Positions 1 through 64,000 of a stretch of DNA of 64,000 nucleotides are shown piece after piece. The notes beneath the pieces were generated by a model, which saw only the letters and a program-made list of their open reading frames with translations, had not been told where the DNA came from and made no database searches. How positions within the stretch are numbered: the stretch's first letter is position 1; each line of letters begins with the position of its first letter. The translations under genes were made by a program, and so were the position numbers. This stretch comes from Mesostigma viride (lineage: Eukaryota > Streptophyta > Mesostigmatophyceae > Mesostigmatales > Mesostigmataceae). The stretch lies in assembly GCA_009746045.1 (NCBI GenBank), contig RPFO01000034.1, forward strand, positions 1,067,786-1,131,785. The letters are read 5' to 3'.

Positions 1-236
1 CCCTGGCCGCTTTCAATCGGCTGTCCACTTTGTAACAATAGTGGTCCTGGCCGGTTCCCCAACGTTATCGCGAGCCAACTTGCGAAGCCGTAGCTGGGGA
101 TTCATAAAAGATAACCATCTTTAAACAGGCTTGGCATCCAAGCGGATACCATTAAGTTGTAACCTGAGACAAGATTCCTGCTACAAAGTCAAGTTGGTTG
201 TAGAAAAAGTCAGGCGACCTTCACTGGGAAGGAGCA

Positions 237-3200
237 ATGGACTTGCTGGTGGACTCCAATATCCTTGCGAGGTACGTTTCTTTCTGCTGCACTGAGCCGT
301 CAGTTCCCATGTTAGGAATCATGCTGTGGAGCATTTGCGGAGTTTGTCTTCCATAGTCCTGTTGCGGCAATGCAGGTCCATCTTCCTTGGTCTCGGAAGA
401 ATCTGGGTGTGCTTTTTTGTATGGTTGTATACCTGCCTTCCGTGCGCTTAGTCCCTATGAGTCACGTCCATCAGAGCACTCACGGTATGTGGGACCTGAT
501 GGAGGAATGACATGTACGGAGGGAATGCTGGCATCAAACAACTCTTTTTTTGCCATGTCGCCAGTATCAGCATGCCCCATGGAAAATCGTGCCACTGAGC
601 TAGGCAGGCTTGTTTATATGAACCTGCTGTCTGCATTCAGGGTTGGCAACCCACGCAGCCTACCACTCGAGCTAACTTTGCCGTGGGAATTGTGGGCTGG
701 TCTGTCGCGCACCACTTGCCAGCACCTGGGTTGGTTTCTGATGCTGCTTCCAGGCGCGCTTGCATCCCCTAGCAGGCATCTGCTGCACAACCAGCATCCC
801 TTGTGCTAGTGGCCACTGGGGCGGAGGGAAACTAGAACAGTGCATCCATGCGGACGCACGCAACCGTATCAGTGGTGTTGCTGCAGCACAGGTTGTGGGT
901 GGGATCCATTTCTACCATCTCATGCTGCCACTCCGCAATGACCCGTTTTGAATTTTTGAATCATCGCCTGCCTGGCCATTCATTTTGGACGCAGGCACGA
1001 GCGCCAGCTCACCCAGGAGGTGACGGGTTCCCGCCATGCCAGCGCGGTGGAGCTCCCTGTGTATGCGCCCTTCCTGGCAGCAATGGTTATGCTTCTGCCC
1101 GTCACGGTCTCGCTGTGGCTGGGGCTCAAGTGAGTGGTTCCTTAGCGAAGCGATAGTAGCATGTGCTCTTCCAGTTCATGGCCCAATCTTTGCAATAAGG
1201 TCTACAAGACACCACGTGTAGACCCCGAAAGCTGTTTAGCAGTACCTCCAGAGTTTTTGTTGAAGCTTGTAATCCGACCCACAGGCCACATATGGCTTGT
1301 GGTTTTGTGCCGTGAAGCACTAGCGAACGCAAATCGCTGGCATTCCGGTTGTGGATGGTTTCTATCTCATGCACATGCCAGGCCAAGGACAATATGGGTG
1401 ACCCAGCAGATACATTTAGGGGGATTGCTACCCCATCTTATCTGGTTGTACCCGTTCCGATGTCTTGCTAACTAGCCAGAGCCATACCTCAAGTATAAAG
1501 CACCATAAAAACCGGAGATGTTTGCACGTCCCAGAAGGTTGCTTTCGAGCTTTGCACTGCTTTCTCTCTCCACTCCTGCAAACTTGGTCGCTGAATTCTA
1601 TTGCCTCGCAAGGCAATCCCTCTTCGTAGGAGTGGTTGAATTTAACTTGTATCGGCCTGATGCATGCATGCATGCTATGGGAGGCTGTGAAAGCTCTTCA
1701 GGAAAGCGCCACCCTTGCAAGATTGTGCTTCTTTTTACTTTCTCTTTCTACGAACGGATGCCTGTGCCTACTGTCTTAAACGGCTACTATCTTCAGTACT
1801 ATCTTCAGCGGCTGCTATCTTAAACGGCTACCATCTTTTGTGCTATGTCAGCGCCTACTATCTTAACCGGCTATTATCTCCATTACTATCTTCAGCGCCT
1901 CACATCTTCTACGGCTACTATCTTCAGTACTATCTTTGGGGGGGGGGGGGGTAATGGGGGCGCATCGTTGGTCTTGAGCGTATTCTCACCGAGCCCTGCG
2001 TATGCCATATGAGAAACATCGTCGGTGTTTCCCGTGTTTCGATGGTTTAATCTGCCTCGAAATGCGTGGGGCTGTGCTGCGACCTTGAAACTGCACAATC
2101 ATGTTGCAACGGCGTCGCAGGCTGGAGCGGAGGATAATGCTGTCCAGCGCGCGGTGCATCCTCCAGCTCACCATGCTGGGCAGCATCCTCACACCGGTGG
2201 TATGTCCCAAAGACAACATCCGTATCATACTACAAGCGAATGCGGCAAGGGTAACTGTGCTAGTGTTTGGGCACCACCTGACTTAGACAGGAGTTTGGCG
2301 TTTCCTTGTCGTCTCGTTCTTTCAGGTGCGCAGCTGCTTGAAAGGACTTGCGCGCGTTGCCCTCTTCATGTGGGATGACCTGCTTATGTATGTTTTGGGC
2401 TTGAGATTTTGTCACGGGCCCCCATGAGCCTCGGGCCTCTTGGGGCTCATTTTTCTGGCATCTTGGCACTTGCCTATTCCGATGATTCAACATGCTCATT
2501 TAGATGCATGCCCTAGCCTTCAGATGTTTTCGTACTCATATAGTTTAGTTTTATTTTGTTTTAATACTAATTGCCACTGCCACTAAGCGTGGAACGCCCC
2601 ATGGCCCCCTCGCCATTTTCATTTGTCGTGGCCGATCGTCTTTGGTGACGCCGCCAGTTCAACGCGGAGGTCTTCTGGCCGGTGGCCGCCATGTCGCTCG
2701 TCATGATCCTGGTCGCCGTTGCGGAGGTGACGTCCCACCTCAAGCACAAGTACAAAGGGGTGGGCCGCCACGTGCTCTTCTCGGTGGCCGTCGGCGCGGG
2801 CAGCTCGCTCACCTTTGGCGTGGGCGTCGTCATCCGCCCCAACCCCCTCTGGAGCGCGCAGCACGTGGTGCCCATGCTCGGCATGGTGCTGGGCAACAGC
2901 ATATCCGCGGTGGCGCTCGGGCTGGGGTAAGCATTAATGCATGGGTCAACCAGGTGATCATGTTTAGAAGCAAACCCTCTGTTGGGAGGTCAAGTAAGCG
3001 TCAAGGGGCTAAGGTAAGCCTAAAGGTGAGAATCGGTTAGGGGGTGAAGCTTGTCTGCCTGGGCATGGAGGGGGCTAGGCTAGAGCCTTGCCGGTCGTGG
3101 CGCTGATACAGGAATACTCTTTAGCGCATCATAGTTGGTCAATTAGTAGACAAGTACTTTATAAAATGGTCCCATTTACTAGACATGGGCCCCTATTGGG

Positions 3201-5326
3201 AGCTCACATAAGCCCAAGGTGCAGCGGTAGGCATAAGGGTGACCACAATGCGCAAAGCTCGTTCATGCAGGCATGAGACTGGGCAGGACACTGTCACTCG
3301 AAGTACTGTGACTGGGGTACGCATAGAGGTGATGTTCTGTCGCGGCTTTGAGATGGCGTGAAGTGGACATGGTCACATGGTCACAGAGAAGGCTGGGTCG
3401 TACCAATAGCTGTACCCGACCTTTATGACACCCGCCTCTGCTGCTGTGAAGATCTTCATTGTGCTGCGGTCACAGTTGCATGCATCTTTTGCTACTGCAT
3501 AGATCAATTTGTGTCTAAATAGTAGTACCTGATCATGTTGATTGCTTCATCTTGCACACCATGGCATGCCGCAGGGCCACTATGAAGCCATGTGCTTCCA
3601 GAATATCCCTCGCTTATACTGTGCTTGTGCCACAATGATGTTTCTGGGCTTCCCTGACACTCCTCCATTGCCGTATCGGTTTACGCGCTGGCCCTCCCCA
3701 AGCCCTCTTGTGCCCCCCAAACCGCCCAGCGTAAGGAAGAGGTCCGATTCTGCCGTTACATTCCTCCCCGGGTGCTATCAACTTTTTGTCTGCTATCAAC
3801 TAATGGTCTGCTTTCAACTAATTGTCTGCTATCAACTTTTTGTCTGCTATCAACTAATGGTCTGCTATCAATTTTTTGTCAGCTATCAAGTAATGGTATG
3901 CTATCAACTAATGGTCTGCTGTCAACTAATGGTCTGCTATCAACTAATGGTCTGCTATCGACTAATGGTCTGCAATCAACTAACGGTCTGCTATCAACTA
4001 ATGGTCTTCTGTCAACTAATGGTCTGCTATCAACGCATCCACCCAGGGCCACGATGAAGTCCCTGGGCGACCGCGCTGAGCGTGACCGCGTGGAGTACAT
4101 GCTGGCGCGCGGGGCTACGCTGTGGGAGGCCCTGCGGCCCATGGTGGCGTCGGCGGTATTAAACGGCCTCACGCCGCTGCTCAACTCGATGGCCATCATG
4201 GGACTCGTGAGCATCCCTGGCATGATGACAGGGCAGATCCTTGCTGGGGGGGCTCCCACGCAGGCGTCCCGATACCAGGTGAGTGAATGGGCGGTCTCAT
4301 GCTCTCATCCGGCACATTGCGGTCTGGAGTACTGCTATACTGTATTCTTGTATCCTCATACTTAAATCCTGTATACTTTCATCCGGTACATGGCTACGAT
4401 ATTGTCACGAGGTGTGTGTTGTGCCTCCACATGCCCGACACGTATCTGGTGTCTGGGTAGCCAGTAGTGTACTGCATCGCCATGCAGTGTTACTTGTCCA
4501 GGGAAGCACGATGCTGCTATGTGGGTGTGCACATATCTTATCTCTCATCGGTGATGTTTTCATGTGGTGAACTGCGGTGCTTCCCTGGATAAATGATACC
4601 TGCGGCGCTTCCCTGGATAAATGATACCTGCGGTGCTTCCTGGTGGGTGTGCATCATGCTGTGTTTCCACTGTGTGAGACGCAGCACTACCAGGTGGCAC
4701 CGCCCAGCAGCCTGCCTCTTGAATCGTTTGCTCACTTCACATCCACTAGGCATCACGCCCATGATGTGTGTGTCCTGTTACCTGTTTGAACTGGCAGATC
4801 CCGGGCAAAGATGCCCTCGTGTTGCGCTGGCAGCATTGGAATGATTAATTTACACATAGACTGCGTCACATAATGATCGGCGAACCCTGAGCATCATTGC
4901 CTCGCTGAGCTTTATCATTTACGATCGCAGGTAGTCGAAACGCAATGTTGAATGACGGCATTTGATTTCGTCAACAATCTTGCGTGTAGGATGGAGACTG
5001 TTCGGTGACATGACGCTATGCTTGAAGTCTCTAAATGGATAGTCGCTCTACTTGCGTGCGGTTGCTTTTTGTTTTCCTCCCCCTTTGTTTTCCTGCCATG
5101 GCCCCAGTCCATCATCATGTTCATGATATTCTGCAGCTCCATGATCACGCTCCTCCTCAGCATCTTCCTCTCCCTGCGGGCACTCACCGACTCGGAGCAG
5201 CGACTGCGGCCCGAGCGGCTTCAGCTGCAGCAGGGCAAGAGCACCTTTGTGTCTAAGATCACCGCTGTGATCGTCCCTGCGTGGGTCAAGGATAAGCTTA
5301 GTGCATGCAACAGTTGCTTCCGCTAA
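237..5326 (+). CDS. FetB/ALS3 (STAR2)-type ABC transporter permease, six exons
   Basis: Membrane half of a two-part ABC exporter of the UPF0014 family (bacterial FetB, iron export; plant ALS3/STAR2, aluminium tolerance). Proposed exons: 237-271, 995-1129, 2121-2199, 2658-2926, 4047-4278, 5108-5326. Every junction is GT-AG, all phases agree, and the total is 969 nt (322 aa). Exons 2-3 give a membrane segment followed by LERRIMLSSARCILQLTMLG. Exon 4 holds two hydrophobic stretches and ends in MLGMVLGNSISAVALGLG. Exon 5 carries the family core: LARGAT near residue 190, then NGLTPLLNSM and GLVSIPGMMTGQILAGG. Exon 6 gives the last membrane helix and a basic tail. Bacterial and plant relatives are about 260-280 aa, so the N-terminus and tail are somewhat long. 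The start in exon 1 (MDLLVDSNILAR) rests on context and phase only. Its likely ATPase partner is the convergent gene at 14708-19422. Substrate cannot be read from sequence. Confidence 0.88.
1765..1942 (+). repeat. Degenerate CTACTATCTTCAG-type tandem repeat in intron 2 of the permease gene
   Basis: About ten imperfect copies of a pyrimidine-rich unit (ctactatcttcag / ggctactatcttaaac) end in a run of G. They lie inside the 1130-2120 intron, about 180 bp upstream of the exon 3 acceptor. Not coding. Confidence 0.7.
3775..4034 (+). repeat. 18-bp minisatellite abutting an intron acceptor
   Basis: About 14 copies of CTATCAACTAATGGTCTG with few substitutions end 12 bp before the AG at 4045-4046 that opens exon 5 of the permease gene. 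Each unit contains CTAAT, which resembles an intron branch point. The 18-bp period keeps several frames open, so the long open reading through it is not evidence of coding. Confidence 0.85.
4560..4655 (+). repeat. Short tandem repeat in intron 5 of the permease gene
   Basis: Three copies of a roughly 27-bp unit containing ctgcggtgcttccctgg, the last one diverged, in the 4279-5107 intron. No function suggested. Confidence 0.6.
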
Positions 5327-6195
5327 ATTGCTCATAAGCTTAGTGAGCAGCTTTATGAGCTATTCAAAGGGTCATCATTCGAAAGAGCCAGCTGCAGTCT
5401 CGTTGGTGAAGTGTGCGCACATCCCGTCAGACCAGTTTGATGGTTTCACGTGCATGCCTTCGCGTAGGAACATGTACGGGACTCACAATAACATGTAGGA
5501 CATGGGGGGCTTACTATTTACTGGCAACATGTCTCACTTGATGTTACATGCAGGCGCACCCAAGCCTGCGACCTCCAAGGTGCACACTACCATGCAGGCA
5601 TTGTCAGTCTCCTGTAGCTGGCAGGTGTATCCCCCTTTAGGGATCCAACCAAACTATACATGGCTGCCCCCACACACACGTACATTAGTGACCGCGCCAA
5701 TTATTCCTGGACGATGGCGTTGCAATGTCGTGTATAAGGACTAGAGTAGTTGTCTGGTCGATGGGAAAGGCGCGCCAAGGCCGCGGCCAAATCCAAGCTG
5801 CATGCATAGCTGTCTGTAGGATCGAGGACCTGACTTTTAATGGATGGATGACAGTGAAAAGAAGGGGGGCTGACCGGTTGGATGGACGCATACATGGATC
5901 ATCACACAAACTGGGCTTGATTAGCCTAGCTGTTATGTGCGTATGCTCAGGCTGGAGTACAAGCCACCGCTATGCTGCGCATTGTTGCATACCCCCATTG
6001 TAAGTGCGTTGGTTATATAGCTAGGGCTGCTACTTTGGTGGTGAAAGGATTGTGAACACCCCCTCCCAGCCGGCTTACGATCCCACACGTATATGCTTTG
6101 TCATTAGTGGATTGAATCCCCACCCCACTGACTGTCCTCGCTCTTAAGCTCTATGATGAGGGTTCACCACCTCGGCACGTACCCCATCTGGCACC
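5327..6195. other. Intergenic DNA without a recognised gene
   Basis: Follows the permease stop codon. It would hold the permease 3' UTR. No conserved protein, RNA gene or clear repeat seen. Confidence 0.5.
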
Positions 6196-6204
6196 ATATG
6201 CACC

Positions 6205-6372
6205 AGGTCATGCCCTTTGCAGAAAGGGGTCTGGCAAGGATGTGCGCTCTCGTCGTACCTGTGCATCATCGACTACGTCATGACCCAGGTGGCCCGCAAG
6301 CGCTTTGTTAGCTGATTGTGGGCGAGGACCTGGGCGTGCTCATCAAGAATGTGAAAGCGCATGGTGGTGCAT
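6205..6372 (+). pseudogene. Reverse transcriptase fragment (LINE relic)
   Basis: Translation gives GVWQGCALSSYL, then IIDYVM, then ARKRFVS and a stop, with KNVKAHGG further on. This matches the same stretch of the LINE RT at 17211-18554 (GVWQGCVLSPYL, IIVVDHVM, LNVKEHGG). Only about 50 codons survive, with a stop and small gaps. It is a dead shard of the same family. Confidence 0.75.
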
Positions 6373-6462
6373 GATCGACGAGGTTGGCTCCCGGACTGTT
6401 GGTTAATCACTTTAGAGCTTTTGTTGTTACTAGTGCCATTGTTTTCCCCCAGTGCAGGGACT

Positions 6463-6560
6463 AATTAATTAATTAATTTAATACGTGCTCCCGTTTGGGA
6501 GTCGCGGAGAACAGAAGTGCTTTTTATCCCTGAGTGTGCACAACGGATAGGGGGGCAGAG
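6463..6560 (-). mobile_element. LINE 3' end fragment (CTCC-hairpin type) with AATT tail
   Basis: Read on the minus strand, GTGCACACTCAGGGAT is followed by AAAGCACTTCTGTTCT, then CTCCCAAACGGGAG and an AATT-rich tail. The same block occurs at 36660-36690, 45770-45885, 53635-53702 and 54770-54900. It is a LINE or SINE 3' terminus severed from its body. Confidence 0.65.
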
Positions 6561-6779
6561 AACCCCCCCTTCCCTCATGCACGCCACAGGCATGCCCGTG
6601 CATGCAGGGTGGTCAATCAGACCCGTCTACTAAACGATCCGGGGCATCCCCTGTGGGTGCAATACGTCCTGTGTGAGCATTGAATTGCATTGTGCACAGT
6701 GCAGGGATGCTACGTGTAATTATTGATGTTTACAAGGAATTTAATTAATTAGTTAGTTTTTTATGTGTAGGAGGAATGA

Positions 6780-8738
6780 ATGATCTTTCTGCATTTGGAC
6801 GGCCCCGGACTCCATTGGGACGACCCCGAAAGCTAAATTAACGCGGTCTGGAAAAGGAGCTTTCCGGCTCCCAGCCCAACCCAATCGCCATTGTTCTCGC
6901 CCAGTCATCGATCTGGATTACCCACAAACCGATCGCCAGCAGAATCGCACGTTCGGCTAGCTGCAATCCTTCAAAGTCGACGACCACGACTGGACCAACA
7001 TGGCCCCGGCAAGTGCCATGCACTGCCTCTTCTACGGGGACTACGCCTCGCTTTACGATCTGTGCCTCCATCTCCACAGCATCAACCGCCTCATCCATCC
7101 GGACGGCACCTGGTTTAACCCCAGCTCGTTGTTCGGTTGCGCACGGCCCCACCTCCAACACATCATTCTTTGCTCCCTCCTCATGCGCTCTGATGGCGAC
7201 ATCTAGGCTCCTCGATCCGTCTCCGTACCCCAATTCCGCTCCGCCTCCTTAAGGAAGCCCTCGCACAGCATGTGACTCCCCTCGCTGCAGATGTGGCAGC
7301 AATGGGAGGCACGATGGCTACTGAGCTACCTCACCTTTCCACCCTCCTCACCTCCACCTCCACCCTCCTCGCCTCCACCTCCACCGCCACCACCGCATCC
7401 ACTGCCGCCATCACCGCCCAGCTCCTTGACATCGACAAGCGCCTCCACGACAACGCCATCGCCATTGGGTGCCTGCAAAACGTAACCGCAGGCCTCACCG
7501 CCTGGGCGGTGAAGGATATTGCCGCCCGGCCAGCACCTGCTGGCCCACCCGACGATGCTCCTCCCACGGCCAGACCTGGGCGGAAACTGCTGAAGCACCC
7601 CACCATGCACCTCCACCGCCTCCACCATCGCAGCACAGCTCACACAACAAACGCTCGACCTCCACAAGGAGGTCGACATCACCAAGCGCAGCCATAATGT
7701 CATCGTCAAGCACTTCGACCATATGCAGCCGGCAGGTGAGGACTCCGAGTCTCTTCTCATAGCGTTTAAGCGCGACATTCTTACCCCCATGCAACTCACT
7801 GCATGGTGAGCTGCATGCGGATGTCGGCTGTCCGCCTTCCCCGCGCGCGGGGCAAGTCTGGCCCGGCTTCCGTGCTCCTCACCTTTGATTACATGACGGA
7901 TAAGCTGTTGTTTCTTAAATGCCACAAGAAGCTCACGAGGACTTCCTACACGCTGGATGACGACTTGACCCTGGCGCAGCAACAACCGCGACATGCAGGA
8001 GCTATGGCCGACCTACCTCCAGCTCCGGCGGACCGCAGCAGGGGAGCCGGTATACTGGAGGGGGGCGGTCCGATCCACATCGACCACAAGCCTTGGCAGG
8101 CGCCCCCTGCCACCCCAGCAAACCCAGCTTAGGGAATATATAGTAGCAGCGCGATGTTGCTGTGTGTCGTAGTTTTGTGATGTAGTTAGTTGTACCTTGT
8201 GCAGCTGGCGTGATCCTTGGATGTCCGTGTCAGATTCCTATTAATTTCTTCAGGGTTCTTCTCCTTTTCGGTTTTTTCCTTATGTTGCATGCCCATCTCA
8301 CCGAGGTCCGTAATCTATCATTCTCAATGAATATATAGTGAGTAGTGTAGACTAGTCAGGCTTAGCTTAGCACGTGGCCCACGCCTACGCGCATGTGCCT
8401 ATGATGGGGCTGGAGCCCCACGGATGATTCAGTAGCCATTAGCCCTCAGGCCTGTGCAGAGAGCTACTCTCTGCTGAGATGCCATGCTCTATAGTAGCCG
8501 GCCATTGTTTAGCCATGCATGATGATCTTCCACCCTATGTCCGCACCTTAGCTGCTGGAATACATAGTGGTGCATGCAGGTGCCCTTCAGTGCACCCAGA
8601 GCATGCAGGGGTAGTTTACACCCTACCCTTGCAGGAAGTAGCCCAGAATGTCAGTATTAAAAGCCATATGCCCCTTCTCAGGGATATGTGCTACATGTAC
8701 TCCCAACGGATATATGTTCCAAACTTCCAATTAATTCG
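6780..8738 (+). pseudogene. L1-ORF1-like protein gene relic with LINE 3' UTR
   Basis: Broken copy of the ORF1-type protein found better preserved at 59946-61359. The N-terminal match is at about 7000-7120 (LFYGDYASLYDLC). The Ala/Thr-rich middle is at 7272-7500 (TPLAADVAAMGGTMATELP), and the C-terminal domain is at 7830-8130 with TLDDDLTLAQQQ. Frameshifts separate the blocks. From 8135 the non-coding 3' UTR continues through CTTCTCAGGGATATGTGCTA to ACTCCCAACGGA near 8720. In L1 elements ORF1p is an RNA-binding chaperone; assignment here rests on the layout (coiled-coil-like region, RRM-like block, small basic C-terminal domain) and is inferred. Confidence 0.65.
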
Positions 8739-8999
8739 CCAACAGCATCGCCCGAGCCTGGGCAAGAAACCCGGCCATGACCAGAGATCGATCGATGGAT
8801 TCGCTTTTACCCCGGCCATGCAAACTTTTCCTTATACCGGCCACGCATCGGCAACATTTGTCTGTCCCCGGAACAGGTCGACCAGGTCGATCCTCCGGTA
8901 CTTGGTTCACGCAGGAGCGCAAGATTATTATTCTTGACGGAAAGGCTTTAAATCAATCGATCATGATGACGATAACGAGGTGACGATTCTCCTCAACCA

Positions 9000-9770
9000 C
9001 TCGACAGGGGCCGGCGCTGAGTCCGGGGCATGACGATCCTTACCAGCCACTTTGATCCAGCTCAGTGAAGCAGCCCTCATTGCTGCGCTACGCAACCCAG
9101 CCCCCGCGCCTGAAGCCACACCCACTCCCTCCCTCAGCAAGGATGACATCCGCGCAGTGCTGCATGGAGGAGCACCGGTGACCGTCTGGCCGCTGCCGCC
9201 GAACGAGAAGCTTCGACCTCGCTGACCACCTCGCTCAACACGGTGGAGACCCGGGTCTCCGGCCAATGCGGAAACCATGCAAGGGCGCCCACAACAAGCT
9301 TCAACCCCAGCTCACCGACTGATGTATGTACAACAGGCCACGGCGCTGCAGACCGCGGCGTGCCGGCTTCAGAGGCGCATGCCACTCTTGTTTCTCGCCT
9401 ACATCATCTGGAGGGCAAGTGCACTGAGCCCATGCAAGCTCGTCAAGAAGCTCGACGCCATCACCGCCAAAAACGTCAGGGGGCTGGCCGTGCAGCTAGG
9501 TCCCAGAGATTGCAGCGCAGTCGGCCACCATCGCTGCCCACGGCCCACCCGGCCAGCAGATGGCATGCAGCATCTCGCAGCACTCCTACGCGGACATACC
9601 AACTGCGGTCAGCGACCACCTCCACACGGATGTCATTGATCGCCACCAAGCTGCAGGAGATGGAAGCCCAACGCCAAGCCGAGGCGCGCGAGGACACCGG
9701 CCGCCGGCGCACGCCGCCAATGCTGGCGGAGTGGTGCTGCGTCGTTTCGAGCTAGCAGCAGCCCGGGGAG
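9000..9770 (+). pseudogene. Second ORF1-like LINE protein relic
   Basis: Frameshifted coding debris related to 41236-42004 plus 43474-43680. Shared landmarks are SLSKDDIR, a CTCAACACGGTGGAG block (LNTVE, coiled-coil-like), and a KLQEMEAQRQAEAREDTGRR stretch. No intact frame exceeds about 170 codons. It ends where the reverse transcriptase frame of the next entry begins. Confidence 0.55.
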
Positions 9771-9772
9771 AC

Positions 9773-10405
9773 GGTCAGTTCTCTAGATTTAGGCCGAGCT
9801 CGATCATGCAGTCATCAGTACATAGCAAGGAGAATCTCATTGCCTCAAACGATGATGTTCTCATCAGGCGTTTTATCCATACATGTCGATACATTGATGA
9901 TGTCATCGCTTTCGACAACCCTGATTTCGCAACCCATTTGTATATCACCGCTGGTCTGCCTGGCATCTACCCGCAAGCGTCCCTCACATTAAAGCTCACG
10001 TCGGAGGATACTCATTGCAATTACCTCGATCTTAACATTACCCATAACAAGAAGGGCTGGCGTACGGCTATCTATGATAAGCGCAAGGATCCTAAATACC
10101 AGCAAATTCCTTTTATTCGTTACCCCGATATTCACAGTCTCCTTTCCCACACAGCGAAATATGGTGTTGTTCTTTCTCAGTTACATCGTTTTTCCCGTCT
10201 TTGTTCTTATCGTGTTGATTTCATCACGACTCTTGTTGAACTCTTGCAGCGTTTATTGGTCAAAGACTATGACCGAGCCATTATGCTCCGTCAAGTCCGA
10301 TGTTTTTTGCAACGTCACCCACATCTGTTCGGTGCTGCCCCTTGGCACAAGCTCTACAAACAGGTCGTGGACCGGCTGGATCGCATAGTATCTCCGCACA
10401 TCTGA
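9773..10405 (+). CDS. Reverse transcriptase fragment with YIDD motif (class uncertain)
   Basis: An open stretch of about 210 codons to a stop at 10403-10405. It contains CRYIDDVIAFDNP (RT catalytic box), then SLTLKLTSEDTHCNYLDLNI, TAIYDKRKDPKY, PFIRYPDI and YGVVLSQLHRFSRLCSYRVDF. This arrangement resembles the palm and thumb of a group of eukaryotic RTs close to Penelope-like elements and differs from both LINE RTs in the window. The fingers region upstream is missing; the frame runs back without a stop into ORF1-like debris. Codon use is AT-richer than the neighbouring LINE ORFs, suggesting a different origin. Probably a truncated retroelement. Confidence 0.6.
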   Translation, partial: GQFSRFRPSSIMQSSVHSKENLIASNDDVLIRRFIHTCRYIDDVIAFDNPDFATHLYITAGLPGIYPQASLTLKLTSEDTHCNYLDLNITHNKKGWRTAIYDKRKDPKYQQIPFIRYPDIHSLLSHTAKYGVVLSQLHRFSRLCSYRVDFITTLVELLQRLLVKDYDRAIMLRQVRCFLQRHPHLFGAAPWHKLYKQVVDRLDRIVSPHI

Positions 10406-10849
10406 ACCCTGTGATGCCAGATCTCCTTTGCGGCCGTTCCGAGCTTGGCACTGGATTCGTTGTCCACATCGTCGCGTCGCTGCCGCAACACGATGTTTTC
10501 TGGCATCCGCGGGCTTTTGGTTCCCGCCGCACATTTGAAAGTGCTGTCCTCCGGCTTTTTGCCTTTGCACCGTGTGCAGTTCTTGGACGTTTGGAATCAT
10601 GGCATGGCTAACGTGATGACTGACTAGCTAGACCTTTTCAGTGGTTTTCCATTTGCGGGTATTTCCTCGTAAATGGTGGGAGAGCGATCGCAGCAATGGT
10701 GCTCACCACTAGACACTCCCGGCCAGTTAGGCTAGAAACACACGCCCTGATCAAGCATGCTGTTTCCGGCCCCACCGTCTAGGTCATCTAGTCGCTCCAC
10801 ACGTAAGCCAGCCATAATTTCAATGCACAAGGATACACATTTCCATCAC

Positions 10850-10975
10850 CATTCATCTTCATCATCCTGAACGACTCGAAAACGCGGAAAAGATAACGGC
10901 AGGCTCGAGCTACCATGGTCCGGATTCTCCCGATTTCTGGCCTGCGCTGGTTGTCTCTTTGATAGCAAGCAGTGA
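10850..10975 (-). repeat. Copy of a dispersed ~50-120-bp repeat (GGAGACAACCAGCGCAGG motif)
   Basis: On the minus strand it contains GAGACAACCAGCGCAGG, then CCAGAAATCGGGAGAATCC and GGACCATGGTAGCTCGAGCC. The closest match is 39733-39830 on plus. Shorter copies sit at 22905-22955, 24600-24650, 55007-55062 and 58336-58372. Confidence 0.7.
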
Positions 10976-11214
10976 TAGGAAATACGTTTTGCAATACGGT
11001 AAATTCGCTGAATACGGAATACGGACGAAGATTTTGCCGTGTTGCGAAAATACATACCGGCGCAAAAATACGGACAATACGGTGCAGGCGCGCTTTTGCG
11101 GGCCGAAGGGCGCGCGTTTCGACCATGCAAGGTTTCGACGTTTCGCCAGACGGTCCCGGGCGCGCCAGACCACTTGCGGTCAACTTGTCATAGGCAAAAG
11201 CTTAGTTAGTAATT

Positions 11215-11706
11215 CTACCATCTTATCGAATGCAGGGCACCTAGCTCGCACCTATTGCTCTCAAGGATGAAGGATCCCACAACAAGCTCCATGCCCATAC
11301 ACAAATGTGCACACACATTCATTATCGGCAAAATGCACCACTGCCATGAACAGTCTCGGCAATGAGCAGCTGATACAGCTCGTCGATAGGAACCATGCAG
11401 CCACTTCGAGATCTGTTGGCCTTTGTCGACAGGAACCGAGGATGGGGCAGCCGAAGGCCTTCCCATCGCCGCCACCGCCCTGTAAAAAGCGTGCTGCTTC
11501 TTGGCGTCCGCCTTCCCCGTGTTGTTCTTGGCGATCCTGAGAAACTTATCCCGTAACCCCTTGGCCGCGATCCCTCCATTTGAGATGCGCCGGCAAAGAG
11601 TGCTAAAACGGCTCGAGAGACGCTGCTGACTGCCCCAGCCTTGGAGTGTAAGCTCTTGTTGCAGAATGCGCAGTACAGCTTCGGTACTCACAGAGACCTC
11701 TTTCAT
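11215..11706 (-). CDS. Unrecognised ORF, 163 aa
   Basis: Open frame whose first 85 residues look protein-like: a helical N-terminus, then RISNGGIAAKGLRDKF and KNNTGKADAKKQHAFYRAV. The last 50 residues are Cys/Trp-rich and probably non-coding, so if real this may be an exon ending near 11450. No family recognised. It lies among LINE relics and could be a transposon product. Confidence 0.25.
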   Translation of the reverse strand: MKEVSVSTEAVLRILQQELTLQGWGSQQRLSSRFSTLCRRISNGGIAAKGLRDKFLRIAKNNTGKADAKKQHAFYRAVAAMGRPSAAPSSVPVDKGQQISKWLHGSYRRAVSAAHCRDCSWQWCILPIMNVCAHLCMGMELVVGSFILESNRCELGALHSIRW

Positions 11707-11719
11707 GGTAACAGAATCC

Positions 11720-12540
11720 CGAATATTTTCTTTAATTCCTGTCCTGCACGTACTACGTACAGGCCCACTCGGGACCGGCTTTTGACCGCTTCATGGCTGC
11801 AGCTAGACCGTCTCACTCAGGCCTGACCTCATCGTCGCTTTCGCAGCAATATCACCGGACGTCGCTAGCTAACCCTAATATGACATATGCTGCCAATAAT
11901 GCATAGTTTTTTGCGCCTACTGATTCCTACTAGGCCCACTACTATATTTTTCCCGGTGAAAATCCGCGGACGGGGAAGTAAAAGCCGCGCCAAAGAACCT
12001 AGGCGCCGCGCTGCCCGGTGGTAGCCTGGTACCCCCGAAAAATTCGAATTCCAAGTCGCGTATTTTTCATAAAATGCGCGTATTTTATCCGCTGCGTAAA
12101 GTACGCGGTGTAACGTACCGTTTATTCGAAAAGTACGCCGTGTTTGCCATAATTTACCTGGAGGGCGGGTATATATTTTTGTTGTCCAAAGTATAATATC
12201 TCGCTCGCACCAACCAGGTAGACATGCACCTCACGTGGCCCCTCCGCAGGGCTGCGACAGCTCAGCCTGGCAGGCACCTCCTCACGTGGGCCGGGGGCCC
12301 AGCAATGCTAGACGCCGCAAGGCCCGCAGTTTCAAAGAACAGCTAGTAGAGGACACATGGGAGGGCTAGGCCTCTCCGTGATTTGGAACAAGATGATGGG
12401 CAAGGCCAAGTGCCAGGGCTCAGGTCATAGAGGACAATAATGGCCCCCCTCCAGGAAGCGCCCGCGTGTTTGCAAACGCGGGAAGCATGCTAGACAAGAC
12501 CCCTAGGGTCGAGGGCACCATAGATATAGAGTCGGATTGT
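11720..12540. other. No recognised gene; near-palindrome at 12460-12483
   Basis: AT-rich and TACG-rich patches (12050-12170) precede a GC-rich stretch with scattered GTGG/CACG words. CCCGCGTGTTTGCAAACGCG lies within a near-palindrome that could form a short stem. No coding signal that I can support. Confidence 0.4.
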
Positions 12541-12581
12541 TTTTGCCAGTAGATAGATTAGACCGGTAGGATTGCGTGTAC

Positions 12582-12652
12582 CCATCCATCCATCCATCCA
12601 TCCATCCATCCATCCATCCATCCATCCATCCATCCATCCATCCATCCATCCA
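12582..12652 (+). repeat. CATC microsatellite
   Basis: About 17 perfect CATC repeats directly in front of a LINE 3' UTR fragment. Confidence 0.95.
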
Positions 12653-12915
12653 ATATGGCCTGCCCTTGCAGGAAGTAGCCAAGAGTGTCATATGCCCCTT
12701 CTCAGGGATACTGACGGATGTGCTACATTTACTCCCAACGGAATTAATAATGTTACAATTCAATTCAATTATGATCAATGGCCCTGAGAAGGGGCCTGCA
12801 CATGGTTTTTAATACATTCTGCATGGGCTACAACCTGCAGGCGGGGGACGTAAACAGCCACCTACAGCTCTGGGTGCACAAGGTGCACTTGCACCTCCAT
12901 GTATTCCAGCAGCTA
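12653..12915. mobile_element. Two LINE 3' UTR fragments in head-to-head (tail-to-tail) order
   Basis: 12653-12774 on plus matches the 3' UTR of the 59946-61840 element (CTTGCAGGAAGTAGC, CCCCTTCTCAGGGATA, ACTCCCAACGGA, CAATT tail). 12778-12915 is a minus-strand copy of the same UTR (GGCCCTGAGAAGGGGC, AACCTGCAGGCGGGGGACGT, GGGTGCACAAGGTGCAC) lacking its terminal hairpin. They meet in the CAATT tail. Confidence 0.75.
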
Positions 12916-12919
12916 AGAC

Positions 12920-14700
12920 TATACCACTAAATAAATATAATTAATTACACGCGGTCCCACTGGGGACACGGCGGAGCACATGTGGGGCACTGCAAAAAGA
13001 ATAGGACCATAACTTGTAACTGGTTTGTGAAATAGATCCAGCAAGGTTTAACCCTATGCCAGCTAACTTCTTCGAAATGGACAAGCCAGCGCTACATAGA
13101 TTTCTCAATGTCGGGGCATCTCGATATCTAACTAGTTCGCAGCACTCGCAATCCCACTGTGCATGAGCACCACTAGTCCCTAAATATCCAATATATCCTA
13201 AACACCCGATCACTGGTGGCTAGATGCGGAACATGTGCATCACACAGATGATTTCACTCACCTCAGATCGACATGCACAGCATTGCACATTGCAAAACAC
13301 GTTGAGAAATTATTTGTCATACATTGTACATCTTGATATCTGTGATCTTGTCCCCAAATTCTATACTTTACAAATGATTATCAACATACATGGGCATGCA
13401 TACTAATTTGCTGGTCTCACGCTTTGTACAAAGTCCGGTGCATTGTGTTGAATCTATGGCCATGGAATGAATTTGCAGACTTTAGGGTTCTGTTGCAGCT
13501 GGACAATCGCAAGAGCTTCCTTGACTCCCCCAAAGTTATCATGGGTTATAACCCCCATTTTCTTGGCCCCACTGACATGTCAGCCCCGGCAGCCTGGGCA
13601 GTTACACATTCCTTCACAGCAGCTGCATGGTGCACAGAGAAAAGCACAAAGGCGCAATGTGCAACACAAGTGGCAGCTAGCTGAAGTTAGAAAATCATCC
13701 GTTGCCGGACTTTTTAACAGTAAATGCGATTGGCTTTCCATGGTTTAGCAAAACAGGGTTGGGCAAAAAGACCGGACATTACAAAGAGGGAAAAACAAAG
13801 TAACGTGGATGTGCACAACAAAAAATGCCTGCACACATACCAGGATGATTAGTTCAGCCAAGTTGACCTTTACCAGCGAGTGATTTGTTGACATTCTGCA
13901 TGATCAATGACCACCATTTCAAATACCTTAAACCTCCCAAAAGTAAATATCAAAACGTCATATTCCCCCTTCCAAACAAACTGTGGATTCGCAGCTGTTA
14001 GAGTTTTACTTGCTCCTTCAGCAAACTTGACCAGCTCTTACAACCACTAAGAAACTATTTTGTTGAACACAATCCCGCTCGTCCAGTAACAGACGTGGCA
14101 TTCAACATTTTCCTAATCCAACGTCGTTCAGCACACCCCATGACTCTTACAATAACTTCACCCCCAAGCATTGCCCACTTCACCTGGCACGCGCCGCTCA
14201 CTCCCACGACATAATCGGTTCGACACAAAACACCAACACAACCCCAACGTTGACGCCCCAACCACAGCAGCGCAGGTGATGCTGCTGAGCTGCTCACATT
14301 TCATCGGTCGCAGAACTGCACTCACCGCTCGTGTACACCTTTTCCTGCTCGATATGATACTGTCAACAATATAATTGCCAAGTTACTGTTGCATTCGTAG
14401 TCGCCCACCCTCTTTCTGCCTGCCCTTGCACCCAAAGGATAATGTCTTGGATTCCCGTACCTCTCTTTAGAATGATGTACCTCTGTGGTAGTGCAGCATA
14501 TGGTCGTATGCTTGTGTTGTATCTGTGTTAACTGCTCGCACAGCTCAACTCTCACTATTATGTTTATTATATCATGTGTATATACTATAGTACTTAGTAA
14601 ATCGTGTTCACTAGATATCTATGTAAACTGCTCGCAACTCTGAACTTTTACTCACCACTCCTTGTCGCCCACCGCGAGAATGACGTCCTGAATCCCCGTC
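12920..14700. other. No recognised gene; region downstream of the ABC ATPase
   Basis: Low-GC DNA with only short open frames and no family motif. The lower end would include the 3' UTR of the minus-strand ATPase gene. Confidence 0.45.
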
Positions 14701-14707
14701 ACCCTCG

Positions 14708-17700
14708 TCAGCCTCGGACCCTCAAGCCCCCCATTTGCAGCCAATATGACGCAGGGGCAGCCGCTCTGCTCCGCACTACTTCCAATTCTACTCCCTTGTC
14801 GCCAGACCATTCACCTCGCATATCACCAAGGCTGGCACCCGCGGCGTCGCCGGAGGCCCCATGATGATCACACGTACTAGCATCCCCACGAAAAAAATCC
14901 GTGGCGGTGGCGTCGCCAGTAGCGGATGGCCCAGCCCCGTCACTCTCCATGGGTCCGTGACATGGGAAGGGGCTATCGGACGTCCTCGTGTCTGAAGATG
15001 GTGACGTCATGTCCCTGCCAGCGACTTGGGATGGGCTGCCATCCGCTTGCCGAGAGCCTGTCTGGGTGCCGTGTGCACCAAGCTCCAGGTCCCTGTCGGT
15101 ATAGAGAAATTTGACAGGGAAACAAGATACGCCACCCGATTTCATTATCAGGGCCTTGTTAGTAGCCGTGCTCATGAGTACGGGCTTGTAACCATCAGGT
15201 CCCGCACGAGGCATTAATCATAGAGAAATCACAGCGCAGCCACCATACAGGCTATCGAGCTATCAGGTTTATCGAGAACAGAGGTACTCGATGCGCAGGA
15301 ACACATGGTGACCTCCTGGATGATTGCCAGCTCTCGTGCACTGACTATTGCCAATGCCAAGCTTGCTACCCGCCGTCACAACGCTGTGCAATGAACAGCC
15401 AGGCTATAGCTAGCTTCTATCCTAGACACAATCCCAAGGCCAAGAAAGACACTCCCAGCCTAAACGTATCCATGAATTCAACATCGAATATATTTCCCAA
15501 CCGGGTTGTCTGCCGCAATTACCCAAGTACTGAGCACAGGGGTTCCCTTCATAGACCCCCCCCATTCACTCCTGATACTAGCACCAGGCATGCAGCGGCC
15601 TCTTTACACCAGAGAAAGGAACCAAAAACCATACAAAAAACACCAAAAGAACGCATAGTAGTATAAAAACCTACAGACAAACAACAACAGAGGAGCCGCC
15701 AAACTGCCCCGGCCCCCTTACCAGAGCAGCACGCGCTGCGCCTGGTCGTTGGAGTGGGTCACCCACACCAGGGTGGCGCCGCACGCGCGCAGGGTGGCCT
15801 CCACCCCGCGCGTGGAGGCCACGTCCAGCGCGCTGGTGGGCTCGTCCAGCAGAAGCACGTGGGGCCGGCTGGCCAGCGCCAGCGCCAGCGCGCACTTCTG
15901 CTGCTCGCCGCCACTCAGCTGCTCCCACGGCTTGTGGAAGCAGGCGGCCGCGTCCCACTGCCACCCGGACGATAGGGACAGAGCGTCCACTAGCAGCGAG
16001 GGGGGGAGGAGGGGGAGGAGGGAGAGGGCGGCGCGAGGTCTTCGAGGGAGGCGTATGCGGCGTGACGGCCGAGGGAAGCGCGACCGTGCGTCGACAGGTC
16101 AGCGCCGCGGCCTAGCCAGCGGAGCCAGCGCGATAGCTGGTGGCGGTGGCAGTGGCGGTGGCGGTGGCGGTGGCGGTGGCGGTGGCGGCGCCGGTGGCGG
16201 TGGCGGTGGCGGTGCATGGCGGTGGCGGTGGCGGTGGCGGTGGCGGTGGCGGTGGCGGTGGCGGTGGCGGTGGCGGTGGCGGTGGCGGTGGCGGTGGCGG
16301 TGGCGGTGGCGGTGGCGGTGGCGGTGGCGGTGGCGGTGGCGGTGGCGGTGGCGGTGGCGGTGGCGGTGGCGGTGGCGGTGGCGGTGGCGGGGGCGGTGGC
16401 GGGGGCGGGGGCGGGGGCGGGGGCGGGGGCGGTGGGGAAAGTAGATCAGGAGAGGCAGGCAATTCCATCCAGACAGGAATCTGCACTATTCTTATTAAGG
16501 AACTTCAGGAAAAGGAATACATATGTGGCCTACATCACGGTAATTGGTGCTAACTTAACGATGGTTGGTGCCTACGCAGAAACTAGCGCCTTATCTGTTG
16601 GGGCAGGGGGTTGGGGGGGCAGAAGAGAGAGAGCAAGAAAAGCGGGTCGATTTTGTTTCACCAGAAAAACTAAGTATGACATCTAATACTGCTTAATGTA
16701 ACAAGTACGTTTCCAAGAAAGCTTGACCGGTTTCATGACAAGATGGTGATGGGACGATTGGCAGTTCTGCGATGCCAGCAAATGAAGCAAGTGTCAGCAG
16801 CGACAAAGGAACGTGCCATACCTTGAGGTCCATGCCAGCTCATGGGAGTACTGAGGTATTGATACATGGCGCACATGGAGTAAGGAGGGACTACCAAATG
16901 AGGAATTATACATTCATTCTAATTTGGACATCTCGTGAAGTCCGAGTGGTGAGATCGACAGCATTGTAGTGATACAAGATGGTGGGGGTTGCCTGGCCCC
17001 AACGAGGCCGTTAGGGTTTGGGTACTGCAGTGCAGATTTACACATCAACCTCTTGAGGTAGCTGCCCACTACTAGTAAAAAAAATTAAATTAAATTATAA
17101 CATGCCTCCGTGGGGGGGTCATGTAGCACATATTCCATGATGGATGGGGTGGAGGAAGCCGCGTGATCGAACTATACTAACGCTAAGCTATCTAGAAAAT
17201 CCTAACTACACTACTCATCAAAACGCCTCCTCCGCTTGGGGGGAGGTGGCTTGCCCACAGGGTCGGGCGTGTGTGCCTTGACAATCTTCTTGCACCGCGT
17301 CTTGTCCTGCATGGCAGTCCAAAGACGGGAGAGAGAGTGGATGCGGTGCTCAAACTGGGCTGGGACCACTAGGTCGTCCAGCAACATCTGAACGTAGTTC
17401 GTGACAGGTTTCCCTACCCTTTTGGGAATGTCCTCGGGGCCAGGCCAGGTCAGAATGTGCCGCCCTGGCTGGCCAAGCCGCTGGGGGCCGGCCAGACCAA
17501 GGGTGGTGTCGACCTGGCTGGTGCGGGCAAGGTGTCCTACAAATGCTATCCTACGCTGCCTAATCTCGTCCGAAATACGAGGCATGCCATGATACAAAGA
17601 CTCTGATGACGGACGCTCGGAAAAATCTACCTGTCGGAGCATCCTGTAAACCGTGCCGTCTAGCCTAGCTGCCAGTTTGGGTGGGAGGGTCCACGCCTCG

Positions 17701-19422
17701 GCGCCATACGTGAGCACCGTGAGGACGAGGACCTTGAAGAGCATGCGCTTGCGGTGCCCGCCCAGGCCCTTCGAGCGCCAGTAGGGTGTGAGCGAACGGA
17801 GCTTGGCCCAGGCAAGGCCGATGCGGGTGTCCACATCGTCGGCGGTGTCAGGAAGCCAGCTCCCCAACAGCTTGAAGCGGTCGCGGAACGGGACCTCCGT
17901 CCCGTCGAGCAGGCGCGGCAGCGGTGGTTTACTGGAGGCCCCAATCACCATCGCCTCGGTTTTGACACTAATCTCCAGCCCCACCGCCCGCGCCTCCAGG
18001 CCCAGGCAGTCCAGCCAGGTCTGAATGTGCTCGGGGCTCTCGATGAGGGTGGTATCATCCGCATAAATCAGGTCGGCAAGGCGGTAACCAGGTCTAACCC
18101 CGCCGTGCTCTTTCACGTTAAGGATGTCCAAGCCTGGCTCGAACCCCTTAAGAGCAGTAAAGCGCGCACGTGCCCGGCGCATGACGTGATCCACGACAAT
18201 AATGAACAGGTATGGTGACAGGACACAACCTTGCCACACCCCGTGGTGAAGGGGGAATGGTGGGGTGGTGCCTTCCGCAGTCCGCACTACTGCCTGTGAG
18301 CCCTCATACAGTCGGCGAATGGCAGCGATAAACGCAGGTGGCACCCGATCCAGAGCTAGGATGGCCCAAAGAGCCTCCCAGAGAACCGTGTCAAAGGCTT
18401 TGATATAGTCAACAAAAATGAAGACCAGCGGCAAACTGTCAGGGGGAAGGCGACGCACCTCCTCCATCAATCGGCGCGCGACACTACTAGTACAACCCCC
18501 CCTATAGGCTTTACTTATCACGCATGCCTCCTGGATCCTGTCATGTGGAACCACCTAGGCACAGCGTGCATTACTGGCTTATGCAATTCCCGCTGGAGGC
18601 CATGGAGGATGCCGGGACAAAGGCTGTCCTCCAGCGAATTCCTGCTTGTGCCGCCTCGTCCCTCCTACCTGCCTCTAGTGTCCACAGTTTTTCATCCCAC
18701 GCAGTCCCGCCCATCGCTACCTCCTCCCTAATCTAATGTCCTCTCTTATCAACTCTCCCCCAGTTCTTCCTACCTACCTGTCTAGTGCCATCCCGTTGTG
18801 ATACACCAGGCGAAATTTATCACGAGCGCGCCCACGCACCCACGGTACCCGAGGCCCCGTCCGGTCCCGCGCTCCCTTTCTGTGCACCGCCAAGTTGGTG
18901 ATGAGCGAGCAGAGCTCGGCGGGGGTCTGCGAGTAGCCGGGGGAAGTGGGCACCTGCTGGTGGACGTAACACACCTGCAGGGTGGCAGGCGGCGGTAAAG
19001 CACAGCATTCATGAACACGTTAATAACGAATCGGTTTCATGCATGATCACCCGGCTCGCCTCATATAGGTACGCACGGCAACAAGAAGGACTCGGTGGGA
19101 ATAACGTAATTGGACATGTCAAGGTTCATACCCGCTGCCTCCATTCGTTGAAGCCCAATTCCCTGGGCGTTACGCCACCAAGGGTGAGCTCGCCACTGTC
19201 AACGGGCGCTAACAACGCTAAACACCTTAGCAAGCTGCTCTTCCCTCCTCCACTAGGGCCGGTGATTATAAGCCGCGCCCCAGACGGGATATCTGCGCTC
19301 AAGTCGGAAAAAATTACTCGCCGAACGGAGCTGCCTTCATCACTTCCGTTTGCATTAGCGTTACCGTCGGCGTTGCCTTCTACGGATCTTGAAAGGGAGA
19401 AGTGAGAAAAACATAGGCTCAT
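14708..19422 (-). CDS. FetA/STAR1-type ABC transporter ATPase, four exons
   Basis: Nucleotide-binding half of a FetA-FetB (STAR1-STAR2)-like exporter, expected to power the permease at 237-5326. Exon 1, 19422-19132 (97 codons), carries FSDLSADIPSGARLIITG and Walker A GPSGGGKS at residues 55-62, ending FNEWRQR. Exon 2 starts at 18974 with VCYVHQQVPTSPG (Q-loop) and reaches at least 18888. Exon 3, 15989-15722, has the signature LSGGEQQ, Walker B HVLLLDEP, D-loop SALD and switch His LVWVTHSND. Exon 4, 15092-14708, completes VLLW|DLELG and adds a Ser/Asp/Gly-rich tail of about 120 residues absent from bacterial FetA. Exon 1/2 and 3/4 phases match; the exon 2 donor is unresolved, because the obvious donors are phase 0 while the acceptor at 15990 needs phase 1. 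The 2.9-kb intron 2 holds a LINE and a GGTGGC array. The start could also be an internal exon, since a good acceptor (CTCCCTTTCAAG) lies near 19391. Confidence 0.83.
16139..16433 (+). repeat. GGTGGC hexanucleotide array
   Basis: About 49 hexamers, interrupted at 16190 and 16215, grading into GGGGGC at the right end. They lie within intron 2 of the ABC ATPase gene (as CCACCG/GCCACC on the coding strand). The long poly-Gly, poly-Pro and Arg-Trp frames across it are artefacts of the repeat. Confidence 0.95.
17079..18556 (-). mobile_element. 5'-truncated LINE with reverse transcriptase, inside an intron of the ABC ATPase gene
   Basis: A 447-codon frame (18554-17211) encodes most of a non-LTR reverse transcriptase: FVDYIKAFDTVLW, HHGVWQGCVLSPYLF, catalytic LIYADDTTLIE, KLLGSWLP, then the thumb and C-terminal YGAEAW...RRIAFVGHLAR. 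The fingers region and endonuclease are missing. The 3' UTR ends in CCCCCCCACGGAGGC and an AATTT-rich tail near 17080. Sequence pattern fits the RTE or L1 side of the LINE tree; I cannot choose. It shares the gene's orientation and is otherwise intact, so it is a fairly young 5'-truncated insertion. Confidence 0.85.
18560..18885. other. Intron 2 sequence of the ABC ATPase between exon 2 and the LINE
   Basis: Pyrimidine-rich on plus (CCTCCTACCTGCC, CTCTTATCAACTCTCCCCC). No gene or repeat recognised. Confidence 0.5.
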
Positions 19423-19593
19423 TTAATTGTATTAGCGTTCTAGGAACATAACTAAGGCATGGTAAAGTTGGCAAACTAAAAATCCGTTCGAGGCAAACTC
19501 TTTTCCAATTGAGTTCAGCAAGCAGTGAAATTTAACAGAAGGTGTTTTGCCACGGCAAAATGGCTTTCATGCCCTCGAGCGACGACGCGCAAT
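19423..19593. promoter_or_regulatory. Remaining proximal promoter / 5' UTR of the ABC ATPase gene
   Basis: 171 bp between the proposed ATG (minus strand, 19422) and the target duplication of the giant inverted-repeat element. No TATA box is obvious. Its former upstream continuation is probably 27963-28431. Confidence 0.4.
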
Positions 19594-19603
19594 AAAATGA
19601 AAC
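19594..19603 (+). repeat. Target-site duplication, left copy (AAAATGAAAC)
   Basis: AAAATGAAAC directly abuts the outer end of the left arm and recurs exactly at 27953-27962 outside the right arm. Confidence 0.85.
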
Positions 19604-19644
19604 GAGTTTTTGTAAACATCAGACACTGATTTCTTCAGACGATG

Positions 19645-19785
19645 CACAAGGCTGGGCGCGGCGCAGCGTGCGCAAGGCTGGCGTGCGCAAGGCTGGGGAG
19701 TGCGCGAGGCTGGGAGTGCGCAAGGCTGGGAGTGCATCGTGGCTGGGCGCGGCGCGGCAGCGTGCGCAAGGCTGGCGCGTAAAAC
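19645..19785 (+). repeat. Subterminal GCGCAAGGCTGG repeats, left arm
   Basis: Six or seven imperfect copies of GTGCGCAAGGCTGGG and GCGCGGCGCAGC words about 45-180 bp from the element end; mirrored at 27771-27911. Clustered subterminal repeats are common transposase-binding architecture, but that role is inferred. Confidence 0.7.
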
Positions 19786-20509
19786 TGCAAACGACGTAAA
19801 TCGTATCGGCTGCCTTTGGACTTAGCCGAATTTCGTCGTCGATGCGAGTGGTGATGGCCGTTTAGATCTTAGTTTTTAACCCGACGGGTTTCCTTATGAT
19901 GCGTTCAAAATGGCAGCTGATGGCATGATTACTTAACATGTGGCGCGCGCAAAGAGCCTGTAGTCGTGCAGTTTACCCTCAATAATCAATCAATCTGAGT
20001 CTCGAGTCCACGTTGGAGTCCACTGACCCCCCGACTAGAATTTCCGACCCCCAATGTTGCACGCAAGCTATGCCTGCCATGCTTTTTCTATTTCCTAACA
20101 CCCACAGTTGGGGGATCATAGTCATTGACAATTTCTCCCCGTTGCTTTTTATGCTGCATATCCAACTATATCTGAGTAAGAGGGGTCGAGCGGATGACGC
20201 CGACATGGTTTGCATATACCTTCATAGTGGCTTCAAATCGTCATATTCTTGAAGCGCGGTCAGTTCAGCCCACAGAACCTTACGTACGTCTTACCAAGGT
20301 ACATGCACGGTGGGGACGCGGTCGGCCGGTCGGGGTTTGCCTGCTTTCTTTACCCAACCAGGGACATGTTCGTGATTTTCTTGCAGCGCTGGAAGATCAG
20401 TCCCGGGAAGAACCGCCTGCGACCCCTGGACCGTTCCGTTCCAACGATACCTGTGACTCTTCAGCATCAACGGTACGAATAGCACGAACCCGCCCACGTG
20501 CTTGGCCGC

Positions 20510-20616
20510 CATACCCGTTCCTAGTCATGCCATGCTCCTTCCTAGTCATGCCATGGTCGTTCCGAGTCATGCCATGGTCGTTCCTAGTCATGTCACTCCC
20601 GTTCCTAGTCATGCCA
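20510..20616 (+). repeat. 21-bp minisatellite, outer part, left arm
   Basis: Five copies of the 21-bp unit containing CCGTTCCTAGTCATGCCAT, cut off by the LINE tail at 20617. Mirror at 26939-27045. Confidence 0.9.
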
Positions 20617-21060
20617 TTAATTAATTAATTAATTAAAATGATAGCTCCGTTGGGAGCATATGTAACACATAGCCCTGAGAAAAGGGCATCTATGGGTTTG
20701 TAATACAATCAGGGCTACAACCTGCAGGTGGAGGATGTACAACTGTCACCTGCTCTGGGTGCACAAGGTGCACCTGCACCGCCATGATGGTTCATGCCTC
20801 CTTAACAAGCACAGGCACCCAGGGGGGGGCTTGAGGAGAGGGCCTAGAAGGCCTGCATGACATATGGGGTGGAGGGTATGTGGCTAGGCTATAGCTGGTG
20901 TACACATGGCATCTCAGCAGAGAGTAACTCCCTGCATAGGCATCGCATGGCTAAATTCTTAATGCATCATCCATGGGAGGTCCCATTGTAGGCTGGGCGC
21001 GGCTAAATACTGAAAGCATCATCCATGGGGGCCATTATGGGCGCACATGCGCGTGGGCCA
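20617..21060 (-). mobile_element. LINE 3' UTR fragment inserted in the minisatellite, left arm
   Basis: Minus-strand 3' UTR: GGGTGCACAAGGTGCACC-type block in reverse, AACCTGCAGGTGGAGGATGT, GAGAAAAGGGC and the terminal hairpin GCTCC-CAAC-GGAGC, then a TTAA tail at 20617-20636. GTCATGCCAT borders both ends but is also part of the minisatellite, so a target duplication is likely but not provable. Mirror at 26495-26938. Confidence 0.8.
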
Positions 21061-21061
21061 C

Positions 21062-21878
21062 GTCATGCCATACCCGTTCCTAGTCATGCCATGGCCGTTC
21101 CTAGTCATGCCATGGTCGTTCCGAGTCATGCCATACCCGTTCCTAGTCATGCCATGCCCGTTCCTAGTCATGCCATACTCGTTACTAGTCATGCCATGCC
21201 CGTTCCTAGTCATGCCATACCCGTTCCTAGTCATGCCATACCCGTTCCTAGTCATGCCATACCCGTTCCTAGTCATGCCATGCCCGTTCCTAGTCATGCC
21301 ATGGCCGTTCCTAGTCATGCCATGCCCGTTCCTAGTCATGCCACACCCGTTCCTAGTCATGCCATGCCCGTTCCTAGTCATGCCATACCCGTTCCTAGTC
21401 ATGCCATACCCGTTCCTAGTCATGCCATACCCGTTCCTAGTCATGCTGTACACGCTCCTAGTCATGCCACACCCGTTCCTAGTCATGCCATACCCGTTCC
21501 TAGTCATGCCATGGTCGTTCCGAGTCATGCCATACCCGTTCCGAGTCATGACATACTCATTCCTAGTCATGCCATACCCGTTCCTAGTCATGCTGTACCC
21601 GTTCCTAGTCATGCCATGGTCGTTCCGAGTCATGCCATACCCGTTCCGAGTCATGACATACTCATTCCTAGTCATGCCATACCCGTTCCTAGTCATGTTG
21701 TACACGTTCCTAGTCATGCCACACCCGTTCCTAGTCATGCCATGCCCGTTCCTAGTCATGCCATGCTCTTTCCTAGTCATGCCATACCTGTTCCTACTTC
21801 CTAGTCATGCCATACCCGTTCCTAGTCATGCTGTACACGTTCCTAGTCATGCCATGCCCGTTCCTACTCATGTCATGG
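21062..21878 (+). repeat. 21-bp minisatellite, main array, left arm
   Basis: About 39 tandem 21-bp units (core CCGTTCCTAGTCATGCCAT) with point variants (CATGGTCGT, CTGTACACG). Because 21 is a multiple of three, all frames give heptapeptide repeats (PVPSHAI, PFLVMPY, MTRNGYG on minus); these are not genes. Mirror at 25677-26493. Confidence 0.95.
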
Positions 21879-22528
21879 TTTTTACCTGTATGTCCTCTGC
21901 CCTTGGTGCCAGCGTTCTGTGAGCACCTCAATGTATGGTCTGTCGTGAGAACAATAATGGCAGTCTAGCCAACGTCGATACGTTCGAGTTGGGCTCATAG
22001 TTAGTTGGTTGTTGTCGACCCACACAATAGCTGTTGCTTGTGTTAATTGGGAAATGTGTTTTATTGCAGCTGAACATGTATCAAGCTTCATTGCAATCTA
22101 GCTGTCGCGAACGATTCCTCTAAATCATCTTTAGTGGTGATAGGTACCATTCGAGTGCCAACGGTGGAGACGTACAGGTTCTCACATAGAGGTGGGTTAA
22201 CTCGTAACAGTGCTATCAATTGCGTGCGATAAGAACGTGACTGCACCACGTGAACAAGAGACAATTATCAATATTATAATTAACAAACATCACGTGAGCA
22301 TTATTAAGTTTACATCATTTGCAGGTTGTTGCTTAGCACGCTTATAGACCATGTACCCCCTCTCACGGACATTTAATTAATTAATTAATACCACGTGACT
22401 GCGTGAGCAGTATCCTCATGAAGGGAATGGATGACATGCGAAAGAAACTATCTAAGCACGGGTAGCAGGATTGTGGGCCCCGCGGCCGGTGGCACTGTGC
22501 CGACCGTAGCGGGTTACCCGAGGTGCCC

Positions 22529-22796
22529 CTACCGGACATTAATTAATTAATTAATAGACACGTGACTGCGTCACGTGAGCATAAGTCCTCAGTGGGAGGG
22601 GAACATGGGATGGAATGGATGGTATAAGCTATCTAGGTCCTAGTTACAGGGGTGTGGGCACCGCGGCCCGAATCGCTATGAATGCCATACTTGGTCACAC
22701 GCGGAGCCCCCACAGACTTGGGGGTGGTCTCCTTCATCACTACTTGCCATCTATCCTTGCGCACCATCTGCCTTAATATTACAGACTACCGGACAT
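22529..22796 (-). mobile_element. Nested 5'-truncated LINE fragment with 11-bp target duplication, left arm
   Basis: 22540-22785 on minus carries the C-terminal RT codons (VVMKETTPK-, then VTKYGI-type reading) and the 3' terminus with the hairpin CACGTGACGCAGTCACGTG and a TTAA tail. CTACCGGACAT at 22529-22539 is repeated at 22786-22796. The target was itself an older LINE 3' end (ATCTCCCAACGGAGT at 22811-22825 with a CAATT tail). Mirror at 24759-25026. Confidence 0.85.
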
Positions 22797-22899
22797 GTGT
22801 TACGTGATCTCCCAACGGAGTAACGCTTCAATTCAATGCAACTAATACGTTAGACAGTATAATATTATCGTGACATGCATCACGTGAGCATAATGAATG

Positions 22900-22955
22900 C
22901 AATATCAAAGCGACTACCGGCGCAGGCCAGAAATCTGGAGAATATGTCAATATCA
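22900..22955 (+). repeat. Copy of the dispersed GGCGCAGGCCAGAAATC repeat, left arm
   Basis: TATCAAAGCGACTACCGGCG followed by CAGGCCAGAAATCTGGAGAA matches the copies listed under 10850-10975. Mirror at 24600-24655. Confidence 0.65.
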
Positions 22956-23345
22956 ACAAGTACTAGGAGCATAGAGTGTACGCATTATGACTGTCCTGGT
23001 TAGCCTTGTACTCAGACCCTACGTGGATCATGCCACGACAAATGAGGGTCGTACACACAACTCTTGGTTTAGCTCCGAGACCATGCAGTCATTGGCAAAC
23101 TTTGGAATTACCTCTTTCTCGATACTGTGCCAAAATTCCAAAACAAAAGAGGTGGTATGGACACCTGTAAAGAGCCGGTATGGACACCCACAGCTCTGCA
23201 CACATCTTGATTATCCAAGCAATTAGTGTACAAGTGTTTCGCCTCCGTGGCTTACCATTATGCATCATCAGCACAACAAGTTTTAACAGTGATTGCAAAC
23301 CACGGTTTTTTATGTGTCATGCAAGGTCTACCAAAAGGCGGTGTC

Positions 23346-24209
23346 ACCATTGCATTTTTAGGCCCAAATGCATGTGTCACCCGAAATGCATCTAAACCTT
23401 AAACCTTCCTCAACCTTTTCATGAAACAATCAAAGGTTCATTACAATATCTGATTTTCTCGCCAACTAGTTTTGCCTGTTGGCTTAGCCCCCCCAACATG
23501 GCCCGGGTAGCACGTGTTCGCCGCCCTCATCAGGGGGAATAGTATCACATTTGGTCAATAGGCCATACCAAGTCATGCTTGTTGCCCCAACCAACTAGAG
23601 CATATTCTCAATGCCCATTCCCGCCATCCAAGCTATGCCTCCTGTTTACCGCCGCAACACCGGTTGCCAGCAGCCCATTACTCACTTCACCCGCCGCTTG
23701 CTACACAAGGCCTTGCCGCCTTGCCCAACATGCTGCCTGCTTCGCCTCGTTCGGCCGAATTTCGCAAGTAACCTTGCAGTTCCAAGTACCTCAGGTTTGC
23801 TTGACATTCCCCCTCCCTCACCCCCTCCCACCCCCCCTCCCTCCCTTTTAGAAGCTACATACACCGCTACGTTCAAGAAGTATAAGTATTTATCTATATA
23901 TTATACAAAGTTGACAAGATATTTATCACACACTTAGTTTCAGTTGGCTAACTCGCTTTCTATGTCGTGTGCCCAAGGGGCTTTTTGTTGTGCATCGATG
24001 AATTACGCCAGACATAGGTGTAACTTTTCTGTACATGTTCTTGTTGTCGCTCTGTTGACTTGTTGTCGCTTCACAGGCAATGCACTATTGTGTGGAAGGA
24101 CGCGCATCCCCTGGAGAAGATGCGACTGTACCATTTTGCCCAGCTTCAGTGGCAAATGAAGGTGAAGAATATGCGTTGTGGCCTTCTCCTCAGCTGGACG
24201 ATGGAGAAC
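23346..24209. other. Unique 864-bp centre (spacer) of the giant inverted repeat
   Basis: Not shared with either arm. It includes a C-rich stretch near 23810-23850 and AT-rich DNA near 23880-23940. The longest open frames are about 108 codons and show no transposase motif. Nothing recognised. Confidence 0.7.
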
Positions 24210-27200
24210 GACACCGCCTTTTGGTAGACCTTGCATGACACATAAAAAACCGTGGTTTGCAATCACTGTTAAAACTTGTTGTGCTGATGATGCATAATGG
24301 TAAGCCACGGAGGCGAAACACTTGTACACTAATTGCTTGGATAATCAAGATGTGTGCAGAGCTGTGGGTGTCCATACCGGCTCTTTACAGGTGTCCATAC
24401 CACCTCTTTTGTTTTGGAATTTTGGCACAGTATCGAGAAAGAGGTAATTCCAAAGTTTGCCAATGACTGCATGGTCTCGGAGCTAAACCAAGAGTTGTGT
24501 GTACGACCCTCATTTGTCGTGGCATGATCCACGTAGGGTCTGAGTACAAGGCTAACCAGGACAGTCATAATGCGTACACTCTATGCTCCTAGTACTTGTT
24601 GATATTGACATATTCTCCAGATTTCTGGCCTGCGCCGGTAGTCGCTTTGATATTGCATTCATTATGCTCACGTGATGCATGTCACGATAATATTATACTG
24701 TCTAACGTATTAGTTGCATTGAATTGAAGCGTTACTCCGTTGGGAGATCACGTAACACATGTCCGGTAGTCTGTAATATTAAGGCAGATGGTGCGCAAGG
24801 ATAGATGGCAAGTAGTGATGAAGGAGACCACCCCCAAGTCTGTGGGGGCTCCGCGTGTGACCAAGTATGGCATTCATAGCGATTCGGGCCGCGGTGCCCA
24901 CACCCCTGTAACTAGGACCTAGATAGCTTATACCATCCATTCCATCCCATGTTCCCCTCCCACTGAGGACTTATGCTCACGTGACGCAGTCACGTGTCTA
25001 TTAATTAATTAATTAATGTCCGGTAGGGGCACCTCGGGTAACCCGCTACGGTCGGCACAGTGCCACCGGCCGCGGGGCCCACAATCCTGCTACCCGTGCT
25101 TAGATAGTTTCTTTCGCATGTCATCCATTCCCTTCATGAGGATACTGCTCACGCAGTCACGTGGTATTAATTAATTAATTAAATGTCCGTGAGAGGGGGT
25201 ACATGGTCTATAAGCGTGCTAAGCAACAACCTGCAAATGATGTAAACTTAATAATGCTCACGTGATGTTTGTTAATTATAATATTGATAATTGTCTCTTG
25301 TTCACGTGGTGCAGTCACGTTCTTATCGCACGCAATTGATAGCACTGTTACGAGTTAACCCACCTCTATGTGAGAACCTGTACGTCTCCACCGTTGGCAC
25401 TCGAATGGTACCTATCACCACTAAAGATGATTTAGAGGAATCGTTCGCGACAGCTAGATTGCAATGAAGCTTGATACATGTTCAGCTGCAATAAAACACA
25501 TTTCCCAATTAACACAAGCAACAGCTATTGTGTGGGTCGACAACAACCAACTAACTATGAGCCCAACTCGAACGTATCGACGTTGGCTAGACTGCCATTA
25601 TTGTTCTCACGACAGACCATACATTGAGGTGCTCACAGAACGCTGGCACCAAGGGCAGAGGACATACAGGTAAAAACCATGACATGAGTAGGAACGGGCA
25701 TGGCATGACTAGGAACGTGTACAGCATGACTAGGAACGGGTATGGCATGACTAGGAAGTAGGAACAGGTATGGCATGACTAGGAAAGAGCATGGCATGAC
25801 TAGGAACGGGCATGGCATGACTAGGAACGGGTGTGGCATGACTAGGAACGTGTACAACATGACTAGGAACGGGTATGGCATGACTAGGAATGAGTATGTC
25901 ATGACTCGGAACGGGTATGGCATGACTCGGAACGACCATGGCATGACTAGGAACGGGTACAGCATGACTAGGAACGGGTATGGCATGACTAGGAATGAGT
26001 ATGTCATGACTCGGAACGGGTATGGCATGACTCGGAACGACCATGGCATGACTAGGAACGGGTATGGCATGACTAGGAACGGGTGTGGCATGACTAGGAG
26101 CGTGTACAGCATGACTAGGAACGGGTATGGCATGACTAGGAACGGGTATGGCATGACTAGGAACGGGTATGGCATGACTAGGAACGGGCATGGCATGACT
26201 AGGAACGGGTGTGGCATGACTAGGAACGGGCATGGCATGACTAGGAACGGCCATGGCATGACTAGGAACGGGCATGGCATGACTAGGAACGGGTATGGCA
26301 TGACTAGGAACGGGTATGGCATGACTAGGAACGGGTATGGCATGACTAGGAACGGGCATGGCATGACTAGTAACGAGTATGGCATGACTAGGAACGGGCA
26401 TGGCATGACTAGGAACGGGTATGGCATGACTCGGAACGACCATGGCATGACTAGGAACGGCCATGGCATGACTAGGAACGGGTATGGCATGACGTGGCCC
26501 ACGCGCATGTGCGCCCATAATGGCCCCCATGGATGATGCTTTCAGTATTTAGCCGCGCCCAGCCTACAATGGGACCTCCCATGGATGATGCATTAAGAAT
26601 TTAGCCATGCGATGCCTATGCAGGGAGTTACTCTCTGCTGAGATGCCATGTGTACACCAGCTATAGCCTAGCCACATACCCTCCACCCCATATGTCATGC
26701 AGGCCTTCTAGGCCCTCTCCTCAAGCCCCCCCCTGGGTGCCTGTGCTTGTTAAGGAGGCATGAACCATCATGGCGGTGCAGGTGCACCTTGTGCACCCAG
26801 AGCAGGTGACAGTTGTACATCCTCCACCTGCAGGTTGTAGCCCTGATTGTATTACAAACCCATAGATGCCCTTTTCTCAGGGCTATGTGTTACATATGCT
26901 CCCAACGGAGCTATCATTTTAATTAATTAATTAATTAATGGCATGACTAGGAACGGGAGTGACATGACTAGGAACGACCATGGCATGACTCGGAACGACC
27001 ATGGCATGACTAGGAAGGAGCATGGCATGACTAGGAACGGGTATGGCGGCCAAGCACGTGGGCGGGTTCGTGCTATTCGTACCGTTGATGCTGAAGAGTC
27101 ACAGGTATCGTTGGAACGGAACGGTCCAGGGGTCGCAGGCGGTTCTTCCCGGGACTGATCTTCCAGCGCTGCAAGAAAATCACGAACATGTCCCTGGTTG

Positions 27201-27952
27201 GGTAAAGAAAGCAGGCAAACCCCGACCGGCCGACCGCGTCCCCACCGTGCATGTACCTTGGTAAGACGTACGTAAGGTTCTGTGGGCTGAACTGACCGCG
27301 CTTCAAGAATATGACGATTTGAAGCCACTATGAAGGTATATGCAAACCATGTCGGCGTCATCCGCTCGACCCCTCTTACTCAGATATAGTTGGATATGCA
27401 GCATAAAAAGCAACGGGGAGAAATTGTCAATGACTATGATCCCCCAACTGTGGGTGTTAGGAAATAGAAAAAGCATGGCAGGCATAGCTTGCGTGCAACA
27501 TTGGGGGTCGGAAATTCTAGTCGGGGGGGTCAGTGGACTCCAACGTGGACTCGAGACTCAGATTGATTGATTATTGAGGGTAAACTGCACGACTACAGGC
27601 TCTTTGCGCGCGCCACATGTTAAGTAATCATGCCATCAGCTGCCATTTTGAACGCATCATAAGGAAACCCGTCGGGTTAAAAACTAAGATCTAAACGGCC
27701 ATCACCACTCGCATCGACGACGAAATTCGGCCAAGTCCAAAGGCAGCCGATACGATTTACGTCGTTTGCAGTTTTACGCGCCAGCCTTGCGCACGCTGCC
27801 GCGCCGCGCCCAGCCACGATGCACTCCCAGCCTTGCGCACTCCCAGCCTCGCGCACTCCCCAGCCTTGCGCACGCCAGCCTTGCGCACGCTGCGCCGCGC
27901 CCAGCCTTGTGCATCGTCTGAAGAAATCAGTGTCTGATGTTTACAAAAACTC
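24210..27952 (-). repeat. Right arm of the giant inverted repeat (3743 bp)
   Basis: Reverse complement of 19604-23345. It contains mirror copies of every left-arm feature: nested LINE 24759-25026, main minisatellite 25677-26493, LINE 3' UTR 26495-26938, short minisatellite 26939-27045, subterminal repeats 27771-27911. Confidence 0.95.
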
Positions 27953-27962
27953 AAAATGAAAC
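27953..27962 (+). repeat. Target-site duplication, right copy (AAAATGAAAC)
   Basis: Exact partner of 19594-19603, directly abutting the right arm. Confidence 0.85.
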
Positions 27963-28431
27963 AGCGGGAATCTCCGCCCAATATGACTCGCGGCACCGGG
28001 CTTTCGCGCGCGTCCACGTGTCATTCACTCTCTGCTCATGCACATCTTCTGCTGACATCTCTGGCGATGCAGACGACTCGGGCCTCGCCTGTTGGCTGTT
28101 AGCAACTGCAGCTGTGACAGGATCACGACGCCTGCTGGCCACGTGGGGAACTGGGGATCCATGTCGCATCGGGGACCGCCCGTTCACTCGACCGTTCACT
28201 ATCATCATCCGAGCCACGCGATAGGCCAGGGTGCGAGCCCCCGGCCATTCTCCACTGCGAACTTTCGTAACCGGTTCAGCTGAATTGGCAGGCTCGCTCG
28301 CACTAGGTAGCCTGACCTTCGGCCTCTCTCGTAATGGCTCGGTAAAATAAATCTCTTTGCCTCGCCCCAACAGCAAACCCTACCTCTAATAATCGGCGTG
28401 CTGGGCCGGATAATCATCGAACTTGGCAATT
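27963..28431 (+). promoter_or_regulatory. Upstream region of the NFU gene with two G-boxes
   Basis: 469 bp between the giant element and the NFU start codon. CACGTG occurs at 28015-28020 and 28140-28145. G-boxes bind bZIP and bHLH factors in plants, but function here is inferred. This DNA was probably contiguous with 19423-19593 before the insertion, forming a shared divergent promoter. Confidence 0.45.
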
Positions 28432-31400
28432 ATGGCCGCCATATCTGCGGCAGCCGTGAATGTGGCAGTATGCGCTCGTATAGATTTAATATCGACTCCC
28501 GCTAGGTCCCGCAATGTGCATCATGGAAGCTGGAGGGCCAGTTCCATCCGTCGCCTGGGAGAGTCCGCGAGATTGGGAAGCCGGAACACCGGCAGCATGC
28601 CCCTCGTCGCCGCCGCTTCTTCAGCCGGGGAGGCTATGGGGATTACGGAAAACGAAAAGGCTAGGCTGAATTCTCTTGGTGGCGTGATGACTGATGAGAC
28701 GGTTCCCGAAGGACACCAGGTATAATGAGAACCCCGGGGTTGCGCCTGCTCATGACAATTTTTAGGGGGCGACGTCTGCCCTGTTCGGTGGTCGAAAAGT
28801 CACAAGTGACGTGTTTATATGCCGAAGAGCTCCGTGATCAATACTTTTGGCGATCCTTAGCGTACTAGCCTGTCTATTAATCGTACTAGCGCACTGGCAC
28901 TGTGGCAACCTGCGTTCATTTCATTTCCACAAGAGACATAACCTTGATTTCCTTGATGCCCTGGTTTGAGCACGGATAGGAGAACGTTTAACACCTTCGC
29001 ACCCTACCCCACCCAGACATCGAAGCGAAGTCATATGTAGCCGCTGCTATTGTACAGACTGAAGTATGTGTTGGCATGGTGACAACCCCTAGCAAGGCCG
29101 CGGTGGTCTTCAAGACTAGCCGAAAATGCGTAGAGTTGGCGTGGAGCTACCGAGGTAAAAGTCCTGTTCTTTACAGGATCGTGTCAAGTCCGCACAGCTG
29201 GCTTACCTATCCACTCGACAGCCGGACACGCATGTCGGGCTACAATATTACAGCTAGAATATCTAGGGCTCCCTGGTGCATCGAGTCCTGAAGACCCAAG
29301 TAAGAATGTGTATCATCACCCCCTTGCCCCGTTATCCCAAGCCTCGTTTTTCCACGTTTCTCCTCTCGCATGGTGGTTTTTGGTGTCGCAGTGCCTCTAC
29401 ACTCACATCTTTTGGTGGGCTCAGGGCTAGGGGTTTACTTCTCACGCAGGATTTTTGTTGCACAACATGCCCCTGCGTCCGTCTGCACTCCCATGCCTCA
29501 TTCGGGAGACGCACACTAACCTTCCCATCCCAGAGCGTGCGTGGCTCCCTGTTTGGGTTGAGTGCTTCATCTACCATCTACACTTGTTTGCCCCATCCAG
29601 AAACGCAAACAGGGGATGCCGTGCGAGGTGGTTTATTTGCACCCCCGCACCTCATGGTTAGCTAGCAGAACTGCTTTCCCTATCCCAGGGCCGGGGCAGT
29701 TCCTGTCTATGAGGGGATGCTTCATCTTCACAGCTTACATTAACTGCCCCAATGCCATCTGCAACCCCACCCTGCATTTCAGTCATAAAGTTTAAGTCTA
29801 ATTGATACAGTATTTTCCCCATCCCATAACAAACTCTCCCATCACAAACTATAAAACAACTTCCTCGTTCCCGTGCCGCGCACGGTGTCCGGCTTTCGGT
29901 ATCTCACCTCACCGTCGCGATGTCATCTCATGTCACACATGGCACGATACCCTCCCCCACCGGTACCACAATGTCAACGGTACCCTCCGCTCGCAGGGCC
30001 TGCACGGCTTTTTGTACGGTGAGGGCGGCGCGGAGGATGCCCACGGCAACAGCAAGACCTACGTTGTGCGGCCGGGCGAGGACGACGGGGCGAACATCCT
30101 GCCGCTGGAGGCATGGGTGAACGCGCGCACGGGCGAGCGACCTGCGGGCGTCTATGCGGTCTACGCCAAGGACGGCAGCCTCCAGCACGTGGGCTACTCT
30201 CGCTCGGTGGTGGCGTCCCTGCGGCAGCACCTGGTGGGTGGTGGGCCTGACTTGGGCATGCAAAGAAAGAAAAGAATACAGTAATATAGTAGCAATAGAA
30301 AAGGTATGTTTGTGCCCGCTGCATATGCGTGAGTGTATTTGTATTTGTGCTTGTATTTGTGTTTGTATTTGTGTTTGTGTTTGTGTTTGTGTTTGTGTTT
30401 GTGTTTGTGTTTGTGTTTGTGTTTGTGTTTGTGTTTGTGTTTGTGTTTGTGTTTGTTTTTGTGTTTGTGTTTGTGCTCGCTAAGCTGCTCTCCTCCCCTG
30501 CTCGTCTCCCCCTCCTCCCCTCCTGGTCCCTTACTCTAGCGTTCAACCCTCCAAAACCTATTATCATCTATTGTCATCTATTATCATTTTATCTAATCCT
30601 TTGTCATTTTATGATTGCTCTCCCATCGCTCGCCCATCGCAGGACGCACTGGGCGCGACCACGTGCGCTTCCGTGCGCGTCAAAGTGATCACCGACGCCT
30701 CGCTCATCACGCGCGCAAGGCTGGAAGCCGAGGTGGACCAGTGGGTGCAGCGGCTGGGCAACGGGGTGGTGCCACCTGGCAATGGACCGCAGGCGCACCT
30801 GTGGGGCCGCAAGCAGGCCACGCCGAGCGCCATGTCACCCGAGGAGCTGCGCGAGTACGAGGAGAAGAAACTCAAGCTGCGCAAGGCCATGGGTGAGGAA
30901 ACAGGACAACTAGCTTTTATATATCAAGGTAGTCATCGAATGGGTACATGGAGAAGAAGCTCAAGCTGCGCATGGCCATGGGTGAGGAAACAGGACTAGT
31001 AGCTTTTATATATCAAGGTAGTCATCGAATGGGTACAAGGAGAAGAAGCTCAAGCTGCGCGTGGCCATGGGTGAGGAAACAGGACTAGTAGCTTTTATAT
31101 ATCAAGGTAGTCATCGAATGGGTACAAGGAGAAGAAGCTCAAGCTGCGCATGGGCATGGGTGAGGAAACAGGACTACTAGCTTTTATACATCAAGGTAGT
31201 CATTGAATGGGTACAAGGAGAAGAAGCTCAAGCTGCGCATGGCCATGGGTGAGGAAACAGGACTAGTAGCTTTTATATATCAAGGTAGTCATCGAATGGG
31301 TACAAGGAGAAGAAGCTCAAGCTGCGCATGGGCATGGGTGAGGAAACAGGACTAGAAGCTTTTATACATCAAGGTAGTCATCGAATGGGTACAAGGAGAA

Positions 31401-34400
31401 GAAGCTCAAGCTGCGCGTGGCCATGGGTGAGGAAACAGGACTAGAAGCTTTTATATATCAAGGTAGTCATCGAATGGGTACAAGGAGAAGAAGCTCAAGC
31501 TGCGCATGGGCATGGGTGAGGAAACAGGACTAGAAGCTTTTATACATCAAGGTAGTCATCGAATGGGTACAAGGAGAAGAAGCTCAAGCTGCGCGTGGCC
31601 ATGGGTGAGGAAACAGGACTAGAAGCTTTTATATATCAAGGTAGTCATCGAATGGGTACAAGGAGAAGAAGCTCAAGCTGCGCGTGGCCATGGGTGAGGA
31701 AACAGGACTAGAAGCTTTTATATATCAAGGTAGTCATCGAATGGGTACAAGGAGAAGAAGCTCAAGCTGCGCATGGGCATGGGTGAGGAAACAGGACTAG
31801 AAGCTTTTATACATCAAGGTAGTCATCGAATGGGTACAAGGAGAAGAAGCTCAAGCTGCGCATGGCCATGGGTGAGAAGATGTACTCATCTGTATCGCGG
31901 TGCTTTGCTTGGTCAAGCCGCCTCTTCCTGTGGGGCTTTCTCTACCCGCGCGCGCAGGCAAGAACATGGACAATGCTAGTGCGCGCGCTCGCGCTAGGCC
32001 GTTCTGGGTGTCTGCCCTGTGCATCTGTCCTGTGTGCTTGGCTCCCTTCTGCTCCCATGTACATGCGAGAACCTGCGCGATTCTAGTGTGCACACTTGCG
32101 TTGCGTTCGTGATCGCCTGATGTTTGCCCTGTGCATCTGCCCTGCCCGGTGCATTGGATCTCCTTTTCCTCGCATGCGCGGGCGAGAGCCTGTACGATGT
32201 GCACATCCATATTCACGTCACGATGTCCTTCGTGCATGTGTGCCTCCACGTCATGCACTCGGTTCTCCTCGTTGCGCGCAGGCGAGAACCTGTACGATGA
32301 CGTGCAAGGGGAGACGCCGGACGCCAAGACGCGCCGGCTGAGGCTTCTGCAGGCCGTGGAAGGTGGGTTCGGGGGGCTTTCTATGTTGTTTATTTCAGCA
32401 TGCCTTCGTAATAAGGTGTGCACCTCCAAGTTTACTAGGACACGGGCCACCGCCCCTCGTTGGAAGGCGCATGGCGGTGGCAGTATGCAGCCTTTGTAGG
32501 GTGTGAGGTGTCTTACATTGCAGCACTCATGCCAGAATCTGTTTTCTTGGGTTGGCCATCGTCATGTTAGCTAGAGAAAAAGTTGCCGAAAGTTAATGAG
32601 ATCGCCCATGGTGCACCACCTGACACCCCCCCCCTTTGTTGGGCGCTATGATCGGTGACGGGTCTGGACTCATGTATTGCTGGGCCACCCGCCACATTCC
32701 ACCAACACTGGCTTGTTGGCCAACCTCCTAGGTACCATGATGATGTATAGTGTACTATGATGCTGCAACGCTGCCTGTATGAACGGGGACAGGCGATGAC
32801 TGGAGCGCAGTCATCAACGAACAAACGCAGGCCACCATCGGGGGTGCCCCGGCCAGCCCCGCCGCCTCTGGCCCGGTCGCCGTGGCGGGCCCCCCCTCGG
32901 AGCAGATCGTGAGCCCCTTTGCGCGGCCGGGCGCACCGGACATGAACGTGCCCGGGGGCGCCCCCTCGGCGGCGCCTCGTCCGATGAACAAGGAGACCGT
33001 GGACCGCGCGTTGGAGGTGAGGATGGGATAGAATTGATTATGTTCACGGCTGCTACTAATAGCGTGTTGCTAGTATAGGGGCATGTGTGAAGAAAAAGGA
33101 TGGAGGCGGTAGACCGCGAGCTGCAGTTGAGGGTTGAATCTATTCAATGTTGCTTGTAGTAGCGTTTTGCTAGTGCTGGGGGCATGTGTGAGGAATGAGG
33201 ATCGACCCGGTGGACCACGCGCTCAAGGTGAGGGGGTGGACATGTTCAGTGTGATTACGACTTGTATGTCGCCAGTAATTGTGGCATAAAGGCGGGCGAC
33301 CACGCGCTCGAGGTGAGGGGGTGGATATTTTGTAAATGTGCTACCGTCAGCATAACACTAGTAGTACGCGGGGGGCGTGTGTGCTGGAATGGGAGACGGT
33401 CCCGCCGCTGTCGACGTTAGAGGGTATATATCTGTTGCGCCTATTTCTATCTTTCCTAGTTAAGGTAGTAATGTAGGTTGTGCATGCGTGGATGATGCCG
33501 TTTGGGCTGACGGAAGGGGTGGAAGAAGGCGCGGTGGGGGGCGGCACTGGAGGAGAGGCAGAAGCATCTCAGGGGCGTGGAACCTCTTAGGGCGTATCGG
33601 TCGCCCATTGTTCGCCCGACACTAACGACACTCCTACCGTGTCATGCTGCCACCTGGCGTGCCTCGACTGCGTCATGGCCAAACACCTGCAGGAGGTGCG
33701 CCCCTTCTTGATCGCGGACGGCGGCAACGTGGAGGTGGTGGGCGTGGAGAGCGGAATCATCGCGCTGCGCCTCAACGGTGAGGGCGTGTGCCGCAAGTGG
33801 ACCATGGGCGCTGCAATTAGGCCCCGCCTACAAGCAATGAGTGCCCCACAATCTATTGAGTCTTGATAGCTCTGCGTAAATCGCATGGTGAGAGCGCGAT
33901 TAATTTTTTTTTAACGTAGACTGCACCACGTGAGCACAAGTCTACGTGAGCACGCAATGGCCAGTGCCTGGTGGCCAGTTTGTTTGATGTCGAGCGTGGG
34001 TTTTCGCACGAGCTCTGCCATGGGATGTGATAGCCAGCTTGCCTGTAACAGGAAACAGGTGCATTGGTGCTTTGAAGAACGTTTGTGCCCCATCGGGTGA
34101 CCTACTGCCTGCTGGGTCGTGACCATGGGGTGGGGTGGGGTGGGGGGATCTGCAGGTTTGCTTGTACCTGTTGGCGAGACGGTGTCTGCTGTGGAGGGGC
34201 TGGGCTTTGGACAGGGGATCTTGGTGGGCCATTCAACTACTTGGACTGCGTGGATTTGGCTGTGTACTCACAAGTACGGAGATGTGGGCCTGGGTAGGAG
34301 GGGGCTGCTTTGGGGGAGAGGTTCGGGGATCGCTGCCCTGATCTGTGCTTGCGATTACTGTATGGTGGCTGGAGTGTCGTGGCTTGTTTGCTTTTGCTGC

Positions 34401-35764
34401 CTTGTGGTGTGGCCGATCGCATTGCATTGTTCTGTGGGAAATAGATGCACCAAGCAGTAATCGCCGTGTAGTGTGCTGTTTGATTACACTCCCTCGTGGA
34501 CGTTTCTCCCGCAGGCGCGTGCGGCACCTGCCCATCATCGACGGCAACGATGAAGATGGGCATTGAGCGCAGCCTGCGTGCGGCCTTTGGTGACCAGCTC
34601 AAGGAGGTGGTGCAGGTGGACAAGGCCGAGACTGGCGCGACCGTGGAGGTGCGTTGAGCAGGTTTTTACTACCTGTCGACCAACGGATGGCTATCACGTC
34701 GATGCAAGTTAAAGACGCAAGGGCGAAAGCGGCGCGACTGTTCGGGGGGGTGGGGGTGGGGGGGGCGGACATGGCATAAACTACTGGTGTTGGGTAGTCT
34801 CCTTGATACTAGTGTTGGGTAGTATTTTACTAGGGCTAGCTAGTGGAGAGACCATGATAAGGCCGAGGTGGGCACAACGCGAGGGGGGGGCATTGTCTGT
34901 GGCTGTGATTAGCAAATCGATCGCAGCGGCAGGACTTATTCCTTTGGTTGTGACTGTGGTTGAGATAAACAGTGGCCCCAGTCCTCTAGGCCTGCTATGG
35001 CTTTCCTGGTGACGATGCAAGCGATCTGGACAGGGATGTGGTTATGTCTGTGTTTTTCTTGCCATGCAGAGAGGCTGCGCTTACGCTGGGGGGGATGCTC
35101 CCCACTAGGTCCTTGTATAGTTTGCCTTTTCTTTTGGCCATGGTGAGCATGTGATCTTCTATCGATAGGTGAATGAGGCGAATAGTTACAGGAATACACC
35201 GTGTACTACGCATTGTAGTAAGGTTTAGCCAGCGACCTTCCATCACGATGTGATGTTCATGAGGATGCTGTGCACCATGGCCTCCCCACCCCGTGCATGT
35301 AGCAGGGTTATCACCGGCCACAAAGTGAATCCATGGCCGGCTGGAAAGAATCTGCCTTGATTTGGATTCGTATGTTTTTTACCTGCTTATGCGTGCCTGT
35401 GATTCCAACTTGAGCGTACATGGCAAAGTCTTGCATCATCATCTAGGCATGCTCGTGTTTATGGTTGTGTTTTTAGCTAGCATGCATGAACTAATGCATG
35501 ACATTTTTGCTCCGATTTCGCTTGCCTTCACCATGTCGACCGGCGCCTGACCGTATTGACATGTGACGACAGTCGGTAAACGCTCACCTGGACATGTTGC
35601 GACCAGCCATCGTGGCATATGGTGGCAAAGTGGAGGTCCTTAGTGTAGATGCCATTCGCGGAACTTGTGAAATCCGTTTTGAAGGACCACCTCCCATTGG
35701 GATGGGCATTCGCGCAGCTGTGAAGGACAAGTTCCCCGAGCTTAGAAAGATTGAGTTGCTGTAA
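28432..35764 (+). CDS. Plastid-type NFU iron-sulfur scaffold with N-terminal GIY-YIG-like domain, eight exons
   Basis: Proposed exons 28432-28719, 29997-30233, 30643-30892, 32282-32362, 32793-33016, 33693-33777, 34515-34648, 35573-35764: all GT-AG, all phases consistent, 1491 nt, 496 aa. Residues 1-90 are Ala/Ser/Arg-rich and would suit a plastid transit peptide. A GIY-YIG-like core starts near residue 147: GVY, ten residues, HVG, then YSRSVVASLRQHL; the second motif is degenerate. Residues about 352-430 form a NifU C-terminal (NFU) domain, VRPFLIADGGNVEVV then GACGTCPSS with the cluster-binding Cys391 and Cys394. Residues 434-496 are a second NFU domain without cysteines (MLRPAIVAYGG, KFPELRKIELL), as in plastid NFU1-3. 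Such proteins carry 4Fe-4S clusters to plastid targets including photosystem I. The nuclease-like domain may be structural. Exon 1 is the least certain part; it was chosen on phase and on the TDETVPEGHQ|GLHGFLYG join. Confidence 0.87.
28720..29996 (+). other. Intron 1 of the NFU gene
   Basis: About 1.28 kb with only short open frames and no repeat recognised. An ATG frame at 29076-29155 ending in a possible donor has the wrong phase to be an alternative first exon. Confidence 0.6.
30335..30474 (+). repeat. TTTGTG hexanucleotide repeat in intron 2 of the NFU gene
   Basis: About 22 hexamers, first mixed TTTGTA/TTTGTG, then regular. It yields alternating Val-Phe and Cys frames on plus and Asn-Thr on minus; not coding. 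Confidence 0.95.
30860..31880 (+). repeat. 89-bp tandem array duplicating an exon end and its splice donor
   Basis: The 3' end of NFU exon 3 (GAGAAGAAACTCAAGCTGCG...ATGG) with its donor GTGAGG is followed by eleven more copies at an exact 89-bp spacing; TCAAGCTGCG starts at 30872, 30961, 31050 and so on to 31851. Every copy keeps GTGAGG or GTGAG. The period is not a multiple of three and each unit adds an in-frame TAG, so only the first donor gives a productive message with exon 4. Confidence 0.93.
33105..33330 (+). repeat. Degenerate duplicates of the exon 5 end plus donor, NFU intron 5
   Basis: The true junction GACCGCGCGTTGGAG|GTGAGG at 33002-33022 is echoed near 33112 (GACCGCGAGCTGCAGTTGAG), 33214 (GACCACGCGCTCAAGGTGAG) and 33298 (GACCACGCGCTCGAGGTGAG). 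Spacing is about 85-110 bp and the copies are more worn than the 89-bp array. Confidence 0.75.
33780..34514 (+). other. Intron 6 of the NFU gene
   Basis: Contains a GGGGTGGGGTGGGG run near 34126-34146. CTGCACCACGTGAGCACAAG near 33920 resembles the CACGTG hairpin of LINE 3' ends. No coding signal. Confidence 0.5.
34649..35572 (+). other. Intron 7 of the NFU gene
   Basis: 924 bp, G-rich near 34745-34765, with a short direct repeat of ACTGGTGTTGGGTAGT / ACTAGTGTTGGGTAGT near 34783-34823. Nothing coding recognised. Confidence 0.5.
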
Positions 35765-35910
35765 GGCATTTTTATCCATGAACAAGGTGTGTTTCGGATA
35801 CAGCTCACTGTGGCACCCTTGCAGCTGTGAAGTATGGTTAGGCGACTTAAGAAAAAAAAATGAGTGGCTGGAATGAAAGTATCGCAGAGCCTCTCTAACG
35901 CTAATGCGCA

Positions 35911-36300
35911 TTAATTAATTAATTAAAAAGCACGTGACTGCGTCACGTGGGTGCCAATACAGAGTAAAGGAACCTTCAACCCTATATACACAACGAGGAG
36001 GGAGGGCGCCCTAGCTTCTCTCTCTGCCGCAAGTGGGCAGGCCACAGAGCGCTCTCTCCTCAGCATGGTGCCGGGGCGCAACATTGTGGGTGCATGCAAT
36101 ACAACCAGTGCAATACCATAGGTAGGCTGACGCATAGCTTATGCTACAAAGGTGAGCCGTACGTGGGCTCAAGACGTCGGCTAAGGCGCAAGCTGATGGC
36201 CACAAGGTGCCAGAGCTAATTGAAGGTACTATAACGCTGGGCGCTAATATCATTTCAAGTGCTGCAATGCCTAAGCTATCCCATAATCGATTGCCCCCAT
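35911..36300 (-). mobile_element. LINE 3' end remnant with CACGTG hairpin and TTAA tail
   Basis: TTAATTAATTAATTAA at about 35911-35926 followed by AGCACGTGACTGCGTCACGT matches the 3' terminus of the RT LINE at 36690-39608. Beyond about 35960 the sequence is not recognisable. Confidence 0.5.
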
Positions 36301-36319
36301 CTAGAAAACTAGCTTGAGT

Positions 36320-36590
36320 GCTCTATCCCGGGGGAGCCCGGGGGGGCTTCCACAGTCTCTTGTTGACATAAAGGTCCCCGCCCCGCCAGTACACTTGGGG
36401 CTTCTCAGGGTTGGTCTTGTGGCGGATGTAGTCGGGCCACTGATCGCGGCGTTGCTGCTGCTGGGCTGGCGTCAGGTCGTCGTCAAGCAACCAGGAGGTG
36501 TTCAGCAACTTCTTCCGGCGAGAGAGGAACCGAACTCGGGCTGTGATGTCACTGAAGCTGAGGACCACTGGAGGGGGCCCAGCCTTGTCC
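36320..36590 (-). pseudogene. ORF1-like C-terminal domain relic
   Basis: A minus-strand frame gives SFSDITARVRFLSRRKKLL, then LLDDDLTPAQQQQRRDQWP and YWRGGDLYVNKRLWKPP. This is the conserved C-terminal domain of the LINE ORF1-like protein, with good identity to 44390-44549. The 5' part is missing. Confidence 0.8.
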
Positions 36591-36592
36591 CT

Positions 36593-36692
36593 TAATTAAT
36601 TAATTAATTAATTAATTAATTAATTAATTAATTAATTAATTAATTAATTAATTAGACTCGTGCTCCCGTTGGGGAGTCACGGAGCCGATGGA
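36593..36692 (-). mobile_element. LINE 3' hairpin fragment with a 60-bp AATT tail
   Basis: On minus, CTCCGTGACTCCCCAACGGG then AGCACGAGTCT followed by about 15 AATT units (36593-36652). Confidence 0.8.
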
Positions 36693-39608
36693 TTAATTAA
36701 TTAATTAATAGACACGTGACTGCGTCACGTGAGCATAAGCCCTCAGTGGGAGCGGAGCATGGGATGGAATGGATGGTATAAGCTATCTAGGTCCTAGTTA
36801 CAGGGGTGTGGGCACCGCGGCCCGAATCGCTACATATGAATGCCATACTTGGTCACACGCGGAGCCCCCACAGGCTTGGGGGTGGTCTCCTTCATCACTA
36901 CTTGCCATCTATCCTTGCGCACCATCTGCCTCCATATTACAGACAAACCAGGAGGCTGCCCGGGGGTGAGCCCGTCACGTCTAGTGTAGCACATGTCCAT
37001 GCCGAGTCTATCACGAAAAGTCCACGGGTGGCGGCCCTGCCGCGCGCGGCCGGGGGCACGCCAGGTGAGGACATATCGCCCAGGCTGGGCGGGCTTGGTG
37101 CCAACTAGTCTATCTGATGTATCTACCTGATTTGTGCGGGCCAGGTGCCCGGCTAGGCCCAGGCGCCTGTGCCTAATAATGTGGGAAACATAGGGCAAAT
37201 CAGCGTACAAATCCTCATTACTAATGTGCAAACCAAAGGGGATGTTAAGGGCCTGGCGCAGCATCTTGGTGACGGCGCCGTCGAGTCGTTGCTCCAGCTC
37301 CTGCGTCAGTGCCCACGTCTCGGCGCCGTAGGTCAGGATCGTCAGAATGACGACCTTGAAGAGGTCACGCTTGACGATCCGGGGTAGGGCGGGGTTGCTC
37401 CACCAGCGGCGGTGGTCATGGAGGTGCGCCCACGCCATGCCGATCCGTGTCGTCATGTCATCCTCGCAGTCGGGAAGCCAACTGCCGAGCAGCTTGAAGC
37501 GGCCTGAAGTAGGGTAGTTGACCTCGGCATCGTCTAAGAGGCGGAGTGTGGGTGGGGGCCCTGCCATGCCGAGGGCCAGGGCCTCCGTTTTGGGGCTGAT
37601 TTCTAGACCAACCGCCCGAGCCTCGAGCGCCAGGCAGTCCAGCCAAAGTTGGGCAGACTCCGGCTTCTCGATGAGCGTGATGTCGTCGTCATAAATGAGG
37701 TCAGCTAGTAAATTCTGCTTGTTAGTCGGCCCCCCTTCCCCAAGCTCGTTCGTGATCGCTAGGCCAGGGGCACGGCCTGCAATGCTAGCAAAGCGAGCAC
37801 GTGCCTGGCGCATAACATAATCCACTACAATAATAAACAGGTACGGCGACAGGACGCAACCCTGCCAGACGCCGGTCTGCAGTGGACATGGCAGGGTAAA
37901 GCCGTGTTGAGTGCGCACCGAAGTGGTCGACCCCTCATACAGCGTGCGGATGACGGTAATCAGGGGAGTGGGGACGCGAGCGCGAGCAAGTACAGCCCAT
38001 AGAGCGTCCCAGAGGACAGAATCAAAAGCCTTAATTGATGAAGTCGACGAAGATCAAGATTGCGGGAAACTCACCAGGTAACTTGCAGGAGAGCGATTTC
38101 CTCGAAGAGGCGACGCGCGACGAAGATGGCCATGACGGTGTTGCGCCCAGGACGGAAGCCCATTTGACTTTCCCCAAGGTGACAGTCGAGAGCAGCAGAA
38201 CTGAAGGCGGTTGAGGATCATGCGCATGAACAACTTAAGTGCGGCGCTCTGGATGCAGACTCCTCTGTAGTTGGCGGGGTCGTCAGGGGAACCTTTGTTT
38301 TTGTACAGCATAATACCGGGTAGCTGTGCTGCCACTCAGGAATCGGCGGCGCGTCGGCAAGCAGGATCCGGTTGCAGACGTCAAGCAGGAACCCCGTGAG
38401 CGCCGTCAGCTTAATCACCGGGGCTGGGAGCTGGTCAGGTCCAACGGCGGCATAGAAGCGGAGTTGCTTGGCGGCGGTGCTCAGCTCGAGCTCGGTGAAC
38501 GGCGCCGGAGCTCGTTGGGGTCGGCCAGGGGTTCCGTCAGGGCTGGGTACGTGTAGTCCTGCTCAGCGGCGGGCGGCGTGGGCGCGGCGCAGGGACGTCC
38601 GCCGGTGCTACTGCCAGGCGTGCGGCCGCCAGAGGGCCAAGCGGCGGAGGCGGCGGGGGGGCGCCGAGCAGCCGGGACTGGGAGGAATACCACTGGTCGA
38701 GCTGCTGCTGCGGTGAGCCAGAGAGCGTCCGCGGCGCCGGCTGCGCGCCGCCGGCGGGCCGTTGGGCGTGACGCAGGCGGGTCCAGGCGTACTTGCCGTG
38801 CTGGTCCTTGAGGTGGGCGAAGTACTCGCGGACATGAAGGTCCTCCTGCTGCTCCTTGGTCGCCTGCCGGATGGCCGAGTGGTAATCGGCTTTGAGGCGG
38901 GCGTAGCGGGCGGGGTCGCTGTTGTCGCGCAGGGCTTGCCGGGCCTGGATGACGGCGGGGAGCCGGTGCAGGCTGGTGAAGCGGGGCGGGCGGCGGGGGG
39001 GCAGTAGGGCCCCGGCCGCGGGCAGCTTGTCAGCGAGGTGCCGAAGGGCCGATGCCGGGCCGGCAGCGAACAGCTGGGCGTGGCTGGCCGGGATGTCCAG
39101 CGCGTCGACGAACGCCTCTGCGGCGCGCTTGTGCAGGGCGCGTTTTTCAGGGAAGTCCTCCAGAGCGTCGTCAGATTTCTCGAGCAACTGAAGTGTGCGC
39201 AAATCAGGTGGTGCCACGTGCTTACGAAAGGGCGAGGGGAATCGCAGGCGGATGCGGGCGGTGACGATGCGATGATCGGAGCGCACCAGGGGGATCACAT
39301 GCGAGCGAGCAGCTAGTACAGATCCTTGATGACGCTTGCGCATTACAACATAGTCAATGCAGCGTTCAGTGCCAGTTGGCGAGGTTTGTGTGACCAAAGC
39401 ATCTGGACTATGTGGAAAGCGAGTGTTGGCAGTGACCAAATCGCATGTCCTAAGCAAATCAGCAAAAAGTTCAGTGTTGACATTGGAGACCGTACCGTTG
39501 GGGGCGTGCTGACATCCGCCAGTACCCGGTGGTAGCGTGGCGTTGGCGTCCAGCAGCAGAGCGAGGTAGTTGCGACCAGGGATGATCGCAAATGGCAGTC
39601 CATTTCTC
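36693..39608 (-). pseudogene. LINE copy with endonuclease and reverse transcriptase, frameshifted
   Basis: A 5'-truncated element running 39608 to 36693. The C-terminal half of an apurinic-like endonuclease is at 39600-39180 (LLLDANA, ERCIDYVVMRKR, SDHRIVTARIRLRF). A linker follows to 38540. RT fingers are at 38340-38050 (YKNKGSPDDPANYRG) in broken frames. The RT palm to C-terminus is open for 362 codons at 37918-36830: GVWQGCVLSPYLF, catalytic box LIYDDDITLIE, YGAETWALTQELEQRLDGAV, RRLGLAGHLAR. The catalytic box reads YDDD where the 17-kb and 53.7-kb copies have YADD. The 3' UTR ends in CACGTGACGCAGTCACGTG and a TTAA tail. It is dead by frameshifts. Confidence 0.85.
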
Positions 39609-39732
39609 CTAATTAATTGTCAATCATGCGCGCACGGAGTACGGTTAGTCCCAGAAGCCCTCATCTTCATTACAGTAGCGGGACACGCAGCTCAGATGTG
39701 AGATGAGGATTATTATGTACCCCTCTAGTGAC

Positions 39733-39830
39733 TATCAAGGAGACAACCAGCGCAGGCGGGAGAATCCGGACCATGGTAGCTCGAGCCTGCCGTTATTTAT
39801 CTTGTCCGCGTGTTCGAGTGACTATATCCA
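39733..39830 (+). repeat. Copy of the dispersed GGAGACAACCAGCGCAGG repeat
   Basis: TATCAAGGAGACAACCAGCG, then GGGAGAATCCGGACCATGG and TAGCTCGAGCCTGCCGTTAT; about 100 bp match the minus-strand copy at 10850-10975. Confidence 0.75.
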
Positions 39831-39879
39831 ATGATGCCAAGCCCGCCTCGCCACTGAACCTGGGCGTTTTGTTCTCACG

Positions 39880-40158
39880 TGGTGTGCCCCGGGCCGAGCG
39901 CGACCGGGGCCGGCGCCACCCGTGGACTTTCCGGCCGGGGATAGGCTTTTAATTGGCATGGATATGTCATTACCCACAGTCGTCGCAATGGGCTCACGCC
40001 AGGGCAGCCACCTGGCATGTCTGTCATCTGGAGGCAGATGGTTCGCAAGGATATTGTTGGCTGCCAGGTCGTCATGAATAAAAGCCATCTGCCCCTTCTC
40101 GGGGATATGTGCTACATTGATATACTCCCAACGGAGTTATGTTACTAATTAATTAATG
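39880..40158 (+). pseudogene. LINE RT C-terminus joined to a CTCC-hairpin 3' end
   Basis: Broken codons read RRHPWTFRPGIG and a ...VIWRQMVRKD-type stretch, matching the C-terminus of the 36830-37918 protein. They run directly into GCCCCTTCTCGGGGATATGT and the hairpin ACTCC-CAAC-GGAGT at 40127-40140 with a TAAT tail. This links the RT gene to the hairpin type seen after the ORF1 genes. Confidence 0.7.
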
Positions 40159-40193
40159 CAGGTCTTCCTAGAGATAGCCACGCAGCTCCCGCG

Positions 40194-41078
40194 CATCCAT
40201 CCATCCATCCATCCATCCATCCATCCATCCATCCATCCATCCATCCATCCATCCATCCATCCATCCATCCATCCATCCATCCATCCATCCATCCATCCAT
40301 CCATCCATCCATCCATCCATCCATCCATCCATCCATCCATCCATCCATCCATCCATCCATCCATCCATCCATCCATCCATCCATCCATCCATCCATCCAT
40401 CCATCCATCCATCCATCCATCCATCCATCCATCCATCCATCCATCCATCCATCCATCCATCCATCCATCCATCCATCCATCCATCCATCCATCCATCCAT
40501 CCATCCATCCATCCATCCATCCATCCATCCATCCATCCATCCATCCATCCATCCATCCATCCATCCATCCATCCATCCATCCATCCACATCCATCCATCC
40601 ATCCATCCATCCATCCATCCATCCATCCATCCATCCATCCATCCATCCATCCATCCATCCATCCATCCATCCATCCATCCATCCATCCATCCATCCATCC
40701 ATCCATCCATCCATCCATCCATCCATCCATCCATCCATCCATCCATCCATCCATCCATCCATCCATCCATCCATCCATCCATCCATCCATCCATCCATCC
40801 ATCCATCCATCCATCCATCCATCCATCCATCCATCCATCCATCCATCCATCCATCCATCCATCCATCCATCCATCCATCCATCCATCCATCCATCCATCC
40901 ATCCATCCATCCATCCATCCATCCATCCATCCATCCATCCATCCATCCATCCATCCATCCATCCATCCATCCATCCATCCATCCATCCATCCATCCATCC
41001 ATCCATCCATCCATCCATCCATCCATCCATCCATCCATCCATCCCGGCATCCATCCATCCATCCATCCATCCATCCAT

Positions 41079-41114
<36 letters not shown>

Positions 41115-41116
41115 CC
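40194..41116 (+). repeat. CATC microsatellite, about 920 bp
   Basis: About 230 CATC units with two interruptions, near 40586 (CCACATCC) and 41044 (CCCGGCATCC), ending CATCCGTCCATC. Frames read IHPS on plus and MDGW on minus across the whole array; none is a gene. It starts 36 bp after a LINE tail. Confidence 0.97.
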
Positions 41117-41235
41117 GACGAAAAAAATGGCTGACGGCGGTATGGCTGACGGCTGTATGGCTGACGGCGGTATCGGGCTGACGGCGCAGTTCAGCTAGAT
41201 CTTTTGCATCTGAGCCCCACATTCGGTCAGACCGC

Positions 41236-42004
41236 TTGCATTCGATGCGCCTTTTTAATGGGTTAAGACGCACTTGCCAGTATAATCGGTTACGGCTGAC
41301 ACGCAGTATCGACCAAGTTACGCACGTGACAATTACCAGCTATGACGACTCCAAAAGCAAAACGAGGGCTGGAAAAGTAGCTGGCACAGCTCCCCATGCA
41401 GCGCCCAGCCCAACCCTCTCGCCCTCGCCATTGTCCAGCCGCCTGGCTTACCCGCTCAACCATCGCCCATGCAGCGCCTCGCCTGAGTCCAAGAAACCCT
41501 GCCACGATCATAAATCGCGCCACTTCTTGCCTGGCGCGCCCAACATTTCTCACTCCTCGAGTGGCAAGACTCAGTTGTCGCCGCAGGAATGCGTCGAGGT
41601 CCTCCAGTTCCTCGCACAGGAACGGAAGCTCTTCGTGCCCCAGAAGGGGGGGGCGGCTATCGATTACCGCGACACGTCCTGGCTCTACACTTTTTCCGAA
41701 CCACGCCAACGCCTGTTTATCTTGATCAGCTATACTACCAGCGCAGCCTCGGCGACCTCTCCCGAGCGCTCCGCACGTACCCCAGCCCCCGAGCAGCCGG
41801 CAGCCCCATCGGCTCCCTCCCTCAGCAATTAAGGACGACATCCGCGGAGTGATGGAGGAGCACGTGACCTGGCCGCTGGCCGAGAAGCTGACATCGCTGA
41901 ATTAACATGCACCACGCTCAACACGGTGGAGGCCCGGGTCTCCAATGTGGAAACCAACTAGGTCGTCCACAAGCTCCAACCCCATGCAGTTCACGGCGCT
42001 ATAC
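41236..42004 (+). pseudogene. ORF1-like LINE protein, 5' part, interrupted by a hAT element
   Basis: A 198-codon frame (41236-41832) contains LSPQECVEVLQFLAQERKLF, RDTSWLYTF and a Pro/Ala/Ser-rich end SAPSLSN. Past the stop, relic codons continue (KDDIRGVMEEHVTWPLAEKL; LNTVEARVSNVET). The sequence resumes after the hAT insertion at 43482-43680. The relationship to 9000-9770 is clear; function is inferred from that family. Confidence 0.6.
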
Positions 42005-43473
42005 CAGAGTTAAATAGTACGGCGTATAATACGATTCGTACGCGTATTGTACGTAATACGTAGCTTTTCCGTACGAAATATGTGGTTTTAGTACGGTGGT
42101 TCTGTACGACCGCGTACAATACGCGTATTTGGCACGTACGACAGGCGTACGAGACAATTTCCCGCGTTTGGGGGGGCCTGGGAGGTTGCGGCTCGGTCTT
42201 TTTGTTTACTCCTAGTACCTAAGCGTACAATTGCAAGGTTACCGGGCGACGTGGTTGCTCGGAATGCTGCCAAGCTGGCCGGAAAACACAGAGACGAAGG
42301 CAATACAGGCTATACCTAATGTCCACAGGCCTGTATACCTAGGTATTGTTGGTGCTAGCAATTCGACAGAACGTCTTTAGCAGCCGTGGGAGACGACATT
42401 GACGATGCTGGTGATGGCCCCGTTGGTGATGACGGGGATGAGATGTCTGTGCAACAGGAAACTGTTTGGACCTTTATATCAAAGGATAAACTTATCAAGG
42501 ATGGGCACCCGACAGGGAATTACGCTATGGCATGCCTGACATGCAAGGCGGCCTTCAAGGGCACTGCCACGCGGGCGAAGGCTCACATGATGGGTGGCCA
42601 ATATGCAACCCTCAATGGGGTGAGCAAATGCACGAATCCGCCAAAGGCGTTTTGTGTCAGGCTGCTGCAGGAGGAGGCGGAGAAGGAGGCCAAGAAGCGG
42701 CGACGGCAGGATGCAGACCGATTAGAGATGGCGGCCGAGGTCCGGAACCTGCGTAGGCAACTGGGTCTGATGAATGAGGAGCCAGAGATTGAGGAGAGTG
42801 ATGTACGAACGTGGAAATCTGCCCGCGCTAGCACTAGCAACGCCGGAGCTGGGTCCAGCGCATCGCAGAGCAAGGGGCGTTCCGATAATGGAACTCGGCC
42901 TGCCGCGGTCGTGACGACCAAGCAGCAGCTTGATGAGGAGCATGTGACATCACTGACATGCGTGTCGTATCATTGGCCATTAATTAATTATTTAATTTAT
43001 TAACTGTCACGGAACAGCGTTGTTGTGTCATTGGCCATGGATGGATTCATGTGCAGTTTTTCAACTGGGATGACAATCAAACCCAGCAACCATCCTAATA
43101 TGTTTTTGATATTTGTGTTCAGCATCAGTTGATATTTGTGTTGTATAAGGGCCATCATACCATGTTTACCTTTCACCTTGATTGAACATTAGGGTAAATG
43201 AAGGTTTATTCAGCAAGCATGATGACTGATGACGGTGGCTTATATTCAGTTGATGCCGGCCACGTCGTGTTGGAATAATTACATGTGGAAACACATGTAT
43301 TCTGTCATGTTTGAAGTGGTACATGCTCAGATATTCTTAAACCTCAGAAAAACACAGAAAAATAAGCCATTTAGCATTGTACCGTACTAAAACGTATTAT
43401 ACACCGTACTAGCGTATTATACATAGTACACCCCAGGACCGTATTTTACCGTACTACGTACTATTTAACTCTG
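42005..43473 (+). mobile_element. hAT-type DNA transposon derivative with 8-bp target duplication
   Basis: The terminal inverted repeat CAGAGTTAAATAGTACG is perfect for 17 bp at both ends. CGCTATAC is present at 41997-42004 and 43474-43481 as an exact 8-bp target duplication, the hAT hallmark. The ends are rich in GTAC and TACG words that extend the inverted similarity. At 1469 bp it is far too short for a full hAT transposase, and the only gene is the BED zinc-finger ORF at 42386-43003. It interrupts an ORF1-like LINE relic. Confidence 0.9.
42386..43003 (+). CDS. BED zinc-finger protein inside the hAT element (no transposase domain)
   Basis: A 205-aa frame. Residues about 28-88 match the BED finger that opens hAT transposases: VWTFISKDKLIKDG, ACLTCKAAFKG (CxxC), TRAKAHMMGG, then GVSKC. 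A charged, probably coiled-coil stretch follows (EEAEKEAKKRRRQDADRLEM) and then a Ser-rich tail. The RNase-H-like DDE core and the C-terminal dimerisation domain are absent. The first upstream ATG in frame is taken as the start, although initiation near residue 20 is possible. The last 20 codons run into AT-rich DNA, so the true end may be an intron donor. It could bind the element ends and act as a repressor, or be a decayed remnant. Confidence 0.72.
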   Translation: MGDDIDDAGDGPVGDDGDEMSVQQETVWTFISKDKLIKDGHPTGNYAMACLTCKAAFKGTATRAKAHMMGGQYATLNGVSKCTNPPKAFCVRLLQEEAEKEAKKRRRQDADRLEMAAEVRNLRRQLGLMNEEPEIEESDVRTWKSARASTSNAGAGSSASQSKGRSDNGTRPAAVVTTKQQLDEEHVTSLTCVSYHWPLINYLIY

Positions 43474-43680
43474 CGCTATACACACCGCAGCGCAGGCATC
43501 GGAAACGCACACTGCACTTGTCTCTCGCCTTAACCAGGTGGAGGGCAAGTGCGCCGTGCTCATGAAGAATTAGCTGCCGAAGCCATCACCGCCCACACCG
43601 AGGCCCTGGCCACACAGGTCCCCGGAAGATAGCGGAGCAGACGGCCACCATTGCATCCCAGCCCGACCCCGGCCGGCATC
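43474..43680 (+). pseudogene. ORF1-like LINE relic, 3' continuation after the hAT element
   Basis: ACACCGCAGCGCAGGCATCG through CTTGTCTCTCGCCTTAACCA and GTGGAGGGCAAGTGCGC matches 9340-9430, in the order expected if the hAT element were removed. Confidence 0.65.
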
Positions 43681-43945
43681 AATCAATTAATTAAAAGAAC
43701 ATAGCTCCGTGGGGAGCATATGTAACACATAGCCCTGATCGAGAAAGGGGCATCTATGGGTTTTTAATACAATCAGGGCGACAACCTGCAGGTGTATAAT
43801 AGGATGTACAACTATCGCCTGCTCTGGGTCCACAAGGTACACCTGCACACTGCCATGATGGTTCATGCCTCCAAATCGAGCTCACACAGGGCGGCTTGGG
43901 GAGAGGGCCTAGAAGGCCTGCATGACATATGGGGTGGCACAAAAT
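43681..43945 (-). mobile_element. LINE 3' UTR fragment
   Basis: Minus-strand UTR ending in GCTCC-CCAC-GGAGC and an AATT tail. It includes CATGATGG-, GGTGTACCTTGTGGACCC- and CCTGCAGGTTGTCGCC-type blocks shared with 26640-26930 and 45180-45490. Confidence 0.8.
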
Positions 43946-43949
43946 AGTG

Positions 43950-44560
43950 TGACGGACCGATTTGCCTCAGTGGGCAAAAAGGTTCCGGCACTATTTAGCC
44001 TATTAACTTCAGCGACCGCCTCAACTGACCACCGACGCCATCCGGCCACGAAGCTCCATGCCGACTCATGCAGGAGCTGGAGGACCACCGCCAGGCCAAC
44101 CAACGGGAGGCTACCGACCGCGCTCGCCGCGAGTGCCGAGTGGTGCTGCGTCGTTTCCCCCAGCAGCCAGGTGAGACGTCAACCTCCCTTGCCGACGAGC
44201 TTAAGGACCAGCTCCCGTTACCGCTCATGGGCTTGGTAGGTGAGGTAGAACTGCGTGGGTGTCACCGCCTTCCCCACTCACGGGACAATGCGGCTCCCCC
44301 ACCAGTCCTGCTCACGTAATTCCCCGTCCCGTGAGGACAAGCAGCGGTGCCCTCTCTCGTTGCAAGCGGTTGCACGACCTCACCTGGACGCTGGACGACG
44401 ACCTGACCCCCGCTCAGCAGCAGCAGCGACGCGACCTGTGGCCGGAATACCGGCTCCGCCACAAGCAGGACCCCCAGAAGCCCAAGGTGTACTGGAGGGG
44501 CGGGGACCTGATGATCAACCACAAGATGTGGACGCCCCCCGCGGGCTAGACTAGCTAATA
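43950..44560 (+). pseudogene. ORF1-like protein relic (RRM-like plus C-terminal domain)
   Basis: 44068-44319 reads MQELEDHRQANQREATDRARRE (coiled-coil end), then CRVVLRRFPQQPGETSTSLA and a GLVGEVELRGCHRLP stretch that fits an RRM-like fold. A frameshift follows. 44340-44549 gives RCKRLHDLTWTLDDDLTPAQ, RRDLWPEYRLRHKQ and YWRGGDLMINHKMWTPP. It is the most readable copy of this domain pair on the left of the 45-kb cluster. Confidence 0.7.
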
Positions 44561-45495
44561 GCCCTAGCTTGTATCCATTGGTAGTCACTGCCGCTATGGC
44601 AGCCCGAGAGCTCGCCAAGCGCAGCCTTAACGTCATAGTCAAGCACTTCGACCCGCTGCAGGACGAGACCTCCGAGACCCTTGCGGCCTGGCGTTTGAGA
44701 ACAAAATCCTTGTCCCCATGGCTATCACTGGTAAGGGCAAGCCGCGGGGGGTGACCCGCCTTCCCCGCTCGCGGGGTAAGGCCGGTCCCTCCCCCTTGCT
44801 CCTCACCTTTGACACCATGGCGGATAAGATGGAGTTCCTCAAGTGTCGCAAGCGGCTTGGGGGGACCGCCTACACGCTGGACGACGACTTGACCTTGACG
44901 CAGCAACAACGGCGACGGGAGCTATGGCCGACCTACCTCCAGCTTCGGCAGACGGCGGGGCAGAAGCCGGTCTACTGGAAGGGCCGGGCGGACATCTACG
45001 TCGCCCACAAGCCCTGGCAGGTGGCCCCCTGCCGCCCCAGCCACCCCAGCCACCCCAGCCTAGGGAATATATAGTAGCAGTAGTGTAGACTAGAAAGCTT
45101 AAAGACGTGGCCATGTATGCCTACGTGATGGGCCCACACCCGCCCTTACAATAGCCGTAGTAGCAATTTCAAGTCATGCTTTGCCCATGCAGGGAGTTAC
45201 TCTCTGCTGAGAGGCCATGTGTACGTACCCCAGCTATAGCCTAGCCACATACCTTCCACCCCATATGTCATGCAGGCCTTCTAGGCCGCCTCAAGCCGCC
45301 TTGTGTGCCTGTGCTTGTTTAGGAGGCATGAACCATCATGGCGGTGCAGGTGCACCTTGTGCACCCAGAGCAGGTGATAGTTGTACATCCTACACCTGCA
45401 GGTTGTCGCCCTGATTGTATTACAAACCCATAGCTGCCCCTTTCTCAGGGCTATGTGTTACATATGCTCCCCACGGAGCTATGATTTTAATTGCA
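44561..45495 (+). pseudogene. Second ORF1-like C-terminal copy with full LINE 3' UTR
   Basis: 44718-45062 encodes RLPRSRGKAGPSPLLLTFD, MADKMEFLKCRKRLGGTAYT and LDDDLTLTQQQRRRELWPTY, followed by KPVYWKGRADIYVAHKPW and a PSHPSHP end. From 45065 the non-coding UTR runs through TTACTCTCTGCTGAGA, GGTGCACCTTGTGCACCC and TTTCTCAGGGCTATGTG to GCTCC-CCAC-GGAGC at 45465-45478. Confidence 0.75.
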
Positions 45496-45679
45496 TGGCA
45501 GCCATGCTTAGAATGTTTGCCTAGCTGTGCCAGCATACCTAGTCACGTACACCACTAACGCACGGTACACAACCAGCCATAGCCTTAGCTTAGTCCTTGT
45601 ACAGCCATGCTACGTCCTGGCTATGATCAGATTACTTGCCCACGCTCCTTGTTATGCCATGCTCACATGGGTCTTCTTG

Positions 45680-45840
45680 CACCCACAGATTGCCGGATCG
45701 TTTAGCGTGTCCGAGTGCAGCTGTGGCATGCCTTTGGCATGAAGGAGAATGGGGGTCTCTGCCCTTTTCCTGTTGTGCACACACAGGGATTAAAAGCACT
45801 TCGGTGCTCCTTAACTCCCCAACGGGAGCACGTCATTTAA

Positions 45841-45883
<43 letters not shown>

Positions 45884-45888
45884 ATATA
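45680..45888 (+). mobile_element. LINE/SINE 3' end with UUCG-type hairpin and TAAA tail
   Basis: GTGCACACACAGGGATTAAA is followed by AGCAC-TTCG-GTGCT, then ACTCCCCAACGGGAGCACG and about 11 AATA units (45839-45888). Matching copies sit at 54700-54900 (plus) and 53635-53702 (minus). Confidence 0.8.
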
Positions 45889-46272
45889 TCCATCCATCCA
45901 TCCATCCACCCACCCACCCCACCCATCCACCCACCCACCCACCCACCCACCCACCCACCCACCCACCCACCCACCCACCCACCCACCCACCCACCCACCC
46001 ACCCACCCACCCACCCACCCACCCACCCACCCACCCACCCACCCACCCACCCACCCACCCACCCACCCACCCACCCACCCACCCACCCACCCACCCACCC
46101 ACCCACCCACCCACCCACCCACCCACCCGGCACCCATCCATCCATCCATCCATCCATCCATCCATCCATCCATCCATCCATCCATCCATCCATCCATCCA
46201 TCCATCCATCCATCCATCCATCCATCCATCCATCCATCCATCCATCCATCCATCCATCCATCCATCCATCCA
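45889..46272 (+). repeat. Compound CATC-CACC-CATC microsatellite
   Basis: CATC (45889-45907), CACC (about 45908-46127, ~54 units) and CATC (46134-46272, ~35 units), split by CACCCGGCACCC near 46123-46135. The right end runs into CACCGAATTTGTC, the edge of the element family at 49579-49779, so this may be the simple-repeat tail of a minus-strand element. Confidence 0.95.
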
Positions 46273-46380
46273 CCGAATTTGTCACGAATTTGCAAGTATA
46301 AGGAGGAGGTTCTTCCGAAAATTGGCTCCGCCACGTAGAGTTCCAACGGGCAAGTTGCAAACACGCACGTTACACCCCCC
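46273..46380 (-). mobile_element. Partial copy of the GGCGGAGCCAATTTTCGG element
   Basis: AATTTGTCACGAATTTGCAA to GGTTCTTCCGAAAATTGGCT and CGGGCAAGTTGCAAACACGC matches one half of 49579-49779 and its right flank at 50020-50115. Confidence 0.75.
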
Positions 46381-46530
46381 CCCTTGATGTTTAAGAATGG
46401 GGTCCGACCGACCCAGGGCTGCGATCTTAAACCAAAAATCGCATCCAGGGTTGACAATCTTAACATGAAGTAGGCACAAACCCCTCCTCGCGTGCCACTG
46501 ACCGCTACTCTAAAGCAGGCTTTGGTGTCT

Positions 46531-47023
46531 ACTTTAAGATCTTGTTGCCAAAACCAGCCCTGCGATCGTAAACAGAAAATTTCAAAATCCAGGGTCTCAA
46601 GATCTTCAACCTGAGAATCTTAAGCGTCAAAGGGGGGGTGTACTTGATAACGTCTAACGAAGCGAGCCTGTTGGCTGTTGCCCAGTTCAGTTCTCAGTTT
46701 ATTTCCCATGCGGCCACGCCGGCTTGCCCAGAGCCTACCAAGCCCGCCCAAAAAAGAGAGTGCGGCGTCACGTGGGCCTCAACAACAAGAATGCTCCCCC
46801 AGGCCCCCTCGATCCCACCGATTGCGAATCCCATATATGCCAGACCGTCATGTCATATCGAATCGCATGGCTCGACTGTCCATGGCCCGTGCAACCGCAT
46901 ACCCCCCCCCACACACACGTTTGAGATTCCCAGGTTTAAGATCTTGAGACCCTGGATTTATTTTTTTTTGGAATTTCAGGTTTAAGATCGCAGGGCTGGT
47001 TTCGGGAAAAAGATCTTAAAGAA
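46531..47023. mobile_element. Inverted-repeat (MITE-like) element with ~100-bp imperfect arms
   Basis: 46531-46630 (CTTTAAGATCTTGTTGCC, AACCAGCCCTGCGATC, CAGGGTCTCAAGATCTT) is the inverted counterpart of 46925-47022. The middle of about 290 bp has no gene. A further partial echo of the arm lies at 46390-46475. Confidence 0.7.
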
Positions 47024-47029
47024 GGTACA

Positions 47030-49300
47030 AATGGCTGGTCAGTGGTATGCGATATAGATGATATACTCGGGTATACCGCATCAGGTTTAACCCGTTTTTT
47101 TTTTTTAATATATATAACGCGATATACTGCGTTGTGAGCTATTTATAGAACGTGTCATAACATCTAGGGAATTTTTTTTTTTCATACTCATGTGTATACT
47201 TTCCTGAAAGCCCATAAATCAATGGATTTTTTGAGCTACTCAGACCTACAAAATGCTAATTCATTAGAGAGATACACTGGTTTGAATACAGGGGGGTCTG
47301 ACCATGACCGCGATTTGTTGACCCTAGGTCACAAGTCATGTGCTTATTCACAAATGGTTCATGAAAAAAACTGGCTTCTTGCACGGGCTATGGGCAACAT
47401 ATGCAGGCTCTGTGGAACCAAACTCAGGCCCATTGGGCCACGGGAGCTATTTTTCATCAGCATCACAAACACAACGCAGTACAACGCAGTGGGGAAAATG
47501 AGAGCCCTTCGCAACATGACGCAACGACACGAGCCCCATAAACGGGGCCATAATGAGCTAGGAGGGTCAAAACGTTGAAAATAGGTGTTGTGTAAGTTAT
47601 ACAGCATCAAACATGAATCAAACATCATGACTGGATGACCTAATATGACTGAATCAGGCAGCCATAGCCAAAGCATCACCCACTCTCACAACGTGTTGAG
47701 CACGTGCCTCGTGGGAACGGAGGTGCTGGGTTTTCATTCCATAACGCGTGCAATACTGAAAGAAAGAGGCATGTGTAATGCAAGGCTTGGATAGGTTGAG
47801 TGATCCATGAGCTTACATGCAGGCAAAGATGACGCTGGAATGCATGCTAGCAAATGGTGGCAAGATGCTAACAACACATGATTATACACCATGATTATGG
47901 GCACCTAGCTGATCTTCTTGCACAATCAACGCAGTATAAACCATCAATATCCAATCCCCACGATATATGCACGGCTTGACGACGTATACAGCACCTAAAT
48001 ACTGCACAACTGCAACCTGCTGTGGCTGACATGCAAGCAACGTCGAGTAGGATGGCGGTCTTATAGAGGCTGGGCAGAGGTCGGTAGAAATAGCTGGAAA
48101 ACTGGCAGAAACTAGGTAGAAACACGATATACTTACGCCTGCAAGCACTATTGAGCCGGTGGCAGAGGCCATTTCCAGGAAAATACAGCATACCGTAGCA
48201 ATAGCCACGGTCACGCCTTACGCTATTTGCAGGCACCATCATGCCCGGAGTTACCCAATAAAAGTCTGCACAAATCTCGGTTTAGCCGAGAGTCCGGGCG
48301 TTCGGAATGAATAAACATGTGTTAAGAAGTCGAAACACCATGGAAATACCAAGCATGGTGCCGCAGCAGACCCGAGTCTTGCCGTAATAATATGTATGCC
48401 GGTTTCCAGGGTTTCCGCATTAAAAGTTGGATGAAAAACTGAGAAAAACTACGTTTCCTTTGACCCAGTACCTTAACAAGCTCGTAGAAACCTAATTATC
48501 AACCTTTGAACGCATCATCATGGTCGTGCCACCCAACAGCCACTGAAATTCGCGCGAAAACTGGCGAGATCTACCTGCCGCCATCGCCGTCGTCTTCACC
48601 TTGTCCCGCAGAACCTGATTTCAGTGGTACATATTTTTTTCGGGGAAATGGGCCTGGAAATGGGTATATTTTTTATTAGCCAATTTCCAGATAAATAGGT
48701 GTACGTTTATTCCAAATATAACCAGTAGTTAATCCCTGCTAAGCCTAGGGTATCATTTTTTATTAGCCGATTATGGACCAAAGAGGTGAGAGGGGAAATC
48801 AGAAATGAGTATCAGCGAATCCTAAATGAAGGTGGTCACAACGGGTGTGAAGGTGACAGGTGAAGGGCTACTAGGGCGCGTTATGTGACCAGGGAAGCCA
48901 TAGATATCAGTGGTACATATTTGTTTGCAGCTGTCACAAAAAAAATCCAAAAAATACCAGGATTTTTTTCTTGAGTTCTACGGGATGTAAGGAGGCCGTC
49001 CACCGAGTTTCAGACCAAAAATCTCGTATCTACTGTGTCTGCCACTAAAGATTCTCTGCTGCCCATGTGCGGCGTGGGACACAACAACAACAACAACAAC
49101 TGTGTCTGCCACGTGTCAGATTACAACGCGATACGCGTTCTAACCAGTGTTGGGCGTTTAAGTCGAGCCTGCCCAAAACATTTTTTCCGGTGAAATGGGT
49201 GTTTTTTTATTTCCATTTACCAGTTAAGTTAACCCAGGTATGCCACGAATAGCCAAAAGTTACCTACAGTACACTAGTGTAGTTGTGCCTAATTAAATTG
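47030..49300. other. AT-rich region without a recognised gene
   Basis: Short frames only. A 128-codon frame at 47192-47578 (GNICRLCGTKLRPIGPREL) has one CxxC but no recognised family. Poly-T and poly-A tracts and repeated TTTCCAG/CCTGGAAA words occur at 48390-48720. Confidence 0.4.
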
Positions 49301-49507
49301 TAGGGTTGTACCGAATCGCGTTTTGGCTTGCCGAATCGGATACTCGGACCAGGGGGGTGCCCCGAACCCGATGCCGAATATATTTGGAGCCTCCCGATAC
49401 CGATACCGAATATGTTCGGAGCCGAAGGGCCCTTCCCGAATCGAACACCGAATAGTTCTCCGAACTATTCGGACGCCGATCGAATAATGACGACAGTAGC
49501 TACTATA

Positions 49508-50100
49508 ACGTATTAGGTAGATAACTTGTATCATTTATATTAATGAGACTTATATTAATTATTTTGTATCAATTATCAGGCGGAGCCAATTTTCGGAAGA
49601 ACCGTCAGGTTCGCCAGAATTGGCGAAGCTTATAAGGCCGTACACGTGAGAAAACATAGGAATAGGGGATGAAAATCCGTCAATCCATCCATACATACAT
49701 CCATCCATACATACATCCACCGAATTTGTCCCGAATTTGCAAGCATAAGGGTGAGGTTCTTCCGAAAATTGGCTCCGCCGTAGAGTTTCAACGTATTAGG
49801 TAGAACGTATTAGGTAGATAACTTGTATCATTTATATTAATGAGACTTATATTAATTATTTTGTATCAATTATCAGGCGGAGCCAATTTTCGGAAGAACC
49901 GTCAGGTTCGCCAGAATTGGCGAAGCTTATAAGGCCGTACACGTGAGAAAACATAGGAATAGGGGATGAAAATCCGTCAATCCATCCATACATACATCCA
50001 TCCATACATACATCCACCGAATTTGTCCCGAATTTGCAAGCATAAGGGTGAGGTTCTTCCGAAAATTGGCTCCGCCGTAGAGTTTCAACGGGCAAGTTGC
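49508..50100 (+). repeat. 297-bp direct tandem duplication
   Basis: ACGTATTAGGTAGATAACTT at 49508 recurs at 49805, and GGCGGAGCCAATTTTCGG at 49579 recurs at 49876, both 297 bp apart. Near-identical throughout, nested within the hAT-like element. Confidence 0.92.
49579..49779. mobile_element. 201-bp MITE with 24-bp perfect inverted ends
   Basis: Starts GGCGGAGCCAATTTTCGGAA and ends with the exact inverse over 24 bp. The interior carries CATC/CATA repeats. A second copy lies at 49876-50076 as part of the tandem duplication. No clear target duplication. Confidence 0.8.
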
Positions 50101-50949
50101 AAACACGCACGTTACTTGATATATTGAGATACACTTAGTGTTTAATACTTTGACGAGCACAGTTGCCTTCCCTGCATAGTGCATTCAGCTTTTGGGCGTT
50201 GGCCTAACTCTGAGTCGGCGGAGGCATGACCGCGCCAGCTGGTGAGTGGAGGCTGGAGGCTGCGCCGCCCGCTAGTAGGGGTACTACTATTCGATATTCG
50301 GAACTACGAATATATTCGTCGAATAGTAGGGTGTCCCGATTTCGATACCGAACATATTCGGAAGTAGAGCTTGCCTCCCGATACCGATACCGAATATGTT
50401 CAGACGGACAGACCGTTCGCCGTATACTGAACATATTCGGTGTTCGGTTCGGTATTCGGGGGATATTCGGTATTCGGAACACTATTCGGTACAACCCTAA
50501 TAAATTGGGGCTGCCCAAAACATCACGACTCGTGACAACAGTCTGAAATCTGACAGCCAGAGAACAGTCTGAACTCTGACAGCCTGCGGGAAATTCTGCC
50601 GGACGGAAAAAACTTGCGGGCTGACGCAACCAGCCCCATAGGACCTGTCAATCAGCCTATTCCAACGCCCTGGGAGGCAGGCATGTCGTCACTATCGTGG
50701 CACGTGCGTCTATTCCCAGCTTGACAGCACGGCGATCATCCGTTACCAGTCCGTTACTCTTCGTAACGTACGCGTCGGGGGATTTCGACCATTCCTATTT
50801 GCTTCGCCGGCCGCCGGCATTCGGGTCTTATCGGATTGTCAGCGCGGATGTTTTCATGTTTCGTCCAATCGACATCCGCCACATTGGCAGTGGATGAGAG
50901 GCGTTCCCCGCCGCCGGACCAGAAATGTGTCGCGCGTGTTTCAAGTGCT

Positions 50950-52729
50950 AAGACTATAAAAGGCGTCGTCCCCAGCGGTAAGACGACGGCGGCCGCGCGT
51001 TGGAAACAAGCAACCTTCGCGCAAGACGCACTGTCGGTAACTGGTAAGCACGTGTTTGCTTACGTATATATTTGCTTTCCGTGGTATCTAGCCGGGCAAC
51101 GTGTACGTAGCTGTGCGAGTGTGCGTATCCATGCAACTTCACGCTTTCGCACCACTCCCACCATAGCCTTCGGGTCGGCGGGCACTGAGACTGAATGACA
51201 ACCATTAATTAATTAATAATTAGGAACATAACTCCGTTGGGAGTATATGTAGCACATAGCCCAGAGAAGGGGCATATGGCCTGTAATACATTCTAAGCTA
51301 CTTCCTGCAAGGGTGGGAATGTAAACGACTCTTGCTCTAGGTGCCCCAGGGCACCTGCAGCCCCATGATCTATCAAGCTATGCCCAGCTAAGGGGGAGAT
51401 CAGCATAGCTATACAAAAGCTAGAGCGTGGCATCTCAGCAGAGAGCAGCTCTCTGCATGGGCACGGCATAACTAAATAAAGCTAGGCATCATCTGGAGTG
51501 TGGCACATCATAGGCACACATGTACATGACTAAAAAATGCTAGGCATCAGCTGGTATAGTGCCTGTAGTAGGCGGGCAATGACAACCATGACGTTTCTTT
51601 CCTTGGGTCCACGAAGCACAAAATTGGCTGAGTATCGATCATGCATGATCATAGACTCTTCTTTTGCTCGTGTTGAGGCAGATTCCGACGTGATATGCAT
51701 AGTTTTGCCTTCGCTAATTGACGTCCTCTCATCCATGCCCTGAAATGTTTTCATCGTCGCAGGTGGCTGGATTAATCAGAAGCTAACGTCCCGACTGAAG
51801 GCCTGGCTAAACGACTTTGCTTACGAGCACAGAGCGGTGCGTCTTGACTGATGTGAATGTTTTCGGCGTCTTCTCATAAAGTATTATCCCACTATTCGGC
51901 GACGGAAGAGAATGGCCGAGCAAGAAAGGCTTAGCTTTTGGTCACACCCTCTCCTCGCCCATGAATATGCCATTGTTACGTCTTTGTCTGTACATTTTTG
52001 CTTTCCCTGGGAGAACTTTGCGGTCTTGCCATCGTGACGTTTTCTACGGACATTCTGGCCCATTTCTGACTGATTAGTTTTCGTCTGAGTGCGGCGCGCT
52101 GGAGAGAAGTTTTTTTTTCGTTTTAAAGTAGCTGTGTAGCAGCACCAACTACAGATGGGTGGCCCCAGTGTTTGGCATTTCTTCCACTAAGGCGTGTCAC
52201 TCTAGTGTCAGCCTTTGTTTTCAAAAGGTTTCCTGAATATCGGAAAGGTGCGGTGCTTGCTCCTTGTGTTCATGCCTCGTGCTTCCGTGACGACAGGTCC
52301 AAAAAAGGCATCTTTATCAGCACTGTCCTAGTGCTGCACGCGTTCAAACCATTCTCTTCTCACAGCTTTGGTGTCACCATGACAAAGCAACAGCCAACCA
52401 CCCTAGATTTTAAAGGGGCCACTGAAGTGGTATCCCTGCGGCTCTCCCCGCCGGGCACGTACCGCCGAGTCTTCGCGGTTCATCGTCGCGGATTCAAGCC
52501 TGTCAAGTTCAGAATGTATATATCTGGACAACAATACCTTGATTTCGGCGATGGGCACATCGAACATGATCGTATGCGTGAGGAGGCCCCAACTGCGCCG
52601 GTTGTGCCAGAGCAAGCGCTTCCCTTCCTGGCGGAACCAGAGGTGACGCAACGCAAGAGGCTTGTAACAGACGGCAATTCTAATCTTGCACAAGCAGTCA
52701 AGCGTGCAAGGCAGGCGGCGAAGTTTTGA
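50950..52729 (+). CDS. Putative unrecognised gene with TATA box and spliced leader exons
   Basis: A TATA box (CTATAAAAGG) is at 50953-50962. A possible first exon ends at 51043 before GTAAGC. A possible middle exon, about 51763-51838, lies between GTCGCAG and GTGCGT and reads GWINQKLTSRLKAWLNDFAY. The last exon starts near 52368 (CTTCTCACAG acceptor) with ATG at 52379 and a 116-codon frame: GATEVVSLRLSPPGTYRRVF, RGFKPVKFRMYISGQQYLDF, then a basic end KRARQAAKF before the stop at 52727-52729. Phase between middle and last exon does not match without another exon. No family recognised. A minus-strand LINE 3' UTR sits in the first intron. Confidence 0.45.
51203..51560 (-). mobile_element. LINE 3' UTR fragment in the first intron of the putative 51-kb gene
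   Basis: Minus-strand copy of the 61360-61780 UTR: CTTGCAGGAAGTAGCTTAGA-type block, GAGAAGGGGCATATGG in reverse, hairpin ACTCC-CAAC-GGAGT near 51228-51243, and a TTAA-rich tail at 51203-51220. Confidence 0.85.
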
Positions 52730-53630
52730 GGAATCGGAGGTTCCGCATTGCACCTGCGACCTGCACACATGCCACAGACAAGGGCTCATGGCATCAGCCC
52801 ATGCTCCCTGCGCCCTTGATCAGTGGGGCTGGGTTGGTGGTACTTGAAAACCCTTGAACACGGTGGCCGAATCGGCCACGGAGCAGCGGGTTCTTCTTGC
52901 TGCCGGTGTATGATCGACATGGATGCTGAACGCATGACATTTAGTGCGCATTGGTGGCGCCAGAAAGTCGAGGTTGCTGCGGTAACCTCTAGGCAATTGA
53001 GAAATTGGAAAACTTTTGGTCCTCCATGAGCCAAGAATATGGGCCTGGGATCAGGTATTTGCTTGACAAGTGACAAAGAATAGGGTATAATATTTGTGAA
53101 GACTTAGCAGACGGGGAAGAAGTGCTCGATCCGTTTTTTCTCTTCTTTTCGTCACCCATTAGACGCCAGCAAGTGGGTGTGTATTTATGAAGCAGCTTTA
53201 TATCCAGTGCAGGTTTACAGTTGGAGGACCCTGCCCGGGGTTCCCCTTCATATCCCTGGTTTGTACATAATTGAGTGGTTGTTTGCGTGTTTATGATGAA
53301 GTATGTGGAAGGTGTCAAGAATATTTAGGACGCTTTAATTTTAGGATCCCAGTGATGTTTCCCACGCTAGTTCGTATGGGGATTGTAAGATAAGGTACGC
53401 ATGGTTGCCTTTCAAAAATAAGGTTTCACAATGATTATTTCATATAGATATGAATAACGACAATTTCAATGCAATGATTTTGTTGATTTGGAATATTTCA
53501 ATCAGTGCTATGGCCTAGCTGATCCGGATCCAAATGCTCTCGACGGTCACGTAGTTAATTTACTCCTATGTAGACTGCATCCTCAATGGGCATAAGTTTT
53601 CAGTCAGGAAATGGGATCAGGTGGATGGAT
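52730..53630. other. No recognised gene
   Basis: Moderate-to-low GC, short frames only. The left part may hold the 3' UTR of the preceding putative gene. Confidence 0.4.
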
Positions 53631-53705
53631 TAATGAATTAATTAACTCGTGCTCCCATTGGGGAGTCACGGAGCACCCAAGTGCTTTTCATCCCTGTATG
53701 TGCAC
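53631..53705 (-). mobile_element. LINE 3' hairpin fragment with TTAA tail
   Basis: Minus strand: GTGCACATACAGGGATGAAA, GCACTTGGGTGCTCC, ACTCCCCAATGGGAGCACG, then TTAATTAATTC. Confidence 0.75.
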
Positions 53706-53721
53706 ACCTCTATGTGTTTAC

Positions 53722-53875
53722 TAGCTGACCTCATTTATGCCGACGACATCACGCTCATCGAGAAGCCGGAGTCTGCCCAACTTTGGCTGGACTGCCTGGC
53801 GTTCGAGGCCCGGGCGGTTGGTCAAGAAATCAGCCCCAAAACGGAGGCCCTGGCTCTCGGCAGATCCTCGCGGGT
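53722..53875 (+). pseudogene. Reverse transcriptase shard with intact YADD
   Basis: LADLIYADDITLIEKPESAQ, then LDCLAFEARAVGQEISPKTE, closely matching 37570-37720 of the minus-strand LINE. Only about 50 codons. Confidence 0.85.
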
Positions 53876-53879
53876 ATCC

Positions 53880-54690
53880 ATGGCAGGGACGCTGTTCGGC
53901 GGAGCGGTGGAGTGGAGCGGCTGGATGCTGACAGTGGTGTCCGGCATAGCGTGCAAGGGAGTTTTCCATGACGCCATGACTTCATCAGCGAGTTGGTGCA
54001 GGGCCGCGGACGCTTGTGATTGTCGGGATGAGTCGTATTCCGCCATATTGAGCTGAAAAACAGTGATATTTTCTGGGCAGGGCGGTGCCGGTATCTTTGG
54101 AAATATTGAGCGATAGCTGAGATAATTTATCAGCGTGTTCGTCTTCAAAAGACGAGTCTACTGCATTCAACCCGATGAAATTTCATGGCCGGAGTCAAAA
54201 GTTATGAGCATTCTCGTATATTGCATTCCGTCACCGCATAGACATAGATTGCGTGATTGCTTCGGGAAAATATTCTGATTTGGCACGCCGCAAAGGTGAA
54301 AACCATTTGCGTTCAGTGCCGGTCCGCGGAAAACGCGATCTGCAAATTAATCCAGGCCGGAATCGAATTGGGGACCTCTCGCACCAACTTTTGCTGACTA
54401 TAGGACGGACGTCTCCTGATCCTAAGGCATCGCCAACTGACAACTACAGTCATCCGCAAAAGTTCTCCTTTCCGGGGAGTGATGCAAGCCTTTCGGATTT
54501 GGTACTAGATAAATCATTCGAGATCTGTGTGTGTAGGAGTACTACACACGGAAAATATATCAGTGTGTGCGTCTTAGAAAGAGGGAGCGAATGTGATAGT
54601 CGCGGCAAAATTTGGAGCCCAAATTAGGTGAAAGTTATGCGTGGGCGCCGCCGTCAGCCATGGCTATCTCATGGCTTGTGGCTCGTGTTT
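53880..54690. other. Unrecognised DNA; right part shared with 59780-59945
   Basis: 54540-54680 (CAGTGTGTGCGTCTTAGAAA and GCGCCGCCGTCAGCCATGGC) is an inverted relative of 59785-59935, just upstream of the ORF1-like gene at 59946. No coding family recognised in the 124-codon frame at 54253-54627. Confidence 0.45.
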
Positions 54691-54699
54691 GCATTCGTG

Positions 54700-54902
54700 A
54701 TGCATACCGGCTGGATCGACTGGAGTATGTGCAGATCGTTTAGAGGACGTGTCCGATTGCACCTGTGGCAGTGCCATAAGGAAGGGCGGGGCTCTGCCCC
54801 CTTGCTGCTGTGCACACACAGGCAGCTAGGGATTGAAAGCACTTCGGTGCTACGTGACTCCCCAACGGGAGCACGTAAACGTTTCAATAATAAATTAAAT
54901 TA
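54700..54902 (+). mobile_element. LINE/SINE 3' end with UUCG-type hairpin
   Basis: GGCGGGGCTCTGCCCCC, GTGCACACACAGGCAGC, AGCAC-TTCG-GTGCT, ACTCCCCAACGGGAGCACG, then an AATAAATTAAATT tail. Confidence 0.8.
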
Positions 54903-55006
54903 GAGTGTCCCAGTGAACGGATCAATCAAAAGGGTGGATTGGCGGGGGCGGCGGGGGTCCGCCCAGCAGCCAGGAATGTGAAGAGTACCACAACGCAAAG
55001 CGTTAG

Positions 55007-55062
55007 TATCAAGGAGACAACCAGCGCAGCCCAGAAATCGGGAGAATCCGGACCATATAGAT
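55007..55062 (+). repeat. Dispersed 50-bp repeat flanking the RLE-type LINE (3' side)
   Basis: TATCAAGGAGACAACCAGCG then CAGCCCAGAAATCGGGAGAA and TCCGGACCAT. The same motif in the same orientation flanks the other side at 58336-58372. Confidence 0.75.
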
Positions 55063-55195
55063 TAAAAATATAATTACTTACAGCAGAGTGAAATCACTCA
55101 AACCAAAGCAAACGCCCAGCTATAAACCTATATACAGAGCCATGTCAAAGCTCTATACTACGATAAGACCAATGGAAACGCCTAACGGGAGGAAC

Positions 55196-58100
55196 CTAAT
55201 AGCCCTGCTGCACCGCAAAATCAGCCCGCGTACGGCGGAGCATGATGTCAGCCATGGCCCGAGTCAGCGCCACCGACAGGCGCTGACGCCAATATGACGT
55301 CCAGGTCCGCGCCGACCATGGGGCCCGCTGGCCCTCCAGGTCCAGCCGGTCCTCCCGGAGCCGGCAACACTCCTTGAAGAAGGCGGAGGTCAGGGGCCCC
55401 ATGGCCCCAAACTCCTCCAGGACAAAGGGCACCACACGATGGTGCCCGACGTCGCCGTAGGCCAGGAGCTTGGCCCGCTCCGCCCGGTCCGCCGTGTAAC
55501 CTGCCGTGAGGGAGGCCCCAGCCACGTGGCTAAGAGCCAAGGGCCGCGCCACCGAAACGTCAATAAGCAGATGCCGGCCACCCCCCTCAAAGTCCAGCAC
55601 CACGATGTCAGGCCGGTGGTTGGGGGAATAGAAGGCAGCGCCATCCGCATCCTCGGACCGGATGTTCGCGTGGGGGAAAACCGACCGAATCATGGCGAGC
55701 ACCACCGTCAGGAGGACAGTGTGCAAATACAAATACCAATTCTGATTCTGTTGGCCCCCCATGCAGGCAAGGTAGTGAGTCCCCGTGGGATCCAGCGGCT
55801 GCCCACAGCTACCACAAGGCCGCCCGGCCGGAACAAGAGGCTGCGGGGCAAATAGCTGGTGCCGGAGCGCCACCGAGTAGTGGCTGGGAGCCAAGGCGAA
55901 TGGGGGGGCCATGGGAAGAGCACGAAGGTACGCCGAGCCCACACTCCGCAAGGAAAGCGAGAACAGCCACGCACGTCCCTGGGCGTTGAGGTCCGCGAAA
56001 AGAGCAATCCAATCAGCCGTGTGCAGAATACCCGCGTAGGTTTTCTGGTGTTTATCGATGACGCGAGCAGGGAATGCGGCGGGAGATTGAACGGAGGCGA
56101 CCGAGGGAGTGCCGCGAGGGAGGTGGCGCTGTACCGCCTGAGCGGCACGGACGGGAGAACAGGCCTGCTGGATCTCAGCATAGGCCTCCTGGATGGCGGT
56201 GACGAAGGGCAAAGGGCTGCTGGGGTCCAGGAGGTCAGGCGCTGCCGTTGCCAAAAGGGGCAGGAGCCGGCAGCTTTCCGCCCACGACTGAGCGACGGAG
56301 CCCAAAAAGGCTGCTGGGGCCAGCCGGGCGGCACGAGTCAGACCGCAGCCACCCATCCGTGCAGGCAGGGAGGCAATGCGAATAGCATGTGGCGGGAGGT
56401 CGGGGCCCGGGACCAGCTGCGCCAAGGCCGACTGGATGCGTTCGTCGTGGCCCTCGGCGGCCAGCCGGACCTGAGACGGAAGAGCGCCCCGGAGCCAGTG
56501 AACGACGCGAGGGTGAGCGCAAAACCACAGAAGCAGACCCTTGGTCTGCGAATCATGAAGGCGCGCAATCAAGGGCAGTACCTCAGTGCGTGCCTCGAGG
56601 GCGGCCCGCAGAGCATCGATGACAAACGCGGGGTCGCCAACCGGAACGCCGAGGACATCCAACCCATGGAGGCGCTCGTCCCGGCCCAAGAGCTGGGGCG
56701 GAAAGCCGGAGCAATCACCTTGGGGCGAGTACACCGCGCACTTGGCAAGGGTCAACTGGAGGTTGATGTCGGCCACCGCGGTCTGCAGTGCCAGCAGAGC
56801 CGCGGTGGTGTCCGGCACAGGGCCCAGAAGGTAGATATCATCCAAGTAGGCCTGAATAGCGACCGCCGGGTGGGCAGCATGGACCGCTTGGAGGCAACCC
56901 TGGAGGGGGGCGGCAAAGTACAGGGGTCCCAGGGGGTCCCCTTGCTGGGTGCCCGACCGCGACAGCAGGCCGCCGCGAGTGCCGTCCTCCATGATGTGAA
57001 CCAGTTGGCCGGGCTGGCCGTAGCACACGGCTGTCCAAGCGTACAAGTCCTCGAAGGACTCCATGACGGCCGCAAACATGCTGGCGCGGGACAGACTGTT
57101 GAACGCGTTGTGGCAGTCGACCTTGACGACAGCGTGGGTGGGGTGGGCCTCGAGGTAGGCCTGCACCGAATGGATGAGGATATCCGCCCCGCCTGGAGTC
57201 GTCACCCCCAGCTGGGCCGCCACCGAGGTCTCACCCGCTGCGAGGGGCGGGCAGAAAAAGGCACGGAGCTCGGGCGCCTTTTGGCGGCAGATCACTTTGC
57301 CCACGAGCTTGCGGAGCACCTCACCGCAGGCGATCGGGCGCACCTTGCCCTCGGGGGGGGCAAGACACCCTTGAGCAGAGCGAGGAGGCGAGCGCCCGCT
57401 AACCACTCGCGCGCAGCGGGAGGAACGCGACCAGCCGCCAGGTCAATGAGGGTGTCAAAGAGAATGTCCTCGCCCCCATGCCCCACCAGGACCTCCAAGT
57501 GCTCGTAGCGCCAGCCCGACGGCCCGGTAGAGGAAGCCCGCGGGACCGCACGCATCACCTCCAGGAAGCAGTCGCGGTCCAGCCGGAGGGGGGCCGGCAG
57601 GGGGTCCGGCACGGGCAGCTGGAATCCGGGCTCCGCAGGGTGAAGAGCCTCCAAGGCCGCCAGGGTAGCCGCATTGGCGGGGGCGAGCTTGGCCATTTCC
57701 AAGCGGGTCATGGCCCGGCTGAGCTGCCCCTCGCGGACGAGGCGGATGACGTCGGCGGCCACCCGCTCGAAGTTGACCTCCCCCGACAGCCGGGCCGTGC
57801 GCGGGGGCGGCACGCCAAACAGCCCCTCCCAGTCCCCCTGCAGAAAGCGTCGGCAACGGGCAATAACCGCACCCTGGAGGCCGCGCACACCACGCCCGAG
57901 AGGGGTGAGGAGCAGGCGGGGGGTCACCATGTGCAGTTTAAAGCCCAGCGGGTCGTCCGGAGCGGCGTGCATGCGCCGGAGAGAAACGATTGCACATTGC
58001 GCGAAAAGGCTACGCGTAGCGCGCGCGGTGGGGGAGGTCGGTCAGGGTAGACGTCGGGTTGATGGCGCATGCATCCCAGGGAACCGTGTCAAGCCAACGC

Positions 58101-58306
58101 CAACTGGCCGAGTAGTCGGGCGGCGGGGGCTGGGAGCCGGTGGGAGCCGAGGCGGGAGGGGGGGAGGGGGCCGGGACTGCTGGCCGGTTGAGGGGCCGTT
58201 GAGCAACACAGGCGCGCGCGTGCTGAGCGCGCCCGTGAATGGAGTACACCCGCTGGCAGTGAGCTTCCGGGCACCGGTAACAGCTCATGGCCTGCAGATC
58301 CGCCAT
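55196..58306 (-). pseudogene. LINE with C-terminal restriction-like endonuclease (R2/NeSL/Utopia-like), frameshifted
   Basis: Three open blocks on minus. 58306-58010: an N-terminal zinc finger, CPEAHCQRVYSIHGRAQHAR then AC. 57972-57292: RT fingers, STGPSGWRYEHLEVLVGHGG. 57406-55196 (736 codons): KVRPIACGEVLRKLVGK, VDCHNAFNSLSR, GTQQGDPLGPLYF, catalytic AYLDDIYLLG, LDVLGVPVGDP, a CCHC knuckle CGSCGQPLDPTGTHYLAC, and a PD-(D/E)XK nuclease RPDIVVLDF...LLIDVSV. Block 2 to 3 is a single shift at the eight-G run near 57352-57359; block 1 to 2 is a shift near 58013. This domain order marks RLE-type non-LTR elements, which often insert site-specifically. It is the longest coding unit in the window and probably a recently dead copy. 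Confidence 0.85.
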
Positions 58307-58335
58307 ATAGATGCATGCCCAACATCATCATAGTA

Positions 58336-58372
58336 TGTAGTATCAAAGAGACAATCAGCGCAGGCCAGAAAT
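58336..58372 (+). repeat. Dispersed 50-bp repeat flanking the RLE-type LINE (5' side)
   Basis: AGTATCAAAGAGACAATCAG then CGCAGGCCAGAAATC. Confidence 0.7.
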
Positions 58373-58480
58373 CTGTATTATGAAATCCGGCCAGAAATCT
58401 GTAGTATGTAGTCGGGGTAAAATTGGCTCCTTCTTAGCAAATTAGCAAATTAGCGGAAGGCGGGGGCGGAGATTAATTAA

Positions 58481-59125
58481 GAGGTACCTTGAAATTACAT
58501 AAGAGGCATGACTTTATCGAGATATATGTTTGGAGGCGAGTTTCGATTGGCGTGAATTTGTAGTATTGTACGAAAACATGTCTTGAAAGGGTGACGAAAA
58601 GTACTGTAAGTTGCGGTAGTGTCGCGAAGATGTTTCTAAGTGGCGACATTACATAAGAGGTATCCCTGCAGCGGTATCGGTGGTGTGAATGGTAGTGAAT
58701 CGGTGGTACTGCACGACGGTATTGGACGGAGTTCCCGGTCTGGCAAGCGGATTTTGGATCTCACGTTCAGAAAAGGGCTCGGGTATACACGACGCGGCGC
58801 GACGTTGTGAAATGGCTCGCAGAAAAGGAACCTGGGCGACTATTTGGCGCCGCGTCGGTCGTGACGTTGTTTGCTCCGTTGGATCTGCATCGATCTACGG
58901 CGTTCGTGGGTTGTTTCGAAACCCGGTCGATGAGATTTTACGGAGAAGTCGGGTATATAAGTGATCCTTTTTGGACCAATCGGTGAAAATGTATAGAAGT
59001 CGGAATAAATTAAACGGCCTGACACGTAGTCGTACAATACTACAGAGCTCTTAACGCCAATAGAAACCTGCCTCCAAAATATATCTGGATAGAGGCATGC
59101 CTCTTATTTAATTTCAAGGTACCTC
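58481..59125. mobile_element. 645-bp inverted-repeat element flanked by TTAATTAA
   Basis: Ends GAGGTACCTTGAAATT and its inverse. Imperfect inverted similarity runs about 110 bp (TTGGAGGC, ATTGGCGT, GTAGTATTGTACGA). TTAATTAA sits directly outside each end (58473-58480, 59126-59133). It splits a LINE: the right flank is RT sequence. A TTAA target is typical of piggyBac-type elements, but the ends lack the usual CCC start. A 91-codon frame at 58689-58964 has no known motif. Confidence 0.75.
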
Positions 59126-59133
59126 TTAATTAA

Positions 59134-59790
59134 TCTGGAGCAACCCCGCCCTACCCCGGATCGTCAAGCGTGACCTCTTCAACTGAAGGTCGTCATTCTG
59201 ACGATATCCTGACCTACGGCGCCGAGACGTGGGCACTGACGCAGGAGCTGGAGCAACGACTCGACGGCGCCGTCACCAAGATGCTGCGCAAGGCCCTTAA
59301 CATCCCCTTTGGTTTGCACATTAGTAATGAGGATTTGTACGCTGATTTGCCCTATGTTTCCCACATTATTAGGCACAGGCGCCTGGGCCTAGCCGGGCAC
59401 CTGGCCCGCACAGATCAGGCAGATACCTCAGATAGACTAGCTGGCACTAAGCCCGCCCAGCCTGGGCGATATATGTCCTAACCTGGCGTGCCCCCGGCCG
59501 CGCGCGGCAGGGCCGCCACCCGTGGACATTTCGTGATAGACTCGGCATGGACATGTGCTACACTAGACGTGACGGGCTCACCCCCGGGCAGCCTCCTGGT
59601 TTGTCTGTAATATGGAGGCATGCAGATGGTACGTGCGCAAGGATAGATGGCAAGCAGTGATGAAGGAGACCACCCTCAAGCCTGTGGGGGCTCCGCGTGT
59701 GACCAAGTATGGCATTCATAGTGATTCGGGCCGCGGTGCCCACACCCCTGTAACTAGGACCTAGATAGCTTATACCATCCATTCCATATG
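59134..59790 (+). pseudogene. LINE RT C-terminal fragment with 3' UTR
   Basis: GAGCAACCCCGCCCTACCCC, then LTYGAETWALTQELEQRLDG, NEDLYADLPYVSHIIRHRR and LGLAGHLARTDQADTSDRLA: nearly identical to 36900-37400 of the minus-strand copy. A frameshift near 59185 and a stop at 59481 break it. The UTR ends near 59787 (TAGCTTATACCATCCATTCC) without the terminal hairpin. Confidence 0.85.
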
Positions 59791-59945
59791 AGATATCGCC
59801 ACGAGCCACGAGGTAGCCATGGCTGACGGCGGCGCTCATAACTTTCACGTTTGAGCACCGAATTTAGTTGTGAATATCACAATCGCTTCGTCTTTCTAAG
59901 ACGCACATGCTGATATAATTTTCCGACGCTATTACGCAATATACG

Positions 59946-61359
59946 ATGAGCAAACGCTTATCGACGCAACGCAGCCTGACGGCTGCGCTCGGCAATGAAA
60001 ATACGTCTGCAGCTCCGGCTGCAGCCTCGCCATCAGGGCCGGAAGGCAGTGGTGACACTAGTCGCGCACTGGTGGTCGCCCAGAACCCTCCCGGGCTCTC
60101 CTCGCCCTCTGCATCGCCTGACCCAAAGCGCAGTCGCCCAGGCAAACCTGGCTGGTCTGAGCGTGATTTTGACGTCGACAGGCTCTTTACCACCAGCTTT
60201 GACGTCAACAGGCCTGCCTTTTTCGACATGCCACCCATCAAGATATTGGAGCTCGTGTTTTACGGGTCACACGCCTCACTGCTGGCCCTGTGCCAGCAAC
60301 TCAATTTCCACACCCATTTTTTCCGCAACGGAGTTGACGGCCGGCATTCCCACCGCGTCTCAGACTCGTCGACCAACCTGGCCGGCTGGTCTCGCCCCCG
60401 CCTTCAGCTCGCAGCTCTCTTTACCCTCACTAAGCGCTCGGCCGAGGACCTTCTGCACCCCGCCCCCATTACCGAATCCACCTTCGTCCACCACCTCCAC
60501 GCCGCCCTCTCATGCACAGCACGTGACGCCCATTGCTGCAGATGTGGCGGCAATTGGCGGCACGCTGGCTGCTGAGCTACCCACCATCCCCACCGCCACC
60601 GCCGCCCTCCTCGCCTCAACCCCCCCCCCCTCCGCCTCCACCGACTCCATCACCGCCCAGCTCCACGACATCGACCAGCGTCTTAAGGACAACGCCATCG
60701 CTATCGAGGTTCTGCAGAACACCGCAGGCCTCACCGCCCAGGCGGTGAAGGACATTGCCGCCAAGCCAGCCCCGGCTGGCCTGGCCGGCGATGCTCCTCC
60801 CATCACCACCTGGGCGGACATGCTTAAGCAACACACCACCTCCACCACCTCCGCCGTCGCAGCCCAGCTCCAGCGGCAGACGCTTGACCTCCGCGAGGAG
60901 GCCGAGCTCGCCAAGCGCAGCCTCAACGCCATACTCAAGAACTTCGACATGGTGGAAGGTGAGAATTCCGAGAAGCTTGCACGTGCGTTTGAGAGCAAAA
61001 TCCTTGCACGCGTGGGCCTCCTTGGTGAGATTAAGCTGACCGCCCACCGCCTCCCCCGCGCGCGGGGTAAGGCAGGGGCGCCTCCGCTTCTTCTCATCTT
61101 TGACAGCCCAGCGGACAAGATTTCGTTTCTCAGACGCCGCAAGCGGCTCGAGAACACCACCTTCACCGTGGACGACGACTTGACCCTGGCGCAGCAACAA
61201 CGGCGACGGGAGCTATGGCCGACCTACCTCCAGCTCCGGCAGACCAAGGAGGGCCAGCCGGTGTACTGGAAGGGGGCGGCCATCTACGTCGGCCACAAGC
61301 CCTGGCACGCGACCCCCTCGACCACCGCGGCCCCAGCGACTCCAGAAGCCCCAGCCTAG
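59946..61359 (+). CDS. L1-ORF1-like RNA-binding protein of a LINE (one frameshift)
   Basis: Best copy of the family. Frame 1 from ATG 59946 (MSKRLSTQRSLTAALGNE) runs to about 60515, including ILELVFYGSHASLLALCQQL. The gene continues in the other frame, HVTPIAADVAAIGGTLAAEL, to the stop at 61357-61359. This makes about 470 aa in all. The middle is Ala/Thr/Pro-rich with heptad-like leucines (IDQRLKDNAIAIEVLQNTAG). An RRM-like block follows (RSLNAILKNFDMVEGE, then RLPRARGKAGAPPLLLIFD). The C-terminal domain is FTVDDDLTLAQQQRRRELWP ... QPVYWKGAAIYVGHKPW. In L1 elements this protein coats the element RNA and aids target-primed reverse transcription. The single shift may be a sequencing or decay event. 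Five relics of the same protein lie elsewhere in the window. Confidence 0.78.
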
Positions 61360-61920
61360 GGGAATACAGCAGCAGTAGTGTAGAATAGTTAGACAGTGGC
61401 CTTGTACATGCCCGCCTACTACAGGCACTATACCAGCTGAGGCCTAGCCTTTTTAGTCATGTACATGTGTGCCTATGATGAGCCACCCTCCAGATGATGC
61501 CTAGCTTTGTTTAATTATGCAGTGCCCATGCAAGGGGTCACTCCCTGCTGAGAAGCCATGCCCTAGCTCTTGTATAGCTGTGCTGATCTTCCCCACCTAT
61601 GACAGGCTCCCCTTAGCTGGGTGTTGCCTGAAACTCTGGGTGGTGCAGGTGCCCTAGTGCACCTAGAGCAAGTGTTGTTTACATTCCCACCCTTGCAGGA
61701 AGTAGCTTAGAGTGTATGATAGGCCATATGCGGCCCTTCTCTGGGCTATGTGCTACATATACTCCCAACGGAGTTATGTTACAATTCAATTCAATTCAAT
61801 TCAATTCAATTCAATTCAATTCAATTCAATTCAATTCAATCCATTCCATCCCATGTTCCCCTCCCACTGAGGACTTATGCTCACGTGACCCAGTAACGTG
61901 TCTATTAATTAATTAATTAA
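61360..61920 (+). mobile_element. 3' UTR, hairpin and CAATT tail of the ORF1-bearing LINE, followed by a second LINE 3' end
   Basis: UTR blocks TCACTCCCTGCTGAGAAGCC, CTTGCAGGAAGTAGC and CCCTTCTCTGGGCTATGTG precede the hairpin ACTCC-CAAC-GGAGT (61761-61774). Then come about 12 CAATT units (61775-61839). CCATTCCATCCCATGTTCCC to CACGTGACCCAGTAACGTG and a TTAA tail (61840-61920) is the terminus of the RT-type LINE. Confidence 0.85.
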
Positions 61921-62825
61921 TCTCGGGCCCCGCCCTCCGCTAATTTGCAAAGTTGCCAATTGGAGACAACCTAGTCGGGGTAAAATTGGCTAGTAGTCGC
62001 TATGTTATGTTATGTAGTTACTGCAAAATCTTATGCGTGTTATTAAATTATTATTATCGGTAGGTTCGTTGTCAAAACTGAAGTTCTTTGGGATAGCACA
62101 TGCATGGGCAGGAATGCACCACAAGATTGGCGCTCAAGTCCGGCACGCGCGGCGGACAGCCGAGAAGAGCAACATAAATAATCTGAGGCCGTGCTTGATC
62201 CCAAGTTTCAGATACAACTGGTCTCTGTCCTGCCCAGACAAGACTCGATCCAGGAATCCTAGGAACGGGATATAAGTGTTTGCACATTTTCCCAGCCAGT
62301 GCTTGGCATATTGGGGTGTGTGACTCCATAGATAGGCAAGTATGCCAGCAGCAAGTGGGTCTCCCAGTACTTCTTGTGCGCGGCCCCAAGCAGCAACTTC
62401 TCATGCAGCTGGTCCCTACACATCATCCTCATTCCTCAAGGCCTGTCACAATACTGGACCCCGCTGATGTTTCCTTTTGAATTACTGCATGCTGTCGCCG
62501 GCTGTCAGGAAAAAGTGCTCCCGCAGCGTCAGGGTAACAGGTGGGTGGCCTTCGTCCGTGACAGTTGCCTGCGCAAGTAAAACCACCCACCAAGCAGGTG
62601 CACCATCGAAGGAGATAAGGATGACAGCCAGCAACACAATGGTGCTGAGAACAAGGCAGCATGTCTTCGCGGCGCTATTGGTGAACACAGGCACATTCAG
62701 AGCACTATGGATGAACACAAAGTTCCAGGTAAGATAAGTTATAAGCAAGTCCTTGAACGTCACGTGCTTAGGCATGCCGCGGAGCAGTATGCTAAGCTCA
62801 TCCAAAAAATAATTACAAAAAAATT
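61921..62825. other. Unique DNA with weak exon-like signals
   Basis: A minus-strand stretch at about 62670-62480 is hydrophobic (VLSTIVLLAVILISF) and could be a membrane-protein exon. Another at 62430-62260 reads QLHEKLLLGAAHKKYWETHL. No family recognised and no splice model fits well. Confidence 0.3.
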
Positions 62826-62827
62826 TA

Positions 62828-63663
62828 AACCAACCAACCGACCAACCAACCAACCAACCAACCAACCCACCGACCGACCGACCGACCGACCGACCGACCG
62901 ACCGACCGACCGACCGACCGACCGACCGACCGACCGACCGACCGACCGACCGACCGACCGACCGACCGACCGACCGACCGACCGACCGACCGACCGACCG
63001 ACCGACCGACCGACCGACCGACCGACCGACCGACCGACCGACCGACCGACCGACCGACCGACCGACCGACCGACCGACCGACCGACCGACCGACCGACCG
63101 ACCGACCGACCGACCGACCGACCGACCGACCGACCGACCGACCGACCGACCGACCGACCGACCGACCGACCGACCGACCGACCGACCGACCGACCGACCG
63201 ACCGACCGACCGACCGACCGACCGACCGACCGACGACCGACCGACCGACCGACCGACCGACCGACCGACCGACCGACCGACCGACCGACCGACCGACCGA
63301 CCGACCGACCGACGACCGACCGACCGACCGACCGACCGACGACCGACCGACCGACGGACGACCGACCGACCGACCGACCGACCGACCGACCGACCGACCG
63401 ACCGACCGACGACCGACCGACCGACCGACCGACCGACCGACCGACCGACCGACCGACCGACCGACCGACCGACCGACCGACCGACCGACCGACCGACCGA
63501 CCGACCGACCGACCGACCGACCGACCGACCGACCGACCGACCGACCGACCGACCGACCGACCGACCGACCGACCGACCGACCGACCGACCGACCGACCGA
63601 CCGACCGACCGACCGACCGACCGACCGACCAACCAACCAACCAACCAACCAAGAAAGAAAGAA
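62828..63663 (+). repeat. ACCG tetranucleotide array bordered by ACCA on both sides
   Basis: About 190 ACCG units between short ACCA blocks (62828-62870, 63629-63651) and a final AAAG block. Single-base phase slips (CGACGACCG) occur near 63233, 63311, 63338, 63353 and 63407. Frames PTDR and SVGR are artefacts. Confidence 0.97.
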
Positions 63664-64000
63664 AGCTCGTCTGCGTTGCGCCCCAACTCTATCGTTGCGT
63701 TTCATCGATGGGTTAGGTATGGGTCATAAGAAATGCTTGTGACAGGGCGACACATAAAGATCACCCTTGCAACTGGGGAGCACATTTATGCTCATACCAC
63801 AACTTGCCTGGGCTGAGTAAAGAAAGGATTCTTTTTTGCACAGGGTGCAAGAGAGGTAAACGTGGATCTCTGACCTCTTCATACATGCAGGGGCATTGCT
63901 GCTCCTCCTGTAGTCACGCAGTACTGCCATGGCTGACATCGTTGCACATTGCTGGCAGCCAAGGCGACGTCCACCTCAACCCTTTGACAGACAGCACGGC
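63664..64000. other. Right edge, no recognised gene
   Basis: 337 bp of unique sequence with short frames only. Confidence 0.4.

Follow-up and report, generated by a model that had tools for sequence, protein, structure and literature searches.

Foldback (FB) elements of Drosophila are defined by long inverted repeats with tandem repeats inside, and Mutator-like elements (MULEs) produce target-site duplications of about 9–10 bp (range 8–11). The origin of very long inverted repeats in transposons has mostly been inferred from old, degraded copies. The closest known case to the palindrome described here is maize Mu killer (Muk), an internally deleted MULE derivative in which both terminal repeats come from one end and form an inverted duplication towards the centre. 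According to the sections of the report available to us, Mu killer occupies one locus, its centre was refractory to amplification and sequencing, and its halves reach 1.298 kb into mudrA (PMC3440606). Like Mu killer, the palindrome found in Mesostigma viride has two termini derived from a single end of its parent and combines an inverted duplication with an internal deletion; unlike Mu killer, its centres could be read, its arms are predicted to be non-coding, and it exists as two types, at 14 and 4 places.

Other described systems share part of this architecture. The Tm1 Mutator/Foldback family of root-knot nematodes resembles the palindrome family in its Mutator-type transposase, composite terminal repeats (of variable length in Tm1) and short target duplications (9 bp), but its largest category consists of small MITE-like elements; the accessible parts of the paper also give the FB definition, and no head-to-head junction traced to one parental end was found in them (PMC3169594). 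Galileo of Drosophila belongs to a superfamily other than MULE, namely P; its terminal repeats vary greatly among non-autonomous copies, which was attributed to abortive gap repair and template switching, and junctions tracing a palindrome to one parental end were not found in the accessible text (PMC4168063). Tomato MULEs with multiple long terminal repeats carry duplicated terminal sequence and target duplications; as far as the available portion describes them, the extra repeats are in tandem in 48 of 61 elements (PMC3310237), whereas here a whole 3.7-kb end is inverted. No prior description of this palindromic element was found in the portion of the open-access literature that was searched.

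Structure of the palindromic element

The window, a stretch of 64,000 nucleotides from M. viride contig RPFO01000034.1, contains a palindromic element of 8349 bp (19604–27952) that was verified base for base and has the following features, with parental positions given for the copy F113:

19594–19603, + strand: target-site duplication, left copy, AAAATGAAAC, a direct repeat outside the element end
19604–23345, + strand: left arm, 3742 bp, from global alignment with the right arm
19604–23157, + strand: outer part of the left arm, equal to parental 1–3555 (left end, outside the predicted transposase frames)
21062–21860, + strand: 21-bp minisatellite (CGTTCCTAGTCATGCCATACC-like), main part in the left arm, ends approximate
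23158–23164, + strand: junction J1, 7-nt insert TGGACAC, linking parental 3555 to inverted 6450
23165–23345, − strand: inner arm part, 181 bp, inverted parental 6450–6270, from the parent alignment
23346–24209, − strand: unpaired centre, 864 bp, inverted parental 6269–5406, from the parent alignment
24210, no strand: junction J2 (centre join), GGAGAAC[G]ACACC, 1-bp microhomology
24210–27952, − strand: right arm, 3743 bp, the left arm inverted including J1, from alignment with the left arm
25690–26493, − strand: 21-bp minisatellite (CGTTCCTAGTCATGCCATACC-like) of the right arm, ends approximate
27953–27962, + strand: target-site duplication, right copy, AAAATGAAAC, in direct orientation with the left copy

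Together the arms account for 90% of the element and, in global alignment, differ by one substitution (A versus G, window position 19824) and a single-base C indel at about 20026. Their longest perfect stretch spans 3319 bp at 100% complementarity, which excludes chance as the source of the palindrome. Re-alignment thus reproduced what the initial annotation had reported, i.e., the arm lengths with one indel and one substitution, the unique 864-bp centre and the direct 10-bp duplication at the outer ends. The outer part of the left arm carries a 127-bp terminal repeat at its tip in addition to the minisatellite, of which 44 units were counted in the whole left arm when up to 5 substitutions were allowed in each; the J1 insert TGGACAC is found again 16 nt further on. 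The element therefore has the FB-like feature of long inverted repeats (3.7-kb arms) containing tandem repeats (the 21-bp minisatellite), but the transposase of its parent points to MULE.

The parental Mutator-like element

The parent, present in the same genome, is a non-palindromic element of 13.74–13.76 kb. Without its two 7-nt inserts the palindrome aligns to this element throughout, at 99.9–100%, and both palindrome ends correspond to the parent's left end, with identity of at least 99.9% over ~3.55 kb. The parent has long open frames of a predicted transposase; in the copy L025 these frames match the profiles for the MULE domain (PF10551; E 1.2e-15, 58.1 bits, cut-off 27.6), the SWIM domain (PF04434; E 1.6e-5, 24.7 bits, cut-off 19.6) and the ZSWIM1-3 RNase H-like domain (PF21056; E 1.5e-7). 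The MULE and SWIM domains are encoded by the full-length member, and the palindrome encodes neither. The initial annotation had suggested a Mutator-like affiliation and a genome search for an autonomous partner; this longer element has the same ends, and its frames are predicted to encode a MULE-domain transposase. That transposase, together with the 9–10 bp duplications and the ends held in common with the full-length member, places the palindrome among the Mutator-like elements. An exact target duplication was not found in two of the five non-palindromic copies (F113 and L031).

The two terminal repeats of the parent are identical over just 127 bp and 86% alike over 197 bp, which rules out the arms as true terminal repeats of the family. 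The arms, initially taken for terminal repeats, instead represent one end of the parent duplicated head-to-head, and this duplication explains both the very long repeats and the absence of a transposase.

The predicted splice sites of the transposase are a donor at 6483 and an acceptor at 5537 of F1591, with the frame kept. By these sites the 181-bp inner arm segment would lie entirely within the transposase intron, and the 864-bp centre would comprise the remaining intron and ~130 bp of exon 2. The paired arms would accordingly hold just intron and sequence lying downstream of the gene, and transposase coding sequence within the inverted repeats, a trait of Mu killer, is not predicted here.

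Copies, insertion sites and a second palindrome type

A search of the assembly for the J1 sequence gave 36 occurrences (control, 0), every one belonging to one of 18 inverted pairs; 17 of these pairs are spaced by ~1.25 kb and one (C1802) by 0.78 kb. Eleven of these 18 elements were read whole (the window copy, L009–L012, L014, L020, L021, L026, L027 and C1152); the other pairs were recognised by J1, tips and flanks, with C1276 running off its contig. J1-type palindromes occupy 14 distinct insertion sites, their flanks lying on contigs as long as 12 Mb, and an exact 9–10 bp duplication borders 11 of the 14. None was found at L010, L012 and C1846, the flanks of L010 having a duplication with 1 mismatch in 9. 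Across the elements compared, exact duplications of 9–10 bp were present in 19 of 24 rows, or 17 of 22 distinct elements. The same assembly has a 205-kb contig that encodes a 475-aa Rubisco large subunit two times, the copies being inverted relative to each other; its best PDB match is 1gk8, from Chlamydomonas, in keeping with an alga of the green lineage.

Empty sites were sought for three copies (window, L011 and L020). The L011 copy, on C1215, is inserted in another repeat, whose uninterrupted form elsewhere contains the duplicated bases once; when up to 3 mismatches were allowed, related empty sites numbered 413, of which 16 were exact, in comparison to 0 for a reversed-pattern control. 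Empty sites of the window copy and of L020 were not found in the assembly. The check for empty sites proposed in the initial annotation thus gave related empty sites for L011 and none for the window copy. Its claim that the whole structure had transposed is borne out by the separate duplications at other sites and by the related empty sites of L011; the contrary outcome that it named, other copies sharing the same flanks and lacking the duplication, is not what the distinct sites reveal.

A search for the element tips returned 189 places. Among the 100 listed, pairing neighbouring tips no more than 40 kb apart gave 39 complete pairs, 23 left-right and 16 left-left, with no right-right pair; 13 of the left-left pairs contain J1 and three the junction of a second type. 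Of 51 right-end places, 38 entered this tally, the remainder being C1034:18032 and 12 that lie on later contigs. Four of the 23 left-right pairs may hold other insertions (C1 at 4.06 Mb, C1 at 5.93 Mb and C1580 at 1.13 Mb, 20–23 kb; C446, 33 kb).

The second palindrome type is built on the same parental end, with F2499 joined to inverted F4267, and occurs at four places; the two copies read whole measure 6680 and 6339 bp. All three sites with both flanks examined have an exact 9–10 bp duplication; the piece examined for the fourth, C1837, is without its right end and stands outside the count. L034 and L035, both of this type, have a common 41-bp deletion in both arms, which is in no other end among loci L001–L038. 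The arms of L034 differ at 8 inner positions, the right arm being nearly parent-like, and a private G present in both arms of L035 is confined to the left arm in L034. These unequal arms and the distribution of the private G make later conversion, or another history, possible. In L020, a copy of the first type, the centre join is different, with 4 bp of microhomology and the palindrome extended by copied bases; microhomology at the three head-to-head joins is thus 1, 1 and 4 bp. The second type and the differing centre join indicate that palindrome formation recurred and that its products dispersed, presumably moved in trans.

Origin and possible effects

The palindrome is very probably a non-autonomous MULE derivative dispersed by transposition; its structure, parent, common tips, junctions, target duplications, 14 sites and the second type from the same end are direct observations. 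Because J1 is in both arms, it preceded the palindrome. First, J1 would have linked the parent's left end to an inverted piece of transposase intron; this J1-bearing end would then have been doubled, head-to-head, where an asymmetric break had occurred (J2). Since an intact transposon end forms each outer tip, the palindrome could be moved by a transposase in trans, which would excise and reinsert it, generating the 9–10 bp target duplications; we infer that this transposase was the parent's own. The 1–4 bp of junction microhomology suggest, with moderate confidence, that the palindrome most likely formed when two broken copies of a single end, whether sister copies or fragments released by excision, were united by microhomology-mediated end joining.

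The junctions by themselves would fit snap-back synthesis as well as end joining. In snap-back synthesis, a distinctly less probable route, the broken 3' end of a left-end fragment folds or switches template and copies back to the tip, with the same outcome, so that the enzymology of the inverted join alone differs. The J1 insert repeated 16 nt further on is a template-switch-like mark, and the second centre join of L020, with its lengthening by copied bases, is consistent with such copying. Foldback priming at breaks has been demonstrated in yeast; in the cases given in the available part of the report, the inverted repeats measure 11 and 5 bp and their spacers 6 and 35 bp (PMC10622511). The spacers of 864 and 1768 bp with 1-bp microhomology found here are poor for intrastrand priming.

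It is improbable that two nearby tail-to-tail insertions lost the intervening DNA and left a left-left composite mobile as a unit. In its favour, copies lying tail-to-tail are present on C1691 (left end at 1143685, right ends at 1157670 and 1177491, left end at 1191095), and an origin from two source copies would be compatible with the imperfect arms of L034. However, J1 and its insert are the same in both arms of the first type, yet all 36 J1 occurrences are in inverted pairs, and the 41-bp deletion of the second type is confined to its arms among the loci compared; tail-to-tail insertion would thus need adjacent copies of otherwise unseen variants.

Head-to-head joining of one end may be a recurrent by-product of this MULE's transposition, the transposase rescuing the product since both of its tips are functional, although we regard the case as evenly balanced. 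If true, foldback elements could generally be born in this way, and a single genome would here display the parent, two types, a re-joined centre and the copies dispersed from them. The coexistence of near-identical palindromes with their parent makes the joins readable to the base, the order of events deducible and the route testable.

Fragility is expected of long palindromes, and their transcription, where it occurs, should yield double-stranded RNA. A genome with 18 assembled places of this inverted repeat constitutes a natural test of both. A related suggestion, concerning effect and not origin and compatible with the other explanations, is that palindrome transcripts fold into a long hairpin and give rise to small RNAs that repress the parent, as has been proposed for Mu killer. 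We consider such a mobile silencer doubtful: the architecture is that of Mu killer, whose terminal repeats, in the part of the report available, both derive from the mudrA-side end (PMC3440606), but the predicted intron boundaries would leave no transposase coding sequence in the arms, which lowers the weight of a silencer aimed at it.

Although long near-identical palindromes are a known class of artefact, a read fold-back in the library or assembly is rejected as having almost no probability, given the copies' own flanks and exact duplications on long contigs, the related empty sites of L011, an insertion in only one arm of L009, and TTAA elements at differing positions in the two arms of C1152.

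The palindromic element and its parent

The initial annotation had described a transposon that is almost entirely palindromic, and its arms, centre and flanking direct repeat were all borne out as described. The contig that holds the element (19604-27952, 8349 bp) is 4.4 Mb long, one of 2243 in an assembly of 440 Mb. A large subunit of Rubisco of plastid type, encoded in this assembly and with PDB chain 1gk8 as its best match, indicates an alga of the green lineage. The arms (3742 and 3743 bp) are identical except at one substitution and one single-base indel, the centre measures 864 bp, and AAAATGAAAC abuts both outer ends as a direct repeat. The left flank of the window element, with at least 1466 bp identical, and its left end are found again on a 12-kb contig (L002, C1330:9657-12094); this is the same insertion, on a redundant or second-haplotype contig.

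Sequence comparison indicates that the element is a palindromic, dispersed MULE derivative. Stretches from 20 places (loci, L; contigs, C), plus further pieces, were compared, and two full-length copies of the parent (99.9% identity) were recovered; a long inverted repeat was not found in either. Their terminal repeats have 127 bp identical and are 86% alike over 197 bp.

Non-palindromic members of the family (F followed by a range: positions in F113)
F1591 (L025 + L029): 13,739 bp, full-length parent copy
F1591, 8282-6390, minus strand: long open frame
F1591, 5589-3937, minus strand: long open frame
F113 (L015 + L030): 13,756 bp, full-length parent copy
F887, F1215: shorter relatives of the parent
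L013, L016, L017, L023, L028: parent-like along the stretch compared; L023 and L028 depart from the parent in repeat regions
L024: internal-deletion derivative, F3640 to F7679
L019: internal-deletion derivative, with 2500 bases unread
L031 (C1580:486296-487247): 952-bp derivative, left 685 bp and right 268 bp of F113

The two minus-strand frames of F1591 match a MULE transposase domain, PF21056 and a SWIM zinc finger, and a GT donor at 6483 with an AG acceptor at 5537 would splice them in frame. The F1591 copy (C1591:790206) sits within a short palindrome around AGAGGACTGAGTTTTTC, and a similar motif lies close to L027.

In F113 numbering (F1591 positions are 2 lower in this region), palindromes of the window kind (type I) consist of F1-3555, a 7-nt insert TGGACAC that is repeated 16 nt further on, and inverted F6450 down to 5406, after which come F6270-6450, a second copy of the insert and, inverted, F3555-1. 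The join F3555/inverted F6450 (J1) is present in both arms and is therefore older than the head-to-head join; the asymmetric centre join has 1 bp of microhomology. We infer that the internal piece retained is made up of intron sequence and some 130 bp of exon 2, and that the arms lack transposase coding sequence. In the second kind (type II; L034, L035), F1-2499 is joined directly to inverted F4267-1, also with 1 bp of microhomology. L020 shares J1 and differs at the centre, where its join has 4 bp of microhomology and lengthens the palindrome by bases missing there from the window's form, so that L020 is no plain deletion of that form.

Copies and target duplications

Across the assembly, a 33-base tip pattern (up to 2 mismatches) matched 95 times on the forward and 94 times on the reverse strand, its reversed control nowhere. 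Many of the tips listed are spaced about 8.35 kb apart, like those of the window element, and others about 13.7 kb. Among 100 listed of the 189 tips, 39 complete pairs were recognized: 23 left-right, 16 left-left and no right-right, with J1 in 13 of the left-left pairs and the remaining 3 at type II junction places. The right-end sequence occurs 51 times and the type II junction 4 times.

The 36 occurrences of J1 all fall into inverted pairs. Seventeen of these 18 pairs are spaced as in the window, and one is shorter (C1802, L020). Comparison of flanks, in which C1947 proved to be the same insertion as C1579 and one flank was common to C1152, C1276 and two C1106 places, left 14 distinct type I insertions. 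The shared flank belongs to a single insertion of an 11.8-kb palindrome form (C1106:8164429 and 8177074, C1152, C1276), repeated by tandem duplication or as haplotype copies.

Ten type I copies were aligned (window, L009-L012, L014, L020, L021, L026, L027). Apart from homopolymer lengths and changes inside a 21-bp repeat array, a single base substitution was found, private to the window copy; larger differences were a 1150-bp insertion (L009) and the altered centre of L020. This near absence of substitutions suggests recent spread, which homogenization of the copies could mimic.

Of 24 rows examined, which represent 22 distinct elements, 19 rows and 17 elements have exact duplications of 9-10 bp: 11/14 type I insertions, 3/3 type II sites for which both flanks were available and 3/5 non-palindromic copies. 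Exact duplications were lacking at L010 (1 mismatch in 9), L012, C1846, F113 (1 mismatch in 8) and L031, whose flanks carry no recognizable target duplication. The left flank of L012 reads AAAACTC, then GTAAT, then the element; these are the letters of a family tip, possibly the end of a neighbouring element.

Empty sites, which the initial annotation had proposed to look for, were searched for three copies by fusing their flanks with a single copy of the duplication. The window copy and L020 gave no match in the assembly, and the 44-base sequence of L011 with one CTTTCCCCGC matched 413 places (up to 3 mismatches; 16 exact; control matches 0). The L011 palindrome has therefore inserted into a copy of a different repeat family, with a true 10-bp duplication.

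Origin of the palindromes and comparison with Mu killer

The sequences favour duplication of the end of one molecule over two separate insertions followed by deletion of the DNA between them. The invariable inverted pairing of J1 sites argues for the former, as do the type II arms: a 41-bp deletion is common to those of L034 and L035 and absent from every other end of loci L001-L038, and a G in both arms of L035 is found elsewhere, among the loci compared, only in the left arm of L034. Two insertions would be consistent with the tail-to-tail copies on C1691 and with the L034 arms, which differ at 8 inner positions, the right arm being nearly parent-like; these differences could reflect later conversion or a second source. 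The joined palindrome has an intact element end at both tips, so that the parent's transposase could move it.

The maize MULE derivative Mu killer (PMC3440606) follows the same plan, with both ends from one side (mudrA), an inverted duplication and an internal deletion. It is described there at one locus, with a centre that could not be sequenced, whereas the Mesostigma joins are read to the base and the palindromes are of two types, each at several places. By analogy, a silencing role is possible, and it is weakened by the arms' putative lack of coding sequence.

Insertions in the arms and other features of the window

The C1152 copy carries one TTAA-flanked element per arm, at differing places, and the 1150-bp insertion of L009, flanked by a private 10-bp direct repeat AGTACTTGTT, is in the right arm only; the arms are therefore separate stretches of DNA. 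The C1152 element, present twice with TTAA on both sides, is about 1.74 kb long with CCCGTG...CACGGG ends, and a relative lies in the window (47100-48640, 48903-49045, 49104-49145), 95% identical over 1.5 kb and weaker in the rest. The L009 insertion appears LINE-like by eye, from its resemblance to reverse-transcriptase frames of the window, and since its start resembles arm sequence near 22539-22760, the arms may contain LINE tails.

Other features of the window
17211-18554, 36830-39619, 55196-58041: long open frames, LINE reverse transcriptase/endonuclease-like by eye
40149-41198, 45837-46619, 62482-63742: large minisatellites, with IHPS/MDGW and PTDR/SVGR repeats across several frames
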